Shown: positions 1-58,476 of the stretch, in pieces
How the letters are laid out: each line of letters begins with the position of its first letter
How positions within the stretch are numbered: the stretch's first letter is position 1
Source: Ignavibacteriota bacterium
GTDB lineage: Bacteria; Bacteroidota; Ignavibacteria; SZUA-365
Assembly (NCBI GenBank): GCA_016218045.1
Contig: JACRFB010000041.1
Coordinates: forward strand, 1 to 58,476
Reading direction: 5' to 3'
Length of the DNA: 58,476 nt
Made by a program: the position numbers and the translations under genes
The notes under the pieces: generated by a model
Seen by the model: the letters and a program-made list of their open reading frames with translations, nothing else
Database searches by the model: none
What the model was told of the DNA's origin: nothing

Positions 1-250
1 CTCCCGCTGTCCCGCTCTCCCGCTGTCCCGCTCTCCCGCTGTCCCGCTCTCCCGCTGTCCCGCTCTCCCGCTGTCCCGCTCTCCCGCTGTCCCGTCGCGC
101 TTCGACAAGCTCAGCGTGACACTATTTCGTTGTTCCGCTCCCGCTCTCCCGCTGTCCCGCTCTCCCGCTGTCCCGCTCTCCCGCTGTCCCGCTCTCCCGC
201 TCTCCCGCTGTCCCGCTCTCCCGCTGTCCCGCTGTCCCGCTGTCCCGCTT
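1..250. repeat. polypyrimidine minisatellite (two blocks)
   Basis: Two blocks (about 1-94 and 131-250) are built from alternating CTCCCGCT and GTCCCGCT octamers, giving an approximate 16-bp period. A non-repetitive stretch at 95-130 separates them. The tract stays open in several frames, so it extends the asnS reading frame artificially upstream. It ends about 120 bp before the likely asnS start and is intergenic. I see no hairpin or CRISPR-like spacer structure. Confidence 0.9.
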
Positions 251-373
251 GCGCGGGAATGCCGACGTGCGTGTGCGCATACGCGCCGCGCCCGTGGAAT
301 TCAGTCACAATTGCGCTACATTTATGGATTGCAGCAATCTTGTTCCAACGGAAATGTCTTCGGGATCCTTTTC

Positions 374-1762
374 ATGAAACGCGACAGAATCATCGACTTG
401 CAGCGACGCGAACACGCGGGCGGCGGCGTCACCATCGCGGGATGGGTGCGCACCAAACGCGACTCCAAAGAGATCGTGTTCCTCACCATCAACGACGGCA
501 GCACGCTGGCCGGCATACAGGGCGTGGTGGCGGCACCGCTGCCGAATATCGACGAGGTGCGCAAACTCTCGACGGGCGCATCGGTGGTGCTGAGCGGTGA
601 ACTCGTCGAATCGCCGGGCGGCAAACAGCGCTTCGAGATACAGGTGGAATCGGTCCGCATCCTCGGCACCGCCGATCCCGACACCTTCCCGATACAAAAG
701 AAAAAGATGACGCTCGAGTATCTGCGCGACATCGCGCATCTGCGTCCGCGCACGAATACCTTCGGCGCCGTGTTCCGGATCCGTCACGCGGCCGCCTTCG
801 CCATCCATCGCTTTTTCCACGAGCGCGGCTTCGCCTGGATACACACGCCCATCATCACCGGCGCGGATGCCGAGGGCGCGGGTGCCATGTTCCGTGTCAC
901 CACGCTCGACCCCGCCAAGCCCCCGCTCACTGAGGACGGACACGTGAACTACGCCGAGGACTTCTTCGGCCGCGAAACGTATCTGACCGTCTCGGGCCAG
1001 CTCGCCGTCGAAAACTACTGCTCGGCTCTGGGCAATGTGTACACGTTCGGACCCACGTTCCGCGCCGAGAATTCGAACACCACGCGGCACCTCGCCGAGT
1101 TCTGGATGATCGAACCCGAAATCGCCTTCGCCGACATCACCGACGACATGGATCTGGCGGAGGATTTCCTCAAGGACGTGATCGGATTTGTGCTCGCGAA
1201 CAATCGCGAGGATCTGGACTTCCTCGCCGGCATGTACGACAAGGATCTTGTGACACGACTCGAATCCATCACGGGCTCCACCTTCGTGCGAATCACCTAC
1301 ACCGACGCCATCGACATACTGCAGAAATCCGGCGAGACCTTCCAGTATCCCGTCTCGTGGGGAATGGATCTGCAGACCGAACACGAGCGCTACCTCTGCG
1401 AACGCCACTTCACCGATCCGGTCATCGTCACCGATTACCCGAAGGAGATCAAGGCGTTTTACATGAAGATGAACGACGACGGGAAAACCGTGCGCGCGAT
1501 GGACATCCTTTTCCCCGGCGTGGGCGAGATGGTGGGCGGCTCGCAGCGCGAGGACAATCTCGAGCGTCTGCTCGCGCGTATCACCGAACTGGGCATGGAC
1601 CCCGAAACCTACTGGTGGTACCTCGATCTGCGCCGCTTCGGTTCACATCCGCATTGCGGTTTCGGCCTCGGCTTCGAGCGCCTCGTGCAGTTTATGACCG
1701 CGATGACCAACATCCGCGACGTGATCCCCTTCCCGCGCACGCCGAAAAACGCGGACTTCTAA
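374..1762 (+). CDS. asnS: asparaginyl-tRNA synthetase
   Basis: Charges tRNA-Asn with asparagine in the cytoplasm. The 462-residue product matches the usual bacterial length (about 466). An N-terminal OB-fold anticodon-binding domain (about residues 1-105) is followed by the class II catalytic core. Motif 2 is visible as FRAENSNTTRHLAEF, and motif 3 as GFGLGFERLVQF near the C-terminus. The frame is open further upstream, but only through the minisatellite. The ATG at 374 starts MKRDRIIDLQRR, where a normal AsnRS begins. The ppa gene follows after 15 bp, so the two are probably co-transcribed. AsnRS rather than AspRS is called from the overall length and the absence of the bacterial AspRS insertion domain. 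Confidence 0.95.
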   Translation: MKRDRIIDLQRREHAGGGVTIAGWVRTKRDSKEIVFLTINDGSTLAGIQGVVAAPLPNIDEVRKLSTGASVVLSGELVESPGGKQRFEIQVESVRILGTADPDTFPIQKKKMTLEYLRDIAHLRPRTNTFGAVFRIRHAAAFAIHRFFHERGFAWIHTPIITGADAEGAGAMFRVTTLDPAKPPLTEDGHVNYAEDFFGRETYLTVSGQLAVENYCSALGNVYTFGPTFRAENSNTTRHLAEFWMIEPEIAFADITDDMDLAEDFLKDVIGFVLANNREDLDFLAGMYDKDLVTRLESITGSTFVRITYTDAIDILQKSGETFQYPVSWGMDLQTEHERYLCERHFTDPVIVTDYPKEIKAFYMKMNDDGKTVRAMDILFPGVGEMVGGSQREDNLERLLARITELGMDPETYWWYLDLRRFGSHPHCGFGLGFERLVQFMTAMTNIRDVIPFPRTPKNADF

Positions 1763-1777
1763 CAGGAAATCCGCCGC

Positions 1778-2323
1778 ATGAACCTCGCCGACATCCCTCT
1801 GGGCGATCGCGCGCCCGACATCGTCCCCGTGGTCATCGAGATCCCGCAGAAAAGCCGGAACAAGTATCTCTACGACCTCAAGCTCGAGGTGTTCCGCCTC
1901 AAACGGGTGTTGCACGCGGCCGTGCAGTACCCGACGGCCTACGGCTTCATCCCCTCGACACTGTTTGGCGACGGTGAACCGGTGGACGCCATGGTGCTCT
2001 GCGACGAGGTGCTCTCGCCCGGTGTGATCCTGCAGGTGCGGCCCATCGGCATGCTCGCGATGGAGGACGAGAAAATGACCGACAGCAAAATCCTCACCGT
2101 GCCCGTCGGTGATCCGCGCTACAGCGACGTCACCGACATCGTGCATGTGTCCGGTCACCGCCTCCGCGAAATCGAACACTTCTTCGAAAACTACAAACAC
2201 CTCGAGGGGAAAGAGGTGACCAGTTTCGGATGGAGCCCCTGCCTTTTTGCAAAACAGGCCATCCTCCATGGTATGAAAGAGTACCAGAAACACCACGCCT
2301 GGAAATCCGCCCCGGACGAATAA
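1778..2323 (+). CDS. ppa: inorganic pyrophosphatase, family I
   Basis: Hydrolyses pyrophosphate to two phosphates in the cytoplasm, pulling forward reactions such as tRNA charging. The 181-residue length is typical of soluble family I enzymes. The metal-binding signature is visible as DGEPVDAMVL (about residues 66-75), and a further acidic metal-site segment as DPRYSDVTDI. Substrate-binding lysines and YPTAYGFIP lie upstream, as in the family. The gene sits 15 bp after asnS on the same strand, a functionally sensible pairing because aminoacylation releases pyrophosphate. The start is the first ATG after the asnS stop. No unusual features were noticed. Confidence 0.93.
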   Translation: MNLADIPLGDRAPDIVPVVIEIPQKSRNKYLYDLKLEVFRLKRVLHAAVQYPTAYGFIPSTLFGDGEPVDAMVLCDEVLSPGVILQVRPIGMLAMEDEKMTDSKILTVPVGDPRYSDVTDIVHVSGHRLREIEHFFENYKHLEGKEVTSFGWSPCLFAKQAILHGMKEYQKHHAWKSAPDE

Positions 2324-2379
2324 CACCAACGCCACTCAACAAAGAGTGCGCCCGGGCATGATCGTTTTCTTCCCCATTC

Positions 2380-2443
2380 CACTTTCTACCTTCTACTTTC
2401 TACCTTCTACTTTCTACTATCTACCATCTACCGTCTACCATCC
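2380..2443. repeat. 7-bp polypyrimidine minisatellite
   Basis: Repeats of a heptamer close to CTACCTT/CTACTTT fill the gap between ppa and the ABC ATPase gene and stop 17 bp before the ATG at 2461. They drift into CTACCATCTACCGTCTACC at the right end. The same CTACC-type words recur at 55930-56050 and 58280-58310. No promoter was recognised in it. Confidence 0.85.
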
Positions 2444-2460
2444 ACAATTCCCCTTCCGCA

Positions 2461-3390
2461 ATGTCCATCATCATCTCCGAGAGTTTGTCGAAAACCTACT
2501 CGCCCGGTTCAAAAACCCGTGCGGTGGCGGCCCTCGCCGATTTCTCGTTGACCGTGAATCGCGGCGAGATATTCGGACTCCTTGGTCCGAATGGCGCGGG
2601 TAAAACAACCTTCATCAAGCTGCTGCTCTCGATCGTGTTCCCGAGCGGCGGCTCGGCGCGCCTGCTCGGCGAACCCATCGGTTCTGTCGCGGTGAAGAGC
2701 CGCGTCGGGTATCTGCCCGAGAATCACAAGTATCCGCCCTACCTGACGGGCGCCCAGATACTGCGCTTTTTCGGACGGCTGGGCGGTCTCGACGGCGCGC
2801 GTATCGAGAAACGGATCACCGAAACACTTGCGCTGGTCGACATGTCGCAGTGGCAAAACATGAAGGTGAAGAAGTATTCGAAGGGCATGATGCAGCGTAT
2901 CGGCCTCGCGCAGGCGCTGATGAACGATCCGGATCTGCTGATACTCGACGAACCGACCGACGGTGTCGATCCGCAGGGCCGCAAGGAGATCCGCGACATC
3001 CTGGTCCGCCTGCAGTCCGAAGGAAAAACGATCTTCCTCAATTCGCATCTGTTGTCGGAGGTCGAACAGATCTCGTCGCGTGTGGCGATATTGAACAAGG
3101 GACGCCTTGTGCGCAGCGGCACCGTCCGCGAACTCACGGAAAGTGAACACGTGTATCTCGTCGCCATCGAGGGCGCGCTGCCCGACACGCTGCGTATGGA
3201 GTGGGAAGCGACACGCGTCCCCGCAAGTTTCAACGAGGGTGTGATCACGTTGTCGGTGGACGATCTCGCCGCGCTGAACGCGGTGATAGACCGGCTCCGC
3301 GCGGCGGGTGTGCTCATCCGCAGTGTCGCGCGCAAGCGGAATTCGCTCGAAGACGTGTTCATCCAGGTTGTCTCGCAGGAGGCCGCATGA
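2461..3390 (+). CDS. ABC transporter ATP-binding protein
   Basis: Cytoplasmic ATPase of an ABC-2-type exporter, 309 residues. Walker A is GPNGAGKTT (about residues 41-49), the ABC signature appears as YSKGMMQRIGLAQAL, and Walker B as LLILDEPTDGVDP followed by a switch histidine (LNSHLLSEVE). The last 90 residues form the C-terminal extension common in CcmA/NosF/GldA-like ATPases. The stop overlaps the permease start (ATGA at 3387-3390), so the pair is translationally coupled. The substrate is unknown. GldA of gliding motility has this domain layout, but nothing here proves that role. Confidence 0.9.
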   Translation: MSIIISESLSKTYSPGSKTRAVAALADFSLTVNRGEIFGLLGPNGAGKTTFIKLLLSIVFPSGGSARLLGEPIGSVAVKSRVGYLPENHKYPPYLTGAQILRFFGRLGGLDGARIEKRITETLALVDMSQWQNMKVKKYSKGMMQRIGLAQALMNDPDLLILDEPTDGVDPQGRKEIRDILVRLQSEGKTIFLNSHLLSEVEQISSRVAILNKGRLVRSGTVRELTESEHVYLVAIEGALPDTLRMEWEATRVPASFNEGVITLSVDDLAALNAVIDRLRAAGVLIRSVARKRNSLEDVFIQVVSQEAA

Positions 3391-4220
3391 AACTGTTCGC
3401 GCTCATCGAAGACACGGTGCGCAGCCGCATCACCACGGTGATCGTCTATTTCGCGCTGGCCACGTTTTTCCTGGTGATCGGACTCATCGTCGCGATCTTT
3501 GTCGACCCCGCGTCCATGGTGCAGTCCCCCGGATCCGCTGCAAAGACGCAGCAGGGTCCTATGCCCATCGACCTCGCATCCCTGCCCGGCATCATCGATT
3601 TCTTCCTCGTCGGTCTCGCGGGTTTTGTACACTTCTCCGCCATACTGCTCTCGGTCTTCGCCACCGCGGGGATCATCCCTTCCACGCTCGAGAAGGGCAC
3701 GGTGGATCTTTTCCTCTCGAAGCCGATTTCACGCGCGGAGCTGCTGCTCGGACGTTTCCTCGGCGCCATCCTCATCGTCTTTGTTATTACCGCCTATTTT
3801 GTGTTCGGCGCCTGGCTCATCGTTTCCATCAAGACGGGCTACTGGAATCCGGGTTTCCTTTCCATCATCGTGATGGTCACCGTCGCGTACGCCGTCATCT
3901 ACACGGCGATGATGGCGCTGGGCATCAGCACGCGCAGTTCCGCGGCCACCATCATCATCGTGTTTTTCTACATCTACATCCTTGCCCCCATACTCGCGAT
4001 GCGCGAGGTCGGCATCTACGCCGTGGTGACAAACGACGTGGTGCGTGTTGTGGTGGACGGACTGTACTACATTCTCCCGAAATCCGGCGAAATCGGGAAC
4101 ATCACCGCTGCGCTCATACTCAAACAGAGCGCCGTGTGGATGCCCCTGTGGTCCAGCGCGCTTTTTGGCGCGGCGATGTACGGATTGAGTCTCTTCCTGC
4201 TGCGGCGCAAGGATTTCTAA
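3387..4220 (+). CDS. ABC-2 type transporter permease
   Basis: Integral inner-membrane subunit of the exporter whose ATPase overlaps its start. The 277-residue product has a hydrophobic segment at about residues 16-40. A soluble loop containing SPGSAAKTQQGPM follows, then about five further membrane segments. The motif TLEKGTVDLFLSKPISRAELLLGRFLG is typical of ABC-2 permeases, which carry it between the second and third helices. It ends with a short basic tail (LLRRKDF), and the reading direction ends facing the convergent NHL gene at 4287. The ATG at 3387 is chosen because it overlaps the ATPase stop. The transported substrate cannot be told from sequence. Confidence 0.85.
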   Translation: MKLFALIEDTVRSRITTVIVYFALATFFLVIGLIVAIFVDPASMVQSPGSAAKTQQGPMPIDLASLPGIIDFFLVGLAGFVHFSAILLSVFATAGIIPSTLEKGTVDLFLSKPISRAELLLGRFLGAILIVFVITAYFVFGAWLIVSIKTGYWNPGFLSIIVMVTVAYAVIYTAMMALGISTRSSAATIIIVFFYIYILAPILAMREVGIYAVVTNDVVRVVVDGLYYILPKSGEIGNITAALILKQSAVWMPLWSSALFGAAMYGLSLFLLRRKDF

Positions 4221-4286
4221 TTCCGGCTGCGGGTGTTGCCGCCTTTCCCTCCCGGGACAAGGCGCCTTCACGCATGTCCACAGGTA

Positions 4287-5276
4287 TCAGCGCCGCGTCA
4301 GGTACTGAAACACCTGCACGCGGCCGTTGAGCGCGTCGGTGACATAGATCCGATCGTTGGCGTCGATATGGATGCCCGCCGGGTGAGAGAACTGACCGGG
4401 ATACTCACCGCGTTCACCGACAACGAGCAGCAGTTCACCCGCGCGGTTGAATATCTGCACAACATCGAGTAACGCATCGGATACATAGATATTCCCATCC
4501 GAATCCAATGCAATACCCTTGGGACTCGCAAAGTGCCCGATGGAAGTTCCCTGCGAACCTATGATTGATACGGTGCTGTCGGAGCGGCTGAGAACCTGCA
4601 CACGAAAATTCATCGCGTCGACGACGTACATGGATTCACGGATTGCCAGAAACAGCGGATAATTAAATGTCCCGGGCCCGGTGCCGCGAGAACCGATTGT
4701 TCCACGAAGCTCTCCACCGAGCGAGAATATATATATAACGTGTCCGCCTGTATCCGCGACGAAGAGGCTGTCACCCGCGATGGCAAGTCCCATGGGCCGG
4801 GAAAACGGTCCTTCTATCATACGAAGCGGATCACCATCCGCATCATAGACGAAAACGCGCTTCAACTCGGAATCGGCCACCAGCATCTCTCCACGGTCCG
4901 TAAAAACAATGGAGACCGGGCTGCGCAGATCCGCATCAGTGCCGCGGGTGATTCTGGTGTACTGCTCTTCCTCGCGGTTGATGACGTGTATGCAGCGTGC
5001 GCCCGGATCGGCTATATACAGGCGTCCGCGTTGATCCACGGCGACGCCCACGGGTTGGACGATGCGGTACTGCGCCTCGTCTTCGCCGAAGAGGAAGTTC
5101 AGTACCCGTGTGAAAAACGAGGGCTGGGGATTCACGTCCTCGTTCGAGCCGTAACTGGTGATATAGCGGATCCGCGCCTCGGCCGGCGGAGGAGGCCATT
5201 GGTTCTGTGTGTTTTGTGCGATCGCGCCGCCGAGCACGAGCATCTGCAGTACAGGGAGATAATATCGTATCGACAT
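4287..5276 (-). CDS. secreted NHL-repeat beta-propeller protein
   Basis: A 329-residue exported protein beginning with a signal peptide (MSIRYYLPVLQMLVLGGAIAQ), followed by about six NHL/YWTD-type blades. Blade motifs recur as PVGVAVDQRGRLYIADPG, PMGLAIAGDSLFVADTGG and HPAGIHIDANDRIYVTDALNGRVQVF. It lacks CXXCH and a lipobox, so it is probably periplasmic or released. The ATG at 5276 is preferred because an upstream TTG adds only a polar stub before the signal peptide. It is the last gene of the barrel/cytochrome/ResB/CcsA unit and lies 62 bp beyond the preceding NHL gene. Propellers in cytochrome loci are thought to aid assembly or contacts. Its partner is unknown. Confidence 0.85.
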   Translation of the reverse strand: MSIRYYLPVLQMLVLGGAIAQNTQNQWPPPPAEARIRYITSYGSNEDVNPQPSFFTRVLNFLFGEDEAQYRIVQPVGVAVDQRGRLYIADPGARCIHVINREEEQYTRITRGTDADLRSPVSIVFTDRGEMLVADSELKRVFVYDADGDPLRMIEGPFSRPMGLAIAGDSLFVADTGGHVIYIFSLGGELRGTIGSRGTGPGTFNYPLFLAIRESMYVVDAMNFRVQVLSRSDSTVSIIGSQGTSIGHFASPKGIALDSDGNIYVSDALLDVVQIFNRAGELLLVVGERGEYPGQFSHPAGIHIDANDRIYVTDALNGRVQVFQYLTRR

Positions 5277-5338
5277 GGTGGTCGTCCGATTACACAAGGT
5301 GATTCGTCTGTAACAGTATCATGGCTGCCACGATGCCG

Positions 5339-6406
5339 TCAGTATTTGTATACAAACAGACAGCCCTGCTGCGTGTCGGCAATGATGATCAACCGCCGCG
5401 CGACATGTATCAGTATCCCGTTCGGGATACCGAGCCGGTCTGCTCCATACGAAAGTACTGCTTTTCCTGTCGCGTCGAAGACCCGCACCGAACGCGAGGA
5501 CCGGTCCACGATATGCACCCTTCCCTGTTGGAGCAGACCCGAAGGATCGAAGCTCTTTTTGGACTGTTCCAGAAGTGACGGACTCGGCAGATTGTCGAAG
5601 GCAATGCCCGCCGGAGCAAATTTTGCAGGTGGAGCCGCGCTGATGAAAGTACCGCCGAATCGACCGTCGCAGCCGAAAACGTAGACGGCCCCCGCGGACA
5701 GATCGGAGATGAGCATGCGTCCGTCGGGAGTGACGGCGACACACGAGGGGTATTCGAATCCCGCCTTCCCGCTTGATCCCGGTGTGGTGGAGAACAACAG
5801 CTCTCCCTGCTCGCGCAGTCCGGGAATGGGGGATATGGAAATCGCATGCAGCCGTCGATTCGCCACGTCGGTGACATACAGGATGCCATCACGCAATGCC
5901 AGTGCGTGCGGAACGATGCGTGTCGCGGCATCGGGCAGCCACTTGTACGATTCTATGAATTCTCCTCCGCGCCGGTGCACGCGTATCTCTTTCCCGCGCA
6001 GATCGGCGACGTACAGCGTGTTGTTATCCACGGCAAGCGCGCTGATGAGTCCGCCCTCGAGGCCTTCGAGGTGTATCGACGACAGCCGTTGGAAATCCCG
6101 GTCATAGACGTCGATGAAGGGTTGTTCGGCATAGACAACAAAGAGTGAATCACCCGACTCGGCCAGACAGTATGGCCGATACACCTGTCCGTCCCGTCCG
6201 AGCGGAATGGATGTGATGAACACCGGTGCCTCGTCGAATCGTGTTGTATCGGCTTCGAGCATGACACGATCGGCCACACTGCCCCAGTAGTACCGTGTGC
6301 CGAAAAACAGGACGACGGCCAGGACCACACCCGTCGCAAGCAGCACAACAGGCGCCTTCAGCATACGGAGCGCCGGACGCGGCCGGCGCGGGATCAGGTC
6401 ATCCAT
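5339..6406 (-). CDS. membrane-anchored NHL-like beta-propeller protein
   Basis: 355 residues: a short basic N-terminus (MDDLIPRRPRPALRMLK), one transmembrane helix (about residues 16-38) and a periplasmic six-bladed propeller with blades such as ISALAVDNNTLYVADLRGKEIRVH and PSCVAVTPDGRMLISDLSAGAVYVF. The first ATG in frame would lie further upstream at 6460, but the ATG at 6404-6406 gives a clean signal anchor and overlaps the ccsA stop by 8 bp, the tight spacing seen across this operon. It is a paralogue-like neighbour of the secreted propeller 62 bp downstream. The role is inferred to be structural in the cytochrome system. Confidence 0.82.
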   Translation of the reverse strand: MDDLIPRRPRPALRMLKAPVVLLATGVVLAVVLFFGTRYYWGSVADRVMLEADTTRFDEAPVFITSIPLGRDGQVYRPYCLAESGDSLFVVYAEQPFIDVYDRDFQRLSSIHLEGLEGGLISALAVDNNTLYVADLRGKEIRVHRRGGEFIESYKWLPDAATRIVPHALALRDGILYVTDVANRRLHAISISPIPGLREQGELLFSTTPGSSGKAGFEYPSCVAVTPDGRMLISDLSAGAVYVFGCDGRFGGTFISAAPPAKFAPAGIAFDNLPSPSLLEQSKKSFDPSGLLQQGRVHIVDRSSRSVRVFDATGKAVLSYGADRLGIPNGILIHVARRLIIIADTQQGCLFVYKY

Positions 6407-7205
6407 GAATGTGAATCGTCGGGGCGATGGATCCCACGACCCATAACATAAAATATGCAAGAACCGAGGCGCCTATAATACACAACGGCGCAGTTTCCCG
6501 GTGCGAGACAATGGAAAGTCCCCGGATGTGAAATACCGACGCGACCAGAATCCACACGCCGAGACAGCCCACTTCAACGGCGTCCCACCCCCAATATCTC
6601 CCCCACGCGGCGTCCGCCCAGAGAGCCCCCGACACAAGCATGATGCTGTGGAAAAGGAATCCGGCAAGGAAAAGACGCCACACATCGGACTCTCGCACAA
6701 CCGCTGCCGTGGTGTGTGCCACGCCTGTGTGCGCCGGGCGAAGGCGCGACGCGGCACCGATCGCGGCAACGAGAAACATCGACTTCGACAGTGTTGCGGC
6801 GGTGGCGTGTATATATAACCACGTGCTGTATAAGTTTGCGGACAGGGGATTACCCGCGTCCATCATCGCTCCCGCACCGAGCAGCAGCAGCGCAAACACC
6901 AGCGCGGAAGCGGATACATGGTGCGACGGGATTCGATCGAGTTGATGCAAAAACATCAGGAGCATGACCGCGATGAGGCAACTTGCGGAAATCGACTCGT
7001 ACACATCGATGAACGGGAGCCGCCCGGTTGCCAGCGCGCGCACACTGATCGTCGCCGTATGCACCGCGGCGGCCGCCTGCAGCATCCGTAGCGCATGGCC
7101 CGGCATCGGAACGTGTCCTCGCCTCCGAAAATGCAGCATGAGAAGAAACGACAGTGCGTACAGAGCGGTGGCAGTCCAGTACAACCCGAGTTCGATGTTA
7201 TACAT
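6399..7205 (-). CDS. ccsA: cytochrome c biogenesis protein CcsA/ResC-like
   Basis: Inner-membrane heme-handling subunit of the system II cytochrome c maturation machinery. The 268-residue protein has about eight membrane segments and the tryptophan-rich heme-binding WWD-type motif WGRYWGWDAVEVG (about residues 205-217), with flanking histidines in membrane helices (for example LYIHATAA and FLFHSIML). The ATG at 7205 overlaps the ResB stop by 8 bp and has a strong GGAGGT site 4 bp upstream, so it is preferred over the longer frame beginning at 7292. Translational coupling to ResB fits the ResBC complex that ligates heme to CXXCH cysteines, here presumably for the cytochromes encoded alongside. 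Confidence 0.9.
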   Translation of the reverse strand: MYNIELGLYWTATALYALSFLLMLHFRRRGHVPMPGHALRMLQAAAAVHTATISVRALATGRLPFIDVYESISASCLIAVMLLMFLHQLDRIPSHHVSASALVFALLLLGAGAMMDAGNPLSANLYSTWLYIHATAATLSKSMFLVAAIGAASRLRPAHTGVAHTTAAVVRESDVWRLFLAGFLFHSIMLVSGALWADAAWGRYWGWDAVEVGCLGVWILVASVFHIRGLSIVSHRETAPLCIIGASVLAYFMLWVVGSIAPTIHIHG

Positions 7206-8538
7206 GCGCACCTCCGTCGGCTTCCCGCAGGAGCAGGGGTGGATCCGCAACAGCGGCAGCGCTGACAAGCGCCGAGACAATCGCTGATACATCCGCGTCG
7301 CTTTCCTCGGATGGTTTTTCGGACTCGAAGTACAGACGGATCATCGCGGCGCCCTCCTGACGATCGTGGATCAGGACAAGGCGCTGATACGACACCAGCG
7401 CGCGGAGGGTAATGCCCGCAATACACAAGACCAGCCCGGCGACAACAATCCACAGTCCCGGATCCCTGCTTATTCCGAACTGCGACCAATGCCGCAGTTC
7501 CGGAAATGCCACCGTGATACCCGAAATGGTTGTGTCCTTCCCCAATGCCACGTGAAATAGCTGACGCCCGAAGGTATTGCCGGAGAGGAATCCCGAGATG
7601 ACCGGCACGGTGTTGTTCGATACTCCGGCCGCTCCGGAATATTCACCAGCAGTTGCCGGAGGAGTAAATTCGATATTCAGCACTGTCCCGTCCTGCAGGG
7701 TCGTGCTGTCAGCAAAACGCGTGTTGCCGTCTCGCAGAATGGTCGCGATGCGCATATAGCCGGAAAATATCACATGCCCCGCCGAGTCTGCGATATAGAG
7801 GCCGGGAGAATACCCCCACATCGTTCCCTGGTGTATGGTATACCCGCGCGCTTCGATGGCTGTGTTCACATGCACACGTTGTGTGATCCACCCGCCGCTC
7901 TCCTGAATCGCGAGAAGGGATGAAGAGGTCGATGTATTCTCCACCCGGTACAACTTCTGGAATTCCGCCAGATTCACACGCAATGATACTTCGTCAATTT
8001 TCCCCGCAAGCGCGCCTGTATGCACGAGTCGCAGCCGGTCGCCACGCACATCGACCGATTCTCCTTCCGTGAGAGAAAACACACCCTCAAGGGAATACAA
8101 GGAATTGACAATCATCCCGGCAAAGACAATACACAATCCGAAATGCAGCACAACCGACGACCACGGTCCTGCGGTACCATACGAAACGACATACACAGCC
8201 GCTTCACCCGTGCGATGGTGTTCGCGTGCGCGACCTGCGAGAAAGGCGTCGATGTGATCGGAGCGGACAGCGGAATCGAGAAACAATGTACGGCTGCGTG
8301 CACGAGTATGCAGGTCATTCAGCCCGCGCCTCAGGAGGTTGCGCGTACGCGATATTCCGCTGACAAGCAGCGAGAATGTCAGCACACCCAGCGATGCGAG
8401 CAATGCCTGTGCGACGATGGATTCCGTGCTTTCCGCAGATTCAAAATACCGTGCAACAACAAGACACATCAGAGCGAAGAGCTGCGCGAGTATATAACGG
8501 GGGGATATCAGAAATCGCAACAACTCCCCGGCTCTCAA
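7198..8538 (-). CDS. resB: cytochrome c biogenesis protein ResB-like
   Basis: Partner of CcsA in system II heme attachment. The 446-residue product shows the ResB arrangement: two N-terminal membrane helices (about residues 17-35 and 41-60), a third at about 127-145, a long periplasmic beta-rich domain (about 146-360), and a final helix (GLWIVVAGLVLCIAGITLRALV). The frame begins at a TTG whose first bases overlap the TGA of the upstream cytochrome gene. A second TTG follows five codons later with a GGGGAG site, so the exact start is uncertain. Position between a multiheme cytochrome and ccsA suggests a dedicated maturation module for this locus. Confidence 0.87.
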   Translation of the reverse strand: MRAGELLRFLISPRYILAQLFALMCLVVARYFESAESTESIVAQALLASLGVLTFSLLVSGISRTRNLLRRGLNDLHTRARSRTLFLDSAVRSDHIDAFLAGRAREHHRTGEAAVYVVSYGTAGPWSSVVLHFGLCIVFAGMIVNSLYSLEGVFSLTEGESVDVRGDRLRLVHTGALAGKIDEVSLRVNLAEFQKLYRVENTSTSSSLLAIQESGGWITQRVHVNTAIEARGYTIHQGTMWGYSPGLYIADSAGHVIFSGYMRIATILRDGNTRFADSTTLQDGTVLNIEFTPPATAGEYSGAAGVSNNTVPVISGFLSGNTFGRQLFHVALGKDTTISGITVAFPELRHWSQFGISRDPGLWIVVAGLVLCIAGITLRALVSYQRLVLIHDRQEGAAMIRLYFESEKPSEESDADVSAIVSALVSAAAVADPPLLLREADGGAHV

Positions 8539-10427
8539 TACGTGCGACTGTTGTGATTGTAATTACAGTTGCTTTGAAATTCGGCATTCCCCGGGGTTTC
8601 GGTCCAGCAGATCCGGTTCGTAAAATCGATGTCGGCCACGTATCCTGCTATGAAGGCGCTTGAGAGTGCCTTGATCGTACTTTGGGCGATAGTGCTGCTG
8701 GCCACCCTCTCGCGCCAGTAATATCTTTTGTTCATGCCGTGGACAAAGATGGCTCCGGTATTTCCGCCATAGTTTCCGCCGCCGTACGTGGCGTTCGAAT
8801 TAAAATCGTACATATGACAGGTGAAACATCCTTTCACGCGTTTGTGATCTGATTCCCTGTTGGGATGACGTGTGAATCGCGAGCCGGAGCCGGTTCCAGA
8901 CCAATAGTGTGTTGGATTGTGACACATGTTGCACAGCGGCGTGCCGTTTGTGGCGTCGCTGGTGATGGTGCGTTTGAGCATCTGATCGATATTAGATCCG
9001 TGGGGCCCCTTCGGTGGTGTGCCCGTGTCGTCACTGCCATGGCAATCCGAACACCATACAATACGACCGCTGCTGGCGTAGCTTCCCCATGGCGCCAACA
9101 GGGTGGTGCTTGTGCAGTTGGCGTTTGTCGTCCCTCCGCTCATGATGCCGTGATAGGACGGGTAGCGGGGATCGATTTCCTCCGCGATGTTCCGCTGCGA
9201 TCCCGATGCGTATCCCGAGTGACATTTCAGACAGATCTGGTACTCTTTTACCGCGGGACTCACGACAGTGTAGGCGGTGACGGGAGTCCAGGTATTGCTG
9301 TTGTTCGTCATCGTTGTCGGGAGCGTTCCGAAGGTCGGTTCTACTCCCCATACACCCTTCAACACACCGCTGCCGCCCGTGCCCGCGATGTCGCGTGTAG
9401 CACCCGTGTGGACCGTCCCCTCCGCGGTATGCATGTTGTGGCAGTCCCAGCACTCGGCGTGTCTCGACGAGCCGAGATTTGACGCGGATTCCTGGGGTGC
9501 TTCGTTTTTATGCGCTCCCGACACGCTCGAGGTGGGATGTTTGTACGTTTTGGAATACTGCCCGGCGATGTTTTTTGTCGAGGCGGGCGCGGAGGAACCG
9601 TGGCAGGCGGATTGGAGGCACGTGGCCTCCTCGGCAAATCTGAGTATGTACGGCCCGCTGCCCGCTCCATGCGATTTGTGGCAACTCCTGCACGCCCATT
9701 CGCCGATGGTGGTTGCGCTTCCCCCCGCGGGTGTGTACGTCTGGGTCGACGTGCGGTGTATGACCAAGGAGCCGCTCCAACCCGACATCGTATGGCAGTA
9801 CGTGCACAGCGCTGCGTTGCTGTTCGACATCTGCAGAAAGTACCCGTTCTGATTTTTGTGCGCATCGTGGCAGGTGATGCATTCGATCCGTCCGCTGGAA
9901 GAATTTGGCTCGAGCAGGACGTTCCCCGTCCACGGCCAGCTCCGTGTCACCAACTGCGGGTCCAACGACGCGCTGTACGCATGACCGACGGGATGATCGT
10001 TCCGAAGATCCGTGCCGAGATTCCCGCCTGCACCTGTGGGCATGGTTGTGACACCCCCCGTCATGCTGATGGGTGTTGTGCCGCTCGCGGTGCGATACAC
10101 GCTGCCTATCGCGATGGTGCCGTCATGACAGCTCAGACAGAGACGGGAACGTAATCCCGGCTGCGACGGGCTGGTGTAGGACAAGGATGAGAGCATGTCG
10201 CTGGAATACAGCGTGTACGTGGAGGAGGGCTGATCACGGTTCCACAGCGGCGCGGTGGTCTGCGCGGAGTGCGGCGTGTGACAAAAGACACACAGCTCCG
10301 ATTCTGTCCCGGCCTTGATTGTTGCGGAACTTCCCGCGGAGAGATTGTGCTTCGTGCCCACGATGCTCTGCGCATGAAATGCAATGGGTGCAATCAGGAA
10401 CGTTATGATCAGGATGCTGCGTTTCAC
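8535..10427 (-). CDS. secreted multiheme c-type cytochrome (10 CXXCH + 1 CX4CH)
   Basis: A 630-residue exported electron-transfer protein. A signal peptide (residues 1-20, ending FHAQ) is followed by CXXCH motifs at residues 46, 97, 183, 208, 246, 326, 399, 459, 499 and 534, plus a spaced CLQSACH site at 270-276. Residues 21-215 resemble the whole tetraheme protein encoded at 16728-17396 (TKHNLS/SSHDF, CHTPH/CHAPH, PLWN, YTLY/YTMY, then a CH-D-G pair). The rest carries further heme sites and a non-heme tail of about 90 residues. The GTG at 10427 is preceded by GAGAGG nine bases upstream and gives a clean signal peptide, unlike the longer open frame. It lies downstream of the beta-barrel gene and overlaps resB. 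Confidence 0.92.
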   Translation of the reverse strand: MKRSILIITFLIAPIAFHAQSIVGTKHNLSAGSSATIKAGTESELCVFCHTPHSAQTTAPLWNRDQPSSTYTLYSSDMLSSLSYTSPSQPGLRSRLCLSCHDGTIAIGSVYRTASGTTPISMTGGVTTMPTGAGGNLGTDLRNDHPVGHAYSASLDPQLVTRSWPWTGNVLLEPNSSSGRIECITCHDAHKNQNGYFLQMSNSNAALCTYCHTMSGWSGSLVIHRTSTQTYTPAGGSATTIGEWACRSCHKSHGAGSGPYILRFAEEATCLQSACHGSSAPASTKNIAGQYSKTYKHPTSSVSGAHKNEAPQESASNLGSSRHAECWDCHNMHTAEGTVHTGATRDIAGTGGSGVLKGVWGVEPTFGTLPTTMTNNSNTWTPVTAYTVVSPAVKEYQICLKCHSGYASGSQRNIAEEIDPRYPSYHGIMSGGTTNANCTSTTLLAPWGSYASSGRIVWCSDCHGSDDTGTPPKGPHGSNIDQMLKRTITSDATNGTPLCNMCHNPTHYWSGTGSGSRFTRHPNRESDHKRVKGCFTCHMYDFNSNATYGGGNYGGNTGAIFVHGMNKRYYWRERVASSTIAQSTIKALSSAFIAGYVADIDFTNRICWTETPGNAEFQSNCNYNHNSRTY

Positions 10428-10601
10428 GATATCATGCCTCTCACGTGCTTGTCTCGCGCAGCGCGGGCTGCGCGGCCCTGATGTGTTCGGGCTCAGGTGC
10501 GGGAGAACCCGGACCCGCTTCCGGTACTGAAACGAATATACGGAGTCTGTGGTGACCGGCGCACGGAAGATACCGATACGCGGATTCACGCTGTTGTGGT
10601 T

Positions 10602-12314
10602 TCATCGAAAGAAGATGTCTATGGGTCGCCTGAAGTCGAGCACCATGTAATCGCTCACAAGGCGGCCGGTCAGGTTTCTTTGAACGCGAGCGGAAATGAG
10701 AAAGGAATGAAAGCGGTACCGCAGCTCGCCTTCGAGCAGGTAAGTTTGAAATCCGGTCAACGAACTCGCGGTCCGCTGGGCGTTGAATCGCAGGTCCAGA
10801 TTCCGCAGAAGCCGCGGAATCAACAGTTCCGCCTTGCTCAGACTGCTGCGGTCGGAAAACACGGCGGACGACCATCGCTCGGAATGGAGAAGGTTCACGA
10901 TGCAGAACGACAGTCCGTTGATGTTTGCCTCTCCTTCGAATCCTGTCACCGCGGATCGAATAAACGCCTGTGAACCTGTATACGAGACATCGGATCTCGT
11001 GGCACGAACGGCGAGTATCAGACCGGATTCCGTGGTCATGCGGCCCTCTATGCGGGCGTCGTTTCGCAACGCATCATCGCCGTTTTGGCTGTATTCGTGA
11101 GCGATGTCACTGCGCAGTGTCACCATGCCATGTTCGGATGCATTCCACGCGATTCCGCCTCCGGCCTTGCTTGCCTGAAAATATCCGCGCTCCATCCCGA
11201 ATTTCTTGACAAGCGCCGCCTCGACGGACGCGGACAGTTCATAATGCAACGCCTCGGATCCTGCGTTGTACATTCCGTCGAGTGCGACGAATGATCGATC
11301 CGCGCTTTGCTGATCTATCCCGTTTGTCGCCGATTGCACGTTGCCGCCCATTCCTGCCGAGGCGCGCATCGATGATGAAAGTGAAAGAAAGCTCCTGTGC
11401 TCAAACTGGTATTCGGTGCCCTGTTGCCTGAGCGCGCTCGACAACCTGTTTCCCGTGGCGGTGGCGCGAACGCGATGGCGGGCTCGTTCTGATTCGCCGT
11501 AGTCGCCGATCACGTCGACCGAATGATTCGAGAACGGCGCGCGCGCTTGATACTGGCCCGTCACATTCACGGTCATCGCGCCGGCCATTTCCGATCTGCC
11601 TGTTATCAGGATCTGGTGTTCGTCCGATGCGCCGGGAACGGTAAAATCGCGACGGAACATCCCGCGGTAATCCGCCGCGTAGGATGCGCCGTTGTTGGCA
11701 CTGTTTCCCAGTCTGAGAATCACCAGATCGTCCCGGCGGTACTGTTCGTCACACACGGTGATACACTTGAGCAGATCGCGCGTCACGAGCAGATCGACGC
11801 GGGGATAAAACGTGTTGCCCGGGATGTGCATGTCGATGCCGTATCGCTGCACGCGGGTGTCGTTCACCGCGCTCCATCCCGGCGTGAGCGCATCCGCCCC
11901 GCTTTGTGCCGAAGTCATGTCGTGCCTGTGCAGAAAACCCCGCAGCCGGAAACCGTTGTTCGGGAACAGTGTGGCCGAAAGTTCAAACAAGCCCCAGTCG
12001 CTGAAATCGCGTTTCTGTACCGGTCGGTCGGCAACACGAAATTGCAACGCTTCACGTACGTAGGATGTGGACGCGGTAAAGGTCAGCAGTTTCGGCGAAT
12101 AGACGTATCCGTCCACGTCAAGACGGTATCTTTGGCTGTACGTACGCTCGAGGGGAGACTGGGAAATGCGCGACCGATCATCATACCGGAGGGTGTTCTG
12201 AATGTCCGCGCGAATCGCGGAAAGCTGTGCGCCCGCGTCATGTCCACCGATCGCCCCGATGAAAAGACTCAGGACGAGTGTGTGCAGGTAGAAGTATCGA
12301 TGACAGGTGGGCAT
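10602..12314 (-). CDS. predicted outer-membrane beta-barrel, cytochrome-associated
   Basis: A 570-residue protein with a signal peptide (about residues 1-29, ending DAGAQ). The rest is a long series of alternating hydrophobic/polar stretches with aromatic ends, as in outer-membrane barrels (for example YRLDVDGYVYSPKLLTFTAST, and ELRYRFHSFLISARVQRNL near the end). The last residue group, RPIDIFFR, has aromatics close to the terminus. I do not recognise a named family by sequence. First in the unit with the 11-site cytochrome, ResB, CcsA and two propellers, it is a plausible conduit analogous to MtrB or Geobacter Omb porins, which is inference. The start is the ATG at 12314. Confidence 0.75.
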   Translation of the reverse strand: MPTCHRYFYLHTLVLSLFIGAIGGHDAGAQLSAIRADIQNTLRYDDRSRISQSPLERTYSQRYRLDVDGYVYSPKLLTFTASTSYVREALQFRVADRPVQKRDFSDWGLFELSATLFPNNGFRLRGFLHRHDMTSAQSGADALTPGWSAVNDTRVQRYGIDMHIPGNTFYPRVDLLVTRDLLKCITVCDEQYRRDDLVILRLGNSANNGASYAADYRGMFRRDFTVPGASDEHQILITGRSEMAGAMTVNVTGQYQARAPFSNHSVDVIGDYGESERARHRVRATATGNRLSSALRQQGTEYQFEHRSFLSLSSSMRASAGMGGNVQSATNGIDQQSADRSFVALDGMYNAGSEALHYELSASVEAALVKKFGMERGYFQASKAGGGIAWNASEHGMVTLRSDIAHEYSQNGDDALRNDARIEGRMTTESGLILAVRATRSDVSYTGSQAFIRSAVTGFEGEANINGLSFCIVNLLHSERWSSAVFSDRSSLSKAELLIPRLLRNLDLRFNAQRTASSLTGFQTYLLEGELRYRFHSFLISARVQRNLTGRLVSDYMVLDFRRPIDIFFR

Positions 12315-12352
12315 ATTCAGGTGCTATTCGATGACATTCATGTGGAATGTCC

Positions 12353-12368
12353 GGCTATACTAGTACCT
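12353..12368 (-). promoter_or_regulatory. candidate sigma-54 promoter of the barrel/cytochrome unit
   Basis: On the minus strand, AGGTACTAGTATAGCC has GG and GC separated by exactly 10 bp, the -24/-12 spacing required by sigma-54. The flanking bases only partly match the consensus. It would start transcription near 12342, about 28 bp before the barrel ATG. The palindrome at 12463-12482 lies about 130 bp upstream, a normal enhancer distance. Called mainly from spacing and context. Confidence 0.4.
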
Positions 12369-12462
12369 ACAAATTCCATGCTGGAATTCTGGTCCAATGA
12401 GGCGCCTTCCACATCCGTTTTTCCACCGTTTTCGCGTCCGCTCCAACACCTTCAGCATCGGC

Positions 12463-12482
12463 ATGGGCCATTTGCCCCACAT
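12463..12482. promoter_or_regulatory. palindromic enhancer-like site C
   Basis: The minus strand reads GTGGGGCAAATGGCCCAT, the third copy of an 18-bp interrupted palindrome also found at 18025-18042 and 18060-18077. All three fit STGGGGNAAATRRCCCAY. It lies in the 272-bp gap upstream of the barrel/cytochrome unit. Inferred to bind the NtrC-type activator encoded at 18092-19456. Confidence 0.6.
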
Positions 12483-12586
12483 GGGGTATATAACGGATAA
12501 GGACGATCCGATTAGTGCCTGATGGAGTGGTGAACATCTGCATAGACACAATCCGTGGATCATGCATCTTCACAGCGGCGGTTGGA

Positions 12587-13450
12587 CTAGGGCTGCTCAA
12601 CGCCTGGTACTTTGTCGAGGTCCGGGAGTTCCGGCAGGTAGTGGGGGTCCTCTTCCTCCGTCGATTGTGCAGACAGGCGGGCCGTCGAAAAACCTACGCC
12701 AAGGAAAGCTCCATATTGCAGCGCCCCGCGATGGTTCCGTGTTGATAGCCCCGCGTTGATTTGCAGGTGCCCGCCGACAAAGAGGCGTACACCCGCCCGC
12801 ATCGAATAGTCGATACGCGGCACGACGTTCCCGATGCTCCCCACTTCGACCATGCCAAGGAGCGACTCCAGAATCGGATAGGAAATCCCGATCTCAAGGA
12901 GCAGTCGGTCGCGTCGTGCATGCGGTGTTGCAGTGAGCGTGTGTGCAACACCGCCGGTGACGAAGACCTGAAGGTTATCGATGTGCATTCCCACAATTGT
13001 TTGCAGCGCAACGCTTGTCCATGTGTCGACCTGCACACCGTTGCGGGCAAGTTCCGTGGAGCAGTATTCCGCACTGACAGCAAAGCTGCCAATGCCCAGT
13101 TCCAATCCAAGCGCTTTGAGCCCGATGCGCACGTCGTGGAATTCATCGCTCCCATCCCGCAGCTTTGGCGAGAACACAAGGAAGGTTTCCGACATTCGCG
13201 CCACGCCATACCCGATGGCGATCGGCTGTATGAACATGCCGCCGGAGCCGGCCTCGCTCAGAACCGAAAATCCGGCCACAAAATTTCCCGGCTCCACCAG
13301 TAACGGCGAACGAGCGAGGAACAGTCCCGTGGCACCATGCATCGTGAAGCCGATCTGCGAGCGGGCTTCCGCCGCGCTGTCGGGTTGCGCCTGCGCGAAA
13401 AGTGTCCCGCACAGGCACAGAAGAGCGAGGGTTTTACATCGCACTCTCAC
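12587..13450 (-). CDS. predicted small outer-membrane protein
   Basis: 287 residues beginning at a GTG (13450) eight bases after the stop of the octaheme gene. The start is chosen because it begins a signal peptide (RCKTLALLCLCGTLFAQAQ), while the longer open frame adds a non-signal stub. The mature part is glycine- and aromatic-rich with repeated amphipathic strands (for example RDRLLLEIGISYPILESLLGM and GVRLFVGGHLQINAGL), suggesting a beta-barrel of 8-12 strands. The acidic/proline tail (STEEEDPHYLPELPDLDKVP) is probably exposed. No named family was recognised. It is the last gene of the receiver/tetraheme/octaheme unit and could be that unit's own outer-membrane partner. Confidence 0.7.
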   Translation of the reverse strand: MRVRCKTLALLCLCGTLFAQAQPDSAAEARSQIGFTMHGATGLFLARSPLLVEPGNFVAGFSVLSEAGSGGMFIQPIAIGYGVARMSETFLVFSPKLRDGSDEFHDVRIGLKALGLELGIGSFAVSAEYCSTELARNGVQVDTWTSVALQTIVGMHIDNLQVFVTGGVAHTLTATPHARRDRLLLEIGISYPILESLLGMVEVGSIGNVVPRIDYSMRAGVRLFVGGHLQINAGLSTRNHRGALQYGAFLGVGFSTARLSAQSTEEEDPHYLPELPDLDKVPGVEQP

Positions 13451-13457
13451 GCGTGTG

Positions 13458-14711
13458 TCAATAATCGTGACAGGTGGAACACAGGGCCATGCCGGTCCCG
13501 CGCACAAGTTTTGGGAGGGCGGATGCGTGGGGCAGGTGGCACGATGCGCAATCGAGGCGACGCACCTGTGTCGAGGGACGTTCGACCGTCGTCAGAGGAT
13601 GGTTGGCGATCGGATGAGGTGTCTTGGCCATCTCGGCGTGACACGATGCGCAGATCGTATTTACCTTATCGACGAGCAACGCGCGTTCGTCGGTGCCATG
13701 CGGATCGTGACACTGCATACATCGATCCGTCGCGGGGAAATGCTGTGTCTCGCTTTTTTCCACGGCTTCGGTGGCGTCGCCATGGCACTCGCCGCAGACG
13801 GCCGTGCCGAAATCCTTGTTCGCATGAAGCGCGAACGGCTGCTTCGCCGCCGCATCGTGGCAGGTAAGGCAATCCCAGTCCGTAACGGGTGCGTGCGCGT
13901 TTTTTCGCGTGACCATGGGTGCGTGGCAGGGTCCGCAGTACTCCTTCATCGACGAGCCCCCGCCGGCGGCGGAGGCGGGAATGTCGATGGCATGGCAGTC
14001 GGCGCAGGTCTCCGAGTATACGGTACTGTGGAAATACGGAATTTCTCCAACAGAGGACGGTATCGGAAGAAATTCGGTGGGCACAAAAAATACCGCCTCG
14101 GCGCTTTGAAGCACTTTCCCCTTCTCATCAAGCCCTTGCAGCACAAGACTGTTGCTGCCCGGGGTCAGTGTGGTAGGAAGCACAAAAATCCCGGTGCTCG
14201 CGATATGGGAGGACGCGTTTCCCGTCTCGGTGATTTCGGCCGTCCACCCCTCGATTTCCACGCGGACACTCGCGATTGAATGCCGGAACAGCGACGCGTA
14301 TATGTTCTTGAACTGCTCGCTCGCCCAAAATTCCTTGAGCCCCGTGTTGCTCTCGAGGGCAAACGTCAATTCCTGACGGTTCTCCTTGTTCGCCTGAGGG
14401 TACAACATGGTGAATACCGCTTTGCTCAGGAGAAATCGTTCAGGGAACAGCGCTTTGACCGCGGATGCAAATCCATCCTTGTCCTCCTTGGTCGACATGC
14501 GCAACCAAATCGAGGCACGGGCTGGCGTCAACAGACGGATACGCGCGATGTCCTTCGAGTCCGACCGCCCGATGACCGACACTGTCCGTACCTTCGAGAC
14601 GCGTGGATTCTCGCGTGGATACAGAAGCGTGAAGAAATCCTGTGCCTGGCTTTCCGAGAGGCCGACCAGTAGACACGCAATGAGCAGAATGATATCAAGC
14701 CGATTTTTCAT
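13458..14711 (-). CDS. secreted octaheme c-type cytochrome
   Basis: A 417-residue exported protein with a signal peptide (residues 1-23, ending SQA). The N-terminal 230 residues carry no heme site and look beta-rich, possibly an Ig-like adhesion or docking domain. The C-terminal part has eight CXXCH motifs: CADCH, CGPCH, CLTCH, CGECH, CMQCH, CASCH, CASCH and CSTCH, the last ending three residues from the terminus. Such compact heme strings act as electron relays in the periplasm or at the surface. The gene lies between the SUMF1 lipoprotein and the small outer-membrane protein, with gaps of 27 and 7 bp, so one transcript is likely. The ATG start at 14711 has no strong ribosome site. Confidence 0.9.
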   Translation of the reverse strand: MKNRLDIILLIACLLVGLSESQAQDFFTLLYPRENPRVSKVRTVSVIGRSDSKDIARIRLLTPARASIWLRMSTKEDKDGFASAVKALFPERFLLSKAVFTMLYPQANKENRQELTFALESNTGLKEFWASEQFKNIYASLFRHSIASVRVEIEGWTAEITETGNASSHIASTGIFVLPTTLTPGSNSLVLQGLDEKGKVLQSAEAVFFVPTEFLPIPSSVGEIPYFHSTVYSETCADCHAIDIPASAAGGGSSMKEYCGPCHAPMVTRKNAHAPVTDWDCLTCHDAAAKQPFALHANKDFGTAVCGECHGDATEAVEKSETQHFPATDRCMQCHDPHGTDERALLVDKVNTICASCHAEMAKTPHPIANHPLTTVERPSTQVRRLDCASCHLPHASALPKLVRGTGMALCSTCHDY

Positions 14712-14738
14712 AGTGTGCGGAACATCATGTGCGTCATA

Positions 14739-15596
14739 TTAAGGAATACTGCGGACCACGCGCATGCCTGTGTCGCGCCTTTTTGTTCCCGGCGTCAGAT
14801 ACGCGCTGCGGCATGATGAACGGTGATTTGTCGCCAGCAGAAATGCTGATCCTCCGCGGAGCACCTTTTCCGCGCCTGACGCAGGGCCCCGCGGGTCCTG
14901 CACAGCATTTGCCCCGTATGCCGACGCCGAATACCAATCCCAGCACCATTCCAGCACATTGCCATGCATGTCGAACAGGCCGAACCCATTCGCCTCCCTT
15001 TCCCCGACGGGGTGTGTCGTGCCTTCGGAATTCCCCGCATGCCAACCCACAACCGACAGCGCGTTGACATTGTCACCGGATGAGTACTCCGTGCTCGTCC
15101 CTGCACGACATGCGAATTCCCACTCGGCCTCTGTCGGAAGCCGGTATCCATTGGCGCCGAAATCACACTGCACGTTTCGTTCGGTGATGCCCGTGTAACA
15201 CGGCGTAAAATTCTCGAGCGCGCTGAGTGAGTTGCAAAAGGCCACGGCCTCGTACCAGTCGATGTTTTCGACGGGCAGTTTTGCGACACCTGTGTGGATG
15301 CTCGGATTACGCCCGGTTGCTCGCACGTAGAGTTCCTGTGTCACTTCGCACCGCGAGATCATGAACGGATGCACAGTCACCTGATGCACGGGAAGCTCGT
15401 CTTGCTGTCCCCCGGATCCGTTGATATTTCCCATGCGGAAGGCTCCGCCATTCAACGTCACCATTTCGATGAAGGTGCTCGGTGGATTCTTGGTGTCGGT
15501 GCCCGTATCACAGCCCGCGAACACACAGACAGAAACGCACACCGGAAAAAATACTGCTGTCATCCGTCGCAGTATGTGAAACACAATCCGCGTCAT
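14739..15596 (-). CDS. SUMF1/FGE-fold lipoprotein
   Basis: A 285-residue predicted lipoprotein (lipobox VFAGC at about residues 25-29) with one formylglycine-generating-enzyme-like (SUMF1) domain. Typical family motifs include GGAFRMGN, RCEVTQELY, LPVENIDWYEAVAFCN, RLPTEAEWEFACRAG, NGFGLFDMHGNVLEWCWDWY and VLRGGS. In true FGE two cysteines near the C-terminus do the chemistry. Here only one (HRSSCRS) is visible in the matching region and the GFRC ending is replaced by GMRVV. I therefore infer a non-catalytic binding or structural role. The start at 15596 overlaps the propeller gene stop (ATGA), ensuring coupling. No sulfatase gene is nearby. Confidence 0.85.
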   Translation of the reverse strand: MTRIVFHILRRMTAVFFPVCVSVCVFAGCDTGTDTKNPPSTFIEMVTLNGGAFRMGNINGSGGQQDELPVHQVTVHPFMISRCEVTQELYVRATGRNPSIHTGVAKLPVENIDWYEAVAFCNSLSALENFTPCYTGITERNVQCDFGANGYRLPTEAEWEFACRAGTSTEYSSGDNVNALSVVGWHAGNSEGTTHPVGEREANGFGLFDMHGNVLEWCWDWYSASAYGANAVQDPRGPASGAEKVLRGGSAFLLATNHRSSCRSAYLTPGTKRRDTGMRVVRSIP

Positions 15597-16651
15597 GGTC
15601 CGACAAAGCCGTACACGTTTACCAGATCGGATCCCCATTGATTCGTGACGAAGATCAGGTATTTCAACACAAGACCCGGCGCCACGTACTTTTTGAAATG
15701 ATCGACATGTTCATAGTCGATCAATACTTTGACGGGCATGTTCAAGTCGCCGGGGCCGTGATATGGGCCGCCAAAAAACAGCAGGAGACGGCCTTCCTTA
15801 TCAAAAATCTGTACGTTTTCAAACGCCGCATCAACGGCGTACAGATTGCCATCGCGGTCCACATCCACACCCTTCGGTCGCACGAACTGTCCCAGTTGAT
15901 TTCCATGCGATCCGATACTTGTGATATACGTTCCTTCGAGATCAAACACCTTGATTTTCTGATCGCCGATGTCGCTGACATAGACGCGGTCTGACCATAT
16001 GGCAAAATTCGTTGGCGAAAACAGGTACGACGGGGCTTTTGGATCTGTCGTGTCCGGGAAACTTCGTACCATCGGGCCGCCACCGTGCGGAAACACCTGC
16101 ACCTGATGACGGAGCATATCGAGAATCCAGACGCCGCCGGAGGTGCATTTGACATCCACGGGTTTCGAGTCTTTTCCGTCACCGATCGCGTTGATGTAGT
16201 CCAATTCCGGCGTAAAGATCACCACTTGTTTTCGATCGGTATCGGCCACGTACACTCTCCCCGAAGAATCGACGGCGCAATTGATGGGGACACGCAGTTG
16301 TCCCTGTCCTCGCGGTTGGAAAGCGCTCAGCGTGCCCTTCGCAAAATCTCCCACGACGAGCCCGTGGACCCGGGAATCACACACGTACAATTTTCCATTG
16401 TGTGTGGCGAGACCGTAGGGCCGGATGAGGTGAATCCCCGCGTCGTCTCCGAGAATAGTGCTTAAAACTCCGCCCGCGTCGCGACAGGCGAATCGACGGT
16501 CCTCAGCAAAACTCGTCAGGTACTGCACACGCGCCACCTGTGGTGGCGGGGGATACATGATATACTCGTTTGTCGGGCCGAGAGCCGCGGGCCCCGCGCA
16601 TGCGGCGAACAGAATCGGACAGAGAAGCAGAAAATGGAGAGATCTATGCAT
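15593..16651 (-). CDS. NHL-repeat beta-propeller lipoprotein
   Basis: A 352-residue predicted lipoprotein: a signal peptide with lipobox FAACAG, then a conserved segment (YIMYPPPPQVARVQYLTSF) that also occurs in the secreted propeller at 4287-5276 (QWPPPPAEARIRYITSYG), then about six NHL blades (for example PYGLATHNGKLYVCDSRVHGLVV and PKGVDVDRDGNLYAVDAAFENVQIF). The ATG at 16651 is selected because it starts the signal peptide, whereas the open frame extends into the hairpin region. It follows the tetraheme cytochrome and overlaps the SUMF1 gene. The shared pre-blade segment suggests the two propellers are paralogues serving similar partners. Confidence 0.87.
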   Translation of the reverse strand: MHRSLHFLLLCPILFAACAGPAALGPTNEYIMYPPPPQVARVQYLTSFAEDRRFACRDAGGVLSTILGDDAGIHLIRPYGLATHNGKLYVCDSRVHGLVVGDFAKGTLSAFQPRGQGQLRVPINCAVDSSGRVYVADTDRKQVVIFTPELDYINAIGDGKDSKPVDVKCTSGGVWILDMLRHQVQVFPHGGGPMVRSFPDTTDPKAPSYLFSPTNFAIWSDRVYVSDIGDQKIKVFDLEGTYITSIGSHGNQLGQFVRPKGVDVDRDGNLYAVDAAFENVQIFDKEGRLLLFFGGPYHGPGDLNMPVKVLIDYEHVDHFKKYVAPGLVLKYLIFVTNQWGSDLVNVYGFVGP

Positions 16652-16679
16652 ACGTCCAGAATACTCGTGTGTTATAACA

Positions 16680-16706
16680 CAGAGGTGCGGACACGCCGCA
16701 CCTCTG
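16680..16706 (-). promoter_or_regulatory. intercistronic hairpin
   Basis: CAGAGGTGCGG and CCGCACCTCTG form an 11-bp perfect stem with a 5-base loop, 22 bp beyond the tetraheme stop. It has no U-tract on either side, so it is more likely a 3'-end stabiliser or partial attenuator than a full terminator. A 12-bp palindrome GTGTTATAACAC (16669-16680) abuts it. It could set a high ratio of tetraheme cytochrome to the downstream gene products. Confidence 0.65.
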
Positions 16707-16727
16707 CATACGCGGCGATGTGATGAT

Positions 16728-17396
16728 TTACTTGGTGTGGCAGGTGAGGCAGAGAGCGCTCGCCGAATTGCTCTTCTTGAGCAGACTTGTCGAGCTGCCG
16801 CTCTTGTTGTGTACGTCGTGGCAGCTCGCACACTCGATTTTGTCATTGTAGAGCATGTGATCTTTCAGCAGACCCTGCGGCGTGCTTGCACCGTACAAAG
16901 TCACGTTTGTTGTCGACGGATCCGCAAGCTCTCCGTCCGCGGTCGCAAGCGCCGAGTTGTAGGTGATGCTGATCGGGTGATCATCATCGAGCGCCGTTCC
17001 AAGAAGGGCGGAACCGGTGAGATACGTCGTGTTGGTTGTGGTACCGCCAAAATTACCGAGGCCGACGGAGCCGTCATGGCAGGCCATGCAGATTTTCGAC
17101 GCAGAACCGAGACTTGTCGGTGCGGTCGAGTTCTGGGTCCCGGTGGTCTTGTTGGCTCCCGTCGACGTGTTGTCGTACATCGTGTAGCTCGCCGTGGATA
17201 CCGCGTGGTTCCAGAGCGGACCCTGCGTCTTCTGCGCCGCGTTATGCGGTGCATGACACGTGACGCAGATTTCTCCGGTCGTGTTCCACGTGTACGTCGT
17301 GGAGTTTTTGAAATCGTGCGAGGAACCGGTGATTTGTGCACCGGCCGTGCCTGCAAACACGGCGAGGAAAAGAAGTGCTGCGATGCATTGTCTCAT
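16728..17396 (-). CDS. secreted tetraheme c-type cytochrome, OmcE-like candidate filament subunit
   Basis: 222 residues: signal peptide cleaved about after residue 20 (GTAGA), then about 202 mature residues with CXXCH at 44, 103, 189 and 216. Extra histidines at 27, 51, 64, 140, 180 and 196 could give bis-histidine ligation. Size, four hemes, the last site beside the C-terminus, and the CHAPH...PLWN...YTMY pattern recall OmcE-type cytochromes that polymerise into extracellular wires. That assignment is from memory of the family and needs a structural test. The strong GGAGG site upstream, overlap with the receiver stop (ATGA) and the following hairpin suggest high expression. The N-terminal half of the 630-residue cytochrome at 8535-10427 resembles it. 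Confidence 0.9.
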   Translation of the reverse strand: MRQCIAALLFLAVFAGTAGAQITGSSHDFKNSTTYTWNTTGEICVTCHAPHNAAQKTQGPLWNHAVSTASYTMYDNTSTGANKTTGTQNSTAPTSLGSASKICMACHDGSVGLGNFGGTTTNTTYLTGSALLGTALDDDHPISITYNSALATADGELADPSTTNVTLYGASTPQGLLKDHMLYNDKIECASCHDVHNKSGSSTSLLKKSNSASALCLTCHTK

Positions 17397-17875
17397 TGTG
17401 AAAAACCTCCAGGAATGGATTGGGTGGGATGAGACTGATCTAAGTGCGGATCAGAGATATGTGGAGAGAGTGAAGTCTGTGAACAATGCATCAAGGTTGT
17501 GACACGGCGCACCACGACATCAACATCGAATGGCTTGGGAATAAAGTCCGAGATATTGCCCCTGTTTGTGCAGAGGCCTAAGCCTGATTCATGTCTCGCA
17601 CTGATCATGATAACCGGGATTGTCGGATCCTTGTCGAACGCCGCGTCGGTGATCATACAACCACAGCCGTCGTTCAGCTCCATGTCCGTGAGTACAATGT
17701 CGATCTGCTGGCCACGGAGTACCTGCAACGCATACTCGACCGACTCCGCTTCGACGGGGTTGAATCCCGACGCTGCGAAGGCGGTACCGAGAACCCAGCG
17801 CAACAAGGGCTCATTATCGACAATCAGAATTGATGGGGAACTTGGAACTGAGGTGTGCAAGAGTGTCTCTCTCAA
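17393..17875 (-). CDS. stand-alone response-regulator receiver protein
   Basis: A 160-residue protein with one receiver domain (about residues 15-128) and no output domain. Key residues are present: acidic pair position D20-N21, phospho-acceptor D64 (VLTDMEL), S92 and K114 (FIPKPF). The opening ILIVDNEPLLRW closely matches ILIVDDERLLRW of the NtrC-type regulator at 18092-19456, so it may descend from that receiver or share its kinase. The first frame codon is TTG and the true start is unsure. Its stop overlaps the tetraheme cytochrome ATG, so translation is coupled. It could be a phosphate sink or a protein-protein regulator of assembly. Confidence 0.8.
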   Translation of the reverse strand: MRETLLHTSVPSSPSILIVDNEPLLRWVLGTAFAASGFNPVEAESVEYALQVLRGQQIDIVLTDMELNDGCGCMITDAAFDKDPTIPVIMISARHESGLGLCTNRGNISDFIPKPFDVDVVVRRVTTLMHCSQTSLSPHISDPHLDQSHPTQSIPGGFSQ

Positions 17876-17905
17876 GGAACTGGAGTGTCTGCCAAGAGAT
17901 CAATG

Positions 17906-17924
17906 CTCAATGACCATGCCAAGA
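17906..17924 (-). promoter_or_regulatory. candidate sigma-54 promoter of the receiver/tetraheme unit
   Basis: The minus strand reads TCTTGGCATGGTCATTGAG. TTGGCA matches the -24 element well, and TTG sits at the -12 position with correct spacing, but the invariant-type GC is GA here. Predicted start is near 17896, about 20 bp upstream of the receiver frame. Palindromes A and B lie about 137 and 173 bp upstream of that start. Confidence 0.45.
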
Positions 17925-18024
17925 CCGCGGATGGTCCTCCCGCACCATGAAATTCCCCTCTCCGCGCGTGAATCGTATATTATCACCTCTTCGAACCGGC
18001 TCTTGCCTGCATCGAATGTGTGTG

Positions 18025-18042
18025 GTGGGTTATTTACCCCAC
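18025..18042. promoter_or_regulatory. palindromic enhancer-like site A
   Basis: The minus strand reads GTGGGGTAAATAACCCAC, with self-complementary ends. It is one of three copies of STGGGGNAAATRRCCCAY in the window, and it lies between the NtrC-type gene and the receiver gene. Its centre is 36 bp from site B, in opposite orientation. Inferred binding site of the adjacent activator. Confidence 0.6.
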
Positions 18043-18059
18043 TCCCCCATCATTCGAAT

Positions 18060-18079
18060 CTGGGGGAAATGACCCACAG
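18060..18079. promoter_or_regulatory. palindromic enhancer-like site B
   Basis: The plus strand reads CTGGGGGAAATGACCCACAG, matching the consensus shared with sites A and C. It begins 12 bp downstream of the NtrC-type stop codon. Paired sites about three and a half helical turns apart are common for dimeric enhancer-binding proteins. Confidence 0.6.
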
Positions 18080-18091
18080 GTATCGGCGGAT

Positions 18092-19456
18092 TTACGTAAT
18101 CCCGTGCTTCTTCATTCTGTAGCGTAACGTGTCCCTGCTGATCTGGAGAAGCCGCGCCGCTTGTGATTGGTTATTATCACATGCCCCAAGCGCGCGTTTG
18201 ATGGCGTTCCGTTCAAGCTCGTCCAGCGATTCAGCGGTCGAGGCGATTGTCGCTTCATGAACGACGGGCGTTTCGAGTGAGTGGAGATGCCCGAGCTGTA
18301 CGGAATGGGAGAAGATGTACTCGCCGTCGTCAAGAAACGCCGCGCGTTCGATAACATTCCGCAACTCGCGAACATTGCCCGGCCAGGAATAGGAGAGAAA
18401 CAGCTTTTTTGTTTCTTCGCTCAGACCCTTGTACTCTTTTCGGAACTTGGTATTGAATTCCTGCAGGAAGTGATGCGCGAGCAGCAATATGTCGGTGCCG
18501 CGCGTGCGGAGCGGCGGGAGTTCGATGTGCATGACGTCGAGCCGGTAGTACAGATCCTGCCGGAATTGCCCTTTCTCGATCAATGTCTCGAGGTTCTGAT
18601 TCGTGGCCGCGATGATGCGCACGTCAACTCCGATATCGTGCTCGCCTCCGACGCGTCGAAATGTTTTCTCCTCGAGCGCGCGGAGCAGAACGGCCTGCAG
18701 TTCGAGGGGCAAATCGCCGATCTCATCAAGAAACAGTGTGCCGCCGTGTGCCAATTCGAAAACACCCTTGTGACGCGCACGCGCGTCCGTGAAGGCGCCC
18801 CTCTCGTGACCGAACAGTTCGCTCTCCATCAGCGTACGCGGTATCGACGCGCAGTTCACAGTCACAAAGGCCTTGTCCTTTCTATCGCCCAATGAATGAA
18901 GGGCGCGCGCCACAACTTCTTTCCCGGTACCACTCTCTCCGGTTAACAGCACTGTTGATGCCGTGGCGCCGGCAAATTTCATCACGGTCGAAATGATGCG
19001 TTTCATCCCGTCGGACGCGCCGATGATGCCGAAGACGCCGCCTTCCCTCACTTGTTCCTGAAGCGCTGCGCGATATTGTCGATGCACCAGGGTCTGCTCG
19101 AGCGCGCGACCGATGAGCAGGTGCAACTCCTCGAAGTTGATCGGCTTGGTGACATAGTCGTATGCTCCGAGTTTCATGGCGCGCACTGCCACATCCGACG
19201 TGTCGACGGCTGTGATCATGATGACCGGTATGTCGGGCGCGGTTGTTCGAATGAAGGCCAGCACCGCGAGCCCGTCTTCGTCCTCGAGTATTTGATCCAA
19301 TAGAACCAGATCCGGCTCGACCTGTTCGAAAACCGCGCGCGCCTCAGCGGCGCTTTGGGCTTCATGCACGGTAAATCCCGCAGCGGTCAGTTCTTCCCTC
19401 ACCGCCCAGCGCAACAGTCGCTCGTCGTCGACAATCAATATCGATTCCGGACGCAT
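18092..19456 (-). CDS. NtrC-family sigma-54-dependent response regulator
   Basis: 454 residues in three domains. The receiver (1-120) has D10-D11, phospho-acceptor D54, T82 and K104. The AAA+ domain (about 143-370) has Walker A GESGTGKE (173-180), sigma-54 contact loop GAFTDA (220-225) and Walker B around GTLFLDEIGD (239-248). A Fis-type helix-turn-helix ends the protein (NNQSQAARLLQISRDTLRYRMKK). The contact loop is GAFTDA rather than the usual GAFTGA. The ATG at 19456 shares one base with the stop of the kinase gene (TGATG), so the two form a two-component pair. Three palindromes downstream are its probable binding sites, and the cytochrome units its probable targets. Confidence 0.93.
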   Translation of the reverse strand: MRPESILIVDDERLLRWAVREELTAAGFTVHEAQSAAEARAVFEQVEPDLVLLDQILEDEDGLAVLAFIRTTAPDIPVIMITAVDTSDVAVRAMKLGAYDYVTKPINFEELHLLIGRALEQTLVHRQYRAALQEQVREGGVFGIIGASDGMKRIISTVMKFAGATASTVLLTGESGTGKEVVARALHSLGDRKDKAFVTVNCASIPRTLMESELFGHERGAFTDARARHKGVFELAHGGTLFLDEIGDLPLELQAVLLRALEEKTFRRVGGEHDIGVDVRIIAATNQNLETLIEKGQFRQDLYYRLDVMHIELPPLRTRGTDILLLAHHFLQEFNTKFRKEYKGLSEETKKLFLSYSWPGNVRELRNVIERAAFLDDGEYIFSHSVQLGHLHSLETPVVHEATIASTAESLDELERNAIKRALGACDNNQSQAARLLQISRDTLRYRMKKHGIT

Positions 19457-20958
19457 CAGTCCTCCATTGCCGCGAAGGGTGGAAATGACAACGTGACGGT
19501 CGTTCCAACATCCACGGTACTGTCGATGGAAATGGCGCCCCCGTGTTGCTCCATGATACGTTTCGAAACGGCCATCCCCAGTCCGGTCCCCTTGTGTTTG
19601 GTTGTGTAAAACGGAGTGAACACGCGGGAGAGCACGTCGGGCGAAATACCCGATCCAGTGTCCTGTATCCGGATCGTTGCACGCTGTTCCACGTTTTCGA
19701 GGGAGACCTTCATCACACCGCCGGACTTCATGGCTTGGGTAGCGTTCAGCATCACATTCCAAAGCACTTGTTGGAGTTGTTTCTCATCACCCTGAACAAT
19801 GGGTGCGGAAGCATCCAGCTCAAACGACATGGTAACCCCCGCTCGTTCCGCTGAAATCTGGAAAAGTGAATGCAGATTCCGAAGCAATTCCGCCAGGTCG
19901 AGCGGCTGCAGTTTCGGCGGCGACATGCGCGAATATATCAGGAGGTCATCGATCACCGTGTTCATCCTGTCCAATTGCGCTATCATTTCATCGTAGATTT
20001 CTGCGCGTTCGGCGTCCACTCCACCCTGCCTTCTGAAAATGTGCAGCGCGGCTTTAATTCCGGCGATGGGATTTTTTATTTCATGCGCCATCATCGCGGC
20101 CATCTCGCCGATGGTCGCAAGCTGGTCCGCCCGACGCAACTGTCCGTCATGTACATCGAGCAACTGTGAATATGCGTTATCGAGACGCGTAATCAGCAGC
20201 GAAAATGACCGGAACAGGTCCGCAATCTCGTCCCGTCCGGACACGACAGGGGCGGTGGGCATGGATACCGGCTCGCCGTTTTCAATCGCGGAGATAGCCA
20301 TCTCCGACGCGCGAATGTATCTCTTCAGTTTATTAACCGGACGAACGATGATCAGACCCAGAGAGACGGCCAACATCACCCCGAGCAGGGCGACTATGGA
20401 ACCGAGAGCGAGCATGTTCCCGGTCCGGTGCTCCTCCGCAACCGCCATGAGATCATCCAGGGAAACCGTAATCGCGAGATACCCGAGCACATCCTTTTCT
20501 GTGCCGTGGCATTTCTCACAGCCGCCCCGGTTCCGAAGCGGGCTGAGATAGAGTTCCTGTACACTGTTCCCGTTGCGTACAAGGTGAAAGCGATGTTCGG
20601 GCACCGCAGGATCCGGCGTCAGACTTGCAAGATCGATGCGTGCCTGCTGTTCCTTTTTTTCCAGTGGGAAGAGGATACTCCCGCTATCCGACACAACATA
20701 CGCCGCACGTACCCGCGGTGTGGAGAGAATCGAGCGGAGCCCTTCCGCGACTTCCGATTTGTCGGCCGAATTCATGAAGTGCAGCACGAGATTCTGCCCG
20801 ACGTATGTCACACCCTGAGCGCGACTGTGGCCCAGCGCAAGCAGCATGTTTGTACCAGTTGAATACGCCAGATAGTAAAAGGCACCCCCGGAAACCGCGA
20901 GAGTTACCGCGATAAAAATGACGAATTTTCCGAGAATACTACGGTGCGAAAGCGACAT
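19456..20958 (-). CDS. sensor histidine kinase with periplasmic c-type heme motif
   Basis: 500 residues. The first membrane helix is at about 9-31. A periplasmic domain follows (about 32-180) and contains CEKCH at 147-151, a covalent heme-c attachment site. A second helix lies at about 182-205, then a HAMP-like linker. The HisKA domain has the phospho-accepting H292 (AHEIKNPIAG), and the HATPase domain has N-, G1- and G2-box motifs (NVMLNATQAM, DTGSGI, GTGLGMAVS). The ATG at 20958 starts a normal signal-anchor, and the longer frame is probably non-coding. The gene is coupled to the NtrC-type regulator. A heme-bearing sensor implies redox or small-ligand sensing, which fits control of the cytochromes; the exact signal is unknown. 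Confidence 0.92.
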   Translation of the reverse strand: MSLSHRSILGKFVIFIAVTLAVSGGAFYYLAYSTGTNMLLALGHSRAQGVTYVGQNLVLHFMNSADKSEVAEGLRSILSTPRVRAAYVVSDSGSILFPLEKKEQQARIDLASLTPDPAVPEHRFHLVRNGNSVQELYLSPLRNRGGCEKCHGTEKDVLGYLAITVSLDDLMAVAEEHRTGNMLALGSIVALLGVMLAVSLGLIIVRPVNKLKRYIRASEMAISAIENGEPVSMPTAPVVSGRDEIADLFRSFSLLITRLDNAYSQLLDVHDGQLRRADQLATIGEMAAMMAHEIKNPIAGIKAALHIFRRQGGVDAERAEIYDEMIAQLDRMNTVIDDLLIYSRMSPPKLQPLDLAELLRNLHSLFQISAERAGVTMSFELDASAPIVQGDEKQLQQVLWNVMLNATQAMKSGGVMKVSLENVEQRATIRIQDTGSGISPDVLSRVFTPFYTTKHKGTGLGMAVSKRIMEQHGGAISIDSTVDVGTTVTLSFPPFAAMED

Positions 20959-21182
20959 GGAACTGGAAAACCAGATTGATGCGGTACGTGCGAAATGTGT
21001 GTATTTTTTGTAGAGATGCCAATATAACCATGAAAGCGCAACAAATGGTGCCGTCGTTGTCGATTCTGATCCGAAGTCGACAAAAAAAGCGTGAATTTTT
21101 GGCCCTGTGAAAAAAACGCCCACCCATTATCGCCGTAAGTCATTATATGACAACGATTTTACTTTTTCTCGGGGACGGGAAA

Positions 21183-21211
21183 TTGCATTGCGGCCCAAAT
21201 CCATGTACATT
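21183..21211 (+). promoter_or_regulatory. candidate housekeeping promoter of the cold-shock gene
   Basis: TTGCAT and TACATT are separated by 17 bp, giving a predicted start near 21218 and a leader of about 125 bases before the GTG at 21343. Cold-shock genes often have long regulatory leaders. The match is moderate and the call is tentative. The 220-bp gap (20959-21342 region outside genes) has no other clear signal. Confidence 0.35.
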
Positions 21212-21342
21212 CACGCGGAAGTTAGGAGCGCCCGCACCGTCGAACGCCAGGCCATAGTCACAGGCAGGGCTAGTCTTCACAAACTCCAGACACGATGCGT
21301 TGGTACGGGAAATTCCATCTTATCTCAGTAGGAGGAGGTATT

Positions 21343-21561
21343 GTGGAACGTGGAAAAGTAAAATGGTTCAACAACGCAAAAGGATTTGGATTTATTGAAA
21401 GAGACGGTTTGCCGGATATTTTTGTCCACTATCGCTCGATCATTGGCGAAGGGTACAAAAAGTTGAAAACCGGTGAAGAAGTCTCGTTCGAGATCGACGA
21501 GAGCACACGCGGCCCGCAGGCGGTGAATGTCCAGCGGATCGACGGTGATACAGAAGTGTAG
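21343..21561 (+). CDS. csp: cold-shock domain protein
   Basis: A 72-residue single cold-shock domain that binds single-stranded nucleic acid. RNP1 is KGFGFIER and RNP2 is DIFVHY, inside the family opening [14 protein letters not shown]. The usual RNP2 VFVHFSAI is replaced by IFVHYRSII. The GTG start is fixed by a strong AGGAGG site six bases upstream and by the family N-terminus; an upstream ATG at 21295 in frame would add unrelated residues. It stands alone between the divergent sensor kinase gene and pgsA. A 156-bp gap separates it from the pgsA start. Confidence 0.95.
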
Positions 21562-21717
21562 GAAAAACCCGCTGTTTCTGCTGCTGTAGCAGTACACCCC
21601 GCCCTGACGCCGTGCGGGGAACGTGGCATCTGCGCGCGGACATCGCGGACGGTTGTTTTTTCCAGGTCCCAAATGTCCTATTTTTACGCATTCGTCACAG
21701 TTTTTCCCGATCGCCGC

Positions 21718-22326
21718 ATGTTTTCGACCCTGCCGAACAGACTCTCTCTGCTTCGCATCATTCTCTCGCCTGTATTTTACGTGTTCTTCGTCTCCGAGGA
21801 TCCGACGTTTCGGCATGTCTCGCTGGGAATATTTTTCATCGCGGCGATAACGGATTGGTACGACGGAATTATCGCGCGCAAATACAACACCGTCACCAAC
21901 ATCGGCAAATTTCTCGATCCGCTGGCCGACAAATTCCTCACCTCGGCGGCGTTTATCGCCTTTGCGTCGCTTGGGCATGTCGAGTGGTGGATGGTGTGGC
22001 TCATCATCATTCGCGACCTGCTGATTACGGTCCTGCGCTCCATCGCCGAAGCGCGCGGTGCGCACATCGTCACATCCAAAACCGCGCAATCGAAGACCTT
22101 TCTGCAGATGGCGGTATTGTACTATCTGCTGCTCCTCATCATCCTGCGCGACGTGGGGTGGGTTCAGCGTTCATACAACGCCGAGGTCGCCGCGCTGCTG
22201 CATCCCACCGTCGTGTTTGTGCTCATGTTCGCCGTGACGGTACTCACATTGTACACGGGCATCCAGTATCTGTATGACAACCGACACTTCCTCCGAGGCC
22301 TCGTTGCAGGATCACACTCCCGCTGA
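21718..22326 (+). CDS. pgsA: CDP-diacylglycerol-glycerol-3-phosphate 3-phosphatidyltransferase
   Basis: Inner-membrane enzyme making phosphatidylglycerophosphate, the committed step to phosphatidylglycerol. The 202-residue protein contains the CDP-alcohol phosphotransferase motif DG-x2-AR-x8-G-x3-D-x3-D, seen as DGIIARKYNTVTNIGKFLD then PLAD, followed by four or more membrane helices. The ATG at 21718 gives the family start MFSTLPNRLSLLRI; an upstream in-frame ATG at 21673 adds a short extra stretch. Its 3' end overlaps pgpA by 53 bp, so the two consecutive enzymes of the pathway are co-expressed. Confidence 0.93.
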   Translation: MFSTLPNRLSLLRIILSPVFYVFFVSEDPTFRHVSLGIFFIAAITDWYDGIIARKYNTVTNIGKFLDPLADKFLTSAAFIAFASLGHVEWWMVWLIIIRDLLITVLRSIAEARGAHIVTSKTAQSKTFLQMAVLYYLLLLIILRDVGWVQRSYNAEVAALLHPTVVFVLMFAVTVLTLYTGIQYLYDNRHFLRGLVAGSHSR

Positions 22327-22789
22327 CCGCGCGCCGCGACCTTCCCCTCTCGTGCTGCTTGTCGGCAGCGGACTCTTCAGCGGCTACGCGCCGTTTGCAT
22401 CGGGCACCGTCGGGTCGGCCGTCGCGGTCGTGCTCTACTGGTTTATTCCCGGCTTTTCAGAATGGCTGCCGCTTGCGGCCGCCTCGCTGCTGTTCCTTCT
22501 GGCCGGCTTCCCCATCGCCTCGGCCATGGAAAGGCACTATGGCAAGGATCCCTCGGAGGTGGTGCTCGACGAAGTCGTCGGGCAGTGGATCGCGCTTCTG
22601 CTGCTGCCGAAAATCTGGTACATCGCCGCCGCGTCGTTTTTCCTTTTTCGTTTTTTCGACATTATCAAACCACCGCCTGCGCGGCAGTTCGACCGTATGC
22701 ACGGCGGTTTCGGCATCATGATGGACGATGTCGCCGCGGGAGTGTACGCGAACCTCGTCCTGCAGGCATTTCTTTTTATCACGGCCTGA
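22274..22789 (+). CDS. pgpA: phosphatidylglycerophosphatase A
   Basis: Removes phosphate from phosphatidylglycerophosphate to yield phosphatidylglycerol. The 171-residue membrane protein shows PgpA hallmarks: GSGLFSGYAPFASGTVGS, the acidic motif DPSEVVLDEVVGQW and FRFFDIIKPPPARQFDRM with a final DDVAAGVYANL segment. The start at 22274 lies inside pgsA (53-bp overlap). The first conserved residues begin about 25 codons in, so a later start is possible, but no better start codon was seen. Pairing with pgsA is a strong functional context. It ends 39 bp before the convergent glycosyltransferase gene. Confidence 0.93.
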   Translation: MTTDTSSEASLQDHTPADRAPRPSPLVLLVGSGLFSGYAPFASGTVGSAVAVVLYWFIPGFSEWLPLAAASLLFLLAGFPIASAMERHYGKDPSEVVLDEVVGQWIALLLLPKIWYIAAASFFLFRFFDIIKPPPARQFDRMHGGFGIMMDDVAAGVYANLVLQAFLFITA

Positions 22790-22828
22790 ATCCGCCACAC
22801 GCCACGTCTCGCGCGTGACGATGAGAGA

Positions 22829-24016
22829 TCAGGCGGGCAGTATCACGTCGAGGACAAGTCCCGCGGACCATTCCCAACTTTGTCCCGCCACAAGCGCGCG
22901 ACGCTCGCGGCGCAGCTCCTCCGTGTCTCGCGCCAATTCGTCCTCCACCGCGCGGATAAAGCCCTCGATGGTCGACTCGGTGCGCGCGCCGGGCAGCGCC
23001 TTGCGAACCTCCACTATGTCGGCGCTGACGACGGGTTTCCCCAGCGCGTAGTACTCGCGGAATTTCACCGGCGCGCTGTACTTCACCCACGCGTTCTGCA
23101 CCCAGGGAATGACGGCCACGTCGAAGTGTATGCCGTAACGGGCCACGTCGTTGATGGGCACGTATCCGATGAAGTGCACGTTGCGGTACTGCCGCATGCG
23201 CGACGTGTCGTACATCGGTTTCCCCACAAACACGAGAGACCACTCGGGATGCGTCTCCGCCATCCGCGCGATCAGATCCTGATCCTGCAGCACCTCGAGC
23301 GAGCCCCAATATCCGATAATGGGATGCGGAATATCCTTCATTGCCGCGGGCGCTTGTGCGGACGCCGCGACTCCCGCATCCAGGAAGCCGGGAGCGACCC
23401 CATGCGGCACGTAGTGCACGCGCGGCCGCTCGAGACTGCGCTCGTCGTGCATGCCGATCGAGGCGCAGATCACGTCGTCGCAGCGGCGGAACATGGTCTC
23501 GTGATTCTCGACGACGCTCGAAAACGTCATGCGGTCGTAATACGCGAGATAATTATCCTGGATGTAATACACCGACGAATCGTGCGGGATGCGGTCGAGC
23601 AGCAGCGCGGCGGTCGGGAGTCCGCCCCAGAACACGGGATCCGCCATGCCGAGCACACGGAGGAGCAGGCGCACCTGCATCGTGAGCAGGAACACGTTCA
23701 TACGCGCGACGAGCGGCACCGACCACATCGGGAACACCACCGGCGTCAACACCCACACCCCCTCCGATTTTCGCAGCCAGCGCGCATAACTCTTGAGCTT
23801 CAGCGCGACGCGCGAGAATACGCGGGGTGTGGACAGACTGGGCAGCCCGATGCCGATCGAATTCACGAAGAGCACCTTGTGTCCACGCGCGGCGATGCGC
23901 CGCATCCACTGCTTCTCGGTGTAGGGATTGTGCACCCACCAGTCGTTGCCGGCAAAACACACGATGCTCGCCTGTGTGTCGCTGCGGGTTCGGGGCGGGG
24001 TCTCGGATTCTCTCAT
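22829..24016 (-). CDS. glycosyltransferase (GT-B, TuaH-like)
   Basis: 395 residues with the GT-B two-domain layout. The N-terminal acceptor half starts with IVCFAGNDWWVHNPYTEKQWMRRIAARGHKVLFVN, and the C-terminal donor half has HPIIGYWGSLEVLQDQDLI and the late segment AWVKYSAPVKFREYYALGKPVV, which resembles the nucleotide-sugar-binding region of family 1/4-like enzymes. The ATG at 24016 is chosen over an upstream one at 24055 because it begins a short polar leader close to the domain. Same strand as the following polysaccharide genes (81-bp gap plus), so it probably adds a sugar to a surface glycan. Donor and acceptor are unknown. Confidence 0.8.
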   Translation of the reverse strand: MRESETPPRTRSDTQASIVCFAGNDWWVHNPYTEKQWMRRIAARGHKVLFVNSIGIGLPSLSTPRVFSRVALKLKSYARWLRKSEGVWVLTPVVFPMWSVPLVARMNVFLLTMQVRLLLRVLGMADPVFWGGLPTAALLLDRIPHDSSVYYIQDNYLAYYDRMTFSSVVENHETMFRRCDDVICASIGMHDERSLERPRVHYVPHGVAPGFLDAGVAASAQAPAAMKDIPHPIIGYWGSLEVLQDQDLIARMAETHPEWSLVFVGKPMYDTSRMRQYRNVHFIGYVPINDVARYGIHFDVAVIPWVQNAWVKYSAPVKFREYYALGKPVVSADIVEVRKALPGARTESTIEGFIRAVEDELARDTEELRRERRALVAGQSWEWSAGLVLDVILPA

Positions 24017-24136
24017 GGTCGTTTTCGCGCGTCCGGACGGCATGCCGCACTGCATAGTCGCGAAAAATACGAACTCGGGAGCAAAGTATCATGCTGCGGA
24101 CCGCGCCCGCACTGTCACGGCACCCCGTCCGGCGCC

Positions 24137-25090
24137 TCAGCGCCCCGACTGCCGCCGGAAAGCTCCGTGTATCACGGCCTGCAGATAACCGGCCAGGAGA
24201 CTCCCTTCCTTGACCATAATCAACACGCAGGCGGCCGCCGCGCGCGGGAGCGGAATGGCGCTCCAACGGTAGATGCGGCCGAGATGTACGGCGTAGAGGA
24301 GCAGACCGGCAAGCGAAAGCACAATCAGGCGCGGGTCGAAACAGGCAGCGAGCAGCGCCGCGGCTGCGAGCAGGAATTTTACCGCTATTTTCAGATAGAC
24401 ACGTCCTTTATTCCGCGCCTCGGCGTCGCCATAGCCGTAGAGGCGGTGCTGGCGCACATAGGCGCGCAGATTCGACCGCGGCCGCCAGTACACGCGCGCG
24501 TCGAGGGCCGGCACGATCGTGTGACCCGCGGCCCGCGCGTTGATACAGAACGCGGTGTCCTCGCCCGCAAAGGTAAGTTCCTCGGGATACATGCCCGCGT
24601 CCCGCCATGCGCCTTTGCGGAAGGCGACGGACCTGCTCGACGGCAGGAACTCCGCCGGGTCCACCCGTTCGATGTCCAGTTCCGCCGCCGCCGCGGCGCG
24701 CTCGAACGGCGTCTCCGCGCGGAGTTCGTACCCGCCCGCCGCGAACGTGGCGCCCGCGCGAAGCGGAGCAGTTAAACGATCGAGCCAGTTGGGAGCGAGT
24801 GTACACCCCGCGTCACTCACGGCGATCCATTCATGCCGCGCGGCCTCGATCGCGAGGTTGCGGCCTCGCGCGATGTTTGAGCCCGGCGCGCGCAGCACGG
24901 TGATGTCGACGCCGTCGAGACGCTCGGTCTCAACCAGGTCGGCGGTGCCGTCGCGTGATCCGCCGTCGCACACAACAATCTCCGCCGGCAACGCGGTCTG
25001 TTCTCTCACCGAATCGAAAAATGCGGTGATGCTCCGCGCCTCGTTCAGCGTGGTCAGGCACAGCGACACGGGAAGAACCGGCCGGGACAT
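24137..25090 (-). CDS. glycosyltransferase family 2 membrane protein
   Basis: 317 residues with a GT-A domain: opening VSLCLTTLNEARSI, nucleotide site CDGGSRDGT, metal-site region SDAGC, and acidic catalytic region TFAGEDTAFCINAR. Two or three C-terminal membrane helices (about residues 225-300) anchor it to the inner membrane, like polyprenyl-linked oligosaccharide transferases. Its start lies 3 bp from the flippase stop, indicating one transcript. Probably extends or initiates a lipid-linked repeat unit. The sugar is unknown. Confidence 0.85.
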   Translation of the reverse strand: MSRPVLPVSLCLTTLNEARSITAFFDSVREQTALPAEIVVCDGGSRDGTADLVETERLDGVDITVLRAPGSNIARGRNLAIEAARHEWIAVSDAGCTLAPNWLDRLTAPLRAGATFAAGGYELRAETPFERAAAAAELDIERVDPAEFLPSSRSVAFRKGAWRDAGMYPEELTFAGEDTAFCINARAAGHTIVPALDARVYWRPRSNLRAYVRQHRLYGYGDAEARNKGRVYLKIAVKFLLAAAALLAACFDPRLIVLSLAGLLLYAVHLGRIYRWSAIPLPRAAAACVLIMVKEGSLLAGYLQAVIHGAFRRQSGR

Positions 25091-25093
25091 GAT

Positions 25094-26359
25094 TCAGAAC
25101 GATAGGGTTCTGCGCGCCGTCACGAGTAGGCCGGCGCAGCGAAGGAATTCGCAGCCGACCAGCGTCATCGCTGATCCCGTTGCTCCGTACACGGGGATCA
25201 GCAGCAGGTTCGCCACGATGTTCACCACAAGAATCGCGGCACTGACGCGCACAACCGCCCACACCTTATCAGCCGCCACAAGCAGATCTCCCACCACCTG
25301 GTAGAAGTAGAAAATCGGGATGTACCAGATCAGAATGCGAAGCAGGTCGGAGACGGGTGCGAAGGCGGGCCCGTAGGCGAGCGACACGATCGATGGACTC
25401 GCAAGCGTGATCACGGTTGCGATGCCGAATCCGATGAGCCCCAGCCAGCGCATTGCGCGGCGCACTATCGCGAAGGCGGTGTCGGACGACTCCCGGATCG
25501 TGCGCGACAGCACGGGGAACACCGCGGTGGCGGTCATCATCGAAAGCATGGTCAGCGGAAACGTCAGGCGTGTCGCGGCGGAATAGAGGCCGAGGGATTC
25601 CGGTGACACACGGCTCTCGAGCAGCAGCACGTCGATCTTCGTGAGTATCACGTACAAACCCACGTTGAGTGTAAACGGCAGGCCCCGGACGAGCATTGCG
25701 CGTGTGCGCGCCGCGTCGAAGACAAAACGTAATTCAGGAAACAGGCGGCGCGCATTGCGCCCGAATATCAGAAAACGCGCGAGGCCCGACACGGCCGAGA
25801 CGATTCCGAGACTGACGATGCCTCCGCCGAGCGCGATCACCGAGAGCATGCCCGCGGCGATGACAACGGTCACAACGGCCTCGAGCGACGCGACGCGTTT
25901 CATGCGCTCCCTGCCGATCAACGCGGCGTGAAATGCCGACGCGGTGCCGGTGAACAACATCCCGATGGCGAGCAGCGCGATGGTCGCGATGACACGCGTC
26001 TCGTACCCGATGATAAACGCGGCGAGGATGGCCGCGGCGCTGAGCAGGAGATTCGCGACGAGCAGCGTGCCGAAATAGGTCGAGACGAGTCCGCTCGCCG
26101 TCCCGCGGTCCTGATTCATGTCGCGGATGACGAGTGTGGATATGCCGAGGTCGGCGAAGGCGCTGAACATCGCGATGACGTTGAGCGACAGGCCGTACAG
26201 TCCCTGTTCTGTCACGCCGAGGTAACGGGTCAGCACCACCGACAGCACCAGCGACACGGCACGGTACAGGATTTGCGCGACCATCAGCGCCGACATGTTG
26301 CCGAGTATGCGGCGCGAAAGGCCGCTGTCGGCCGCTGCGGGAATGGTCTGCACACTCAT
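25094..26359 (-). CDS. Wzx-type polysaccharide flippase
   Basis: A 421-residue multi-pass protein of the polysaccharide-transport family with about 12-14 membrane helices. The N-terminal MSALMVAQILYRAVSLVLSVVLTRYLGVTEQGLYGL is characteristic of Wzx/MATE-like flippases that move lipid-linked repeat units across the inner membrane. The start overlaps the stop of the Wzy-like gene by four bases (ATGA at 26356-26359). Neighbours on both sides are glycan genes. Specific substrate unknown. Confidence 0.88.
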   Translation of the reverse strand: MSVQTIPAAADSGLSRRILGNMSALMVAQILYRAVSLVLSVVLTRYLGVTEQGLYGLSLNVIAMFSAFADLGISTLVIRDMNQDRGTASGLVSTYFGTLLVANLLLSAAAILAAFIIGYETRVIATIALLAIGMLFTGTASAFHAALIGRERMKRVASLEAVVTVVIAAGMLSVIALGGGIVSLGIVSAVSGLARFLIFGRNARRLFPELRFVFDAARTRAMLVRGLPFTLNVGLYVILTKIDVLLLESRVSPESLGLYSAATRLTFPLTMLSMMTATAVFPVLSRTIRESSDTAFAIVRRAMRWLGLIGFGIATVITLASPSIVSLAYGPAFAPVSDLLRILIWYIPIFYFYQVVGDLLVAADKVWAVVRVSAAILVVNIVANLLLIPVYGATGSAMTLVGCEFLRCAGLLVTARRTLSF

Positions 26360-27891
26360 GCGGACGGCCGCTCCGTCATCGGCGCGGGCGACACCTCCGG
26401 CGCGCGGTCAAGTATGCACAGGCAGCCGAACGCGGCGCCGAGGAGTATTTTGAGTTTGAGAAAGTACACGAAGTTCGGGAGGAATATCAGGATCATCGCG
26501 ATGATGGCCAGCATGGCCGCCTTGACGAACATGTCGCTCTCGCGATGGAACAGACGCATCGCCGTGCGCACAAAGCGCATATAGGCAATATACAGAATCG
26601 TCGTGCCGGCGATGCCCACCTTCAGGAGGTAATACACCGCGTCGATATGCGCCGAAGTGTGGATGCCGCGCACGGCTTCCATGTGCTCGAACGAGGCGAC
26701 ATCGACGGGATGATGCACCACGAGTTCCTCCCACGGCGCGCCCCAGCCGAGGCCCCACAGCCACGCGTTGCCGCGCGACAGCGTCTCGCTGATGTTCATG
26801 ATCTCCATCACGCGCTGACCCATCGATTTGTCCTCGTAGAGCATGATCGCGTCCACCCAGTTGATGCTGGTGCCGATCATGTTCGAGACGAGCGCGCGGT
26901 TCGCCTCCGTGAGTATGAGCCAGTAGTAGCCGAGTCCGCCCACCACGGCCGCGCCGAGCGGCAGCAGCACGTGTACGGGACGCACCTGCCGGCGCATGAG
27001 CAGGAAGATGGAAACCATCGCCAGAGCGGCCGCGAGATACGTGGCGCGTCCGAGCGACCCGACGAACCAGACGCTCCAGTAGCCGATGAGCCCGATGATC
27101 AGCACGCGGAACCAGCGCGGCGGATCCTTCACAAGCACGGAAATGCCAATGAGTGTCACCAGCGGCAGCGCTGTCATGGGCACGTCGGAACCGAGCGCGC
27201 GGCGATAGAAATCGAAACCGTAAAAGAGTCCCTCGCCCGCAACGGCGCGATACGCGAAGAGCAGGGATTTTGCGGAGAAGGTGAGCAGTATCACCGCGAT
27301 CACGAGCACCACGTCCCGGCGCGTGGAGAAGGTGCGCGACACGACGAAATACCAGGCGATGATGGTGATGATGTCGCGCGCCTCCCAACTGAAATGGCTC
27401 GGCGTCAGGTAATGAAACAGCCCCATCACCGCGCCCCAGGCGTACACGAGAAGTATCGGAAGAAAGAGACGGTCGAGCGGCCGCAGAACGGGTGTACCCG
27501 ACACGCGCCAGTCGTGCCAGACGCGGATCATCGCCGGGACCAGAAAGATCAACGTCAGTGCGTCGGGGAAACTCACACCCGCGATGCGCAGCGCGAGTAT
27601 GGATTTGGAAATGCCGCTCTCGAAAAACGCTTCGGTGCTGCTCAGTTCGAATTCCTCGACCAACACGAGGAAGGATAATGCCGCAGCAACGGCAACACGC
27701 GGATACCACACGATCGCGACCGCGAGTCCGATAAAGGCCGCGAAGGCGAACGCGTACAGCGGCTGCCGGATGATGGCGGAACCGAAAAGAATGGCGACGG
27801 CGGTCAGCGCGGCGATCATCGCAACTTCCGCGGTGAACACCGACCGCGGAAGCGCCGCGCGCAGGGCGCCCGTGAGTGTGTGCGCTCTCAT
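26356..27891 (-). CDS. O-antigen ligase/polymerase-like (Wzy) membrane protein
   Basis: 511 residues with about 11 membrane helices and a large periplasmic loop containing RDIITIIAWYFVVSRTFSTRRD and the later GNAWLWGLGWGAPWEELVVHHP (about 380-410). Such loops between the last helices are typical of WaaL/Wzy O-antigen ligase/polymerases. The gene lies between the Wzz-like and Wzx genes, supporting a polymerase role. Wzy proteins are highly divergent, so the polymerase-versus-ligase distinction cannot be made. The start at 27891 is 15 bp after the chain-length gene stop. Confidence 0.78.
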   Translation of the reverse strand: MRAHTLTGALRAALPRSVFTAEVAMIAALTAVAILFGSAIIRQPLYAFAFAAFIGLAVAIVWYPRVAVAAALSFLVLVEEFELSSTEAFFESGISKSILALRIAGVSFPDALTLIFLVPAMIRVWHDWRVSGTPVLRPLDRLFLPILLVYAWGAVMGLFHYLTPSHFSWEARDIITIIAWYFVVSRTFSTRRDVVLVIAVILLTFSAKSLLFAYRAVAGEGLFYGFDFYRRALGSDVPMTALPLVTLIGISVLVKDPPRWFRVLIIGLIGYWSVWFVGSLGRATYLAAALAMVSIFLLMRRQVRPVHVLLPLGAAVVGGLGYYWLILTEANRALVSNMIGTSINWVDAIMLYEDKSMGQRVMEIMNISETLSRGNAWLWGLGWGAPWEELVVHHPVDVASFEHMEAVRGIHTSAHIDAVYYLLKVGIAGTTILYIAYMRFVRTAMRLFHRESDMFVKAAMLAIIAMILIFLPNFVYFLKLKILLGAAFGCLCILDRAPEVSPAPMTERPSA

Positions 27892-27906
27892 GCCGACGCG
27901 CTCCGG

Positions 27907-29142
27907 CTAGGTGCCGCGCGTCCGCGTTGCGTCGCGACGCGCACGAAGCGTGCGCCGCGTTTCGCGCGCGACAACAAAAGCCACGGAGCCGACGAGGCCG
28001 AGCACCAGCGACATCAGCGCCCATTGCGCGCGTTTGGGCGCGGTGCGCTGCCATGCGGGAATGGCGCGGTCGAGCACCTGCACGGTGGGAAGATCCCGCG
28101 CTTCCTGCACGCGTTCCTTGTAGTACTGCTTGTTCAGGTAGGCGTTGACTTCCTCGAGGATCTTCACGCGGCGCACGAGCAGCGAAAGATCGCGCGCCAC
28201 CTTGGGCAGTTTTCCGAAGGCCAGCACGAAGTCCTTGTCGCTCCCGCCCGCGCTGAGCCGGTCGTACTGTTTCTGCAGTTCCTCGACTGTCGACTCGAGT
28301 TCGCGCACGGTGCGGCTCTCGCTGCGCAGGTCGCGCCGGGCGATGCCCAGCTCGGTGCTCGCCTCGGTCAGTTGCAGCTTTAATGCGCCGGCCGTCGCCA
28401 CAAGAGCGTCGAGTTGTTTGTCGACCATGAGCGCGCGGTTCTTTTCCTGATAGGCGACAAGATCGGAGTAGGCGGTGGCGAGATCACCCGTCGTGCGTTT
28501 CAACTGCTCCTCGATGAAGAGCCGCGAATTTTTTGCCGATGACACAAGCTTCTCGCGGTTCACGATGTCTAGGTAGCGCACGTAGTCGTTGGCGATGTCG
28601 GCGGCCTTGCGCTTGACACTGTCGATCTCCTCATCGGAGGGGAAATGCGAGGTGGACAGCGACACGGTGACCGTGATCATGCCGTCCTTCGTGGGATCGA
28701 TGGTTGTTGCGTCCTTCAGCGGTGTGGCCGCGAGACGCCACGACTGGCTTTCGGAGATGCCGAAAAATTCCTGCATGTGGTGGCGCAGGATGATCGAGTC
28801 CGATACGGTGCGGCTCGAAAGGATTTTTACGAACATGTCCGAGGGACGCCCGCCGAAACCGAGTGTTGCGCCGAGATCGAACATCTCCATCGCGCCGCCC
28901 GAGAGCATGTCGGCAAGGCCGAGTCCGCGTTCCTCTTTTTTCGGCGGGAAGATCGAGACGGTGGACGAGTACGTGTGCGGCATGATGAAGGCGTAGGCCG
29001 TGGCGAGCACCACGGTCGCGGCGGTGATGCGCGCGATGGTGCGGCGCTCCGCGCGCAGCAGGTGCCAGAATGCGGCAAGCGCGTGTGCGCCGCCGTGACG
29101 GGGCTGTGACGTGCTGTCGTGTTGCCGGACGTCGTCGCTCAT
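27907..29142 (-). CDS. Wzz/polysaccharide co-polymerase-like chain-length determinant
   Basis: 411 residues. A membrane helix at about 36-54 precedes SSTVSIFPPKKEERG, and a second is near the C-terminus (WALMSLVLGLVGSVAFVVARE). A long coiled-coil periplasmic domain lies between (about 170-345), as in Wzz/PCP proteins that set glycan length. There is no C-terminal tyrosine-kinase domain. The start overlaps the Wza-like stop (ATGA at 29139-29142). Together they form the export pair of a polymerase-dependent polysaccharide pathway. Confidence 0.85.
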   Translation of the reverse strand: MSDDVRQHDSTSQPRHGGAHALAAFWHLLRAERRTIARITAATVVLATAYAFIMPHTYSSTVSIFPPKKEERGLGLADMLSGGAMEMFDLGATLGFGGRPSDMFVKILSSRTVSDSIILRHHMQEFFGISESQSWRLAATPLKDATTIDPTKDGMITVTVSLSTSHFPSDEEIDSVKRKAADIANDYVRYLDIVNREKLVSSAKNSRLFIEEQLKRTTGDLATAYSDLVAYQEKNRALMVDKQLDALVATAGALKLQLTEASTELGIARRDLRSESRTVRELESTVEELQKQYDRLSAGGSDKDFVLAFGKLPKVARDLSLLVRRVKILEEVNAYLNKQYYKERVQEARDLPTVQVLDRAIPAWQRTAPKRAQWALMSLVLGLVGSVAFVVARETRRTLRARRDATRTRGT

Positions 29143-30770
29143 CTGCTCACATTCGATAGTGCGATCACGATGCCCACGATGCCCGCGATCTGGCTCAAAA
29201 TGCCGAGCGCCGTGAATGCGGCCTCCCAGAACTTGGTCTTCGGCACTTCGGGCACCCAGATGGTGTCGCCGGGCTCGAGGGCGTAGCTGCCCACGTCCTC
29301 GGCATCCACAAGCTCGCCGGTGCGGGCCTTCACGACACGCACGTCGCCGTCGTCGGCGCGCCAGCCGTAACCGCCGCAGGCGTCGATGTACTGGAGGAAA
29401 TTCCAGCCGCGGCGGAAAATGATGTTGCCCGGATTGTTCACGCGCCCGATGACACGCACAAAGTTCTTCAACACCGGCACTTCGATGACGTCCTTGTCCT
29501 GCAGGATGATGTCCTCTTCCTGCGCACCCTCGAGGAAAAGACGTTTGAAGTCCACGACCATCTGGCCGACACGCTCGCGCGAGCGGGCCTTGAAGTACTC
29601 GTATTCGTCCTCGCGCATGTCGGCGGGATTGATCTTCTCGAGGCGTTCATACTCCATGTCGCGCTCGTTCTCGTCGCGCGCGCGGGTCACACTCGCCTCT
29701 TCCAGCGACGCGTCGGGCGTGAATCCGCCGGCCTTCCGGATGAGATCGGTGAGCCGCGTCGAGCCGCGCACAATCGAGTACGTGCCGGGATACATCACCT
29801 CGCCGCGCACCACGACGAGCCGGTGATACTGGTATTTCGGTACGGCGCGGACCAGAACGAGGTCGCTCGCCTTCATCACGATATTCGACTCCTGATTCTC
29901 CGGATATCCGGTGATGTTCAGGTAGAAGGTCTCGGTGTTCTGATTGTCGGGTTTGAAACGCACGATCTGCACGCTGTCGAGATACACCGACGAGCGCAGT
30001 CCGCCCGCCAGTCGCAGATAATCGTACAGGCGGTCGCCTTCCTGGAAATCAATGTGCCCCTCGTAATTCACCGCGCCGAATACACCGACGCGCTGGTCGA
30101 TGCGCGGGAAATGGACGATGTCGCCGCCCATCAGGAAGGGGTTGCCGGCTGTCTCGGCGTTGCGCAGATAGGCCTTCAGATCCGCGCGCAGGACCTGATT
30201 GCCGCGATGCACGGTGATGCCGCGCAGCGCGGTGGTGTCGCGTACGATGCCTCCGGCAAGGAGCAGCGCTTCGGATACACGCGCGGTCGCGGGCAGGGTC
30301 ACAACGCCGGGCGTCTTTACCGCGCCGGTCACCGATACTTTTATCTGCCGCGCGCGGATCAAACTCACGGTGAGCTGCGCGTTGCGGAACACGCCGTCGA
30401 TGGAACGCCTCGAGAGCGCTGCCACCTGCGCCAGCGTCTTGTCCTTCACGTACACTTCACCAACGAGAGGAATGACGATCCAACCGTTGGAACTCACCAC
30501 GACGTCGTAGGAGTAAAAGCGGTCGGCGAAGATCGAGAAATTGAGCTGGTCCGTCGGTCCCACCACGTAGGTGGAATCGTTCACCGCAACCTCGACGGCG
30601 GTCAGCGGAAATTCCTGCTGTGAGCTTTCGGGTTTCTCGGGCTCCTTGTTCTTTCGCTCATAGCCCGGGATGTACTGCGCACCCGCCTGCTGACCCGCAA
30701 GACACAACAACACGGCCGCGCAGAGCGCGGCGCGGAAATACATGCGCGTGTGCCGTAGGACGTGTGTCAT
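29139..30770 (-). CDS. Wza-like polysaccharide export protein with SLBB domains
   Basis: 543 residues from the chosen start. A signal peptide (YFRAALCAAVLLCLAGQQAGA) leads to a polysaccharide-export domain (about 60-150, VVGPTDQLNFSIFADRFYSYDVVVSSNGWIVIPLVGEVYV). Several SLBB-type beta-grasp segments follow (for example VRVIGRVNNPGNIIFRRGWNFLQYIDACGGY). A hydrophobic helix closes the protein (FTALGILSQIAGIVGIVIAL). In-frame ATGs also exist at 30800 and 30743; 30770 is a compromise. It forms the outer export channel or a linker to it. No lipobox was seen, unlike classical Wza, so the anchor may be the C-terminal helix. Confidence 0.85.
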   Translation of the reverse strand: MTHVLRHTRMYFRAALCAAVLLCLAGQQAGAQYIPGYERKNKEPEKPESSQQEFPLTAVEVAVNDSTYVVGPTDQLNFSIFADRFYSYDVVVSSNGWIVIPLVGEVYVKDKTLAQVAALSRRSIDGVFRNAQLTVSLIRARQIKVSVTGAVKTPGVVTLPATARVSEALLLAGGIVRDTTALRGITVHRGNQVLRADLKAYLRNAETAGNPFLMGGDIVHFPRIDQRVGVFGAVNYEGHIDFQEGDRLYDYLRLAGGLRSSVYLDSVQIVRFKPDNQNTETFYLNITGYPENQESNIVMKASDLVLVRAVPKYQYHRLVVVRGEVMYPGTYSIVRGSTRLTDLIRKAGGFTPDASLEEASVTRARDENERDMEYERLEKINPADMREDEYEYFKARSRERVGQMVVDFKRLFLEGAQEEDIILQDKDVIEVPVLKNFVRVIGRVNNPGNIIFRRGWNFLQYIDACGGYGWRADDGDVRVVKARTGELVDAEDVGSYALEPGDTIWVPEVPKTKFWEAAFTALGILSQIAGIVGIVIALSNVSR

Positions 30771-30833
30771 GTCTCCGCAGTCGGCCGTATCATCGCGCAT
30801 GTGTGGAACGCAGTTTCTTCAGGGCTTCTCTCG

Positions 30834-30919
30834 TACCGAGGGCGGGACTTGAACCCGCACGGATTTTCCAATCCAAAGGATTTTAAGTCCTTCGCGTCTG
30901 CCTATTTCGCCACCCCGGC
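30834..30919 (-). tRNA. tRNA-Leu (UAA)
   Basis: An 86-nt class II tRNA. The acceptor stem GCCGGGG pairs with CCTCGGT (two G-U), with discriminator A at 30834. The anticodon loop has TAA, the long variable arm is present and the T-loop has GGTTCAAGTCC. CCA is not encoded. It lies 64 bp upstream of the Wza-like start. Confidence 0.95.
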
Positions 30920-30943
30920 ATCCTCTCGGGTCACGCGGGTTTG

Positions 30944-31016
30944 AGGCGACGATCGGATTCGAACCGATGCATAGCGCTTTTGCAGAGCGCCCCCTTAGCC
31001 ACTTGGGTACGTCGCC
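30944..31016 (-). tRNA. tRNA-Cys (GCA)
   Basis: A 73-nt tRNA. The acceptor stem GGCGACG pairs with CGTCGCC, with discriminator U at 30944. The anticodon stem GCGCT/AGCGC encloses loop CTGCAAA with anticodon GCA. The T-loop carries GGTTCGAATCC. CCA is not encoded. It lies 24 bp from the tRNA-Leu on the same strand, probably one transcript. Confidence 0.95.
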
Positions 31017-31321
31017 GAATGGTCAACCAATATACGACACCTTTGCGGATAGAGCAAAATCGCGTAAACGGGGAACGGGGAACGGGCGAGTCTGGGCCAC
31101 GTCTTTCTGCTACATTGCTACTTTCCACATTTCACTTCCATGTCAACACCCACGGCATCGGCCAATAAACACCGCCTAGAATAGATCAGTCACCCTCTCA
31201 CGAAACGGGAGGGCCTGGGTGAGGGTTAACGCCTCAGCCAAACTCAGAGTTTCACCGCGCGCCGTGTCACCTGTCACGTGTTCCCCCTTTACCCCTTTAC
31301 GCCTTTACCCCTTCACGATCC
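31017..31321. other. gene-free stretch with low-complexity tracts
   Basis: This 305-bp interval has no coding sequence I can support. It holds a GCTACATTGCTACTTTCC-type word (near 31110) similar to 45930-45960, a weak inverted repeat around 31191-31221 (CACCCTC with GAGGG/GGGTG), and a polypyrimidine tract of TTTACCCC units at 31282-31313 ending at the stop of the dehydratase gene. A tRNA promoter should lie just upstream of 31016 but I cannot place it. Confidence 0.6.
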
Positions 31322-32260
31322 TCACTCCCCCAGTTTCGCGCGGAAATAGTTCGCCGTGCGTTCCAGCCCTTCCCGCCTCTGCACACGGGGCTCCCAGCCG
31401 AGCAGGGTGCGCGCCAGGGTGATGTCGGGCTGACGCACCTTCGGATCGTCAACCGGCAGCGGTTCGAACACGATACGGCTCGTGGATCCGAGCACGTCGA
31501 GCACTTCCTCCGCAAGCTGCAGCATCGTGAGTTCGTCGGGATTGCCGATGTTTACGGGCATGTGATAATCGGAGAGCAAAAGACGGTAGATGCCGTCGAC
31601 GAGATCCGTCACGTAACACACGCTGCGCGTCTGGCTGCCGTCACCGAACACGGTCACATCCTCGCCGCGTATGGCCTGCGACATGAAGGCGGGAATCGCG
31701 CGGCCGTCGTTGATGCGCATGCGCTCGCCGTAGGTGTTGAAGATGCGCACGATGCGCGTTTCCACGCCATGATGACTGTGGTATGCCATCGTCATGGCCT
31801 CGGCGAATCGTTTCGCCTCGTCGTACACCCCGCGCGGTCCGATGGGATTCACGTTGCCCCAATACGATTCGACCTGCGGATGAATTTCCGGGTCGCCGTA
31901 TACCTCTGAGGTCGACGCGATGAGGAAACGCGCCTTCTTCGCCTTTGCAAGACCGAGCGCCTTGTGTGTGCCGAGCGACCCGACCTTCAACGTCTGTATC
32001 GGCAGCTTGAGGTAGTCGATGGGACTCGCGGGCGAGGCGAAGTGCAGGATGTAGTCGAGCGGACCCTCCACGTACACGTACTCGGTCACGTCGTGCTTCA
32101 CGAAGCGGAAGCCGTCGGTGCCGAGAAGATGCGCGATGTTGTCCATGTCGCCGGTGATGAGATTGTCCATGCAGACAACCTCATGCCCCTCGGCAAGAAG
32201 GCGTTCACAGAGATGGCTGCCGAGAAAACCGGCGCCGCCGGTGATAAGCGTGCGTGGCAT
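31322..32260 (-). CDS. UDP-glucuronate decarboxylase-like SDR (UDP-xylose synthase)
   Basis: A 312-residue extended short-chain dehydrogenase. The NAD-binding motif [10 protein letters not shown] opens the protein. The YxxxK pair is YDEAK (about residues 148-152), with the STSEVYGD serine region before it. The segments [27 protein letters not shown] and [21 protein letters not shown] are typical of UXS, which makes UDP-xylose from UDP-glucuronate. Supplies a nucleotide sugar, consistent with the nearby glycan genes, although two tRNAs and 300 bp separate them. Start ATG at 32260. Confidence 0.88.
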
Positions 32261-32292
32261 AGCGCTGTGGATTTGTTGTGGGGGATGTCGGA

Positions 32293-32321
32293 CGTCCGCG
32301 CCCCCCTGCGGGGCGCGGACG
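32293..32321. terminator. hairpin terminator-like
   Basis: CGTCCGCGCCCC and GGGGCGCGGACG form a perfect 12-bp stem with loop CCTGC, 9 bp beyond the stop of the DUF2723 gene. It is very GC-rich without a clear U-tract, so its efficiency is uncertain. It separates that gene from the dehydratase gene downstream. Confidence 0.65.
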
Positions 32322-32329
32322 CGCGTGTG

Positions 32330-35095
32330 TCAGGAATCCTTCGGCATGCGCACGGTCTGCTGCGCCTGCCAGGTCGATATCTCGGCCTCGACGCTCGGAT
32401 CGTTGTTGCGCTGCTGATACTTGCGCAACAGGGCTATGCCCTTGTCGAACTGACCGGTCTGATAATACAGGTTCAGCAGTATCGACATCGCGTTGCGGTT
32501 GGACTGGTCGCCCATGATGAACTTCTCGACGTCGGGCATCATGAACTTCTCGACCTCGGCGGTCATCGCCACGGCCTTCTCGTTGTTCTTCGTCACAAAA
32601 TATGTAAGGGCGAGCTGCGTGCGGATTTCTCCGTTCATCTCGTGTAATGCCTCGGGCATCACTTCCTCCATTTTCTGGAGCACGCGGTCGGCCGTCGCCT
32701 TGTCACCCGACTCCTGGTACACCGCCTTGGCGAGTTCCATGTAGAGGAGGCGGAAGCTGTAAATCATCTTCGAACTCGCCTCGTCGAGGTTGATGTCGGG
32801 ATTGTTCAGCTCGCGGAACATGAAACCGAAGGCGCGGTTGCTGTCGGCTTCCGCGGCCAGATTCGTGAGATGTTTGATGGTCACAGGGACGTTCATCGCC
32901 GGATAGTAGCGGTACGACTGCGTCGGGAAACTGAACGGCGTGACACGCGCGCACAGTCCTTCCACAACCAGGTGCGGATCGAGGCCGAGACGATCCGACG
33001 GCGCGGTGCTGAGGGCGAAGTAGATCGGGCGCGAATTGATGTTGTTGCGCACGATGTCGAGGATCATCTGATCCTGATTCCGCAGACCGTTGGTTCCGCG
33101 TGCATCCCGCCATTGCGGCGAGACCGTCCACGCGAAACTGGTCGGCAGCGCCAAACCCTTTGCGGCGGGCATGTCTTCCATCCACGCGCGGCTGATCGTG
33201 GCGGGATTGATCGGGATCTCGACGGTGGTCGTCTCCCACGCCAGCGGTTCCATGCGGTTCAACTGCTCGTCGCTGAACGACAGCGACACCGCCTTCGCCC
33301 CGTAGGGCCGCTCGTTTTTGAGCTGCAAGGCGTACCAGTTGGTGTTCACCAGACTCAGGTTCACCACTCGCACGTCGCGGCGGATGCCCGCAACATACTG
33401 CAGGTACCAGACGGGGAAGGTGTCGTTGTCGCCGCCTGTGAAGAGGATGGCGTCCTGGTCGCAGGACTGCAGGAGATTGTACGCGTAGTCGTACGCGACG
33501 TAGTTGTGATGACGGTCGTGTGTCTGATAGTTCTGCTTCAGCATGTTGCCCGGACCCACAACCAGCAGCGCGCCCGCGAGCAGCAGACCGCCCACTTCAG
33601 GCACCGACACTTTGGAACGGAGCATGTCCCAGATGCCGAAGGCCGCGAGTCCCGCCCAGATGGCGAACACATAGAACGAACCCACGAAGAAGTAGTCGCG
33701 CTCGCGCACCTGCGGTTCGGCCATGTTGAAGTAGATGACGAGTCCGACACCTGTCATGAGGAAAAGCACGGTGGTGCTGGTGGCGGTTTTCCAATCCTTC
33801 CGGAAGTGGTAGAACATGCCGATCAGTCCGAGCAGCAGCGGGATGGCGTAATACCGGTTCGGATAGCCGGGGCTTTCCGACCAGTCGCCCGCGTCACCCA
33901 TAAACACCACGGGTGCGTCCTGCAGATCGCCCGCGCGGCCCACGAAGTTCCAGAGGAAATACCGCATGTAGATCTTTCCGAACTGGAACGACATCATGTA
34001 TTCGAAATCGCTCGAGTAATTCTTGTACGCATCCACACTTTCGGGATTCCAGCGGCGCGGAAGGAATTTTTTTGTCGCGAAATTGATGTTCTGCAGCGAG
34101 TTGTCATACGTCGAGCCACGCAACAGCGGATAATCGCCGTACTGCTCACGATTGAGGTAACTGTACAGGATGGCAAGATTTGTCGGCGCGTTTTCATTCA
34201 GCGCGGGTGAATCGTTCGCGCGAATAGGGACGATCGCGTACGTCGAGTAACCGAGCGCCACGAGCAGCGCTCCGAGCAGACCCATGCGCAGATGCGGATT
34301 CCATTTCTTCGCGGAGACGACGGCGATCATCGCGGCGATGAGCACGATCACGAAGAGCAGACCGCCCGTGCTCGAAAGCAGCTTCGGCAGGTATTTCACG
34401 ATGCCGGGGTACACCACAAAAAATCCCGCCGCCATCAGTCCCACAAACGCCAGAATGCTCTTCACGTTCATGTCCACACGGTCGCGGTCGCGGAAGTAGA
34501 TCACAAAAAACACGAAGAACAGCGCGAGCAGCGACAGAAGATGCACGCCGATGCTGAGTCCCATGATGTAGGCGATGAGCAGCAGCGACCTCTCGGAATC
34601 GAACACGCCGGCGTGGGCATACCATTCGAGCGCAATCCACACGGTGACCGAGATGAAGAACATGCCGATGCCGTACACTTCGGCCTCGCTCGCGTTGAAC
34701 CAGAACGTGTCGCTGAACGAAAGGATCAGCGCGCCGATGCTGGCGGAGAGGATCATCAGCAGCGCCTTGCCGGTGGTCTGGGGATCTCCGTGCCAGAGGC
34801 GCATCAGGCGCATGCTCACGAGATACACAAACAGCACGGTGAAGGAGCTGGAGAATGTCGACATCAAGTTCACGCGGAAGCCGAGGTCCCCGAACGGCAG
34901 GAACGAGAACATGCGCCCGATGAGCTGAAACATCGGCGCTCCCGGCGGATGCGGTACACCCATCGTGACGGCGGCTGTGATGAACTCGCCGCAGTCCCAG
35001 AATGAGAGCGTCGGAGCCACGGTCATGAGAAACACGACCGAGGAGAACGCGAACACAAAAAACGCGGCGATGCGGTGAAGAACAGGGAATTTCAT
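32330..35095 (-). CDS. DUF2723 GT-C-type membrane protein
   Basis: A 921-residue protein typical of Bacteroidota. The N-terminal half has about a dozen membrane helices with the hallmark [23 protein letters not shown] (about residues 32-54), the acidic catalytic-loop position of GT-C enzymes similar to protein O-mannosyltransferases. The C-terminal half is soluble with TPR-like helices (for example [33 protein letters not shown]). Probably transfers a lipid-linked sugar on the periplasmic side; substrate unknown. Start ATG at 35095, with a hairpin terminator after the stop. Confidence 0.85.
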
Positions 35096-35141
35096 GGCTG
35101 CTCTGAATTATGAATTTGAATCGTGCGAAATCGTGTGTGAG

Positions 35142-35158
35142 GCCGGCACCGCGCCGGC
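35142..35158. terminator. short GC hairpin
   Basis: GCCGGC at 35142-35147 and 35153-35158 are self-complementary 6-mers with a 5-base loop, 48 bp beyond the stop of the small membrane-protein gene. No U-tract follows, so this is a weak call. Confidence 0.35.
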
Positions 35159-35205
35159 GACTGCGCGCCGTCCCTCGTGGGACGTCGGCGCGGAAACACT
35201 GTGTC

Positions 35206-35481
35206 TCAGGGCTTCGCGTCCTGTTTGTTTTCCTGCGGACGTCGGTAGATGATGCCGATCGGCACGATCACGCAGTAGCCGAGGAACAGGATCAGCGGCG
35301 AGATGGTGACCGAGAGCGCGTTGATGTCGTCGCCCGCGGCCATCACGATGTACCCGAGAATGATCGTCAGTATCCCGATGCCGATGATCACGTAATTGAG
35401 ACGCTGCGGAAGCTCGAGTTCCTGAATGAAGGCGCCCTTGCGCACTTTTTTCCTGGCCTGGAGGGGATTCACTTTTGCCAT
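35206..35481 (-). CDS. small membrane protein, DUF3098-like
   Basis: 91 residues from the ATG at 35481 (MAKVNPLQARKK). A basic N-terminus is followed by two hydrophobic helices (about 27-48 and 60-80) separated by AAGDDINALSVTISP. The pattern resembles the Bacteroidota DUF3098 family, but I place it there only by layout. A second ATG two codons upstream (35487) is equally possible. The gene sits 24 bp from the stop of lolD and is probably in its transcript. Confidence 0.65.
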   Translation of the reverse strand: MAKVNPLQARKKVRKGAFIQELELPQRLNYVIIGIGILTIILGYIVMAAGDDINALSVTISPLILFLGYCVIVPIGIIYRRPQENKQDAKP

Positions 35482-35511
35482 GGTCACTCCGAAATAAGGG
35501 TATGCGGTGTG

Positions 35512-36213
35512 TTACGAATTTTTTGCTGTTGATTGCCGCCGCGCCAGTGCACCGTCGTGCAGGCGGTACACGTCGTCGGCCATGCCGGCCAGCGTCTCGT
35601 CGTGCGTGACGATCACAAAACTGCGCCCGCTCTCGCGGCTGAGTCCGCGTATGAGTTCGTGCAGGGCCGCGGCGTTCTCCTCGTCGAGATTGCCCGACGG
35701 CTCGTCGGCGAGAACCAGATCCGGCTCGTTCACAAGCGCCCTCGCGACGGCCACGCGCTGCTGCTCGCCGCCGGAGAGCTGGGCCGGCCGCGCATGTGCG
35801 CGATGATCGACCTTGACGCGCGCCAGCAGATCCATCGCGCGCTGCTCTGCGCGCTGCCGCGTTTCCCCCGCGATCAATGACGGAAGGAACACGTTCTCGA
35901 GTGCGGTAAACTCGGGGAGCAGATGGTGGAACTGGAATACAAAGCCGAGATGTCTGTTGCGGAAGCGCGCCAGCTCGGTGTCGGGCAGACCGAACACGTC
36001 GGTGCCCGCAAGTGTGACGGATCCGCTGTCGGGACGGTCCAACGTCCCGAGTATGTGCAGCAGCGTGCTCTTCCCCGCCCCGCTCACGCCCACGATGGCC
36101 GTGATGGAGCCGCGCTGCAGCGAGAACGACACGTCCCGCAAAACGGCCTGCGCGCTCGTTCCCGAGGCATAGGATTTGCAGACGTCGCGTGTTGTCAGGA
36201 TCGGATCGTTCAT
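35512..36213 (-). CDS. lolD: lipoprotein-release ABC ATPase LolD-like
   Basis: A 233-residue ATPase for the LolC/E-type complex that extracts lipoproteins from the inner membrane. Walker A is GVSGAGKST, the Q-loop region is FVFQFHHLLPEF, the ABC signature is LSGGEQQRVAVARAL and Walker B is LVLADEPSGNLD. The length and the FQFHHLLPEFTALENV segment match LolD. The ATG at 36213 is preferred over one at 36234 because it starts MNDPILTTRDV, the usual family start. Two permease genes follow upstream in the same direction, which strengthens the assignment. Confidence 0.9.
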   Translation of the reverse strand: MNDPILTTRDVCKSYASGTSAQAVLRDVSFSLQRGSITAIVGVSGAGKSTLLHILGTLDRPDSGSVTLAGTDVFGLPDTELARFRNRHLGFVFQFHHLLPEFTALENVFLPSLIAGETRQRAEQRAMDLLARVKVDHRAHARPAQLSGGEQQRVAVARALVNEPDLVLADEPSGNLDEENAAALHELIRGLSRESGRSFVIVTHDETLAGMADDVYRLHDGALARRQSTAKNS

Positions 36214-36301
36214 CGGAAGGTAAAAGAATAGCAAGATAGCAAGGGTTCACGACGCGAAGCAATGACGGCCGTATCGCAGAAAATGGTCCTTGACACGGGC
36301 G

Positions 36302-37519
36302 TCACTCCCAGCGCACGGCGTCGATGATCTCGACGCGTCGGGCGCGGCGCGCCGGCCACCAGGCGGCGAGCAGGCACAGCGCGAATGTGGCGCCCACGAT
36401 GAGGACGATGTCGGAGGCGCGTATCTCGACAGGCAGGGCGGGAATGATAAATGCCGAGTCGAGGCGCACGAGTCCGAACTGCTGCTGCAAACCCGCGAGA
36501 GCAAGCCCGATGCAGAGACCCGCTGTCACACCCGCGACACCGATCCATATTCCCTGCAGCAGGAACAGGCGCTGTATGCGCGACTGTTCCATGCCGAGCG
36601 CGCGCAAGATGCCGATGTCGCGCTTCTTCTCGATCACAAGCATGGTGAGCGAGGCGAGAATGTTGAACACCGCCACAGCGATGATAACTCCGAGCAGCAC
36701 GAAGGCGCTCCATCGCTCGATGGACATGACGGAGTACAGATCGCGGTGCAGATCGTACCAGGTGAGCACGTTCCAGCCCTCGCCCAGCACCCCCCGCAAG
36801 CGCGCGCCTTCGCTCTCGCTGCGGGCTATATCGTCGAAACGCAGCTCGAAGCCTGAGCCGGTCTCCCCGCCGCGGAAAAACTCGGTGGCCTCCCCGAGAC
36901 GCATGAACACGTACGATGCATCGTACACCTTGTTCTTCGAATCGAACAGGCCGACGACGGGGCAACGAAATATGGTCGGCGTCACGACCTGCGTCAGCAT
37001 CGCCTCCATGCCTGCCGGACTTATCAGCGTGATGGTGTCGCCGACGGAGATACGCAACCGGTCGGCCAGCGTGAGCCCGAGCAGCACGCCGTTCGGCTCG
37101 TGTATGATGGAACGGCCCAGTATCACCTTGCGGCGAATGCCCGAGACGCTGTCGACACGCGCCGGATCATATCCCTTCACCCAGATGAAATTGCTGTACT
37201 CCTTCGCCACAGCCATCGCTTTGCGTTCGACATAGGGCGACCATACCAGACTCCCCTTGCCCGCGTCGAGCAGCGCCGCCACTTCGACGGTGCCGCGGCC
37301 CTTTCCACCCGGCACGCGCTCGATCTTGAGATGGGGATCGACGTCCTGCAGGATCGACACCACCAGCGTGTTGAATCCGTTAAACACCGCCATGACCACG
37401 ATCAGCGCGGCGACGCCGAACGCGATGCCCAGCGTGGCGAGCAGCGAGATGATGTTGATGAAGCTGAAGCGTTTTTTGCCCAGCAGGTAGCGGCGTGCTA
37501 TGAATCGTTCGACGGACAC
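36302..37519 (-). CDS. LolC/E-family lipoprotein-release permease 1
   Basis: 405 residues with the MacB/LolC layout: one N-terminal helix (about 22-46), a large periplasmic domain and three C-terminal helices (FVLLGVIIAVAVFNILASLTMLVIEKKRDIGILRALG opens the first). The motif EKKRDIGILRALG is diagnostic. It lies 67 bp from lolD and 3 bp from a second permease of the same family, so ATPase and two permeases form a full LolCDE set. I cannot tell which permease is LolC and which is LolE. Function: release of outer-membrane lipoproteins. Confidence 0.88.
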   Translation of the reverse strand: MSVERFIARRYLLGKKRFSFINIISLLATLGIAFGVAALIVVMAVFNGFNTLVVSILQDVDPHLKIERVPGGKGRGTVEVAALLDAGKGSLVWSPYVERKAMAVAKEYSNFIWVKGYDPARVDSVSGIRRKVILGRSIIHEPNGVLLGLTLADRLRISVGDTITLISPAGMEAMLTQVVTPTIFRCPVVGLFDSKNKVYDASYVFMRLGEATEFFRGGETGSGFELRFDDIARSESEGARLRGVLGEGWNVLTWYDLHRDLYSVMSIERWSAFVLLGVIIAVAVFNILASLTMLVIEKKRDIGILRALGMEQSRIQRLFLLQGIWIGVAGVTAGLCIGLALAGLQQQFGLVRLDSAFIIPALPVEIRASDIVLIVGATFALCLLAAWWPARRARRVEIIDAVRWE

Positions 37520-37522
37520 GGC

Positions 37523-38737
37523 TCAGCGGAAACGTATCGACGTGATCGGATTGAGTCGCGATGCGAGCCAGGCGGGCACGAGCGAGGCGAGTGTCGACAG
37601 CAGCATCGCCGCGAAGGCGGGCACGAGGAATATTGGCAGCGTGAGCCGCACCGGCACCGTGGTCATGTAATACACGTCCTGCGGCAGACTGAAGAAACGG
37701 AACTGCATCTGCGCCAGCAGCAGTGCCAGGGCGATCACCGATCCGATCACCGATCCCGCGAGGCCGATGAAAAATCCCTGCGCCGTGAATATGTTCCGTA
37801 CGCTGCGCTTCGAAGCGCCCAGTGCAACCAGGATGCCGATGTCGGATGTTTTTTCGATGACAAGCAGCAGCAGGGTTGCGATGATGTTGAATACCGACAC
37901 CACTATCAGCGATCCCACCACGATGGGAATCAGTTCCTGCTGCAGGTCGATCCATACAAAGAGATTTCTGTACAGCGAAAAGATCGACTGCGGATCGAAG
38001 GGATACCCGAGCGCGCGCCCTATCTGCAGCGCGGTGTGTTCGGCCGCCTCGAGTGTGTCGCACTGCACGTCGTAGCCGTTGATCTGACCGGGAGCGAGGA
38101 ACAGCCGCTGCGCCGCGCCGAGTCCGACAAAGACGTACAGATCGTCGAAATACTCGGCCATGCCCGTTTCGTACATGCCCGCTATTGTGTACTGCATCTT
38201 CGGTGCTTCGAGGAGCCGCTCGGGATCGGTGACACCGACCAGCACGAGCCGGTCGCCCACCTGCAGTCCGAGCCGCGCAGCAAGCCGCCTGCCCATCATA
38301 AGGGCGGGCTTGCCGTTCAATGTATCGAGTGTGAAGGCACCGTCGACGAGGCGCGCGCGGAGCTGCGAGAGGTCGCGCGTGCGGGCGAGACCCTTTACGA
38401 GCACGCCGTCGATATTATCGCCCGTGACCAGTATGGCCTCGCGCTGCAGGTACTGCGAGGCGCGCGCCACGTTCGGCACGGCCGCGAGCGCCGCGGATGT
38501 CGCGGGTGTGTCGTCCACCAGGGTGTTGCGGAAGGTGCCGACCTGCACATGCGCCGCGACACCGGTGATGTTCAGGCGCAGCTCGCGTTCGAAACCCTCA
38601 AGGATGGAGAAGGTGATGATCAGCGCCGCTGTGCCGAGGGCCACGCTGCCGGTGGCGACCAGGGTCATGAACGACAGGAAGCGCGAGACTTTCCGCGCGC
38701 GCAACGTGCGTCCGGCGACGAAGGAGACAAAGGACAT
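37523..38737 (-). CDS. LolC/E-family lipoprotein-release permease 2
   Basis: A 404-residue paralogue of the neighbouring permease with the same layout: N-terminal helix (FLSFMTLVATGSVALGTAALIITFSILEGF), periplasmic domain, then three helices starting at IVVGSLIVVSVFNIIATLLLLVIEKTSDIGILVALGAS. It starts 15 bp after the prfB stop and ends 3 bp before permease 1. Together they form the heteromeric LolCE pair expected for the lipoprotein route. This organism encodes at least four lipoproteins in the window, so the function is directly relevant. Confidence 0.88.
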   Translation of the reverse strand: MSFVSFVAGRTLRARKVSRFLSFMTLVATGSVALGTAALIITFSILEGFERELRLNITGVAAHVQVGTFRNTLVDDTPATSAALAAVPNVARASQYLQREAILVTGDNIDGVLVKGLARTRDLSQLRARLVDGAFTLDTLNGKPALMMGRRLAARLGLQVGDRLVLVGVTDPERLLEAPKMQYTIAGMYETGMAEYFDDLYVFVGLGAAQRLFLAPGQINGYDVQCDTLEAAEHTALQIGRALGYPFDPQSIFSLYRNLFVWIDLQQELIPIVVGSLIVVSVFNIIATLLLLVIEKTSDIGILVALGASKRSVRNIFTAQGFFIGLAGSVIGSVIALALLLAQMQFRFFSLPQDVYYMTTVPVRLTLPIFLVPAFAAMLLSTLASLVPAWLASRLNPITSIRFR

Positions 38738-38752
38738 GTGATGCGCGTCCGG

Positions 38753-39869
38753 TTACGACATGAGTGCGACAGCGTTGCCGAATTTCAGCAGGTAGCCCTT
38801 TGCGAACGCGTCGAGCTGCCCGTCCATCACGCCGTGGACGTCGCTGGTCTCGACGCCCGTGCGGTGATCTTTCACCATGGTGTAGGGCTGGAACACGTAG
38901 GAGCGGATCTGGCTGCCCCACTCGATCTTTTTCTTCGAATCCTCGATGGCGGCGAGGCGCGTGGCCTCTTTCTCGCGCTCGAGCTGATAGAGGCGCGACA
39001 TGAGCAGCTTCATCGCCGTGGCGCGGTTCTGATGCTGCGAACGTTCCTGCTGGCAGGCCACCACTATGCCCGAGGGCACGTGTGTGACTCGCACGGCCGT
39101 CTCCACCTTGTTCACGTTCTGACCGCCCTTGCCGCCGCTGCGGAAGGTGTCGAACTTCAGGTCGGCCGGATTGATGTCGATCACGATCTCGTCGTCCACC
39201 TCGGGATAGACGAACACCGACGCGAAGGAGGTGTGGCGGCGCTTGTTGGCGTCGAAGGGACTGATGCGCACAAGCCGATGCACGCCAATTTCGGATTTCA
39301 GATAGCCGAATGCGTGCGGTCCGGTGATTTCCATCGTGGCGCTCTTGATGCCCGCGCCCTCGCCCTCGAGTTCGTCGACGAGCGACACCTCGAAACCGAG
39401 GCGTTCGCAATAGCGCACATACATGCGGCGGAGCATGTCGGCCCAGTCCTGCGACTCCGTGCCGCCCGCGCCGGAATGGATGGTGATGATGGCGTTACGC
39501 TTGTCGTCGGGGCCCGAGAGCATGTTCTTGAATTCGAGTTCCTCGAGCAGCGTCTCCAACTCCGTACGTTCGCGTTCGAGGTCGGCCGCGAGCGATTCGT
39601 CCTGCGATTCTTCCGCGAGTTCGATCAGTGTCTCGTAGTCGCTCGCGCGGCGGTCCACTTTGTCCCAGAAATCGACCCACTCCTTGCGTGCGGAAATCTG
39701 CTGCATCACCTGCTGCGCGGCGATGTTGTCGTCCCAGAATCCGGCCTGATGTGTGCGCTCCTCGTACTGGGCTATTTCCTTTTTCTTGGTGTCGATGTCA
39801 AAGGAACCCCCGGAGTTCATTCACTCGTTGGCGCGCCGTTCGTGCTATGGTGCTGTGCTCTTCAAACAT
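38753..39869 (-). CDS. prfB: peptide chain release factor 2 (programmed +1 frameshift)
   Basis: Terminates translation at UGA and UAA. The first frame encodes [20 protein letters not shown] then GFL, followed by an in-frame UGA; after a +1 shift the frame continues [15 protein letters not shown] to the end, giving about 371 residues, the normal length. The GGQ catalytic motif is [11 protein letters not shown], and the stop-codon-recognition SPF tripeptide is [10 protein letters not shown]. The shift site is annotated separately. Coordinates here span both frames from ATG 39869 to the stop at 38753. A gene caller ignoring the shift would start too late, near 39820. Neighbours are the Lol permeases downstream and a small protein and phoH upstream. 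Confidence 0.95.
39798..39812 (-). promoter_or_regulatory. RF2 programmed +1 frameshift signal
   Basis: The minus strand reads CGGGGG, then TTC, then CTTTGAC. The Shine-Dalgarno-like GGGGG, the three-base spacer and the CTT-UGA-C slip site match the classical arrangement (AGGGGG-TAT-CTTTGAC in E. coli). It autoregulates RF2: low RF2 lets the ribosome shift and make more. TGA is at 39798-39800 and CTT at 39801-39803. Confidence 0.95.
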
Positions 39870-39907
39870 GCGATTACATCCTTTGTGTCACTGTGAAATA
39901 TGGTCGA

Positions 39908-40087
39908 TCAGAAACGCCGGACGCGGCGGCGGCGGCGTTGCGGCCCCGCGGGCAGTACGTACACGACGATGGGCGTTGGCGAGGCGACTGTGCGCGCGGC
40001 GGGCTGCACGGGCGCAAACGCGAGGAACAGCGCAAGCAGCAGCACCGCGGCGATGCCGCGCGGTCCGGCCGGTTCACGATGAGGCAT
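39908..40087 (-). CDS. possible small membrane protein
   Basis: A candidate 59-residue product with one hydrophobic segment (GIAAVLLLALFLAFAPVQPAA, about 10-30) and a strongly basic end (PQRRRRRVRRF). The ATG at 40087 overlaps the phoH stop by 14 bp, and the gene ends 38 bp before prfB. No family was recognised. The small size and GC-rich setting leave a real chance that it is not translated. Its position in a tight gap between two real genes is the only support beyond the hydrophobic segment. Confidence 0.35.
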   Translation of the reverse strand: MPHREPAGPRGIAAVLLLALFLAFAPVQPAARTVASPTPIVVYVLPAGPQRRRRRVRRF

Positions 40088-41072
40088 GCTCGTCGTTCTC
40101 GTGATACCGCTCATACGCGTTGATGATGTCCTTGACGAGTTTGTGCCGCACGACGTCGGCCTTGTCGAAATACACAAACGACACGCCCTCGATGTTGTGC
40201 AGGATCTCGCGGATTTCGACGAGCCCCGAGGTGGTGCGCGAGGGCAGGTCGATCTGCGTGATGTCGCCCGTGATGATGGCGCGTGAGTTGCCGCCGAGGC
40301 GCGTGAGGAACATCTTCATCTGCAGACTGGTGGCGTTCTGCGCCTCGTCGAGGATGATGAAGGCGTTGTTCAGCGTGCGCCCGCGCATGTAGGCCAGGGG
40401 CACGATCTCGACCGTGCGCCTTTCGATGTAGGCCTTGAGACGGTCCGACGGCAGCATGTCGTCGAGCGCGTCGTAGAGCGGCCGCAGGTACGGATCCACT
40501 TTCTCGCGCAGGTCTCCGGGCAGGAAGCCGAGACTCTCGCCCGCCTCCACGGCCGGACGCGCCAGCACGATTTTGCCCACCTCGTGCCTGCGCAGCGAGG
40601 CCACCGCGGCCGCGACGGCCAGGTAGGTCTTGCCCGTTCCCGCGGGTCCTATCGCAAACACGATGTCGTTCTCGCGCACGGCCTTCATGTAGGCGATCTG
40701 CCCCGCGGTCTTCGCCTTGATGTAGTCCTGCTTCGCATAGAGGACAACATTGTCCACTTCTTCGGGCGACACCTCGAAGGCGGTGCCGCTCGTCATGATG
40801 TCCATCACCGTCGTGACATCGCGCTCGCTGAGCGTGTCGGTTTTGTTCACGACAAAGATGAGTTCCTTGATGATCCGTTCCACCTGATCCACCGCGGCAT
40901 CCTCGCCGCGCAGTATCATGGTGTCGCCGCGGGCGATCATCGTCACCTCGAGGCGCTGCTCGATGAGCCGCAGATTGGAATCGTTCGCGCCGAAAAGCAC
41001 GAGCAGATTCGTTGCGGGCAGTTTGATTCGTCGTTCTATGGATTCCACGCCGTCGTCGTCCTTGTTCTTCAC
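40074..41072 (-). CDS. phoH: PhoH family ATPase
   Basis: A cytoplasmic P-loop ATPase of about 332 residues, commonly linked to RNA processing. Walker A is GPAGTGKTY, Walker B-like is IILDEAQNAT, and a KH-like N-terminal region precedes them. The family segment ARPAVEAGESLGFLPGDLREKVDPYLRPLYDAL is clear. The longer frame begins inside a terminator stem, so a start at GTG 41072 is preferred; GTG 41048, with an AAGGA site about ten bases upstream, is an alternative. It sits 103 bp downstream of the LysM gene, across a transcription terminator. Confidence 0.88.
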   Translation of the reverse strand: MKNKDDDGVESIERRIKLPATNLLVLFGANDSNLRLIEQRLEVTMIARGDTMILRGEDAAVDQVERIIKELIFVVNKTDTLSERDVTTVMDIMTSGTAFEVSPEEVDNVVLYAKQDYIKAKTAGQIAYMKAVRENDIVFAIGPAGTGKTYLAVAAAVASLRRHEVGKIVLARPAVEAGESLGFLPGDLREKVDPYLRPLYDALDDMLPSDRLKAYIERRTVEIVPLAYMRGRTLNNAFIILDEAQNATSLQMKMFLTRLGGNSRAIITGDITQIDLPSRTTSGLVEIREILHNIEGVSFVYFDKADVVRHKLVKDIINAYERYHENDEHASS

Positions 41073-41083
41073 TCGATGCAAAG

Positions 41084-41118
41084 AAAAACCCTTACATCGT
41101 TGCAATGTAAGGGTTTTT
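41084..41118. terminator. bidirectional Rho-independent terminator
   Basis: AAAAACCCTTACAT and ATGTAAGGGTTTTT form a perfect 14-bp stem with a 7-base loop and U-tracts in both directions. It lies 43 bp after the LysM gene stop and before phoH, so on the minus strand it should end the LysM transcript. PhoH therefore needs a start point of its own between the terminator and its start codon. Confidence 0.92.
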
Positions 41119-41160
41119 CCGCATATCTCTGCGGAGTGCGGGACGCTGCGCCCGCGACTC

Positions 41161-41964
41161 TTATTTGTTGACGTTTTCCGGAGTCTTCGGCTGATCCGTC
41201 GTTCCGCCTGTGCTCACCGGTGCTGCGCGTTTCGAGCGGTAATACTTGCGCGCGGCCGATTCTTCCTCGGGCGTGAGCGGCGCCGGAGCGGGGATCTTCA
41301 GAACCTGACCCGGATAGATAAGGTCGGGATTTTTGATCTGCTCGCGGTTCTTCTGCCAGATTTTCGGCCAGCGGAATGCGTCGCCGTAGATGTCCGGCTT
41401 CTTGGCGATGTTCCAGAGACAGTCGCGGTCCTTCGCCCAGGTGCCGACGGTGTAGGTCTTCTCGGCCTTGCCCAGCGTCTCGCGTAGAACCTTGATGTTC
41501 TCGCCGATACGCTGCACGCGATCGTAGAACGCGGGAAGCAGGCTGATCTTGTTGCCCGCGAGATTCTTGTACTCTTCCTCGGCTTCATCCACTTCGGCCT
41601 TTCGGGCGAGCAGATCCATCGGGGACAGGCGCAGAAGCTCCGACACCTTGTTTTCGAGACGGCGCAGACGGGCCTCGTAGGCCTCCACATCGGCGCGGGT
41701 GGCGCCGACAAGCGCGTACAGCTCGTCAATGCACTTTTCGTAGTCGGCCTGCTTCTGGCGAAGCAGATTGTTCTTGTCGTTCAACTGCGCATCGAGGGTG
41801 CCGTCCTGGCGCTTCAACTCGCCGACCCGCAGTTCAAGCTGGCGGATTTTCTCCGTCGCCTGCTCCTCGGTCATGCGCTCCTCTTCCTGCGCAAACAGCG
41901 CGGGCGTCGTTGCGCACAACAGCGCACCGAGCACGATGGTCAAAAACAGATAATTGCGTTTCAT
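41161..41964 (-). CDS. secreted coiled-coil LysM protein
   Basis: 267 residues: signal peptide (about 1-25, ending ALFAQ), a long alpha-helical/coiled-coil region rich in E/K/R (about 28-170), and a LysM-like domain (about 180-230: TVGTWAKDRDCLWNIAKKPDIYGDAFRWPKIWQKNREQI) that usually binds peptidoglycan. It closes with a low-complexity basic/threonine tail. The strong GGAGATCACATT-ATG context supports the ATG at 41964. The upstream lipoprotein gene is in the same direction with a 42-bp gap, so co-expression is likely. Probably a cell-wall-associated scaffold. Confidence 0.85.
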   Translation of the reverse strand: MKRNYLFLTIVLGALLCATTPALFAQEEERMTEEQATEKIRQLELRVGELKRQDGTLDAQLNDKNNLLRQKQADYEKCIDELYALVGATRADVEAYEARLRRLENKVSELLRLSPMDLLARKAEVDEAEEEYKNLAGNKISLLPAFYDRVQRIGENIKVLRETLGKAEKTYTVGTWAKDRDCLWNIAKKPDIYGDAFRWPKIWQKNREQIKNPDLIYPGQVLKIPAPAPLTPEEESAARKYYRSKRAAPVSTGGTTDQPKTPENVNK

Positions 41965-42006
41965 AATGTGATCTCCTGTTTCTTTGCTTGGATGCCCGGG
42001 TTTCCG

Positions 42007-42288
42007 TTACATGCCCTTCCAGTTCGACAGGCGCTGTTTGACAAGTTCCTTGTCTTTTGCGCACTGATCGAGCTTGGCATCCTGCGCCGAAATCTGGCGA
42101 TCGAGGGATCCGATCTGTGACTGTTTGTTCTGGATCGAAGATTCGAGCGAACTGATCTCCCGCTCCAATTGCCGAATGCGGTCGAGCTGCTCCTGCGTTG
42201 CATACGAGGTGCAACCCGACATCAACACGCCGGCACCAATTGCGATGGTGGCAAATGCCAACACCACCTGGCTGCGGAGTTTCTTCAT
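42007..42288 (-). CDS. small coiled-coil lipoprotein
   Basis: 93 residues: signal peptide with lipobox LMSGC, then a helix with heptad-like repeats (QEQLDRIRQLEREISSLESSIQNKQSQIGSLDRQISAQDAKLDQ), reminiscent of murein-lipoprotein-type helices but ending NWKGM without the lysine link seen in Lpp. The ATG at 42288 has an upstream AGGAGG-like region (gaggaggc). A strong consensus promoter is mapped upstream. Probably an outer-membrane- or wall-associated lipoprotein. Confidence 0.8.
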   Translation of the reverse strand: MKKLRSQVVLAFATIAIGAGVLMSGCTSYATQEQLDRIRQLEREISSLESSIQNKQSQIGSLDRQISAQDAKLDQCAKDKELVKQRLSNWKGM

Positions 42289-42357
42289 TGTGTGCCTCCT
42301 CTTCAGTGGCCTATTAAAGTAGAAAATGAGATTGAAAGCGTAACTCAAGCTTCGGCA

Positions 42358-42386
42358 ATAATAACTACAAGGAGTGACACTGTCAA
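42358..42386 (-). promoter_or_regulatory. strong housekeeping promoter of the lipoprotein/LysM unit
   Basis: On the minus strand TTGACA (42386-42381) and TATTAT (42363-42358) are separated by exactly 17 bp: a perfect -35 and a 5/6 -10. Predicted start near 42351, about 60 bp before the lipoprotein ATG. It reads away from the dus gene. Its classical E. coli-like form contrasts with the Bacteroidota-style element near rpsT. Confidence 0.8.
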
Positions 42387-42422
42387 GCTATTTTTTCCGT
42401 CAGACGCCCGAAACAGCGGAAT

Positions 42423-43457
42423 TTAGTCGGTACAGGCGGGTGTTGCGGGGATTTCCTCCGGCAGCGGACCCGTATCCGGCCCCTCGTCGCCGGCATAGAG
42501 GAAACTAAAGAGTAAGTCCTCCGATTCCGCCAGTGTTTCGGGCTTCATCAGCGCCATACGCATCGCCTTTGCATTCCGCGAGTGTCGCAGATATGCCGCG
42601 TAATGTTTGCGCATCTCGAATACCGCGCGTCGTTCGCCCTTGTATTCGGCGGCGAGACGCAGGTGGCGGATGGCGGTGAGCAGACGCTCCGCGTAATCCG
42701 GCGGAGCGAGATGTTCCCCCGTCTCGATGAGGTGCCGCGCCTCGCGGAATATCCACGGATTGGTGATCGCGCCACGCGCTATCATCACGGCATCGCAGCC
42801 GGTTGTGTCGAAGGCGCGCCGTGCATCGTCGGCGGTGAACACATCGCCGTTCAGAATCACGGGGATGGACACGGCCTGTTTCACTTTTTCGATCCACGAC
42901 CAGTCGGCCGCGCCCGAGTGGCCCTGATCGCGCGTGCGGCAGTGTACTGTCAGGGCCTGGATGCCCACGTCCTCGAGCATCCGCGCGAGTTCCACGATGC
43001 GGATCGAGTTGACGTCCCACCCGAGCCGCGTCTTGAGTGTGACGGGCAGCCGCACCTGGCCGACAATCGTGCGGGCCATTTCGACCATCGCGGGCAGATC
43101 GCGAAGCAGTCCCGCGCCCGCGCCGCGCATCGCGACATTTTTCACCCAGCATCCCGCGTTGATGTCGAGCACATCGGGCCCGGCCGCCTCGGTAATGCGC
43201 GCGGCTTCACGCATGGTGTCGAGATTGCCTCCGTAAATCTGTATGCCGATCGGCCTCTCTGCGGGGTGTATGCGGAGTTTCAAGCGCGTCTTGGTCGGTT
43301 TCGCGCTGCGGACGAGTCCGTCGGCGTTGACGAACTCTGTGAACACCATGTCCGCGCCGAACTCCTTGCAGAAGAGCCGGAACGAGATGTCTGTGACGTC
43401 CTCCATGGGTGCGAGGAGCAGGCCGCCCTGTACGCCAAGTGTTTCGAGCAGATTCAT
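42423..43457 (-). CDS. dus: tRNA-dihydrouridine synthase (Dus)
   Basis: A 344-residue FMN enzyme that reduces uridine to dihydrouridine in tRNA. Family motifs are APMEDVTDISFR, the active-site region INAGCWVKNVAMRGAGAGLL, HCRTRDQGHSGAADW and ILNGDVFT. The catalytic cysteine is kept, but the usual GCP is GCW, which is unusual. The ATG at 43457 overlaps the stop of the glycosyltransferase gene (ATGA), so it is the last gene of a wecB-GT-dus transcript. A DusB-like placement is most likely but not certain. Confidence 0.9.
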   Translation of the reverse strand: MNLLETLGVQGGLLLAPMEDVTDISFRLFCKEFGADMVFTEFVNADGLVRSAKPTKTRLKLRIHPAERPIGIQIYGGNLDTMREAARITEAAGPDVLDINAGCWVKNVAMRGAGAGLLRDLPAMVEMARTIVGQVRLPVTLKTRLGWDVNSIRIVELARMLEDVGIQALTVHCRTRDQGHSGAADWSWIEKVKQAVSIPVILNGDVFTADDARRAFDTTGCDAVMIARGAITNPWIFREARHLIETGEHLAPPDYAERLLTAIRHLRLAAEYKGERRAVFEMRKHYAAYLRHSRNAKAMRMALMKPETLAESEDLLFSFLYAGDEGPDTGPLPEEIPATPACTD

Positions 43458-44599
43458 GCTCCGCCTCCGAGCGCGCGTCTGTACACGTCCACGGTCCGCG
43501 CGGCAGCCGCCTGCCATGTGAATGCGGCCGCGCGTGTGCGCCCGCGCGCGGCGAGTGTGACGCGCAGCGTGTCATCGGAGGCGATGCGCCGCATGGCCGC
43601 GGAGAACTGCTCCTCGTTTTCGGGATCGGCCTCGAGTGCCGCGTCACCTGTCACTTCGGGCAGCGACGCGCGGCCCGAGCTGAGCACGGGCACGCCGTGT
43701 GCCATCGCGTCGAGCGGGGGCACGCCGAATCCCTCGTAGAGCGAGGGGAATACGAGCGCGGTGGCGTGTGCAAGCAGCGACGAGAGTTCGGATTCCTCGA
43801 GGTATCCCGTCGCGTGCACACGGTCCTCTACCCCACACTGCCGCGCCAGTTCCATCAGAGGATAGCGCGGATCTTCAGGGCCGGCGACGAGCAGCGGCGG
43901 AAGCGGCCCCTCGCGCAATGCCCGCGCATAGGCGCGCAGCATCAACGCGAGGCCCTTGTACGGATCACGTCTGCCGATATACAGGAAGTACGATCCCGGC
44001 GCCGCCGCTGTGCGCAGGCGCGCGGGGAACGGCGAGCCCGACATGGCGATCTCGGGAGCGACGTGTATCACGTCCACGCGCGAGGTGTCGATGCCCAGTA
44101 TACGCGCGAACTCCGAACGGCTGAATGCCGAGACGGTGATGATGCGCGCGCTGCGCCGGAACGCCTGCATCACCGCCAAACGATACAGCGGCAGCAGCCG
44201 CGTCTTCTTCGACCGCGCGAGCATGCCGGGCAGGGCCAGCGGTACGATGTCGTGCACGGTGGTCACAACCGGCACGGCGCGGAGAAAGTACGGCGCGAGG
44301 AAGTCGGGCGCATGAAAAAGATCGTGTTGTCCTTTTTGTACGAGGCGCGGGATTTCGCGCTGATGGCCGGGCCGGTACAGCGCGCCCGCCTCGATGCCCG
44401 CGGTGACGTCGAGCAGTTCGGCGCGTGTACGCGCGCGTGTGATGCGGCCGCGCGCGTAGACGTGGAGTTCCACGTCCGCGGTGTGATGCTCCGCCAGTGC
44501 CGCGCACAGCTCTACCGAGTATGCGCCGATGCCCGAACGCGCGGTCGTGATGGCGTGCGCGTCGAAGACGAGACGTATGGGACGAACCTCAGCCGCCAC
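43454..44599 (-). CDS. glycosyltransferase (GT-B, family 1/4-like)
   Basis: 381 residues from a GTG at 44599 that overlaps the wecB stop by 11 bp. The N-terminus VAAEVRPIRLVFDAHAITTARSGIGAYSVEL starts a normal GT4-like fold, and FLYIGRRDPYKGL opens the donor half. The motif PSLYEGFGVPPLDAMAHGVPVL fits the family EX7E region with D in the second acidic position. It lies between wecB and dus. Likely acts on a lipid-linked or surface glycan, using sugars such as ManNAc that wecB can provide. Confidence 0.85.
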   Translation of the reverse strand: MAAEVRPIRLVFDAHAITTARSGIGAYSVELCAALAEHHTADVELHVYARGRITRARTRAELLDVTAGIEAGALYRPGHQREIPRLVQKGQHDLFHAPDFLAPYFLRAVPVVTTVHDIVPLALPGMLARSKKTRLLPLYRLAVMQAFRRSARIITVSAFSRSEFARILGIDTSRVDVIHVAPEIAMSGSPFPARLRTAAAPGSYFLYIGRRDPYKGLALMLRAYARALREGPLPPLLVAGPEDPRYPLMELARQCGVEDRVHATGYLEESELSSLLAHATALVFPSLYEGFGVPPLDAMAHGVPVLSSGRASLPEVTGDAALEADPENEEQFSAAMRRIASDDTLRVTLAARGRTRAAAFTWQAAAARTVDVYRRALGGGA

Positions 44600-45752
44600 C
44601 GAGCCGCGCCTGCAGTATGTCGGCGATGCGCGCGCTTGCGCGCCCGTCGCCGTAGGGATTTGCGCTCGCGACCATGCGTGTGTACGCGTCGTGGTCGTCG
44701 AGCAGTGTCGCGACCTGTCCGCTGATGCGCGCGCGGTCGGTGCCCACAAGCACCGCCACTCCCGCCTCCACGCCCTCGGGGCGCTCGGTCACCTCGCGCA
44801 TCACCAGCACGGGCTTGCCGAGCGATGGACCCTCCTCCTGTATGCCGCCGGAATCGGTCAGCAACAGGACGCTCGAATCCATGAGCAGCAGCAACTGCTC
44901 GTAGCGGACGGGATCGATGAGATGTATGCGGTCGCGGCCGGCAAGCACACGTCCCACCACGTTTCGCACATTCGGATTCGGATGCACGGGATAGACGATT
45001 TCCACGTCGGGATACGTGTCGATGATGTCGGCCATGGCGAGGCACATGTGCTCGAACGGCTCGCCGAAACTCTCGCGCCTGTGCGCCGTGACGGTGATCA
45101 GGCGCATGTCGCGCGCGAGGATACGCGCGGCCGTTGTTTGGGACAGGCCCGCGTCCTCGAGAAGTCGCGCGCGTTCGCCCGCGGGCCACGCGTCGAGTAT
45201 GCCGCTGCCGAGCTGCAATGCGTCGACGACGGTGTTTCCCGTCACGTATACGTCGGAGGACACGTGCCCCTCGCGCAGCAGATTGTCGGCGGCGCGTTGT
45301 GTCGGCGCAAAATGGAAGTCCGTCAGCGCGCCGCACAGTTTCCGGTTCATCTCCTCGGGATACGGACTGTACTTGTCGAATGTGCGGAGCCCCGCCTCCA
45401 CATGCCCCACGGGCACGCGGTGGTAATACGCCGCCAGTGCCGCGGCGAACACGGTGGTTGTGTCGCCCTGCACAAGCAGCACATCGGGTCGCAGATCCTC
45501 GAGCACGGGTTTCAACCGTGTCAGCACCGCCGACGTGACATGCTCCAGCGTCTGGTTCTGCACCATGACGTCGAGATCCACATCCTCGCGTATCCCGAAA
45601 AAGTCCGTCACCTGCCGCAAAAGCTCACGATGTTGTGAGGTAAAACACACACTCACGCGGAACTCGTCGGGCCGGGCCTTCAGCTCCGCAATCACGGGAG
45701 CGAGCTTTACGGCCTCAGGCCGCGTTCCGAAAGCGAGCAGTACATGGATCAT
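44589..45752 (-). CDS. wecB: UDP-N-acetylglucosamine 2-epimerase
   Basis: 387 residues from the ATG at 45752 (MIHVLLAFGTRPEAVKLAP). Interconverts UDP-GlcNAc and UDP-ManNAc. Family motifs: GTRPEAVKLAPVI, VQGDTTTVFA, HVEAGLRT, and VLLLTDSGGIQEEGPSLGKPVLVMR. The longer frame to 45800 is a non-family stub. Its stop overlaps the following glycosyltransferase gene, so product and consumer of UDP-ManNAc may be co-expressed. It is the first gene of that unit; a repeat tract lies beyond its start. Confidence 0.92.
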   Translation of the reverse strand: MIHVLLAFGTRPEAVKLAPVIAELKARPDEFRVSVCFTSQHRELLRQVTDFFGIREDVDLDVMVQNQTLEHVTSAVLTRLKPVLEDLRPDVLLVQGDTTTVFAAALAAYYHRVPVGHVEAGLRTFDKYSPYPEEMNRKLCGALTDFHFAPTQRAADNLLREGHVSSDVYVTGNTVVDALQLGSGILDAWPAGERARLLEDAGLSQTTAARILARDMRLITVTAHRRESFGEPFEHMCLAMADIIDTYPDVEIVYPVHPNPNVRNVVGRVLAGRDRIHLIDPVRYEQLLLLMDSSVLLLTDSGGIQEEGPSLGKPVLVMREVTERPEGVEAGVAVLVGTDRARISGQVATLLDDHDAYTRMVASANPYGDGRASARIADILQARLGGG

Positions 45753-45867
45753 AATTGGTCGTATTCTCTCTGTGCAACATGCGGCGGCATCCGCCGCCAT
45801 CGTTACAAGATACGTCCAAGAGGCGACTCAACGTAACCGGCCGACGTGGGATTCGTGGCACAAAGGT

Positions 45868-46001
45868 GATGTAGCAAAGTGGCAAAGTGGAAAAGTGGCA
45901 AAGTGGAAAGTGGAAAGTACGAACGTTGCCACCTTGCTACTTTGCTACTTTGCTACATTGTTACACGCAACTTGTAACGTGGATACGTGTAACGTGTAAC
46001 G
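45868..46001. repeat. imperfect inverted minisatellite
   Basis: Purine-rich GTGGCAAA/GTGGAAA words (45868-45918) are followed by the complementary GCTACTTT words (45928-45960). The two arms (GTAGCAAAGTGG-like and CCTTGCTACTTTGC-like) could pair in an imperfect hairpin. A short TTACACGC/ACGTGTAAC tract (45961-46001) ends exactly at the stop of the PrsW-like gene. No gene is seen in 45753-46001. Confidence 0.8.
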
Positions 46002-46961
46002 TCAGTACAGCCGCGCGGCGTCCGATTCGGATTCGGCGCGCAGAATTGCGCCGATCTCCCCGCGCAGGCCCGCTATTTCATCGAGCAGCCGCGCGCGTTC
46101 ATCCCCGCGTGTGTGCCGGAGCTGCGACTTTCTGAACGCGAGGCGTGTGGCGAGCTGCACATAGACGCGGCGGTCTATCGACGGCGGAAGCCAGCCGAGA
46201 ATTTTCCGTTTGCTGCTGTACGGCAGGTAATTGAGATGTACCTGCGGCAGGAGTCCGCCGCGCGCCTCCTCGAGCAGTTCGGAGAGGATCACCTGATTTT
46301 CGGTGAATAGCGAGACCTGCATCACCGCGAGTATCACCAGCAATCCGAGCGCGATGAACAGTCCCTGAAACATCGGCAGTTCGGCCACGTCGAGCAGCGA
46401 CCAGTGATTCCAGAGCGCGTGTATGCCGATTGCGGCGGCAATACCCGCGGGACCGAGAGCCCAGCGCAGGCGGCGGAAACGGTACTTGCCCACTCCGACA
46501 AACACGCCGAACATGCCCGTCGCCATGGCGTGCATGACGGCGGTGTAAAATGTGCGGAGTATCACACGCTCCGCCCACTCGTCCGCTGTTTTTGCGTGCA
46601 GGAAGTACAGGAAGTTTTCCGTCATGCCGAAACCCAGTCCGATGGCCATGCCGTACACGACGCCGTCGGTGATGTTGTCGAAACGTCTGTCACGCGCGGT
46701 GTAGAGGAGGAAGAGTCCTTTCGCGAACTCCTCGATCATCGGCGCAACGAGCACCACGTCCTGCTGGTCGGTTGTGCCGAGCAGCGCCTTGATCCCCTGG
46801 CTCCCCAGCAGGCCGAAGATGATCGCCCCTATCGCGCCCCAGAGAAAGTTCAATGCAAGCAGGCTCAGCGGCTCGCGGTCGTAGCGGTCCATCACCCAGA
46901 TGATCCAGAGATACAGGAGCATGGGCACGACGGCGAAGACCAGCGAGGCCAGGGCTTGCAT
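46002..46961 (-). CDS. PrsW-family membrane protease homologue 1
   Basis: A 319-residue protein with about eight membrane helices. Metal-protease-like motifs of the PrsW family are visible: EEFAKG, GFGMTEN, the HAMATG histidine and IGIHALWNHW. In Bacillus, PrsW cleaves anti-sigma factors. A cytosolic C-terminal segment of about 100 residues (PYSSKRKILGWLPPSIDRRVYVQLATRLAFRKSQL) is shared with the adjacent paralogue. Six bp separate it from that paralogue's stop, so they are co-transcribed. Substrate unknown; no anti-sigma gene was seen nearby. Confidence 0.82.
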   Translation of the reverse strand: MQALASLVFAVVPMLLYLWIIWVMDRYDREPLSLLALNFLWGAIGAIIFGLLGSQGIKALLGTTDQQDVVLVAPMIEEFAKGLFLLYTARDRRFDNITDGVVYGMAIGLGFGMTENFLYFLHAKTADEWAERVILRTFYTAVMHAMATGMFGVFVGVGKYRFRRLRWALGPAGIAAAIGIHALWNHWSLLDVAELPMFQGLFIALGLLVILAVMQVSLFTENQVILSELLEEARGGLLPQVHLNYLPYSSKRKILGWLPPSIDRRVYVQLATRLAFRKSQLRHTRGDERARLLDEIAGLRGEIGAILRAESESDAARLY

Positions 46962-46967
46962 GGCGCC

Positions 46968-47897
46968 TCAGGTTGCGAGGAGCTGGCCGATATCGGCGCG
47001 CAGCCGCGCGACGTCTTCCTCGAGCACTCCCAGGACGGCGCCCGTGCTGGCGCGCGCCTGCGACTTCCGGAACGCGAGCCGTGTCGCAAGTTGTGCGTAG
47101 CGCTTGCGGTCCACGCCCTCGGGCACCCAGCCGCGGATCTTGCGTTTGCTGCTCGACGAGAGGAACGGCACATGTCCTTCTGGGATCACGCCGCGCGCAG
47201 CTTCGTCCATCAACTCGCGGCGGAGCACGCGGTTCTCGTACGAAAGCGAAAGCAGCAGCACGATCACCACGGCCACGGTGCTTCCCGCGATGAAGAGCAG
47301 CCCGAGTCCGGCCGCGGCCGCGTCGTTGACGCTGACGGTGAAATTCCAGAAGAAGTGCACGAGCATCGCGATTCCGAGTCCCAGCATGCCGAGCGGCACG
47401 CGCCACCCGCGCACCTGGAATTTTGTGAGTCCGAAAAACGCGCCGACGATGCCCGTCGCGAGTGCGTGCATCACGGCCGAAAACAGGGTGCGCACCACGA
47501 CGAGGACGACCCACTCCCCTGTCGACGCGGCGCCGAGGAAGTACATGAAGTTCTCGGTCATGCCGAAGCCGAGGCCGATGGCCATGCCGTACACGAGTCC
47601 GTCGGTCATGTTGTCGAAATGGCGGCTGCGCACGGTGAAGAGCAGGAACACGGCCTTGGCGGGCTCCTCCACCAGCGGCGCCACAAGTATGGCGTCAAGA
47701 AAATCACCTGTCCCGAGCATCGCCGATGTGAACAGACTCAAAACGATGGCAAAAAAAATCGCGCCGAACGCGCCCCAGGCAAAATTCGCGGCCACGAGCC
47801 CGATGGGTTCGCGGTCGTAACGGTCCATCATCCAGATGATCCACAGGTACAGGAGCATGGGGACGACTGCAAAGACGAGGGAGGCCAGTGCGAGCAT
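46968..47897 (-). CDS. PrsW-family membrane protease homologue 2
   Basis: A 309-residue tandem paralogue with the same order of motifs: EEPAKA (the second E is kept but F is replaced by P), GFGMTEN, HALATG, MLVHFFWNF. Its C-terminal domain (FLSSSSKRKIRGWVPEGVDRKRYAQLATRLAFRKSQ) matches that of homologue 1. The identical layout and neighbouring position indicate a duplication. The proline in place of F in the first motif may alter activity. Possible roles include processing of membrane proteins or regulators. Confidence 0.82.
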   Translation of the reverse strand: MLALASLVFAVVPMLLYLWIIWMMDRYDREPIGLVAANFAWGAFGAIFFAIVLSLFTSAMLGTGDFLDAILVAPLVEEPAKAVFLLFTVRSRHFDNMTDGLVYGMAIGLGFGMTENFMYFLGAASTGEWVVLVVVRTLFSAVMHALATGIVGAFFGLTKFQVRGWRVPLGMLGLGIAMLVHFFWNFTVSVNDAAAAGLGLLFIAGSTVAVVIVLLLSLSYENRVLRRELMDEAARGVIPEGHVPFLSSSSKRKIRGWVPEGVDRKRYAQLATRLAFRKSQARASTGAVLGVLEEDVARLRADIGQLLAT

Positions 47898-47990
47898 GGA
47901 TAGCTGGTGATGTTGGAAAAAATGGTGCGGCGCAAAATAGGGAAATGTGCCGGCAAAAACATCCGGCCCTGTTGCCGCACCGTCGGGGAC

Positions 47991-49301
47991 TTACTCTTCG
48001 GTAAGGACCGCGCGTGTCAGGCGCGCGCGTTCGATGCGCCGTTCGTTGACGATCAGTATCTCGATTTCGACGGCATGCCAGCTCGCGCGGTCGGGCCCTT
48101 CGGGGATACGCCCCATCACCTTGGTGATGAATCCGCCGACGGTGTCGTATTCGTCGCTCTCAGGTATTGCGAACGGCGCCACGTCGTTGAAGTCGGAAAT
48201 GGTCATGCGTCCCTCGACCTCGATGCCGTCGGGCAGCATGTCGTAGGTCCTGCTCTCCTCGTCGTATTCGTCGCGGATGTCGCCGACGATCTCTTCGAGT
48301 ATGTCCTCGAGTGTGATGATGCCCTCGGTGCCGCCGAATTCGTCCACCACCACCGCGAGATGTATGCGCTTGCGCTGGAAGTCTCGAAGCAGATCCGATA
48401 TGGGTTTTGTGTCCGGCACAAAAAACGGGGGACGGATGATGTCCTGCAGAATGATGATGTTCTGATGCTCGATGAGACTCACCACATCCTTCGCGTAAAT
48501 CACGCCGATGATGTTGTCGAGGGATCCGCGGTACACGGGCATACGTGTGAACCCCTCCTGCACCACACGTTCGAGAATCGCGCCCGGAGCCATCTCGTAA
48601 TCCACCGCCACGACGTCCTTGCGCGGTATCATGATTTCGCGCGCAGTCTTGTCGGTGAAGCTCAGGATGCTCTCGATCAGTTCGTGTTCCGTCTTGTCGA
48701 GCACGCCGGCCTTGGTGCCCTCTTCGAGCATGTCCATGATGTTTTCCTCCGACATCACGGCATCGCTGAACTGCGCGGTGTGGCCCGACGGGCGCAGCAG
48801 CATGTTGGCCGAAAGGGTCAGCAACCGCTGCGGAATGCGGAACAGCCGTGTCAGCAGATGCAGCAGCGGCGCGCTCCGCAATGCCACACGTTCGGGATAA
48901 TGCGAACCGAGCGCCTTGGCGAACAGTGAAATGAGTACCAGCGACAGGCCGGTCATGACGGCCGCCGTCATCACGGCCACACCGATGCGTGTCGCGGGAT
49001 GCAGCCACCACGTCTCGGAACCCAGCTCGAGCGAGGCCATCCACGCGTCGAGGTGATACGCCCCGATAAAGGCGGTGAGGAAGAGTATAAATGTGGTCGC
49101 GATCTGCACCGCGCCGCGCACACTTTCCTGTTCGGCTTTCAGTCGCAGGCAGGTCGACGCCCTGTGGCGCCCCTCTTCCGCGAGTTCCTCGAGACGTGCG
49201 CGTGACACGGCGTCCAGAGCCACTTCCCCCGCGGCAATAAGCATGGAGATGATCACGCCCCCCGCAAAAAGGAGTGCGTCAATCACGGGATTCGAGGTCA
49301 T
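47991..49301 (-). CDS. CorC/HlyC-family (CNNM-CBS) protein
   Basis: 436 residues: a CNNM-type membrane domain of about four helices (about 1-165), two CBS domains (about 200-330, for example AREIMIPRKDVVAVDYEMAP and FTRMPVYRGSLDNIIGVIYAKDV) and a CorC_HlyC domain (about 345-430). Homologues are implicated in magnesium/cobalt export or tolerance. It stands alone with 93 bp to the PrsW pair and 227 bp to rpsT. Start ATG at 49301. Confidence 0.88.
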   Translation of the reverse strand: MTSNPVIDALLFAGGVIISMLIAAGEVALDAVSRARLEELAEEGRHRASTCLRLKAEQESVRGAVQIATTFILFLTAFIGAYHLDAWMASLELGSETWWLHPATRIGVAVMTAAVMTGLSLVLISLFAKALGSHYPERVALRSAPLLHLLTRLFRIPQRLLTLSANMLLRPSGHTAQFSDAVMSEENIMDMLEEGTKAGVLDKTEHELIESILSFTDKTAREIMIPRKDVVAVDYEMAPGAILERVVQEGFTRMPVYRGSLDNIIGVIYAKDVVSLIEHQNIIILQDIIRPPFFVPDTKPISDLLRDFQRKRIHLAVVVDEFGGTEGIITLEDILEEIVGDIRDEYDEESRTYDMLPDGIEVEGRMTISDFNDVAPFAIPESDEYDTVGGFITKVMGRIPEGPDRASWHAVEIEILIVNERRIERARLTRAVLTEE

Positions 49302-49497
49302 GCGTGTTCCCGCCGGACAGTGGCGGCGTCACAATCCGCGACGGTGCGTGTCGCATCCGTCATAACGCTGCTCCCTGCAGTGTGGGCGCATAAAAGACAG
49401 CAAGCGACGCGTCACCGCGCCGCTGTATGCCTGGTCTTGGGTGGGATTCGTCGTGCACGTGGAGAAAACTCCGGACGGTCGACGCGCCGCCGACCTT

Positions 49498-49522
49498 CCG
49501 CCGGCTCCTTGTGAACCGGCGG
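49498..49522. terminator. rpsT 3' hairpin
   Basis: CCGCCGG and CCGGCGG form a 7-bp perfect stem with an 11-base loop, 6 bp after the rpsT stop. There is no clear U-tract, so termination is only likely. The 227-bp gap 49302-49528 shows no gene. Confidence 0.5.
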
Positions 49523-49528
49523 CAGGTA

Positions 49529-49783
49529 TCAGGAAAGGCCCTGAACGAACTTCGCCAGCTTGGACTTCTTGTGCGCCGCGGTGTTCGTGTGGATGATACC
49601 TTTCGTGGCGATACGGTCGAGCATGGACGAGACCTTCTTGTACAGCTCTGCCGCCTGTTCCTTCTGCTTCGTGTCGCGAAGCTCCTTGATCATGTTCTTC
49701 ATGCGCGTCTTGTACTGACGGTTCCGCGCGCGCTTGCGCGACGCAGTCCTGACGCGTTTCTCTGCAGACTTATGTTGAGGCAT
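49529..49783 (-). CDS. rpsT: 30S ribosomal protein S20
   Basis: 84 residues, the normal S20 length, highly basic, starting MPQHKSAEKRVRTASRKRARNRQYKTRMKNM with the typical helical pattern. The ATG at 49783 has a GGAGCGGT site upstream and is the family start; the longer frame to 49843 is an artefact. Monocistronic, with a Bacteroidota-type promoter upstream and a hairpin downstream. It binds 16S rRNA early in 30S assembly. Confidence 0.97.
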   Translation of the reverse strand: MPQHKSAEKRVRTASRKRARNRQYKTRMKNMIKELRDTKQKEQAAELYKKVSSMLDRIATKGIIHTNTAAHKKSKLAKFVQGLS

Positions 49784-49811
49784 ACCGCTCCTGAATGAAA
49801 GAAAAACAAAT

Positions 49812-49843
49812 ACAAAGATACGTCCGGGAGCAATATCGCACAA
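49812..49843 (-). promoter_or_regulatory. Bacteroidota-type promoter of rpsT
   Basis: The minus strand shows TATCTTTG (49819-49812), matching the -7 consensus TAnnTTTG, and CTTG 20 bp upstream, near the -33 TTTG. This is the arrangement used by Bacteroidota sigma factors. The predicted start is about 25 bp before the ATG. The match is good but rests on one promoter. Confidence 0.5.
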
Positions 49844-49851
49844 GCGGGCGT

Positions 49852-50181
49852 TTATTCCGCTTCAAAAATCACCGCCGTGCCGTATGCCAGCACCTCCGTG
49901 ACACCCTGCATCACCTCGTTGGCGTCGTAGCGCATGCCGATTATCCCATTCGCGCCTATGGCCTCGGCGTGCTGTACCATGATGTCGAAGGCCTCCGCGC
50001 GCGTTTTCTCGCACAATTCCGTGAACAGCGTGATGTTTCCGCCGAAAAGAGTCTGAAGACTGCCGCCGATCGTGCCGAATATGTTGCGCGAACGAACGGT
50101 GATACCGCGCACAATTCCAAGATTCTTCACGATGCGCTGGCCGTCAATCGTAAAGGCGGTGGTGACAAGACTGTGGTTCAT
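49852..50181 (-). CDS. YbjQ/heavy-metal-binding-domain family protein
   Basis: 109 residues of the YbjQ (DUF74) family. Typical segments are VRGITVRSRNIFGTIGGSLQTLFGGNITLFTELCEKTRAEAFDIMVQHAEAIGANGIIGMRYDA. These pentameric small proteins have been proposed to bind metal but have no firm function. ATGs exist at 50187 and 50181; the second is favoured because a GGA sits at proper distance. The gene is monocistronic and faces the GIY-YIG gene. Confidence 0.88.
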   Translation of the reverse strand: MNHSLVTTAFTIDGQRIVKNLGIVRGITVRSRNIFGTIGGSLQTLFGGNITLFTELCEKTRAEAFDIMVQHAEAIGANGIIGMRYDANEVMQGVTEVLAYGTAVIFEAE

Positions 50182-50341
50182 GGTCATTCCGTGATGGTGT
50201 TTGAACAGGAAACGACTTCGAGCAATACTACGCAAATTTGCAGCACCGAGCCACCGGCTGCATTTTGATCCTCACCATAACCCGTTGCAAGTTGTAACTC
50301 ATTCTTCAGCGTCGCCTTCTACCTAAACTCTGCCCACTTCG

Positions 50342-50419
50342 CTTTTCTCTTTTCCCTTTTCTCTTTTCCCTTTTCTCTTTTCCCTTTTCCCTTTTCTCTT
50401 TTCCCTTTTCTCTTTTCCC
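50342..50419. repeat. polypyrimidine minisatellite
   Basis: CTTTTCTCTTTTCCC-type units (about 6-7 bp subrepeats of TTTTCY and TTTTCCC) fill this tract and end 10 bp before the GIY-YIG ATG at 50430. It makes the region upstream of that gene almost wholly pyrimidine. No promoter was recognised in it. Gap 50182-50429 is otherwise gene-free. Confidence 0.88.
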
Positions 50420-50429
50420 GAAAACCCGA

Positions 50430-50798
50430 ATGGACTCGCGAAAACAACTCAAACAGGCATACAAAAACGAACCCAAAACAGCGGGCGTGTTCCAGATTCG
50501 CCATATCGACAGCGGACGGATCTTCTTCGGCAGCAGCAAAAACCTGCACGGTGTCTTTGCAAAGAACCGTCTGCAATTGACCATGGGCGGTCACCTGAAC
50601 TCCGCGCTGCAGGCGGACTGGACCCGCGACGGCGCCGATGCATTTGTCTTCGAGATAGTCGAGACACTGCCGGTCAACGAGGATCCGGCACACGACTACG
50701 GTCCCGACCTCGACATTCTCGAAATGATTTGGATCGACAAACTCGCCCCCTTCGCGGGCAACGTGTACAATACGAGCCGGAAGGTGCGTCAGGCGTGA
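50430..50798 (+). CDS. GIY-YIG-like domain protein
   Basis: A 122-residue cytoplasmic protein with a degenerate GIY-YIG fold: AGVFQIRHIDSGRIFFGSSKNLHG stands for the GIY...YIG pair (GVF and FFG). An arginine of the SGRIFF region and FVFEIVETL, then DILEMIWIDKL follow. Several bacterial single-domain proteins with this layout exist, mostly uncharacterised. The expected catalytic tyrosines are replaced, so nuclease activity is doubtful. Monocistronic, plus strand, placed after a minisatellite. Start ATG at 50430. Confidence 0.72.
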   Translation: MDSRKQLKQAYKNEPKTAGVFQIRHIDSGRIFFGSSKNLHGVFAKNRLQLTMGGHLNSALQADWTRDGADAFVFEIVETLPVNEDPAHDYGPDLDILEMIWIDKLAPFAGNVYNTSRKVRQA

Positions 50799-50846
50799 GC
50801 TTCGGGACGCCCCCTTTCTCACACGCGACGGTTCGGTGATATCCGC

Positions 50847-52226
50847 CTATTGCAGTATGTGAAGGGTGCCCGCACTCTGCTTCGTGCCGGAGTGTGCGCG
50901 GTAATGATACACACCGTTCGGCATGAGTGAACTGTCCCACATCGCTCTCGACGCGGCGTCACTGCGGATGTGTGCGACGTGTACACCGAGTGTGTTGAAG
51001 ATGTCGATCTCGAACGCGGTCTCGCGCGACACCGGAACGTCGAAGCGGACGATGCCGCGCGCAGGATTCGGGTATGCGTGAATGGTGAAGTCCGTTTCTC
51101 CTACCGGCTGCCCGTTTATTCCCGCCACTATATCGCGCGGGAGGCGCAGGGCCGGATCTCCGGAGAGGACCATACGCATTGCTTCCCAGGCAGCGCTGCG
51201 CTCACGGATCGCCGCGAGCAGCGCCGAGCCGACCGCGACACCGTCGTTGATCATGGCCCTGTGCGCGTATGTGAGAATGGACGAAATTATTCCTGCGTAG
51301 TTCAGGCCCGACGAACCGATCGTCGCAACCGCGCCGCCCTTCGGTCGCAGAAGCAGCGTGCCGAATAATTCCTCCTGCCCTGTGAGCGCCTTCTGTGAAC
51401 ACGCCACAGTGCTGACGACGAACGGTGACGCGGGCAGGGCAACCGAGTCCAGGTTGTCATACGTCAGAAGTCGCTCGTGTGACCAGCCCCAGCGCGCCCC
51501 GTGTCCATAATACAAGAGGACGCGCGTGCCCGAGCGAAGCGTATTCCACATGGTTTCGCGGGACGCGTACTGTGCCGAGCCCGCGAGCGCGGATAACATC
51601 ACGCGCCGCGTGGCCGAGGGGAAATTGGACGAGGCGTCGTTCTCCGCAATAGTCTCGAAGAGGGCCCCGTCCCGGGAGTCGATCAATTGCAGAAAGTCGA
51701 GCGGCACATCGCCGCGCCGCATCGAGTCGGTAAAATACCGCGTCTTGGCGAGACACAGTTCCGCGGCCGCGCTGTCGGATACGGGGAAGCGTCCGATGGC
51801 GGCGTCGGGCTGTGTGTCGTTCTGATTTTGATTGACCACGAAAGGCCAGTCGTGATAGGCGGTGTCCGGCACCTGCATATCGGTTGAAACATGCTGCCAC
51901 GTGGGGATGATGTTGCTATCGCCGAGGAGCAGAACGAATGCGGGATACGGGGGCGTCCACGTCGTCATCGCGTAGCTCAGAAAATCACGCAGCGACTGCC
52001 GCGACTCCGCGGCCGGAAATTCGCGCGCGATATCGGCGATGTCGACGGGCATCGACACAAGGCCTTTCGCGGCACGCCACTGTGCATGCAATGCGGCTGG
52101 ACCGGCGCAGACGGAGGAATGGATGATCAGGTAGTCCGCGTGATTCGCGGAGGAATGAAGCTGCGCGTGTACGGTACAGGACAGGACGAGGACAAGCAGA
52201 ACACCCACTCCGCGGAACAGCGCCAT
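50847..52226 (-). CDS. gingipain-fold C25 family protein with type IX sorting domain
   Basis: 459 residues: signal peptide (LFRGVGVLLVLVLSCTVHAQ), then a C25-like domain with HADYLIIHSSVCAGPAALHAQW, PAFVLLLGDSNI, GRFPVSD, RVLLYYGHGARWGW (likely catalytic histidine) and STVACSQ (likely catalytic cysteine). The C-terminal part (FTIHAYPNPARGIVRFDV ... GVYHYRAHSGTKQSAGTLHILQ) is a type IX secretion/attachment signal. ATG 52226 starts the signal peptide. Gingipain-type enzymes are cysteine proteases; this one is short, without the pro-domain, so activity needs testing. Probably exported to the surface. Confidence 0.85.
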   Translation of the reverse strand: MALFRGVGVLLVLVLSCTVHAQLHSSANHADYLIIHSSVCAGPAALHAQWRAAKGLVSMPVDIADIAREFPAAESRQSLRDFLSYAMTTWTPPYPAFVLLLGDSNIIPTWQHVSTDMQVPDTAYHDWPFVVNQNQNDTQPDAAIGRFPVSDSAAAELCLAKTRYFTDSMRRGDVPLDFLQLIDSRDGALFETIAENDASSNFPSATRRVMLSALAGSAQYASRETMWNTLRSGTRVLLYYGHGARWGWSHERLLTYDNLDSVALPASPFVVSTVACSQKALTGQEELFGTLLLRPKGGAVATIGSSGLNYAGIISSILTYAHRAMINDGVAVGSALLAAIRERSAAWEAMRMVLSGDPALRLPRDIVAGINGQPVGETDFTIHAYPNPARGIVRFDVPVSRETAFEIDIFNTLGVHVAHIRSDAASRAMWDSSLMPNGVYHYRAHSGTKQSAGTLHILQ

Positions 52227-52406
52227 GGTACACCCTTTAATATGTCGGAAACTGGATGGAACAGAATGTTTCGAATCTACCGGTATCAACGGTCCGGTGC
52301 GAGGCAGATCCGCGTCCGTGATGTACTGGTGACTCTTCCGTCACTGCCGTGGTGGAAGGATGCGCCACCTGTCTGCGCGACGTGGCCGCGCTTGTGGTCC
52401 GGCCGC

Positions 52407-54008
52407 TTACTCCCAGCCATCCGCGACGCGTGGTTTTGCTCCGCGCGTAAATGACAGCAGCAGTGTCATGGCGGCAAAAACAAGATAGGCGAGTCCGAAT
52501 TGTTGCGGCACGCGTGCGGCGAATCCGTCGAGTGTCCATGGCAGGTACATGGCGCCGTCGGGCAGAGCGGAGTGCACCACACCGAAGAACGAAAGCACGG
52601 CGAGAACGGTGAGATACGCCGCGGCGTGTTTCAGCCGTTTGTCGATCAGCTCTGCGAGGAAGGCGCCCCACAGCATGGCGGTGACAATGAAGCCGTTGCC
52701 CAGGGCGACGATGACCAGCAGTTCCGGAAGGGCCTTGCCTGCTCCTGTGAGCAGGGCGGCAAATCGCGCGGGATCCACGTACTCGGGATTGCCGAGTTTT
52801 ATCGCGAGCAATCGTGCAACGGTCGGAAAAAACGCGAAGCCCACGGCCCACGCATGCCGCGAGGGGCAGGCGTGGAACGACTGCATCATGATGTCGAGGG
52901 CGACAAAGATCAGAATCGGCGCCAGCGCTGCGCGGGGAATCAGTTCGACCACAAAGGACACATACCCGAGCATGCCACCGAGACCGATGAAGAGTCCGGT
53001 CGCGAGTGTGTACCCCGCGCGTGCTCCCATGCGTTTGTAGGCGGGCTGACCGATGTACGGGGTCGACTGTGCAACGCCGCCCGTGATGCCAGCCAGCAGC
53101 GTCGCAAAGGCCTCTGTGAGCAGGATGTTGCGCGTGTTGTAATCGTCGCCCGCAACACGCGCGCTTTCGGTGGTGTTGATGCCGCCGACGACGGTGAGAA
53201 TGCCGAACGGTATCGAGAGGGGGAGATATTTCAGCGCGGGCTCAAGTCCCGTGATGAAGTCGAGTGTGGGAATCGGCAGGCCGAAGTGCAGTTCGAGCGG
53301 GGGGAAGGCAAAGGCGCTGCCGCCTGCCCAGCCGGAGGGTCCGAGCGCGTAATACAGAGCGGTTCCAACGACGACGGCGACAAACACTCCCGGAAGATTC
53401 CACGGCAGTTTGACGCCTGCCACGAGTGTGGTGAAGACGATGCCGAGGGCGACGAGTCCGACAATCGGCATCCCGAATATGTCGATGAGCGGTATGGCGC
53501 CGATGAGGGCGAGCCCGATGCCCGCAAGAGAACCGAGCAGGCCCGCCTGCGGCACTATCCTCTGCACCCACTGACCGATGAAGGAAAAGACCACCTTGAC
53601 CACACCGATCATCACCATCGTCGCCATGCCGATGTACCAGGTCATCATCGCGGCATCGCGCACGGCCATACCGTCGGCCTTCATCGCGAGGAAGGCGGGG
53701 CCGAGCACCACCAGCGCTATGCCGATGGTCGAGGGCGTGTCGAGTCCGAGCGGCATCGCCGTAATATCGGATCTGCCGGTCTTTTTCATCAGCCGCCATG
53801 CCATCCACGTGTACACCGCATCGCCGAACAACACGCCCAGCGCCGTCCCGGGAAACATCCGTGTGTACACGATGTCCGCCGGAAAACCGAACGCAAAGAT
53901 CAGAATGCCGGCAAGAAACGACAGCACCGTGAGATTGTCGAACATCAGGCCGAAGAAGCCGTTGAGGTCGCCCAAAGCAAACCAGCGGACACGCGTCGAT
54001 GAGGTCAT
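52407..54008 (-). CDS. nucleobase:cation symporter-like permease
   Basis: A 533-residue multi-pass protein with about 12-14 helices. The opening [34 protein letters not shown] and later [37 protein letters not shown] resemble the NCS2/AzgA-like permease group for purines or related compounds. It starts at ATG 54008, directly after a GTGGAAA minisatellite; the frame remains open through the repeat and would add heptapeptide repeats if translated. A nucleoside transporter gene lies upstream on the same strand (gap 54009-54207). Likely salvage function; substrate unknown. Confidence 0.75.
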
Positions 54009-54010
54009 AC

Positions 54011-54138
54011 AGGTGGAAAGTGAAAGGTGGAAAGTGGAAAGTGGAAAGTGGAAAGTGGAAAGTGAAAAGTGGAAAGTGGAAAGTGAAAAGTGGAAAGTGG
54101 AAAGTGAAAAGTGGAAGGTGGAAAGTGAAAGGTGGAAT
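54011..54138. repeat. GTGGAAA heptanucleotide minisatellite
   Basis: About 18 units of 7 bp (GTGGAAA, with variants GTGAAAA, GTGAAAG, GTGGAAG) run from 54011 to 54138 and abut the permease start codon at 54008 with only 2 bp between. In the minus direction one frame reads LSTFHFS repeats. The next 60 bp (54139-54207) contain CTATATCCTA-type repeats and no gene. Confidence 0.92.
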
Positions 54139-54207
54139 GGGAGCATGATTCCCACGCGCGAGTTCGTGTCTCTCAGCTCCGAGCTCCTATATCCTATATC
54201 CTAGCTC

Positions 54208-55527
54208 CTAGACAAGCATTCCCGCAATCGCCGCCATCATCCACGTCGCGATGCTTCCTCCGAGGACGGACCGCAGCCCGAGGCGCGCGATATCAGCGCG
54301 GCGGTTTTCCGCCAGCGGACCGATGCCTCCGAGCTGAATCGCCATCGACGAGAAATTGGCGAAGCCGCAGAGCGCGTAGGTTGCGATGACGATCGATTTG
54401 TCGCCGAGCGCACCCGCGCCGACCAGCTCAGCCATACGGGAATAGGCGACAAATTCGTTGAGCACGAGTTTGATGCCGAGCAGGCTCCCGACATTCATCG
54501 CGTCGTGCCACGGCACGCCGATCGTATAGGCGATGAATTGGAAGACGAAACCGAAGAGCAGTTCGAGCGAGAGCGGACCGCCATATGCCGCGCGCAAGGC
54601 CGTGTTCCATCCGGCAGCATCGCCGACCCAGCCGAGCAGCGCGTTTGCAAGCGCGATGACGGCGATAAACGCGACGAGCATGCCGCCGACATTGATCGCG
54701 AGGCGCACGCCGTCGGCGGCGCCCGACGCGGCTGCGTCGATCATGTTCACATGTGTTTTTTCGATGGAGAGTTTGACGGATCCCATCGTCTGCGGCTCGC
54801 CTGTTTCCGGCACGAGCATTTTTGCGACGACCATCGTCGCGGGCGCGGCCATGATGCAGGCCGCGAGGAAGTGGCCTGCGAATCGCACCTGTTCGGCCTC
54901 CGCTGCGGTGCCCGCGGCCGCTGCGGCGGCGGTGCCGAGCATCTGCACGTAGGCGGCGAGCACGCCCCCGGCGATGTGGGCCATCCCGCTGGTCAGCACC
55001 GTGAAGAGTTCGGATTCCGTCAGCGTCTTGAGATAGGGGCGGATGACGAGTGGTGCCTCGGTCTGGCCGATGAAGGTGTTGGCCGCGACGTTCAGCGACT
55101 CCGCGCCGCTTGTGCCGAGCACGCGCAGCATGATCCACGCCATGCCCTGCACCACCCGCTGCATAAGGCCCGCATGGTACAGGATGCCCATGAGCGCGGC
55201 GAAGAAGATGATTGTCGGCAGCACCTGAAACGCAAAAAAGAAGCCGAGACTGCCCTGCGCGCCCGGGGCGTTTGCGAGCGGGCCGAATACAAATCGAGCG
55301 CCGTCGGCCGCGAAGCCGAACACAAATACGAAGAAGCGGCTCAACTCCTGAAACACCCAGCGACCCGCCGAGGTTTTGAGAACCAGCAGAGCGAAGCCGA
55401 ATTGCAGCCCTATGCCTATTGCGACAAGCCGCCAGGGAATACGTCTGCGATTGGTGGAGAAAACAAAACCCACCGCGAGCACCAGCACGATCCCGAGAAG
55501 ACCGCGCACTACGCCATCAAATGTCAT
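54208..55527 (-). CDS. concentrative nucleoside transporter (NupC family)
   Basis: A 439-residue CNT-family membrane protein with about 10-12 helices. Hallmarks: GFFFAFQVLPTIIFFAALMGILYHAG, GTSGAESLNVAANTFIGQTEAPLVIRPYL, ELFTVLTSGMAHIAGGVLAAYVQMLG, and later GFANFSSMAIQLGGIGPLAENRRADIARLGLRSVLGG. Takes up nucleosides with sodium or proton. The ATG at 55527 (MTFDGVVRGLLG) is favoured over the longer frame. Neighbouring permease and this gene suggest a nucleotide-salvage pair, although they are separated by a repeat tract. Confidence 0.92.
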   Translation of the reverse strand: MTFDGVVRGLLGIVLVLAVGFVFSTNRRRIPWRLVAIGIGLQFGFALLVLKTSAGRWVFQELSRFFVFVFGFAADGARFVFGPLANAPGAQGSLGFFFAFQVLPTIIFFAALMGILYHAGLMQRVVQGMAWIMLRVLGTSGAESLNVAANTFIGQTEAPLVIRPYLKTLTESELFTVLTSGMAHIAGGVLAAYVQMLGTAAAAAAGTAAEAEQVRFAGHFLAACIMAAPATMVVAKMLVPETGEPQTMGSVKLSIEKTHVNMIDAAASGAADGVRLAINVGGMLVAFIAVIALANALLGWVGDAAGWNTALRAAYGGPLSLELLFGFVFQFIAYTIGVPWHDAMNVGSLLGIKLVLNEFVAYSRMAELVGAGALGDKSIVIATYALCGFANFSSMAIQLGGIGPLAENRRADIARLGLRSVLGGSIATWMMAAIAGMLV

Positions 55528-55665
55528 GGATACACAAACGATCAGGAATGAACAGCAAGGGGAAGTCGCGCCGGCTCCGCTAAGCGCAGTCCCATAATGC
55601 AGAATCCTGCGATGAAAATCCACCGCTGCGTGTCCTTGCCTGCGCCAGCATTTTGCTCAACCACC

Positions 55666-55917
55666 TAGTATCCTCACAGCCGCGTGAGGATACGGGAGAC
55701 AGTCCTCGAGCCAACTCCTGCCTCCCGACTTCGCTTTGCTGTATCCGCACACCCGCGTGAGGATACAGGAGGAAGGAGACAGGAGACATGCACTGAGTCG
55801 ACTCCTGTCTCCCCGTCCCACTCAGTTTCATCCTCGCATTCGCGTGAGGATACAGGAGGAAGGAGACAGGAGACACGCACTGATTCCACTCCTGTCTCCT
55901 GTATCCCGTCTCCTCAC
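55666..55917. repeat. 87-bp interspersed repeat, three units (first copy)
   Basis: Three units start near 55668, 55741 and 55828 (73 and 87 bp apart). Each holds a hairpin TATCC(T/G)CAC...GTGAGGATA and then a second pair AGGAGACAGGAG / CTCCTGTCTCC. The first unit lacks about 14 bp. Length being a multiple of three explains long open frames through the tract; these frames are not believed to be genes. Gap 55528-56108 contains nothing else but the pyrimidine tract and terminator below. Confidence 0.9.
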
Positions 55918-55918
55918 T

Positions 55919-56050
55919 CGCACCCAGAAGATCGGCCTACCCATCTACCATCTACCAACTACCCATCTACTCCTGTCTCCTGCCTCCTGTCTCCTCACAC
56001 GAACAGAGCAGATCGATCTACCATCTACCCATCTACCAACTACCAACCTA
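55919..56050. repeat. CTACC-rich polypyrimidine tract
   Basis: CTACCATCTACC, CTCCTGTCTCC and related words continue from the 87-bp array to the terminator. Most of this tract is repeated nearly unchanged at 58235-58313. The AACAGAGCAGATCGATC segment is shared too. No coding potential. Confidence 0.85.
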
Positions 56051-56055
56051 CTAAG

Positions 56056-56086
56056 CCAAAAAAAAGCCCCGCACTTGGCGGGGCCT
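56056..56086 (-). terminator. Rho-independent terminator of the type IX-secreted protein gene
   Basis: Minus-strand GCCCCGC and GCGGGGC form a 7-bp GC stem around CAAGT, followed by eight or more U residues. It lies 25-50 bp after the stop at 56109. The same structure is repeated at 58319-58346 after the paralogous gene. Confidence 0.93.
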
Positions 56087-56108
56087 TGTAAACACAAAGA
56101 ATGAAAAA

Positions 56109-57668
56109 CTACTTCGCGAGCGCCATCTTGATCGTCTTCGTAAACGTCAAGCCCGACTCCACACCCGTCATCGTGATCGTCGCGACATAGTTGCCGCTCG
56201 ACAGATTCGTGGCATCGAAGTTCGCCGTATGCACCCCCGCGTCAACGCGGCCGTCAACAAGCGTCGCGATTGTGCGTCCGTACATGTCGCTCACCGTGAG
56301 TGTCACCTGCGAGGCTTCCGGCGCGGTGTAACGGATCGACGTCGAAGGATTAAACGGATTCGGATAGTTCTGATCCATGTCGAAGGTCTCGCGCGAGAAT
56401 GCGCCCGGCTTCGGTGTTCCGTGCGTCTTCATCCAGTTCAGCTTGATCGCGATGTAATCGAAGTTGTTCACCAGGCCGTTGCCATCGCTGTCCATGTAAC
56501 ACCCCATGGCGGTTTGCCAGGGCACGGACGGCTGGCCGACCCACATGTAATACGTGAACGGATTCGTCGGCGCGTCGGCGCGGTAGCGGGCCGGACCGGA
56601 CAGCCACATCGGAGCCAGATTCGCATCGAAGATATATTTGTTCAATGCCTTGCGATCGCCGAAGTTCGCGATGCCGTCGTTGTTCACGTCGCCGGGATAC
56701 ACAAGGCACGGCGTCTTGCCGGCCGCGATCAGCATCAGCGAGTTTGACGGGAGTGGCTTCGTGAGCGGCGTGTTGCACGTGCTCAGCGATGTCACCTGAT
56801 AGTCAACTCGGTAGTACCCCTCGGGGAGCGTCGACGGAAGCGTGATCGGCTGCGAGCCATAGAGAGGTATGCCGGCCTGCTTGTTGACGGTGAACGACGT
56901 GGTCCACTCGGGCACACTCGTCGACCCGCCGATGCGGAAGAACTTCAGATCGAAGGTGGTGCTGGTTGCACCGGCCGGGAACAGCACCGAGTACTTGAAG
57001 TACATGGTCGCGCCCGGATTTGTGTACGCCAGCGGATTACCGGCCTGATCGGTGGCATCGATGGTGATAGCATCGGCCGGAATGTTGCAGCCCTCGGCAT
57101 ACCGCACCGCGCCGAACCACTTCCAACCCGAGACGAAATTCCATGCGGGCACGCCGCCGGCGGTCCCGCCATACACACCATACCCATCAACAACGATTTT
57201 CAGACGTGAATCCTGCCACGTCGATGGCACTGCCGCGCCGGGCTGACCCCAGACGACGAGGTTGTCATTAAAAAGGACAAACGACGCTTTTTCTCCCGGC
57301 GCAAGCACCAGGTTGATGTCGACGGGAATTTCTTCCAGGCCCACAAACACGGGACAGTTCGCGGCGAGGTACCCTGTTCCCGCATAGGTCCAACCCGTGT
57401 TCACCGCCTGCTGGGGACCGAGACGGTACCACACCTCGACATTCCCCGCGCCGAGGTAACAGATCGACGGACTGATACGGCAGATCTTGACATAGTCGAG
57501 GGCCTCGACTTCGAAGGAGATTCCTTCATACCCTGATGCACTGCCTGTGTACTGGTACGCTGTCAGAAGGTACGGGCACTGAGCATGTGCCGTGCCCGTG
57601 TTCGTGAAGAACGACCCGAGCAACAACGCGCCAAAAAGCATCACCACAAACGCGAAACGATGGGACAT
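56109..57668 (-). CDS. large secreted protein with dockerin-like motif and type IX sorting domain
   Basis: 519 residues from the ATG at 57668, which has a GAGGGG site upstream: signal peptide (FAFVVMLFGALLLGSFFTNTGTAHAQ), a long beta-rich region, a calcium-binding dockerin-type pair (YPGDVNNDGIANFGDRKALN and MDSDGNGLVNNFDYIAI), then the type IX signal (MDQNYPNPFNPSTSIRYTAPEASQ...VESGLTFTKTIKMALAK). No enzymatic motif was recognised. The dockerin-like repeats may bind a partner or calcium. Its C-terminal codons and terminator recur exactly downstream of the 87-bp array, so the gene at the window edge is a paralogue. Preceded upstream by a candidate promoter. Confidence 0.85.
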   Translation of the reverse strand: MSHRFAFVVMLFGALLLGSFFTNTGTAHAQCPYLLTAYQYTGSASGYEGISFEVEALDYVKICRISPSICYLGAGNVEVWYRLGPQQAVNTGWTYAGTGYLAANCPVFVGLEEIPVDINLVLAPGEKASFVLFNDNLVVWGQPGAAVPSTWQDSRLKIVVDGYGVYGGTAGGVPAWNFVSGWKWFGAVRYAEGCNIPADAITIDATDQAGNPLAYTNPGATMYFKYSVLFPAGATSTTFDLKFFRIGGSTSVPEWTTSFTVNKQAGIPLYGSQPITLPSTLPEGYYRVDYQVTSLSTCNTPLTKPLPSNSLMLIAAGKTPCLVYPGDVNNDGIANFGDRKALNKYIFDANLAPMWLSGPARYRADAPTNPFTYYMWVGQPSVPWQTAMGCYMDSDGNGLVNNFDYIAIKLNWMKTHGTPKPGAFSRETFDMDQNYPNPFNPSTSIRYTAPEASQVTLTVSDMYGRTIATLVDGRVDAGVHTANFDATNLSSGNYVATITMTGVESGLTFTKTIKMALAK

Positions 57669-57754
57669 AAAACACCCCTCTTTCTGATGGTTGAATTGGC
57701 TCACACCGGTGTGGTCATGAAACCTTGATTGTTCAACAGAAGTGAACTCCAACA

Positions 57755-57783
57755 ATGTTAGATCGTTTCTTCCATGATTGCAA
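57755..57783 (-). promoter_or_regulatory. candidate promoter of the type IX-secreted protein gene
   Basis: Minus-strand TTGCAA (57783-57778) and TAACAT (57760-57755) with a 17-bp spacer. Predicted start near 57748, 80 bp before the ATG. Moderate match only. The interval 57669-57907 has no gene. Confidence 0.45.
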
Positions 57784-57907
57784 GGTAAAATCATGTGCCA
57801 ATTTGTCACACTCCTTTCGATTACCACCAATTCACCCACGATTTATCGCGTTTTCCCTCTGTCATTTCGTGCAACACTGCTTAGGCGTGTCTTCCGATTT
57901 CATTGCG

Positions 57908-58256
57908 CTGTATCCTCACATCCGCGTGAGGATACAGGAGGAAGGAGACAGGAGACAGTCCTCGAGCCACCTCCTGTCTCCCGACTTCGCGTTGCTGTAT
58001 CCGCACAGCCGCGTGAGGATACAGGAGCAAGGAGACAGGAGACAGGCCTCGAACCAACTCCTGTCTCCCGACTTCGCTTTACTGTATCCGCACAGCCGCG
58101 TGAGGATACAGGAGGAAGGAGACAGGAGACAGTCCTCGAGCCAACTCCTGTCTCCCGACTTCGCTTTACTGTATCCGCACAGCCGCGTGAGGATACAGGA
58201 TAAAGGAGACAGGAGACAGGCACTGAGTCGACTCCTGTCTCCTGTCTCCTGTCTCC
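57908..58256. repeat. 87-bp interspersed repeat, four units (second copy)
   Basis: Four units start at 57908, 57995, 58082 and 58169, exactly 87 bp apart, with few substitutions. Every unit carries the GTGAGGATA hairpin and the GGAGACAGGAG/CTCCTGTCTCC pair, so up to eight hairpins are possible. It is closely related to the array at 55666-55917. Long frames through it repeat 29 codons and are considered spurious. Confidence 0.93.
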
Positions 58257-58313
58257 TCACACGAACAGAGCAGATCGATCTACCCTCTACCATCTACCAA
58301 CTACCAACCTACT

Positions 58314-58347
58314 AAGCCAAAAAAAAAGCCCCGCACTTGGCGGGGCC
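58314..58347 (-). terminator. Rho-independent terminator (paralogue copy)
   Basis: GCCCCGC (58328-58334) and GCGGGGC (58340-58346) with a U-tract on the minus-strand side (A-run at 58319-58327). It ends the gene at the window edge and duplicates 56056-56086. Confidence 0.92.
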
Positions 58348-58370
58348 CTGTAATCACAAAGAATGAAAAA

Positions 58371-58476
58371 CTACTTCGCGAGCGCCATCTTGATCGTCTT
58401 CGTAAACGTCAAGCCCGACTCCACACCCGTCATCGTGATCGTCGCGACATAGTTGCCGCTCGACAGATTCGTGGCA
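58371..58476 (-). CDS. type IX-secreted protein, C-terminal fragment (gene runs off the window)
   Basis: Only the last 34 codons and the stop are inside the window. The 106 bases are identical to 56109-56214, ending VESGLTFTKTIKMALAK, the C-terminal strand of a type IX sorting domain. So it is a close paralogue of the gene at 56109-57668. The rest is not visible, so the catalytic or structural part is unknown. Identity over this stretch and a shared terminator suggest recent duplication or gene conversion. Confidence 0.9.
   Translation of the reverse strand, partial: ATNLSSGNYVATITMTGVESGLTFTKTIKMALAK

Follow-up and report, generated by a model that had tools for sequence, protein, structure and literature searches.

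The gene at 16728-17396 of the window (the whole stretch of DNA analyzed, 58,476 nucleotides from an Ignavibacteriota bacterium) encodes a tetraheme cytochrome that is exported and belongs to the UetA type within the OmcE superfamily; the gene lies in a widespread conduit cluster. The best explanation of its function, to which we give a probability of roughly 55%, is that it is a surface protein that stacks into an OmcE-like heme chain fed by a Uet-like conduit. On the basis of homology across a clade split and of a conserved hairpin behind the gene, polymerization of the tetraheme is likely; we infer its surface location, its contact with the head of the neighboring UetJ-like cytochrome, and the direction of electron flow.

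Relationship of the tetraheme protein to OmcE

The first-pass annotation of this DNA had placed an OmcE-like tetraheme gene at 16728-17396 and gave no strand. The open reading frame is real, has exactly these bounds, and lies on the minus strand. Four CXXCH motifs start at residues 44, 103, 189, and 216 of the precursor, the last one ending near the C terminus as had been noted; four or more such motifs appeared in 0 of 20,000 shuffles of the protein's own composition. Also borne out were the mature length of 202 residues, after a putative Sec signal peptide that we cut by eye at AGA20, and the strong ribosome site, with GGAGG 9 nt ahead of the ATG. This ATG overlaps the stop codon of the upstream receiver-domain gene (ATGA). 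The sigma-54 promoter consensus had 18 matches across the whole window versus 28 expected, none of them convincing upstream of the tetraheme gene, and a search near the gene on the same strand found no sigma-70 or terminator pattern.

What is this protein related to? A search of solved structures gave two strong matches, both full length: 9YUQ, a putative multiheme cytochrome c (E = 4.9e-25), and 7TFS, the OmcE filament of Geobacter sulfurreducens (residues 6-222; E = 2.8e-24). The E value for OmcE improved to 7.8e-45 with a profile of the tetraheme family (80 sequences, the query and 79 relatives). Eight histidines (H27, H48, H51, H107, H140, H193, H196, and H220) are invariant in 80/80 of these sequences and are also found in OmcE and 9YUQ. 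They would correspond to four proximal and four distal ligands, exactly enough for four bis-His hemes. The many spare histidines previously credited to the protein are thus reduced to 2 of 10 (H64 and H180), since the other eight are this invariant set; H180 is not conserved among relatives. Full-length homology and all eight ligand histidines in register strongly support membership in the OmcE superfamily.

Other searches were less specific. Pfam and NCBIfam returned generic doubled-CXXCH cytochrome matches only. The AlphaFold2 monomer of the mature protein had a pLDDT of 73, with residues 43-73 under 50, and this moderately confident model yielded no match at E ≤ 0.001 or Z ≥ 2 in Foldseek and VIA-align, 7TFS included; structure searches are reported to recover only the close homologues of OmcE (PMC9473688). 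9YUQ was deposited with 16 copies of its chain, and no mention of it was found in our literature search.

Is the tetraheme an OmcE orthologue? In an IQ-TREE phylogeny of tetraheme proteins, UetJ heads (the OmcE-like N-terminal domains of UetJ cytochromes), OmcE, and 9YUQ, the UetA-type clade was split from the other three with support of 97.4/100, and FastTree gave the same split (0.93). The UetJ heads were monophyletic (94.8/100 in IQ-TREE), and OmcE and 9YUQ lay on their side of the split. H64 (codon 64, 17205-17207), the histidine of PLWN-His, is histidine in 79/80 sequences of the UetA-type clade, whereas this position is arginine in OmcE, 9YUQ, and most UetJ heads and histidine in 0/45 UetJ heads. 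By the 97.4/100 split and by its PLWN-His where OmcE has PLWN-Arg, the tetraheme is not an OmcE orthologue. OmcE stands nearer to the OmcE-like head of the neighboring undecaheme than to the tetraheme of the window. The description of the protein as OmcE-like therefore held with regard to superfamily homology, the eight shared ligand histidines, and neighbors in common with OmcE-type genes, but not with regard to clade. Because OmcE and 9YUQ cluster with the UetJ heads, polymerization is not bracketed by phylogeny.

The tetraheme shares with OmcE its length, four CXXCH motifs, the eight aligned ligand histidines, and export. In OmcE, a neighboring subunit donates a ligand to one heme (PMC9473688, PMC12954529), and OmcS likewise has a cross-interface heme ligand (PMC12954529). 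Linear bis-His heme chains are described in the literature for OmcS and archaeal cytochrome nanowires as well, but these proteins have no full-length sequence similarity to the tetraheme, the match to OmcS being limited to the C-terminal CXXCH pair.

A conduit cluster around the tetraheme gene

A scan of one genome per species across 84,980 species recovered at least 573 relatives of the tetraheme, the best 80 of which came from Bacteroidota, Calditrichota, Proteobacteria, Desulfobacterota, Planctomycetota, Gemmatimonadota, and others. Forty-four loci spanned at least 16 kb; these were drawn from the set nearest to the query, and their frequencies describe the UetA-type clade only. An NHL gene (NHL1) lay directly downstream of the tetraheme gene in 41 of them, a barrel gene of one family was found in 42, another NHL gene (NHL3) in 41, and uetJ in 41. 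The cluster of this clade thus consists of a tetraheme, an NHL propeller, a barrel of ~650 aa, a second NHL protein, and an undecaheme with an OmcE-like N terminus; most clusters have one tetraheme gene. Among the hosts, Aestuariivivens marinum MT3-5-12 (L088) is listed as a strain rather than a MAG. Within the phylum of the window (345 genomes), UetJ occurred in 5 genomes, the window's own included, and a short tetraheme homologue was present in 5/5. In the UetJ proteins of relatives, the OmcE-like domain occupies the first 190 residues; nearly all have 11 CXXCH motifs, and a C-terminal CX3CH is present in 44/44 aligned. Calling these proteins undecahemes may leave a twelfth heme, at this CX3CH, uncounted.

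In the window, the genes run in the order kinase, NtrC-type regulator, receiver, tetraheme, NHL, FGE, 8-heme, ~300-aa protein, barrel, UetJ-like, ResB, CcsA, NHL, and NHL (Table 1). The putative barrel was picked out from 11 window proteins by a hidden Markov model at E = 4e-7, a weak match in a small, within-cluster search set. The FGE-sulfatase protein had no homologue in the related loci examined, among which its insertion is specific to the window cluster, and G005, a same-family genome, has the same parts in a different order, minus FGE and the additional receiver gene. The UetJ-like protein carries 10 CXXCH motifs, has CX4CH as its heme 6 motif, and is without the C-terminal CX3CH of its aligned relatives; its altered heme motifs are shared in part by relatives of the same phylum. 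We rejected the reading that this protein has lost one heme, as heme 6 is the CX4CH and the missing motif is the CX3CH. Its AlphaFold2 model (pLDDT 45.6) was too poor for a fold search.

Table 1. Features of the tetraheme gene and its cluster in the window
Feature	Position	Strand	Remark
CcsA-like cytochrome c maturation protein	6399..7292	-	By inspection; homologues in same context
ResB-like cytochrome c maturation protein	7198..8538	-	By inspection, no NCBIfam match; homologues in same context
NHL propeller	4287..5297	-	Homologue of the NHL preceding UetJ in relatives
NHL-type propeller protein	5339..6460	-	
UetJ-like cytochrome	8535..10427	-	OmcE-like head (4 hemes) and tail
Putative outer-membrane beta-barrel, UetC-like, divergent	10602..12314	-	HMM of 59 positional barrels
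Exported protein of ~300 aa, no known domain	12587..13507	-	Start codon uncertain; conserved in same-family genome
8-heme doubled-CXXCH cytochrome	13458..14711	-	Homologue beside OmcE-type genes in G437/G661
FGE-sulfatase domain lipoprotein	14739..15638	-	Insertion between NHL and 8-heme genes
NHL beta-propeller, lipoprotein-like (LFAAC)	15593..16651	-	Gene after tetraheme in relatives too
14-bp hairpin 3' of tetraheme stop codon	16677..16709	-	Counterpart in 56-57/78 relatives
Tetraheme cytochrome c, 222 aa, OmcE superfamily, UetA-type clade	16728..17396	-	ORF, ATG to TAA
Signal peptide, 20 aa, AGA/QIT, without lipobox cysteine	17337..17396	-	Read by eye
Shine-Dalgarno GGAGG, 9 nt 5' of ATG	17406..17410	-	Sequence
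Stand-alone receiver-domain protein	17393..17875	-	Stop overlaps tetraheme start
NtrC-type (sigma-54) response regulator	18092..19459	-	
HAMP histidine kinase	19456..21123	-	One CXXCH (CEKCHG) in sensor part

Several further genes of the window drew our attention. The heme-motif kinase (19456-21123) adjoins the NtrC-type regulator, an observation that also applies to loci L117 and L121 and that may point to redox control of the cluster. A TMEM260-like protein O-mannosyltransferase domain is encoded at 32333-35107; serine and threonine make up 28% of the tetraheme, and the filaments of OmcE carry glycosylation. The products of 50850-52340 and 56112-57842, one of which is a C25 peptidase, have type IX secretion sorting tails, a sign of a host resembling Bacteroidota.

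The gene set of the clade matches the published Uet (undecaheme electron transfer) system, compared by gene set and description and not by reference sequences. The Uet cluster is reported from Tenderiales and Gallionella (PMC10734462, citing Eddie et al. 2022), with the extracellular tetraheme UetA, the barrel UetC, the NHL proteins UetH/I, and the undecaheme UetJ. The window has the tetraheme (UetA, by gene set), a putative barrel, three NHL-type genes as the counterpart of UetH and UetI, and, as a candidate for UetJ, a homologue with about 11 heme motifs (10 CXXCH and one CX4CH). It differs from Uet in its 8-heme cytochrome, FGE protein, ResB/CcsA, and the number of its NHL proteins. The PPIase UetB and the trihemes UetD/E/G were absent among the window cluster genes scanned, and for this reason we call the cluster Uet-like and not a member of Uet. 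OetABI (PMC10553843), a conduit paired with OmcS/OmcX and not with OmcE, was set aside as an analogue only.

A link to OmcE-type loci comes from G437 and G661, which encode an OmcE-type protein 60% identical to OmcE in the order ResB, CcsA, 10-heme, 8-heme, NHL, OmcE. These loci share the ResB/CcsA, 8-heme, and NHL neighbors with the window; the two genomes lack a fused UetJ. Elsewhere in G437 and G661, an OmcE-like gene of ~300 codons has immediately after it a heptaheme gene, a homologue of the UetJ tail. Head and tail thus form a single protein in one lineage and are encoded side by side in another, which suggests that they function jointly. A Desulfobacterota-side search also found a compact set of NHL, OmcE-like, and heptaheme genes (L169-L172), with a triheme in 3/4, that resembles a split version of UetJ.

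Proposed excess production, polymerization, and anchoring

A stabilizing hairpin had been proposed to follow the tetraheme gene, and a 14-bp hairpin is indeed present downstream of the stop codon (-25.7 kcal/mol for the 70-nt stretch; z of -3.3 versus dinucleotide shuffles). Its conservation was surveyed in the 90 nt downstream of each gene. An unusually strong hairpin followed the tetraheme gene in 56/78 loci of relatives (median z, -4.1; 57/78 in a dinucleotide-shuffle rerun), compared to 6/69 for NHL1, 3/59 for the barrel, 11/51 for NHL3, and 7/47 for UetJ. The simplest reading suggests that the tetraheme mRNA is separately ended or protected and yields more product than its conduit partners. 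Since the hairpin is conserved at the tetraheme gene and rare at its neighbors, the tetraheme would be produced in surplus, as expected for the subunit of a polymer. Many of the hairpins of relatives look terminator-like, and such a hairpin can also signify no more than a separate transcript. Several OmcE-type genes are also followed by one, for which a monocistronic terminator would account.

How might the tetraheme work? We propose that it acts at the cell surface alongside the Uet-like conduit. Electrons would cross the barrel and its multiheme cytochromes to the UetJ-like protein, whose exposed OmcE-like head would contact tetraheme subunits. By analogy with OmcE, the tetrahemes would stack head to tail as a heme chain, each completing the heme ligation of its neighbor, and the chain would extend to an external acceptor or donor.

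The clade apart from OmcE, with an extra histidine of its own, could also belong to an extracellular tetraheme that does not polymerize and sits as a single copy on the UetJ head, serving as a terminal reductase, an oxidase, or a short-range adaptor. That most clusters have one tetraheme gene agrees with this alternative, as does the Uet literature, which describes UetA simply as an extracellular tetraheme (PMC10734462). We nevertheless regard a non-polymerizing protein as rather unlikely: the OmcE filament is among the nearest relatives of solved structure (PMC9473688), and the conserved hairpin suggests that the tetraheme is needed in excess of its neighbors. A periplasmic carrier that supplies the conduit from the inner side and resembles OmcE by family likeness only is quite improbable. 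In its favor, a Sec signal without lipobox or sorting tail leaves surface export not evident from the sequence, and the cluster showed no further small carrier gene. Against it, OmcE is extracellular (PMC9473688), UetA is predicted to be so (PMC10734462), and the serine and threonine content of the tetraheme (28%) exceeds that of OmcE (19%), a glycosylated surface filament (PMC9473688).

A polymerizing surface tetraheme raises the matter of what holds the chain; the anchoring and electron supply of cytochrome nanowires are listed as an open issue (PMC12307469). What cytochrome filaments do physiologically is itself disputed (PMC11077965). We tentatively suggest, with less confidence than we have in the heme chain itself, that the wire has a built-in base in the UetJ-like protein, with its N-terminal domain a fixed copy of the subunit from which the tetrahemes polymerize. 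With the head as a subunit copy, the wire would be joined directly to the trans-membrane conduit. If true, this reading would explain the anchoring and feeding of cytochrome nanowires: conserved in lineages from Bacteroidota to Proteobacteria, the cluster joins a subunit-like domain to a multiheme tail beside a barrel and so offers a concrete and testable answer. The cluster also extends OmcE-type biology well beyond Geobacter.

Follow-up and report, generated by a model that had tools for sequence, protein, structure and literature searches.

The window, by which we mean the whole 58,476-nucleotide stretch analysed here, ends in what is probably a tandem cluster of three paralogous genes for T9SS-exported proteins, and we consider it likely that the identical ends of the first two genes come from base DNA copied between paralogues. 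Genes of this family are modular, with a variable head set on a C-terminal base of about 328 residues. We propose a scenario in which tandem paralogues would form, copies of the base, and sometimes of the 3' flank, would pass from one paralogue to another by homologous recombination (gene conversion or unequal exchange), and the heads would diverge or be replaced, each protein keeping its own N-terminal head. Direct observations on which this scenario builds are the identity itself, the modular architecture of the family, a lower synonymous divergence of the base, and a conflict between heads and bases in a relative.

The identical ends and the break in the assembly

Besides one complete gene for a T9SS cargo protein (gene 1), the window holds the 3' end of a second (gene 2; Table 1), in agreement with a preliminary description of this DNA, which saw only the far end of the second gene, up to 58476. 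Because the window is the entire contig C41 of a 4.77-Mb genome in 72 contigs, this position is where the assembly stops and not a biological boundary.

Table 1. Features at the end of the window, with positions, strand and basis or remark.
Feature	Position	Strand	Basis or remark
Gene 1, 519-aa T9SS-cargo protein	56109..57668	-	Open frame; Por_Secre_tail match
Head of gene 1, residues 1-189	57102..57668	-	Precedes the common base
Base of gene 1, residues 190-519: Ig-like, dockerin-like pair, T9SS sorting domain	56109..57101	-	
Dockerin-like region: two calcium-loop-like motifs with insert	56433..56696	-	Below Pfam cut-off; second loop by sequence only
Terminator-like hairpin with T-run, downstream of gene 1	56058..56085	-	Sequence reading; aligned with copy 2
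Tract 3' of gene 1, with divergent copies of an 87-bp unit and with heptad words	55632..56055	.	Sequence analysis
122-bp exact identity, copy 1	56093..56214	.	Sequence comparison
122-bp exact identity, copy 2	58355..58476	.	Sequence comparison; stops at contig end
Gene 2, 3' end (sorting-domain tail)	58371..58476	-	Remainder probably on C29:1-699 and in an unassembled stretch
Terminator-like hairpin with T-run, downstream of gene 2	58319..58347	-	Sequence reading; alignment
Tract 3' of gene 2, with 3.9 copies of the 87-bp unit followed by heptad words	57888..58310	.	

The preliminary description had reported bases 56109-56214 and 58371-58476 as identical, which direct comparison reproduces; the full exact identity is longer, 122 bp, and coding end, terminator and tract together give a local match of 97.2% over 250 bp. 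The terminators and the AACAGAGCAGATCGATC tracts match as it had claimed, at an offset of 2261-2262, the AACAGAGCAGATCGATC copies lying at 56002 and 58264 (offset 2262). Its range of 2262-2265 was close, the value being 2262 at the coding ends and 2261-2262 in the terminator region, where the A-run has 8 bases in one copy and 9 in the other. The paralogue background is given by a third paralogue on contig C29 (gene 3), which has 89.5% identity over the same 105 coding bp; at that level the chance of 122 identical bases would be about 1.3e-6 (0.895^122). A 157-bp query found four matches in the DNA of this genome, namely the two copies, C29 (90% over 105 bases) and C72 (73% over 89). T9SS sorting domains in the genome number at least 150 (150 matches, with 150 of 306 candidates scored), so that the 122-bp identity is not a general trait of sorting domains.

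Close DNA matches to gene 1 in a search of the whole genome fall on C41 and C29 only. C29 opens, on the same strand, inside a paralogue of gene 1's head class: its bases 1-610 match window positions 56970-57579 at 83.7% over 613 bp, the first 39 being those of gene 1 with divergence thereafter, and this start comprises an intact 5' part with start codon and signal-peptide-like stretch, followed by gene 3 (C29 935-2497, or to 2563 with an earlier start). We hold it likely that the end of C41 and the start of C29 are parts of one gene, about 755 bp of which are missing from the assembly. The two contig ends have no overlap; for the flanking proteins of either contig no counterpart turned up among the relatives' loci examined, and NupC and SulP did not lie close to each other in the relatives having both (12 genomes searched). 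Since synteny in relatives gives no link, the adjacency of C41 and C29 stays one that we infer.

Over 699 aligned coding bases, C29:1-699 is 78.0% identical to gene 1, and 50 of 109 four-fold sites differ. If the start of C29 is gene 2, that gene is a mosaic, 100% identical to gene 1 at its 3' end and 78.0% identical in its 5' part, and the identity does not extend through the whole gene, as the preliminary description would have expected of a simple recent tandem duplication. The boundary of the identity is out of sight because about 755 bp of gene 2 are absent from the assembly; the missing middle would resemble gene 1.

How the contigs end deserves attention here. Comparison of 52 of the 144 contig ends gave six pairs with exactly 141 bp in common, which suggests an assembler with k=141, a pattern that we take to resemble that of MEGAHIT. 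With an identity of only 122 bp, the end of C41 is not a plain 141-bp branch with gene 1. An identity between genes 1 and 2 reaching to 57008, derived from assembly logic, was dropped, the ends sharing 122 (C41) and 39 (C29) bp and not 141; an identical middle of about 900 bp in gene 2 would be expected to break gene 1 as well. In assemblies of this kind, a contig end can be the sign of a recombining gene family.

A common base with variable heads

Gene 1 encodes an N-terminal signal-peptide-like stretch, a head and the C-terminal base. Its Por_Secre_tail match exceeds the cut-offs of Pfam (28.1 bits against 27) and NCBIfam (28.7 against 23), a FlgD_ig match lies under its cut-off, and Dockerin_1 scores 20.5 bits at residues 325-347, below the Pfam cut-off of 22.9. 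The class of its head comprises four full-length relatives with 40-44% overall identity. An AlphaFold2 model of gene 1, built from five sequences, was weak (mean pLDDT 58.1, pTM 0.37) and was not used for function, and a Foldseek search of the PDB with it gave query TM-scores of at most 0.20 among the 50 matches listed.

A profile of 328 positions was grown from residues 190-519 and searched in fetched stretches, which had been picked from the matches of an earlier search. It matched 60 open frames, of which 46 have a complete base, ending at the C-terminus; complete means a profile start at position 3 or before and an end at 326 or beyond, and the other 14 frames were excluded from later counts. 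Among the relatives from the protein search, those with a name are MAGs that carry the label Bacteroidetes bacterium or uncultured Ignavibacteria. When 10 other members were scanned with Pfam, dockerin scored above 22.9 in six (26, 26.9, 25.2, 24, 26.3 and 28.7 bits), and the sorting domain exceeded its cut-off in two, the remaining eight scoring 19.7-26.5. Their heads include a Laminin_G_3 domain in L104 (65.6 bits) and a right-handed beta-helix in C17; 8 of the 10 have no Pfam match ahead of the base at E 0.01.

T9SS sorting domains in other bacteria export the protein and attach it to the surface. By analogy, the base should export the protein by the T9SS and fix it to the cell surface, and this genome has T9SS machinery of its own (SprA_N, 191.9 bits against 27; PorU, 976.7 bits against 420). 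For the heads we presume a function, perhaps including ligand binding. Near the array, at 50847-52226 on the minus strand, lies a gene for a peptidase of the C25 family (gingipain-type; 142 bits) that itself carries a T9SS sorting domain.

Base and head divergence in this genome and its relatives

Between genes 1 and 3, the share of four-fold sites that differ is 0.54 ahead of the base (n=78) and 0.33 within it (n=165; Fisher p 2.0e-3); when the genes are divided at codon 300, a point picked after the profile was seen, p is 9.6e-6. Elsewhere in the genome, C34 and C35 have exactly 141 bp in common (sorting-domain tail, 3' flank and terminator) and then diverge, a length that the assembler may have set. 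At the same region C34 matches C67 at 93.5% over 153 bp, and between the C34 gene tail and C17 the match is 97.2% over 283 bp. In this assembly (G000), C34, C35, C67 and C17 are short contigs ending in base modules of the same family, and another array has probably been collapsed or lost in part.

Across the 46 complete bases, the median nucleotide identity is 79.3% within genomes (204 pairs) and 59.9% between genomes (831 pairs), with several short genes of relatives G001 and G005 grouping by orthologue. Within-genome pairs were filtered for a pre-base part of at least 0.5 amino-acid identity and 60 sites and for a base above 0.75, and in all 115 of the 204 that passed the base is less different at four-fold sites than the rest of the gene, with a nominal p under 0.05 in 107; these pairs are not independent, 83 coming from G004, 30 from G006 and one each from G000 and G005. 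Between genomes the bases differ at a median of 0.56 of four-fold sites (831 pairs), from which it follows that four-fold sites of the base can change.

The relative G004, of the same family, is assembled in one 5.24-Mb contig and carries 15 tandem T9SS-type genes over about 55 kb (C1:2208629-2263717; L146-L149), which allows the conversion process to be measured. Comparisons covered 13 of the 15 genes, the shorter g14 and g15 being left out. Their bases have identities of 0.80-1.00 (median 0.91), the middle part between head and base has block means of 0.60-0.75, and the heads fall below 0.30 in 58 of 78 pairs, between 0.30 and 0.50 in 8, and at 0.50 or above in 12. Long identical runs are common to non-adjacent genes. 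Three long runs of agreeing variable sites (g08/g13, 1006 nt; g03/g05, 795 nt; g10/g11, 340 nt) were each reached in none of 1000 permutations, a test that, with the base conserved overall, overstates short runs and makes these uninformative.

Head and base trees conflict in G004. In AU tests the head data reject all three base-sister pairs (g03+g05, g08+g13 and g10+g11), and the base data reject three of the four head groups tested, g05+g06 being the one not rejected (p 0.136); the head groups had been picked beforehand from the pairwise table, {g02, g12} stood outside the tests, and the head alignment joins unrelated heads, so that its very long branches are only indicative. Past the stop codon, the flank is not common to g03/g05 or g08/g13, whereas in our genome the shared sequence runs on through terminator and tract; g10/g11 share 22 bp, and g05/g06 are 81% identical over 151 bp. 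In g02 (arr_17105) base and rest are nearly equal in divergence, for example 0.60 against 0.61.

Homogenisation is uneven, and the short-gene array of another relative shows little of it. The sole G001 pair with base identity above 0.75 has a p4 of 0.49, and the G006 median (0.42) is about level with 10 similar pairs taken between genomes (0.43). The related MAGs L104, L107 and L110 differ in copy number and heads at one locus, where 5, 2 and 1 head-plus-base genes, respectively, lie beside a gene that we take to be glmS. A presumably FG-GAP-like protein with a sorting-domain-like end also adjoins them in all three, and what we recognise as an OmpA-like gene lies nearby in L104 and L107.

Alternatives, known systems and the repeat tracts

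Let us consider what else might have produced identical ends. If the tract-plus-gene unit had recently been duplicated in tandem and had then diverged, without gene conversion, this would place the genes in tandem on one strand, as they are, and would carry the non-coding terminator and tract along with the coding end. Against it stand the 50 of 109 four-fold differences in the 5' part beside 122 identical bp at the 3' end, an objection that needs C29:1-699 to be gene 2; with an identity to gene 1 of only 78-84% in what is probably the 5' part of gene 2, the whole gene is not a recent duplicate, and we consider this explanation unlikely. A duplication of the unit with later divergence and conversion of parts is possible. 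The assembly itself might also mislead, if the end of C41 had been extended with gene 1 sequence so that part of the 122-bp identity is false; the identity does reach exactly to the contig end, and several contig ends in this assembly have sequence in common with others. Copy 2, however, has tract and terminator differences of its own up to 58354, so a second copy exists, reads would have crossed its junction, and such an artefact appears quite improbable.

Purifying selection, finally, might keep the sorting-domain end alike without any exchange of DNA, as the functional constraint on this domain and the high amino-acid identity of the bases within G004 could be taken to indicate. Yet synonymous sites and the non-coding terminator and tract are identical too, of the other sorting domains, at least 150 in this genome, the DNA search found only those of C29 and C72, and bases differ at 0.56 of four-fold sites between genomes; we give this explanation very little credence. 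What explains G004 best, and probably our genome too, is that the base undergoes gene conversion. The gene conversion or modular swapping of surface proteins raised in the preliminary description has the relatives and the synonymous-site patterns in its favour; that the repeat tract takes part in the exchange would be conjecture.

Tentatively, the arrangement might be one dedicated to diversification, in which tandem arrays keep a common T9SS export-and-anchor base interchangeable by recurrent conversion while the heads turn over. Any head ahead of the common base would then be displayed, as a surface repertoire of this Bacteroidota/Ignavibacteria lineage, and the 3' flank (the terminator, here also the repeat tract) would perhaps be one entry point for exchange. 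By such means a lineage whose T9SS cargo genes number well over a hundred may build up and refresh its displayed heads via one uniform base.

Several known systems bear comparison. Like T9SS type A cargo (TIGR04183/PF18962), gene 1 has a sorting domain over the cut-off in a genome with SprA and PorU, but the common part here, about 328 residues long, is more than the domain of about 70 residues, and the tandem arrays of some genomes have it homogenised at the DNA level. Antigenic variation of the pilE/vlsE type uses one expression site and silent donor cassettes; the 15 tandem genes in G004 and five in L104 have full open frames. Rhs proteins are not known to be related to the family studied here. 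As far as the accessible part of the source goes, Rhs genes with C-terminal displacement (PMC2935791) likewise combine a conserved core with exchangeable ends, the polarity being opposite here, where the heads are N-terminal. Domain rearrangement and gene conversion are discussed for Porphyromonas gingivalis surface proteins, several of them T9SS cargo (PMC5266723, accessible part), and gingipains and HagA resemble the present family as T9SS proteins that vary by recombination and have a conserved C-terminal domain. According to the same part, they have repeated internal adhesin modules, few genes and exchange between strains, whereas here tandem paralogues share a base and differ in their N-terminal heads. 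A search of open-licence PMC literature, judged by titles and abstract openings, gave no description of tandem arrays in this lineage that combine a common base with exchangeable heads; the principle of conversion and rearrangement is known, and arrays of the 328-residue base in this lineage are apparently new within that scope.

The pyrimidine tract noted next to the duplicated ends is an ordinary heptad repeat (CTCCTGT, ATCTACC) together with an 87-bp minisatellite, of which 3.9 copies lie at 57908-58242. A tract query gave 111 matches in this genome, overlapping and on both strands. As to phase variation, the heptad arrays beside genes lie outside the gene frames. Bacteria are known to have over-represented heptameric repeats between their genes (PMC4692102, accessible part); those of Xanthomonas, Nostoc and Calothrix described there are intergenic arrays of 7-bp period, as here, and differ from ours in that the present window has other words, several word families and 8-bp arrays. 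Arrays of 7- or 8-bp period occur in C41 at 1-249, 2377-2439, 45874-45964, 50338-50419, 54013-54137, 55941-56052 and 58232-58306, and their words differ (TCCCGCTG, TTCTACC, GCAAAGTG, TTCCCTT, GTGGAAA, CTCCTGT and ATCTACC).
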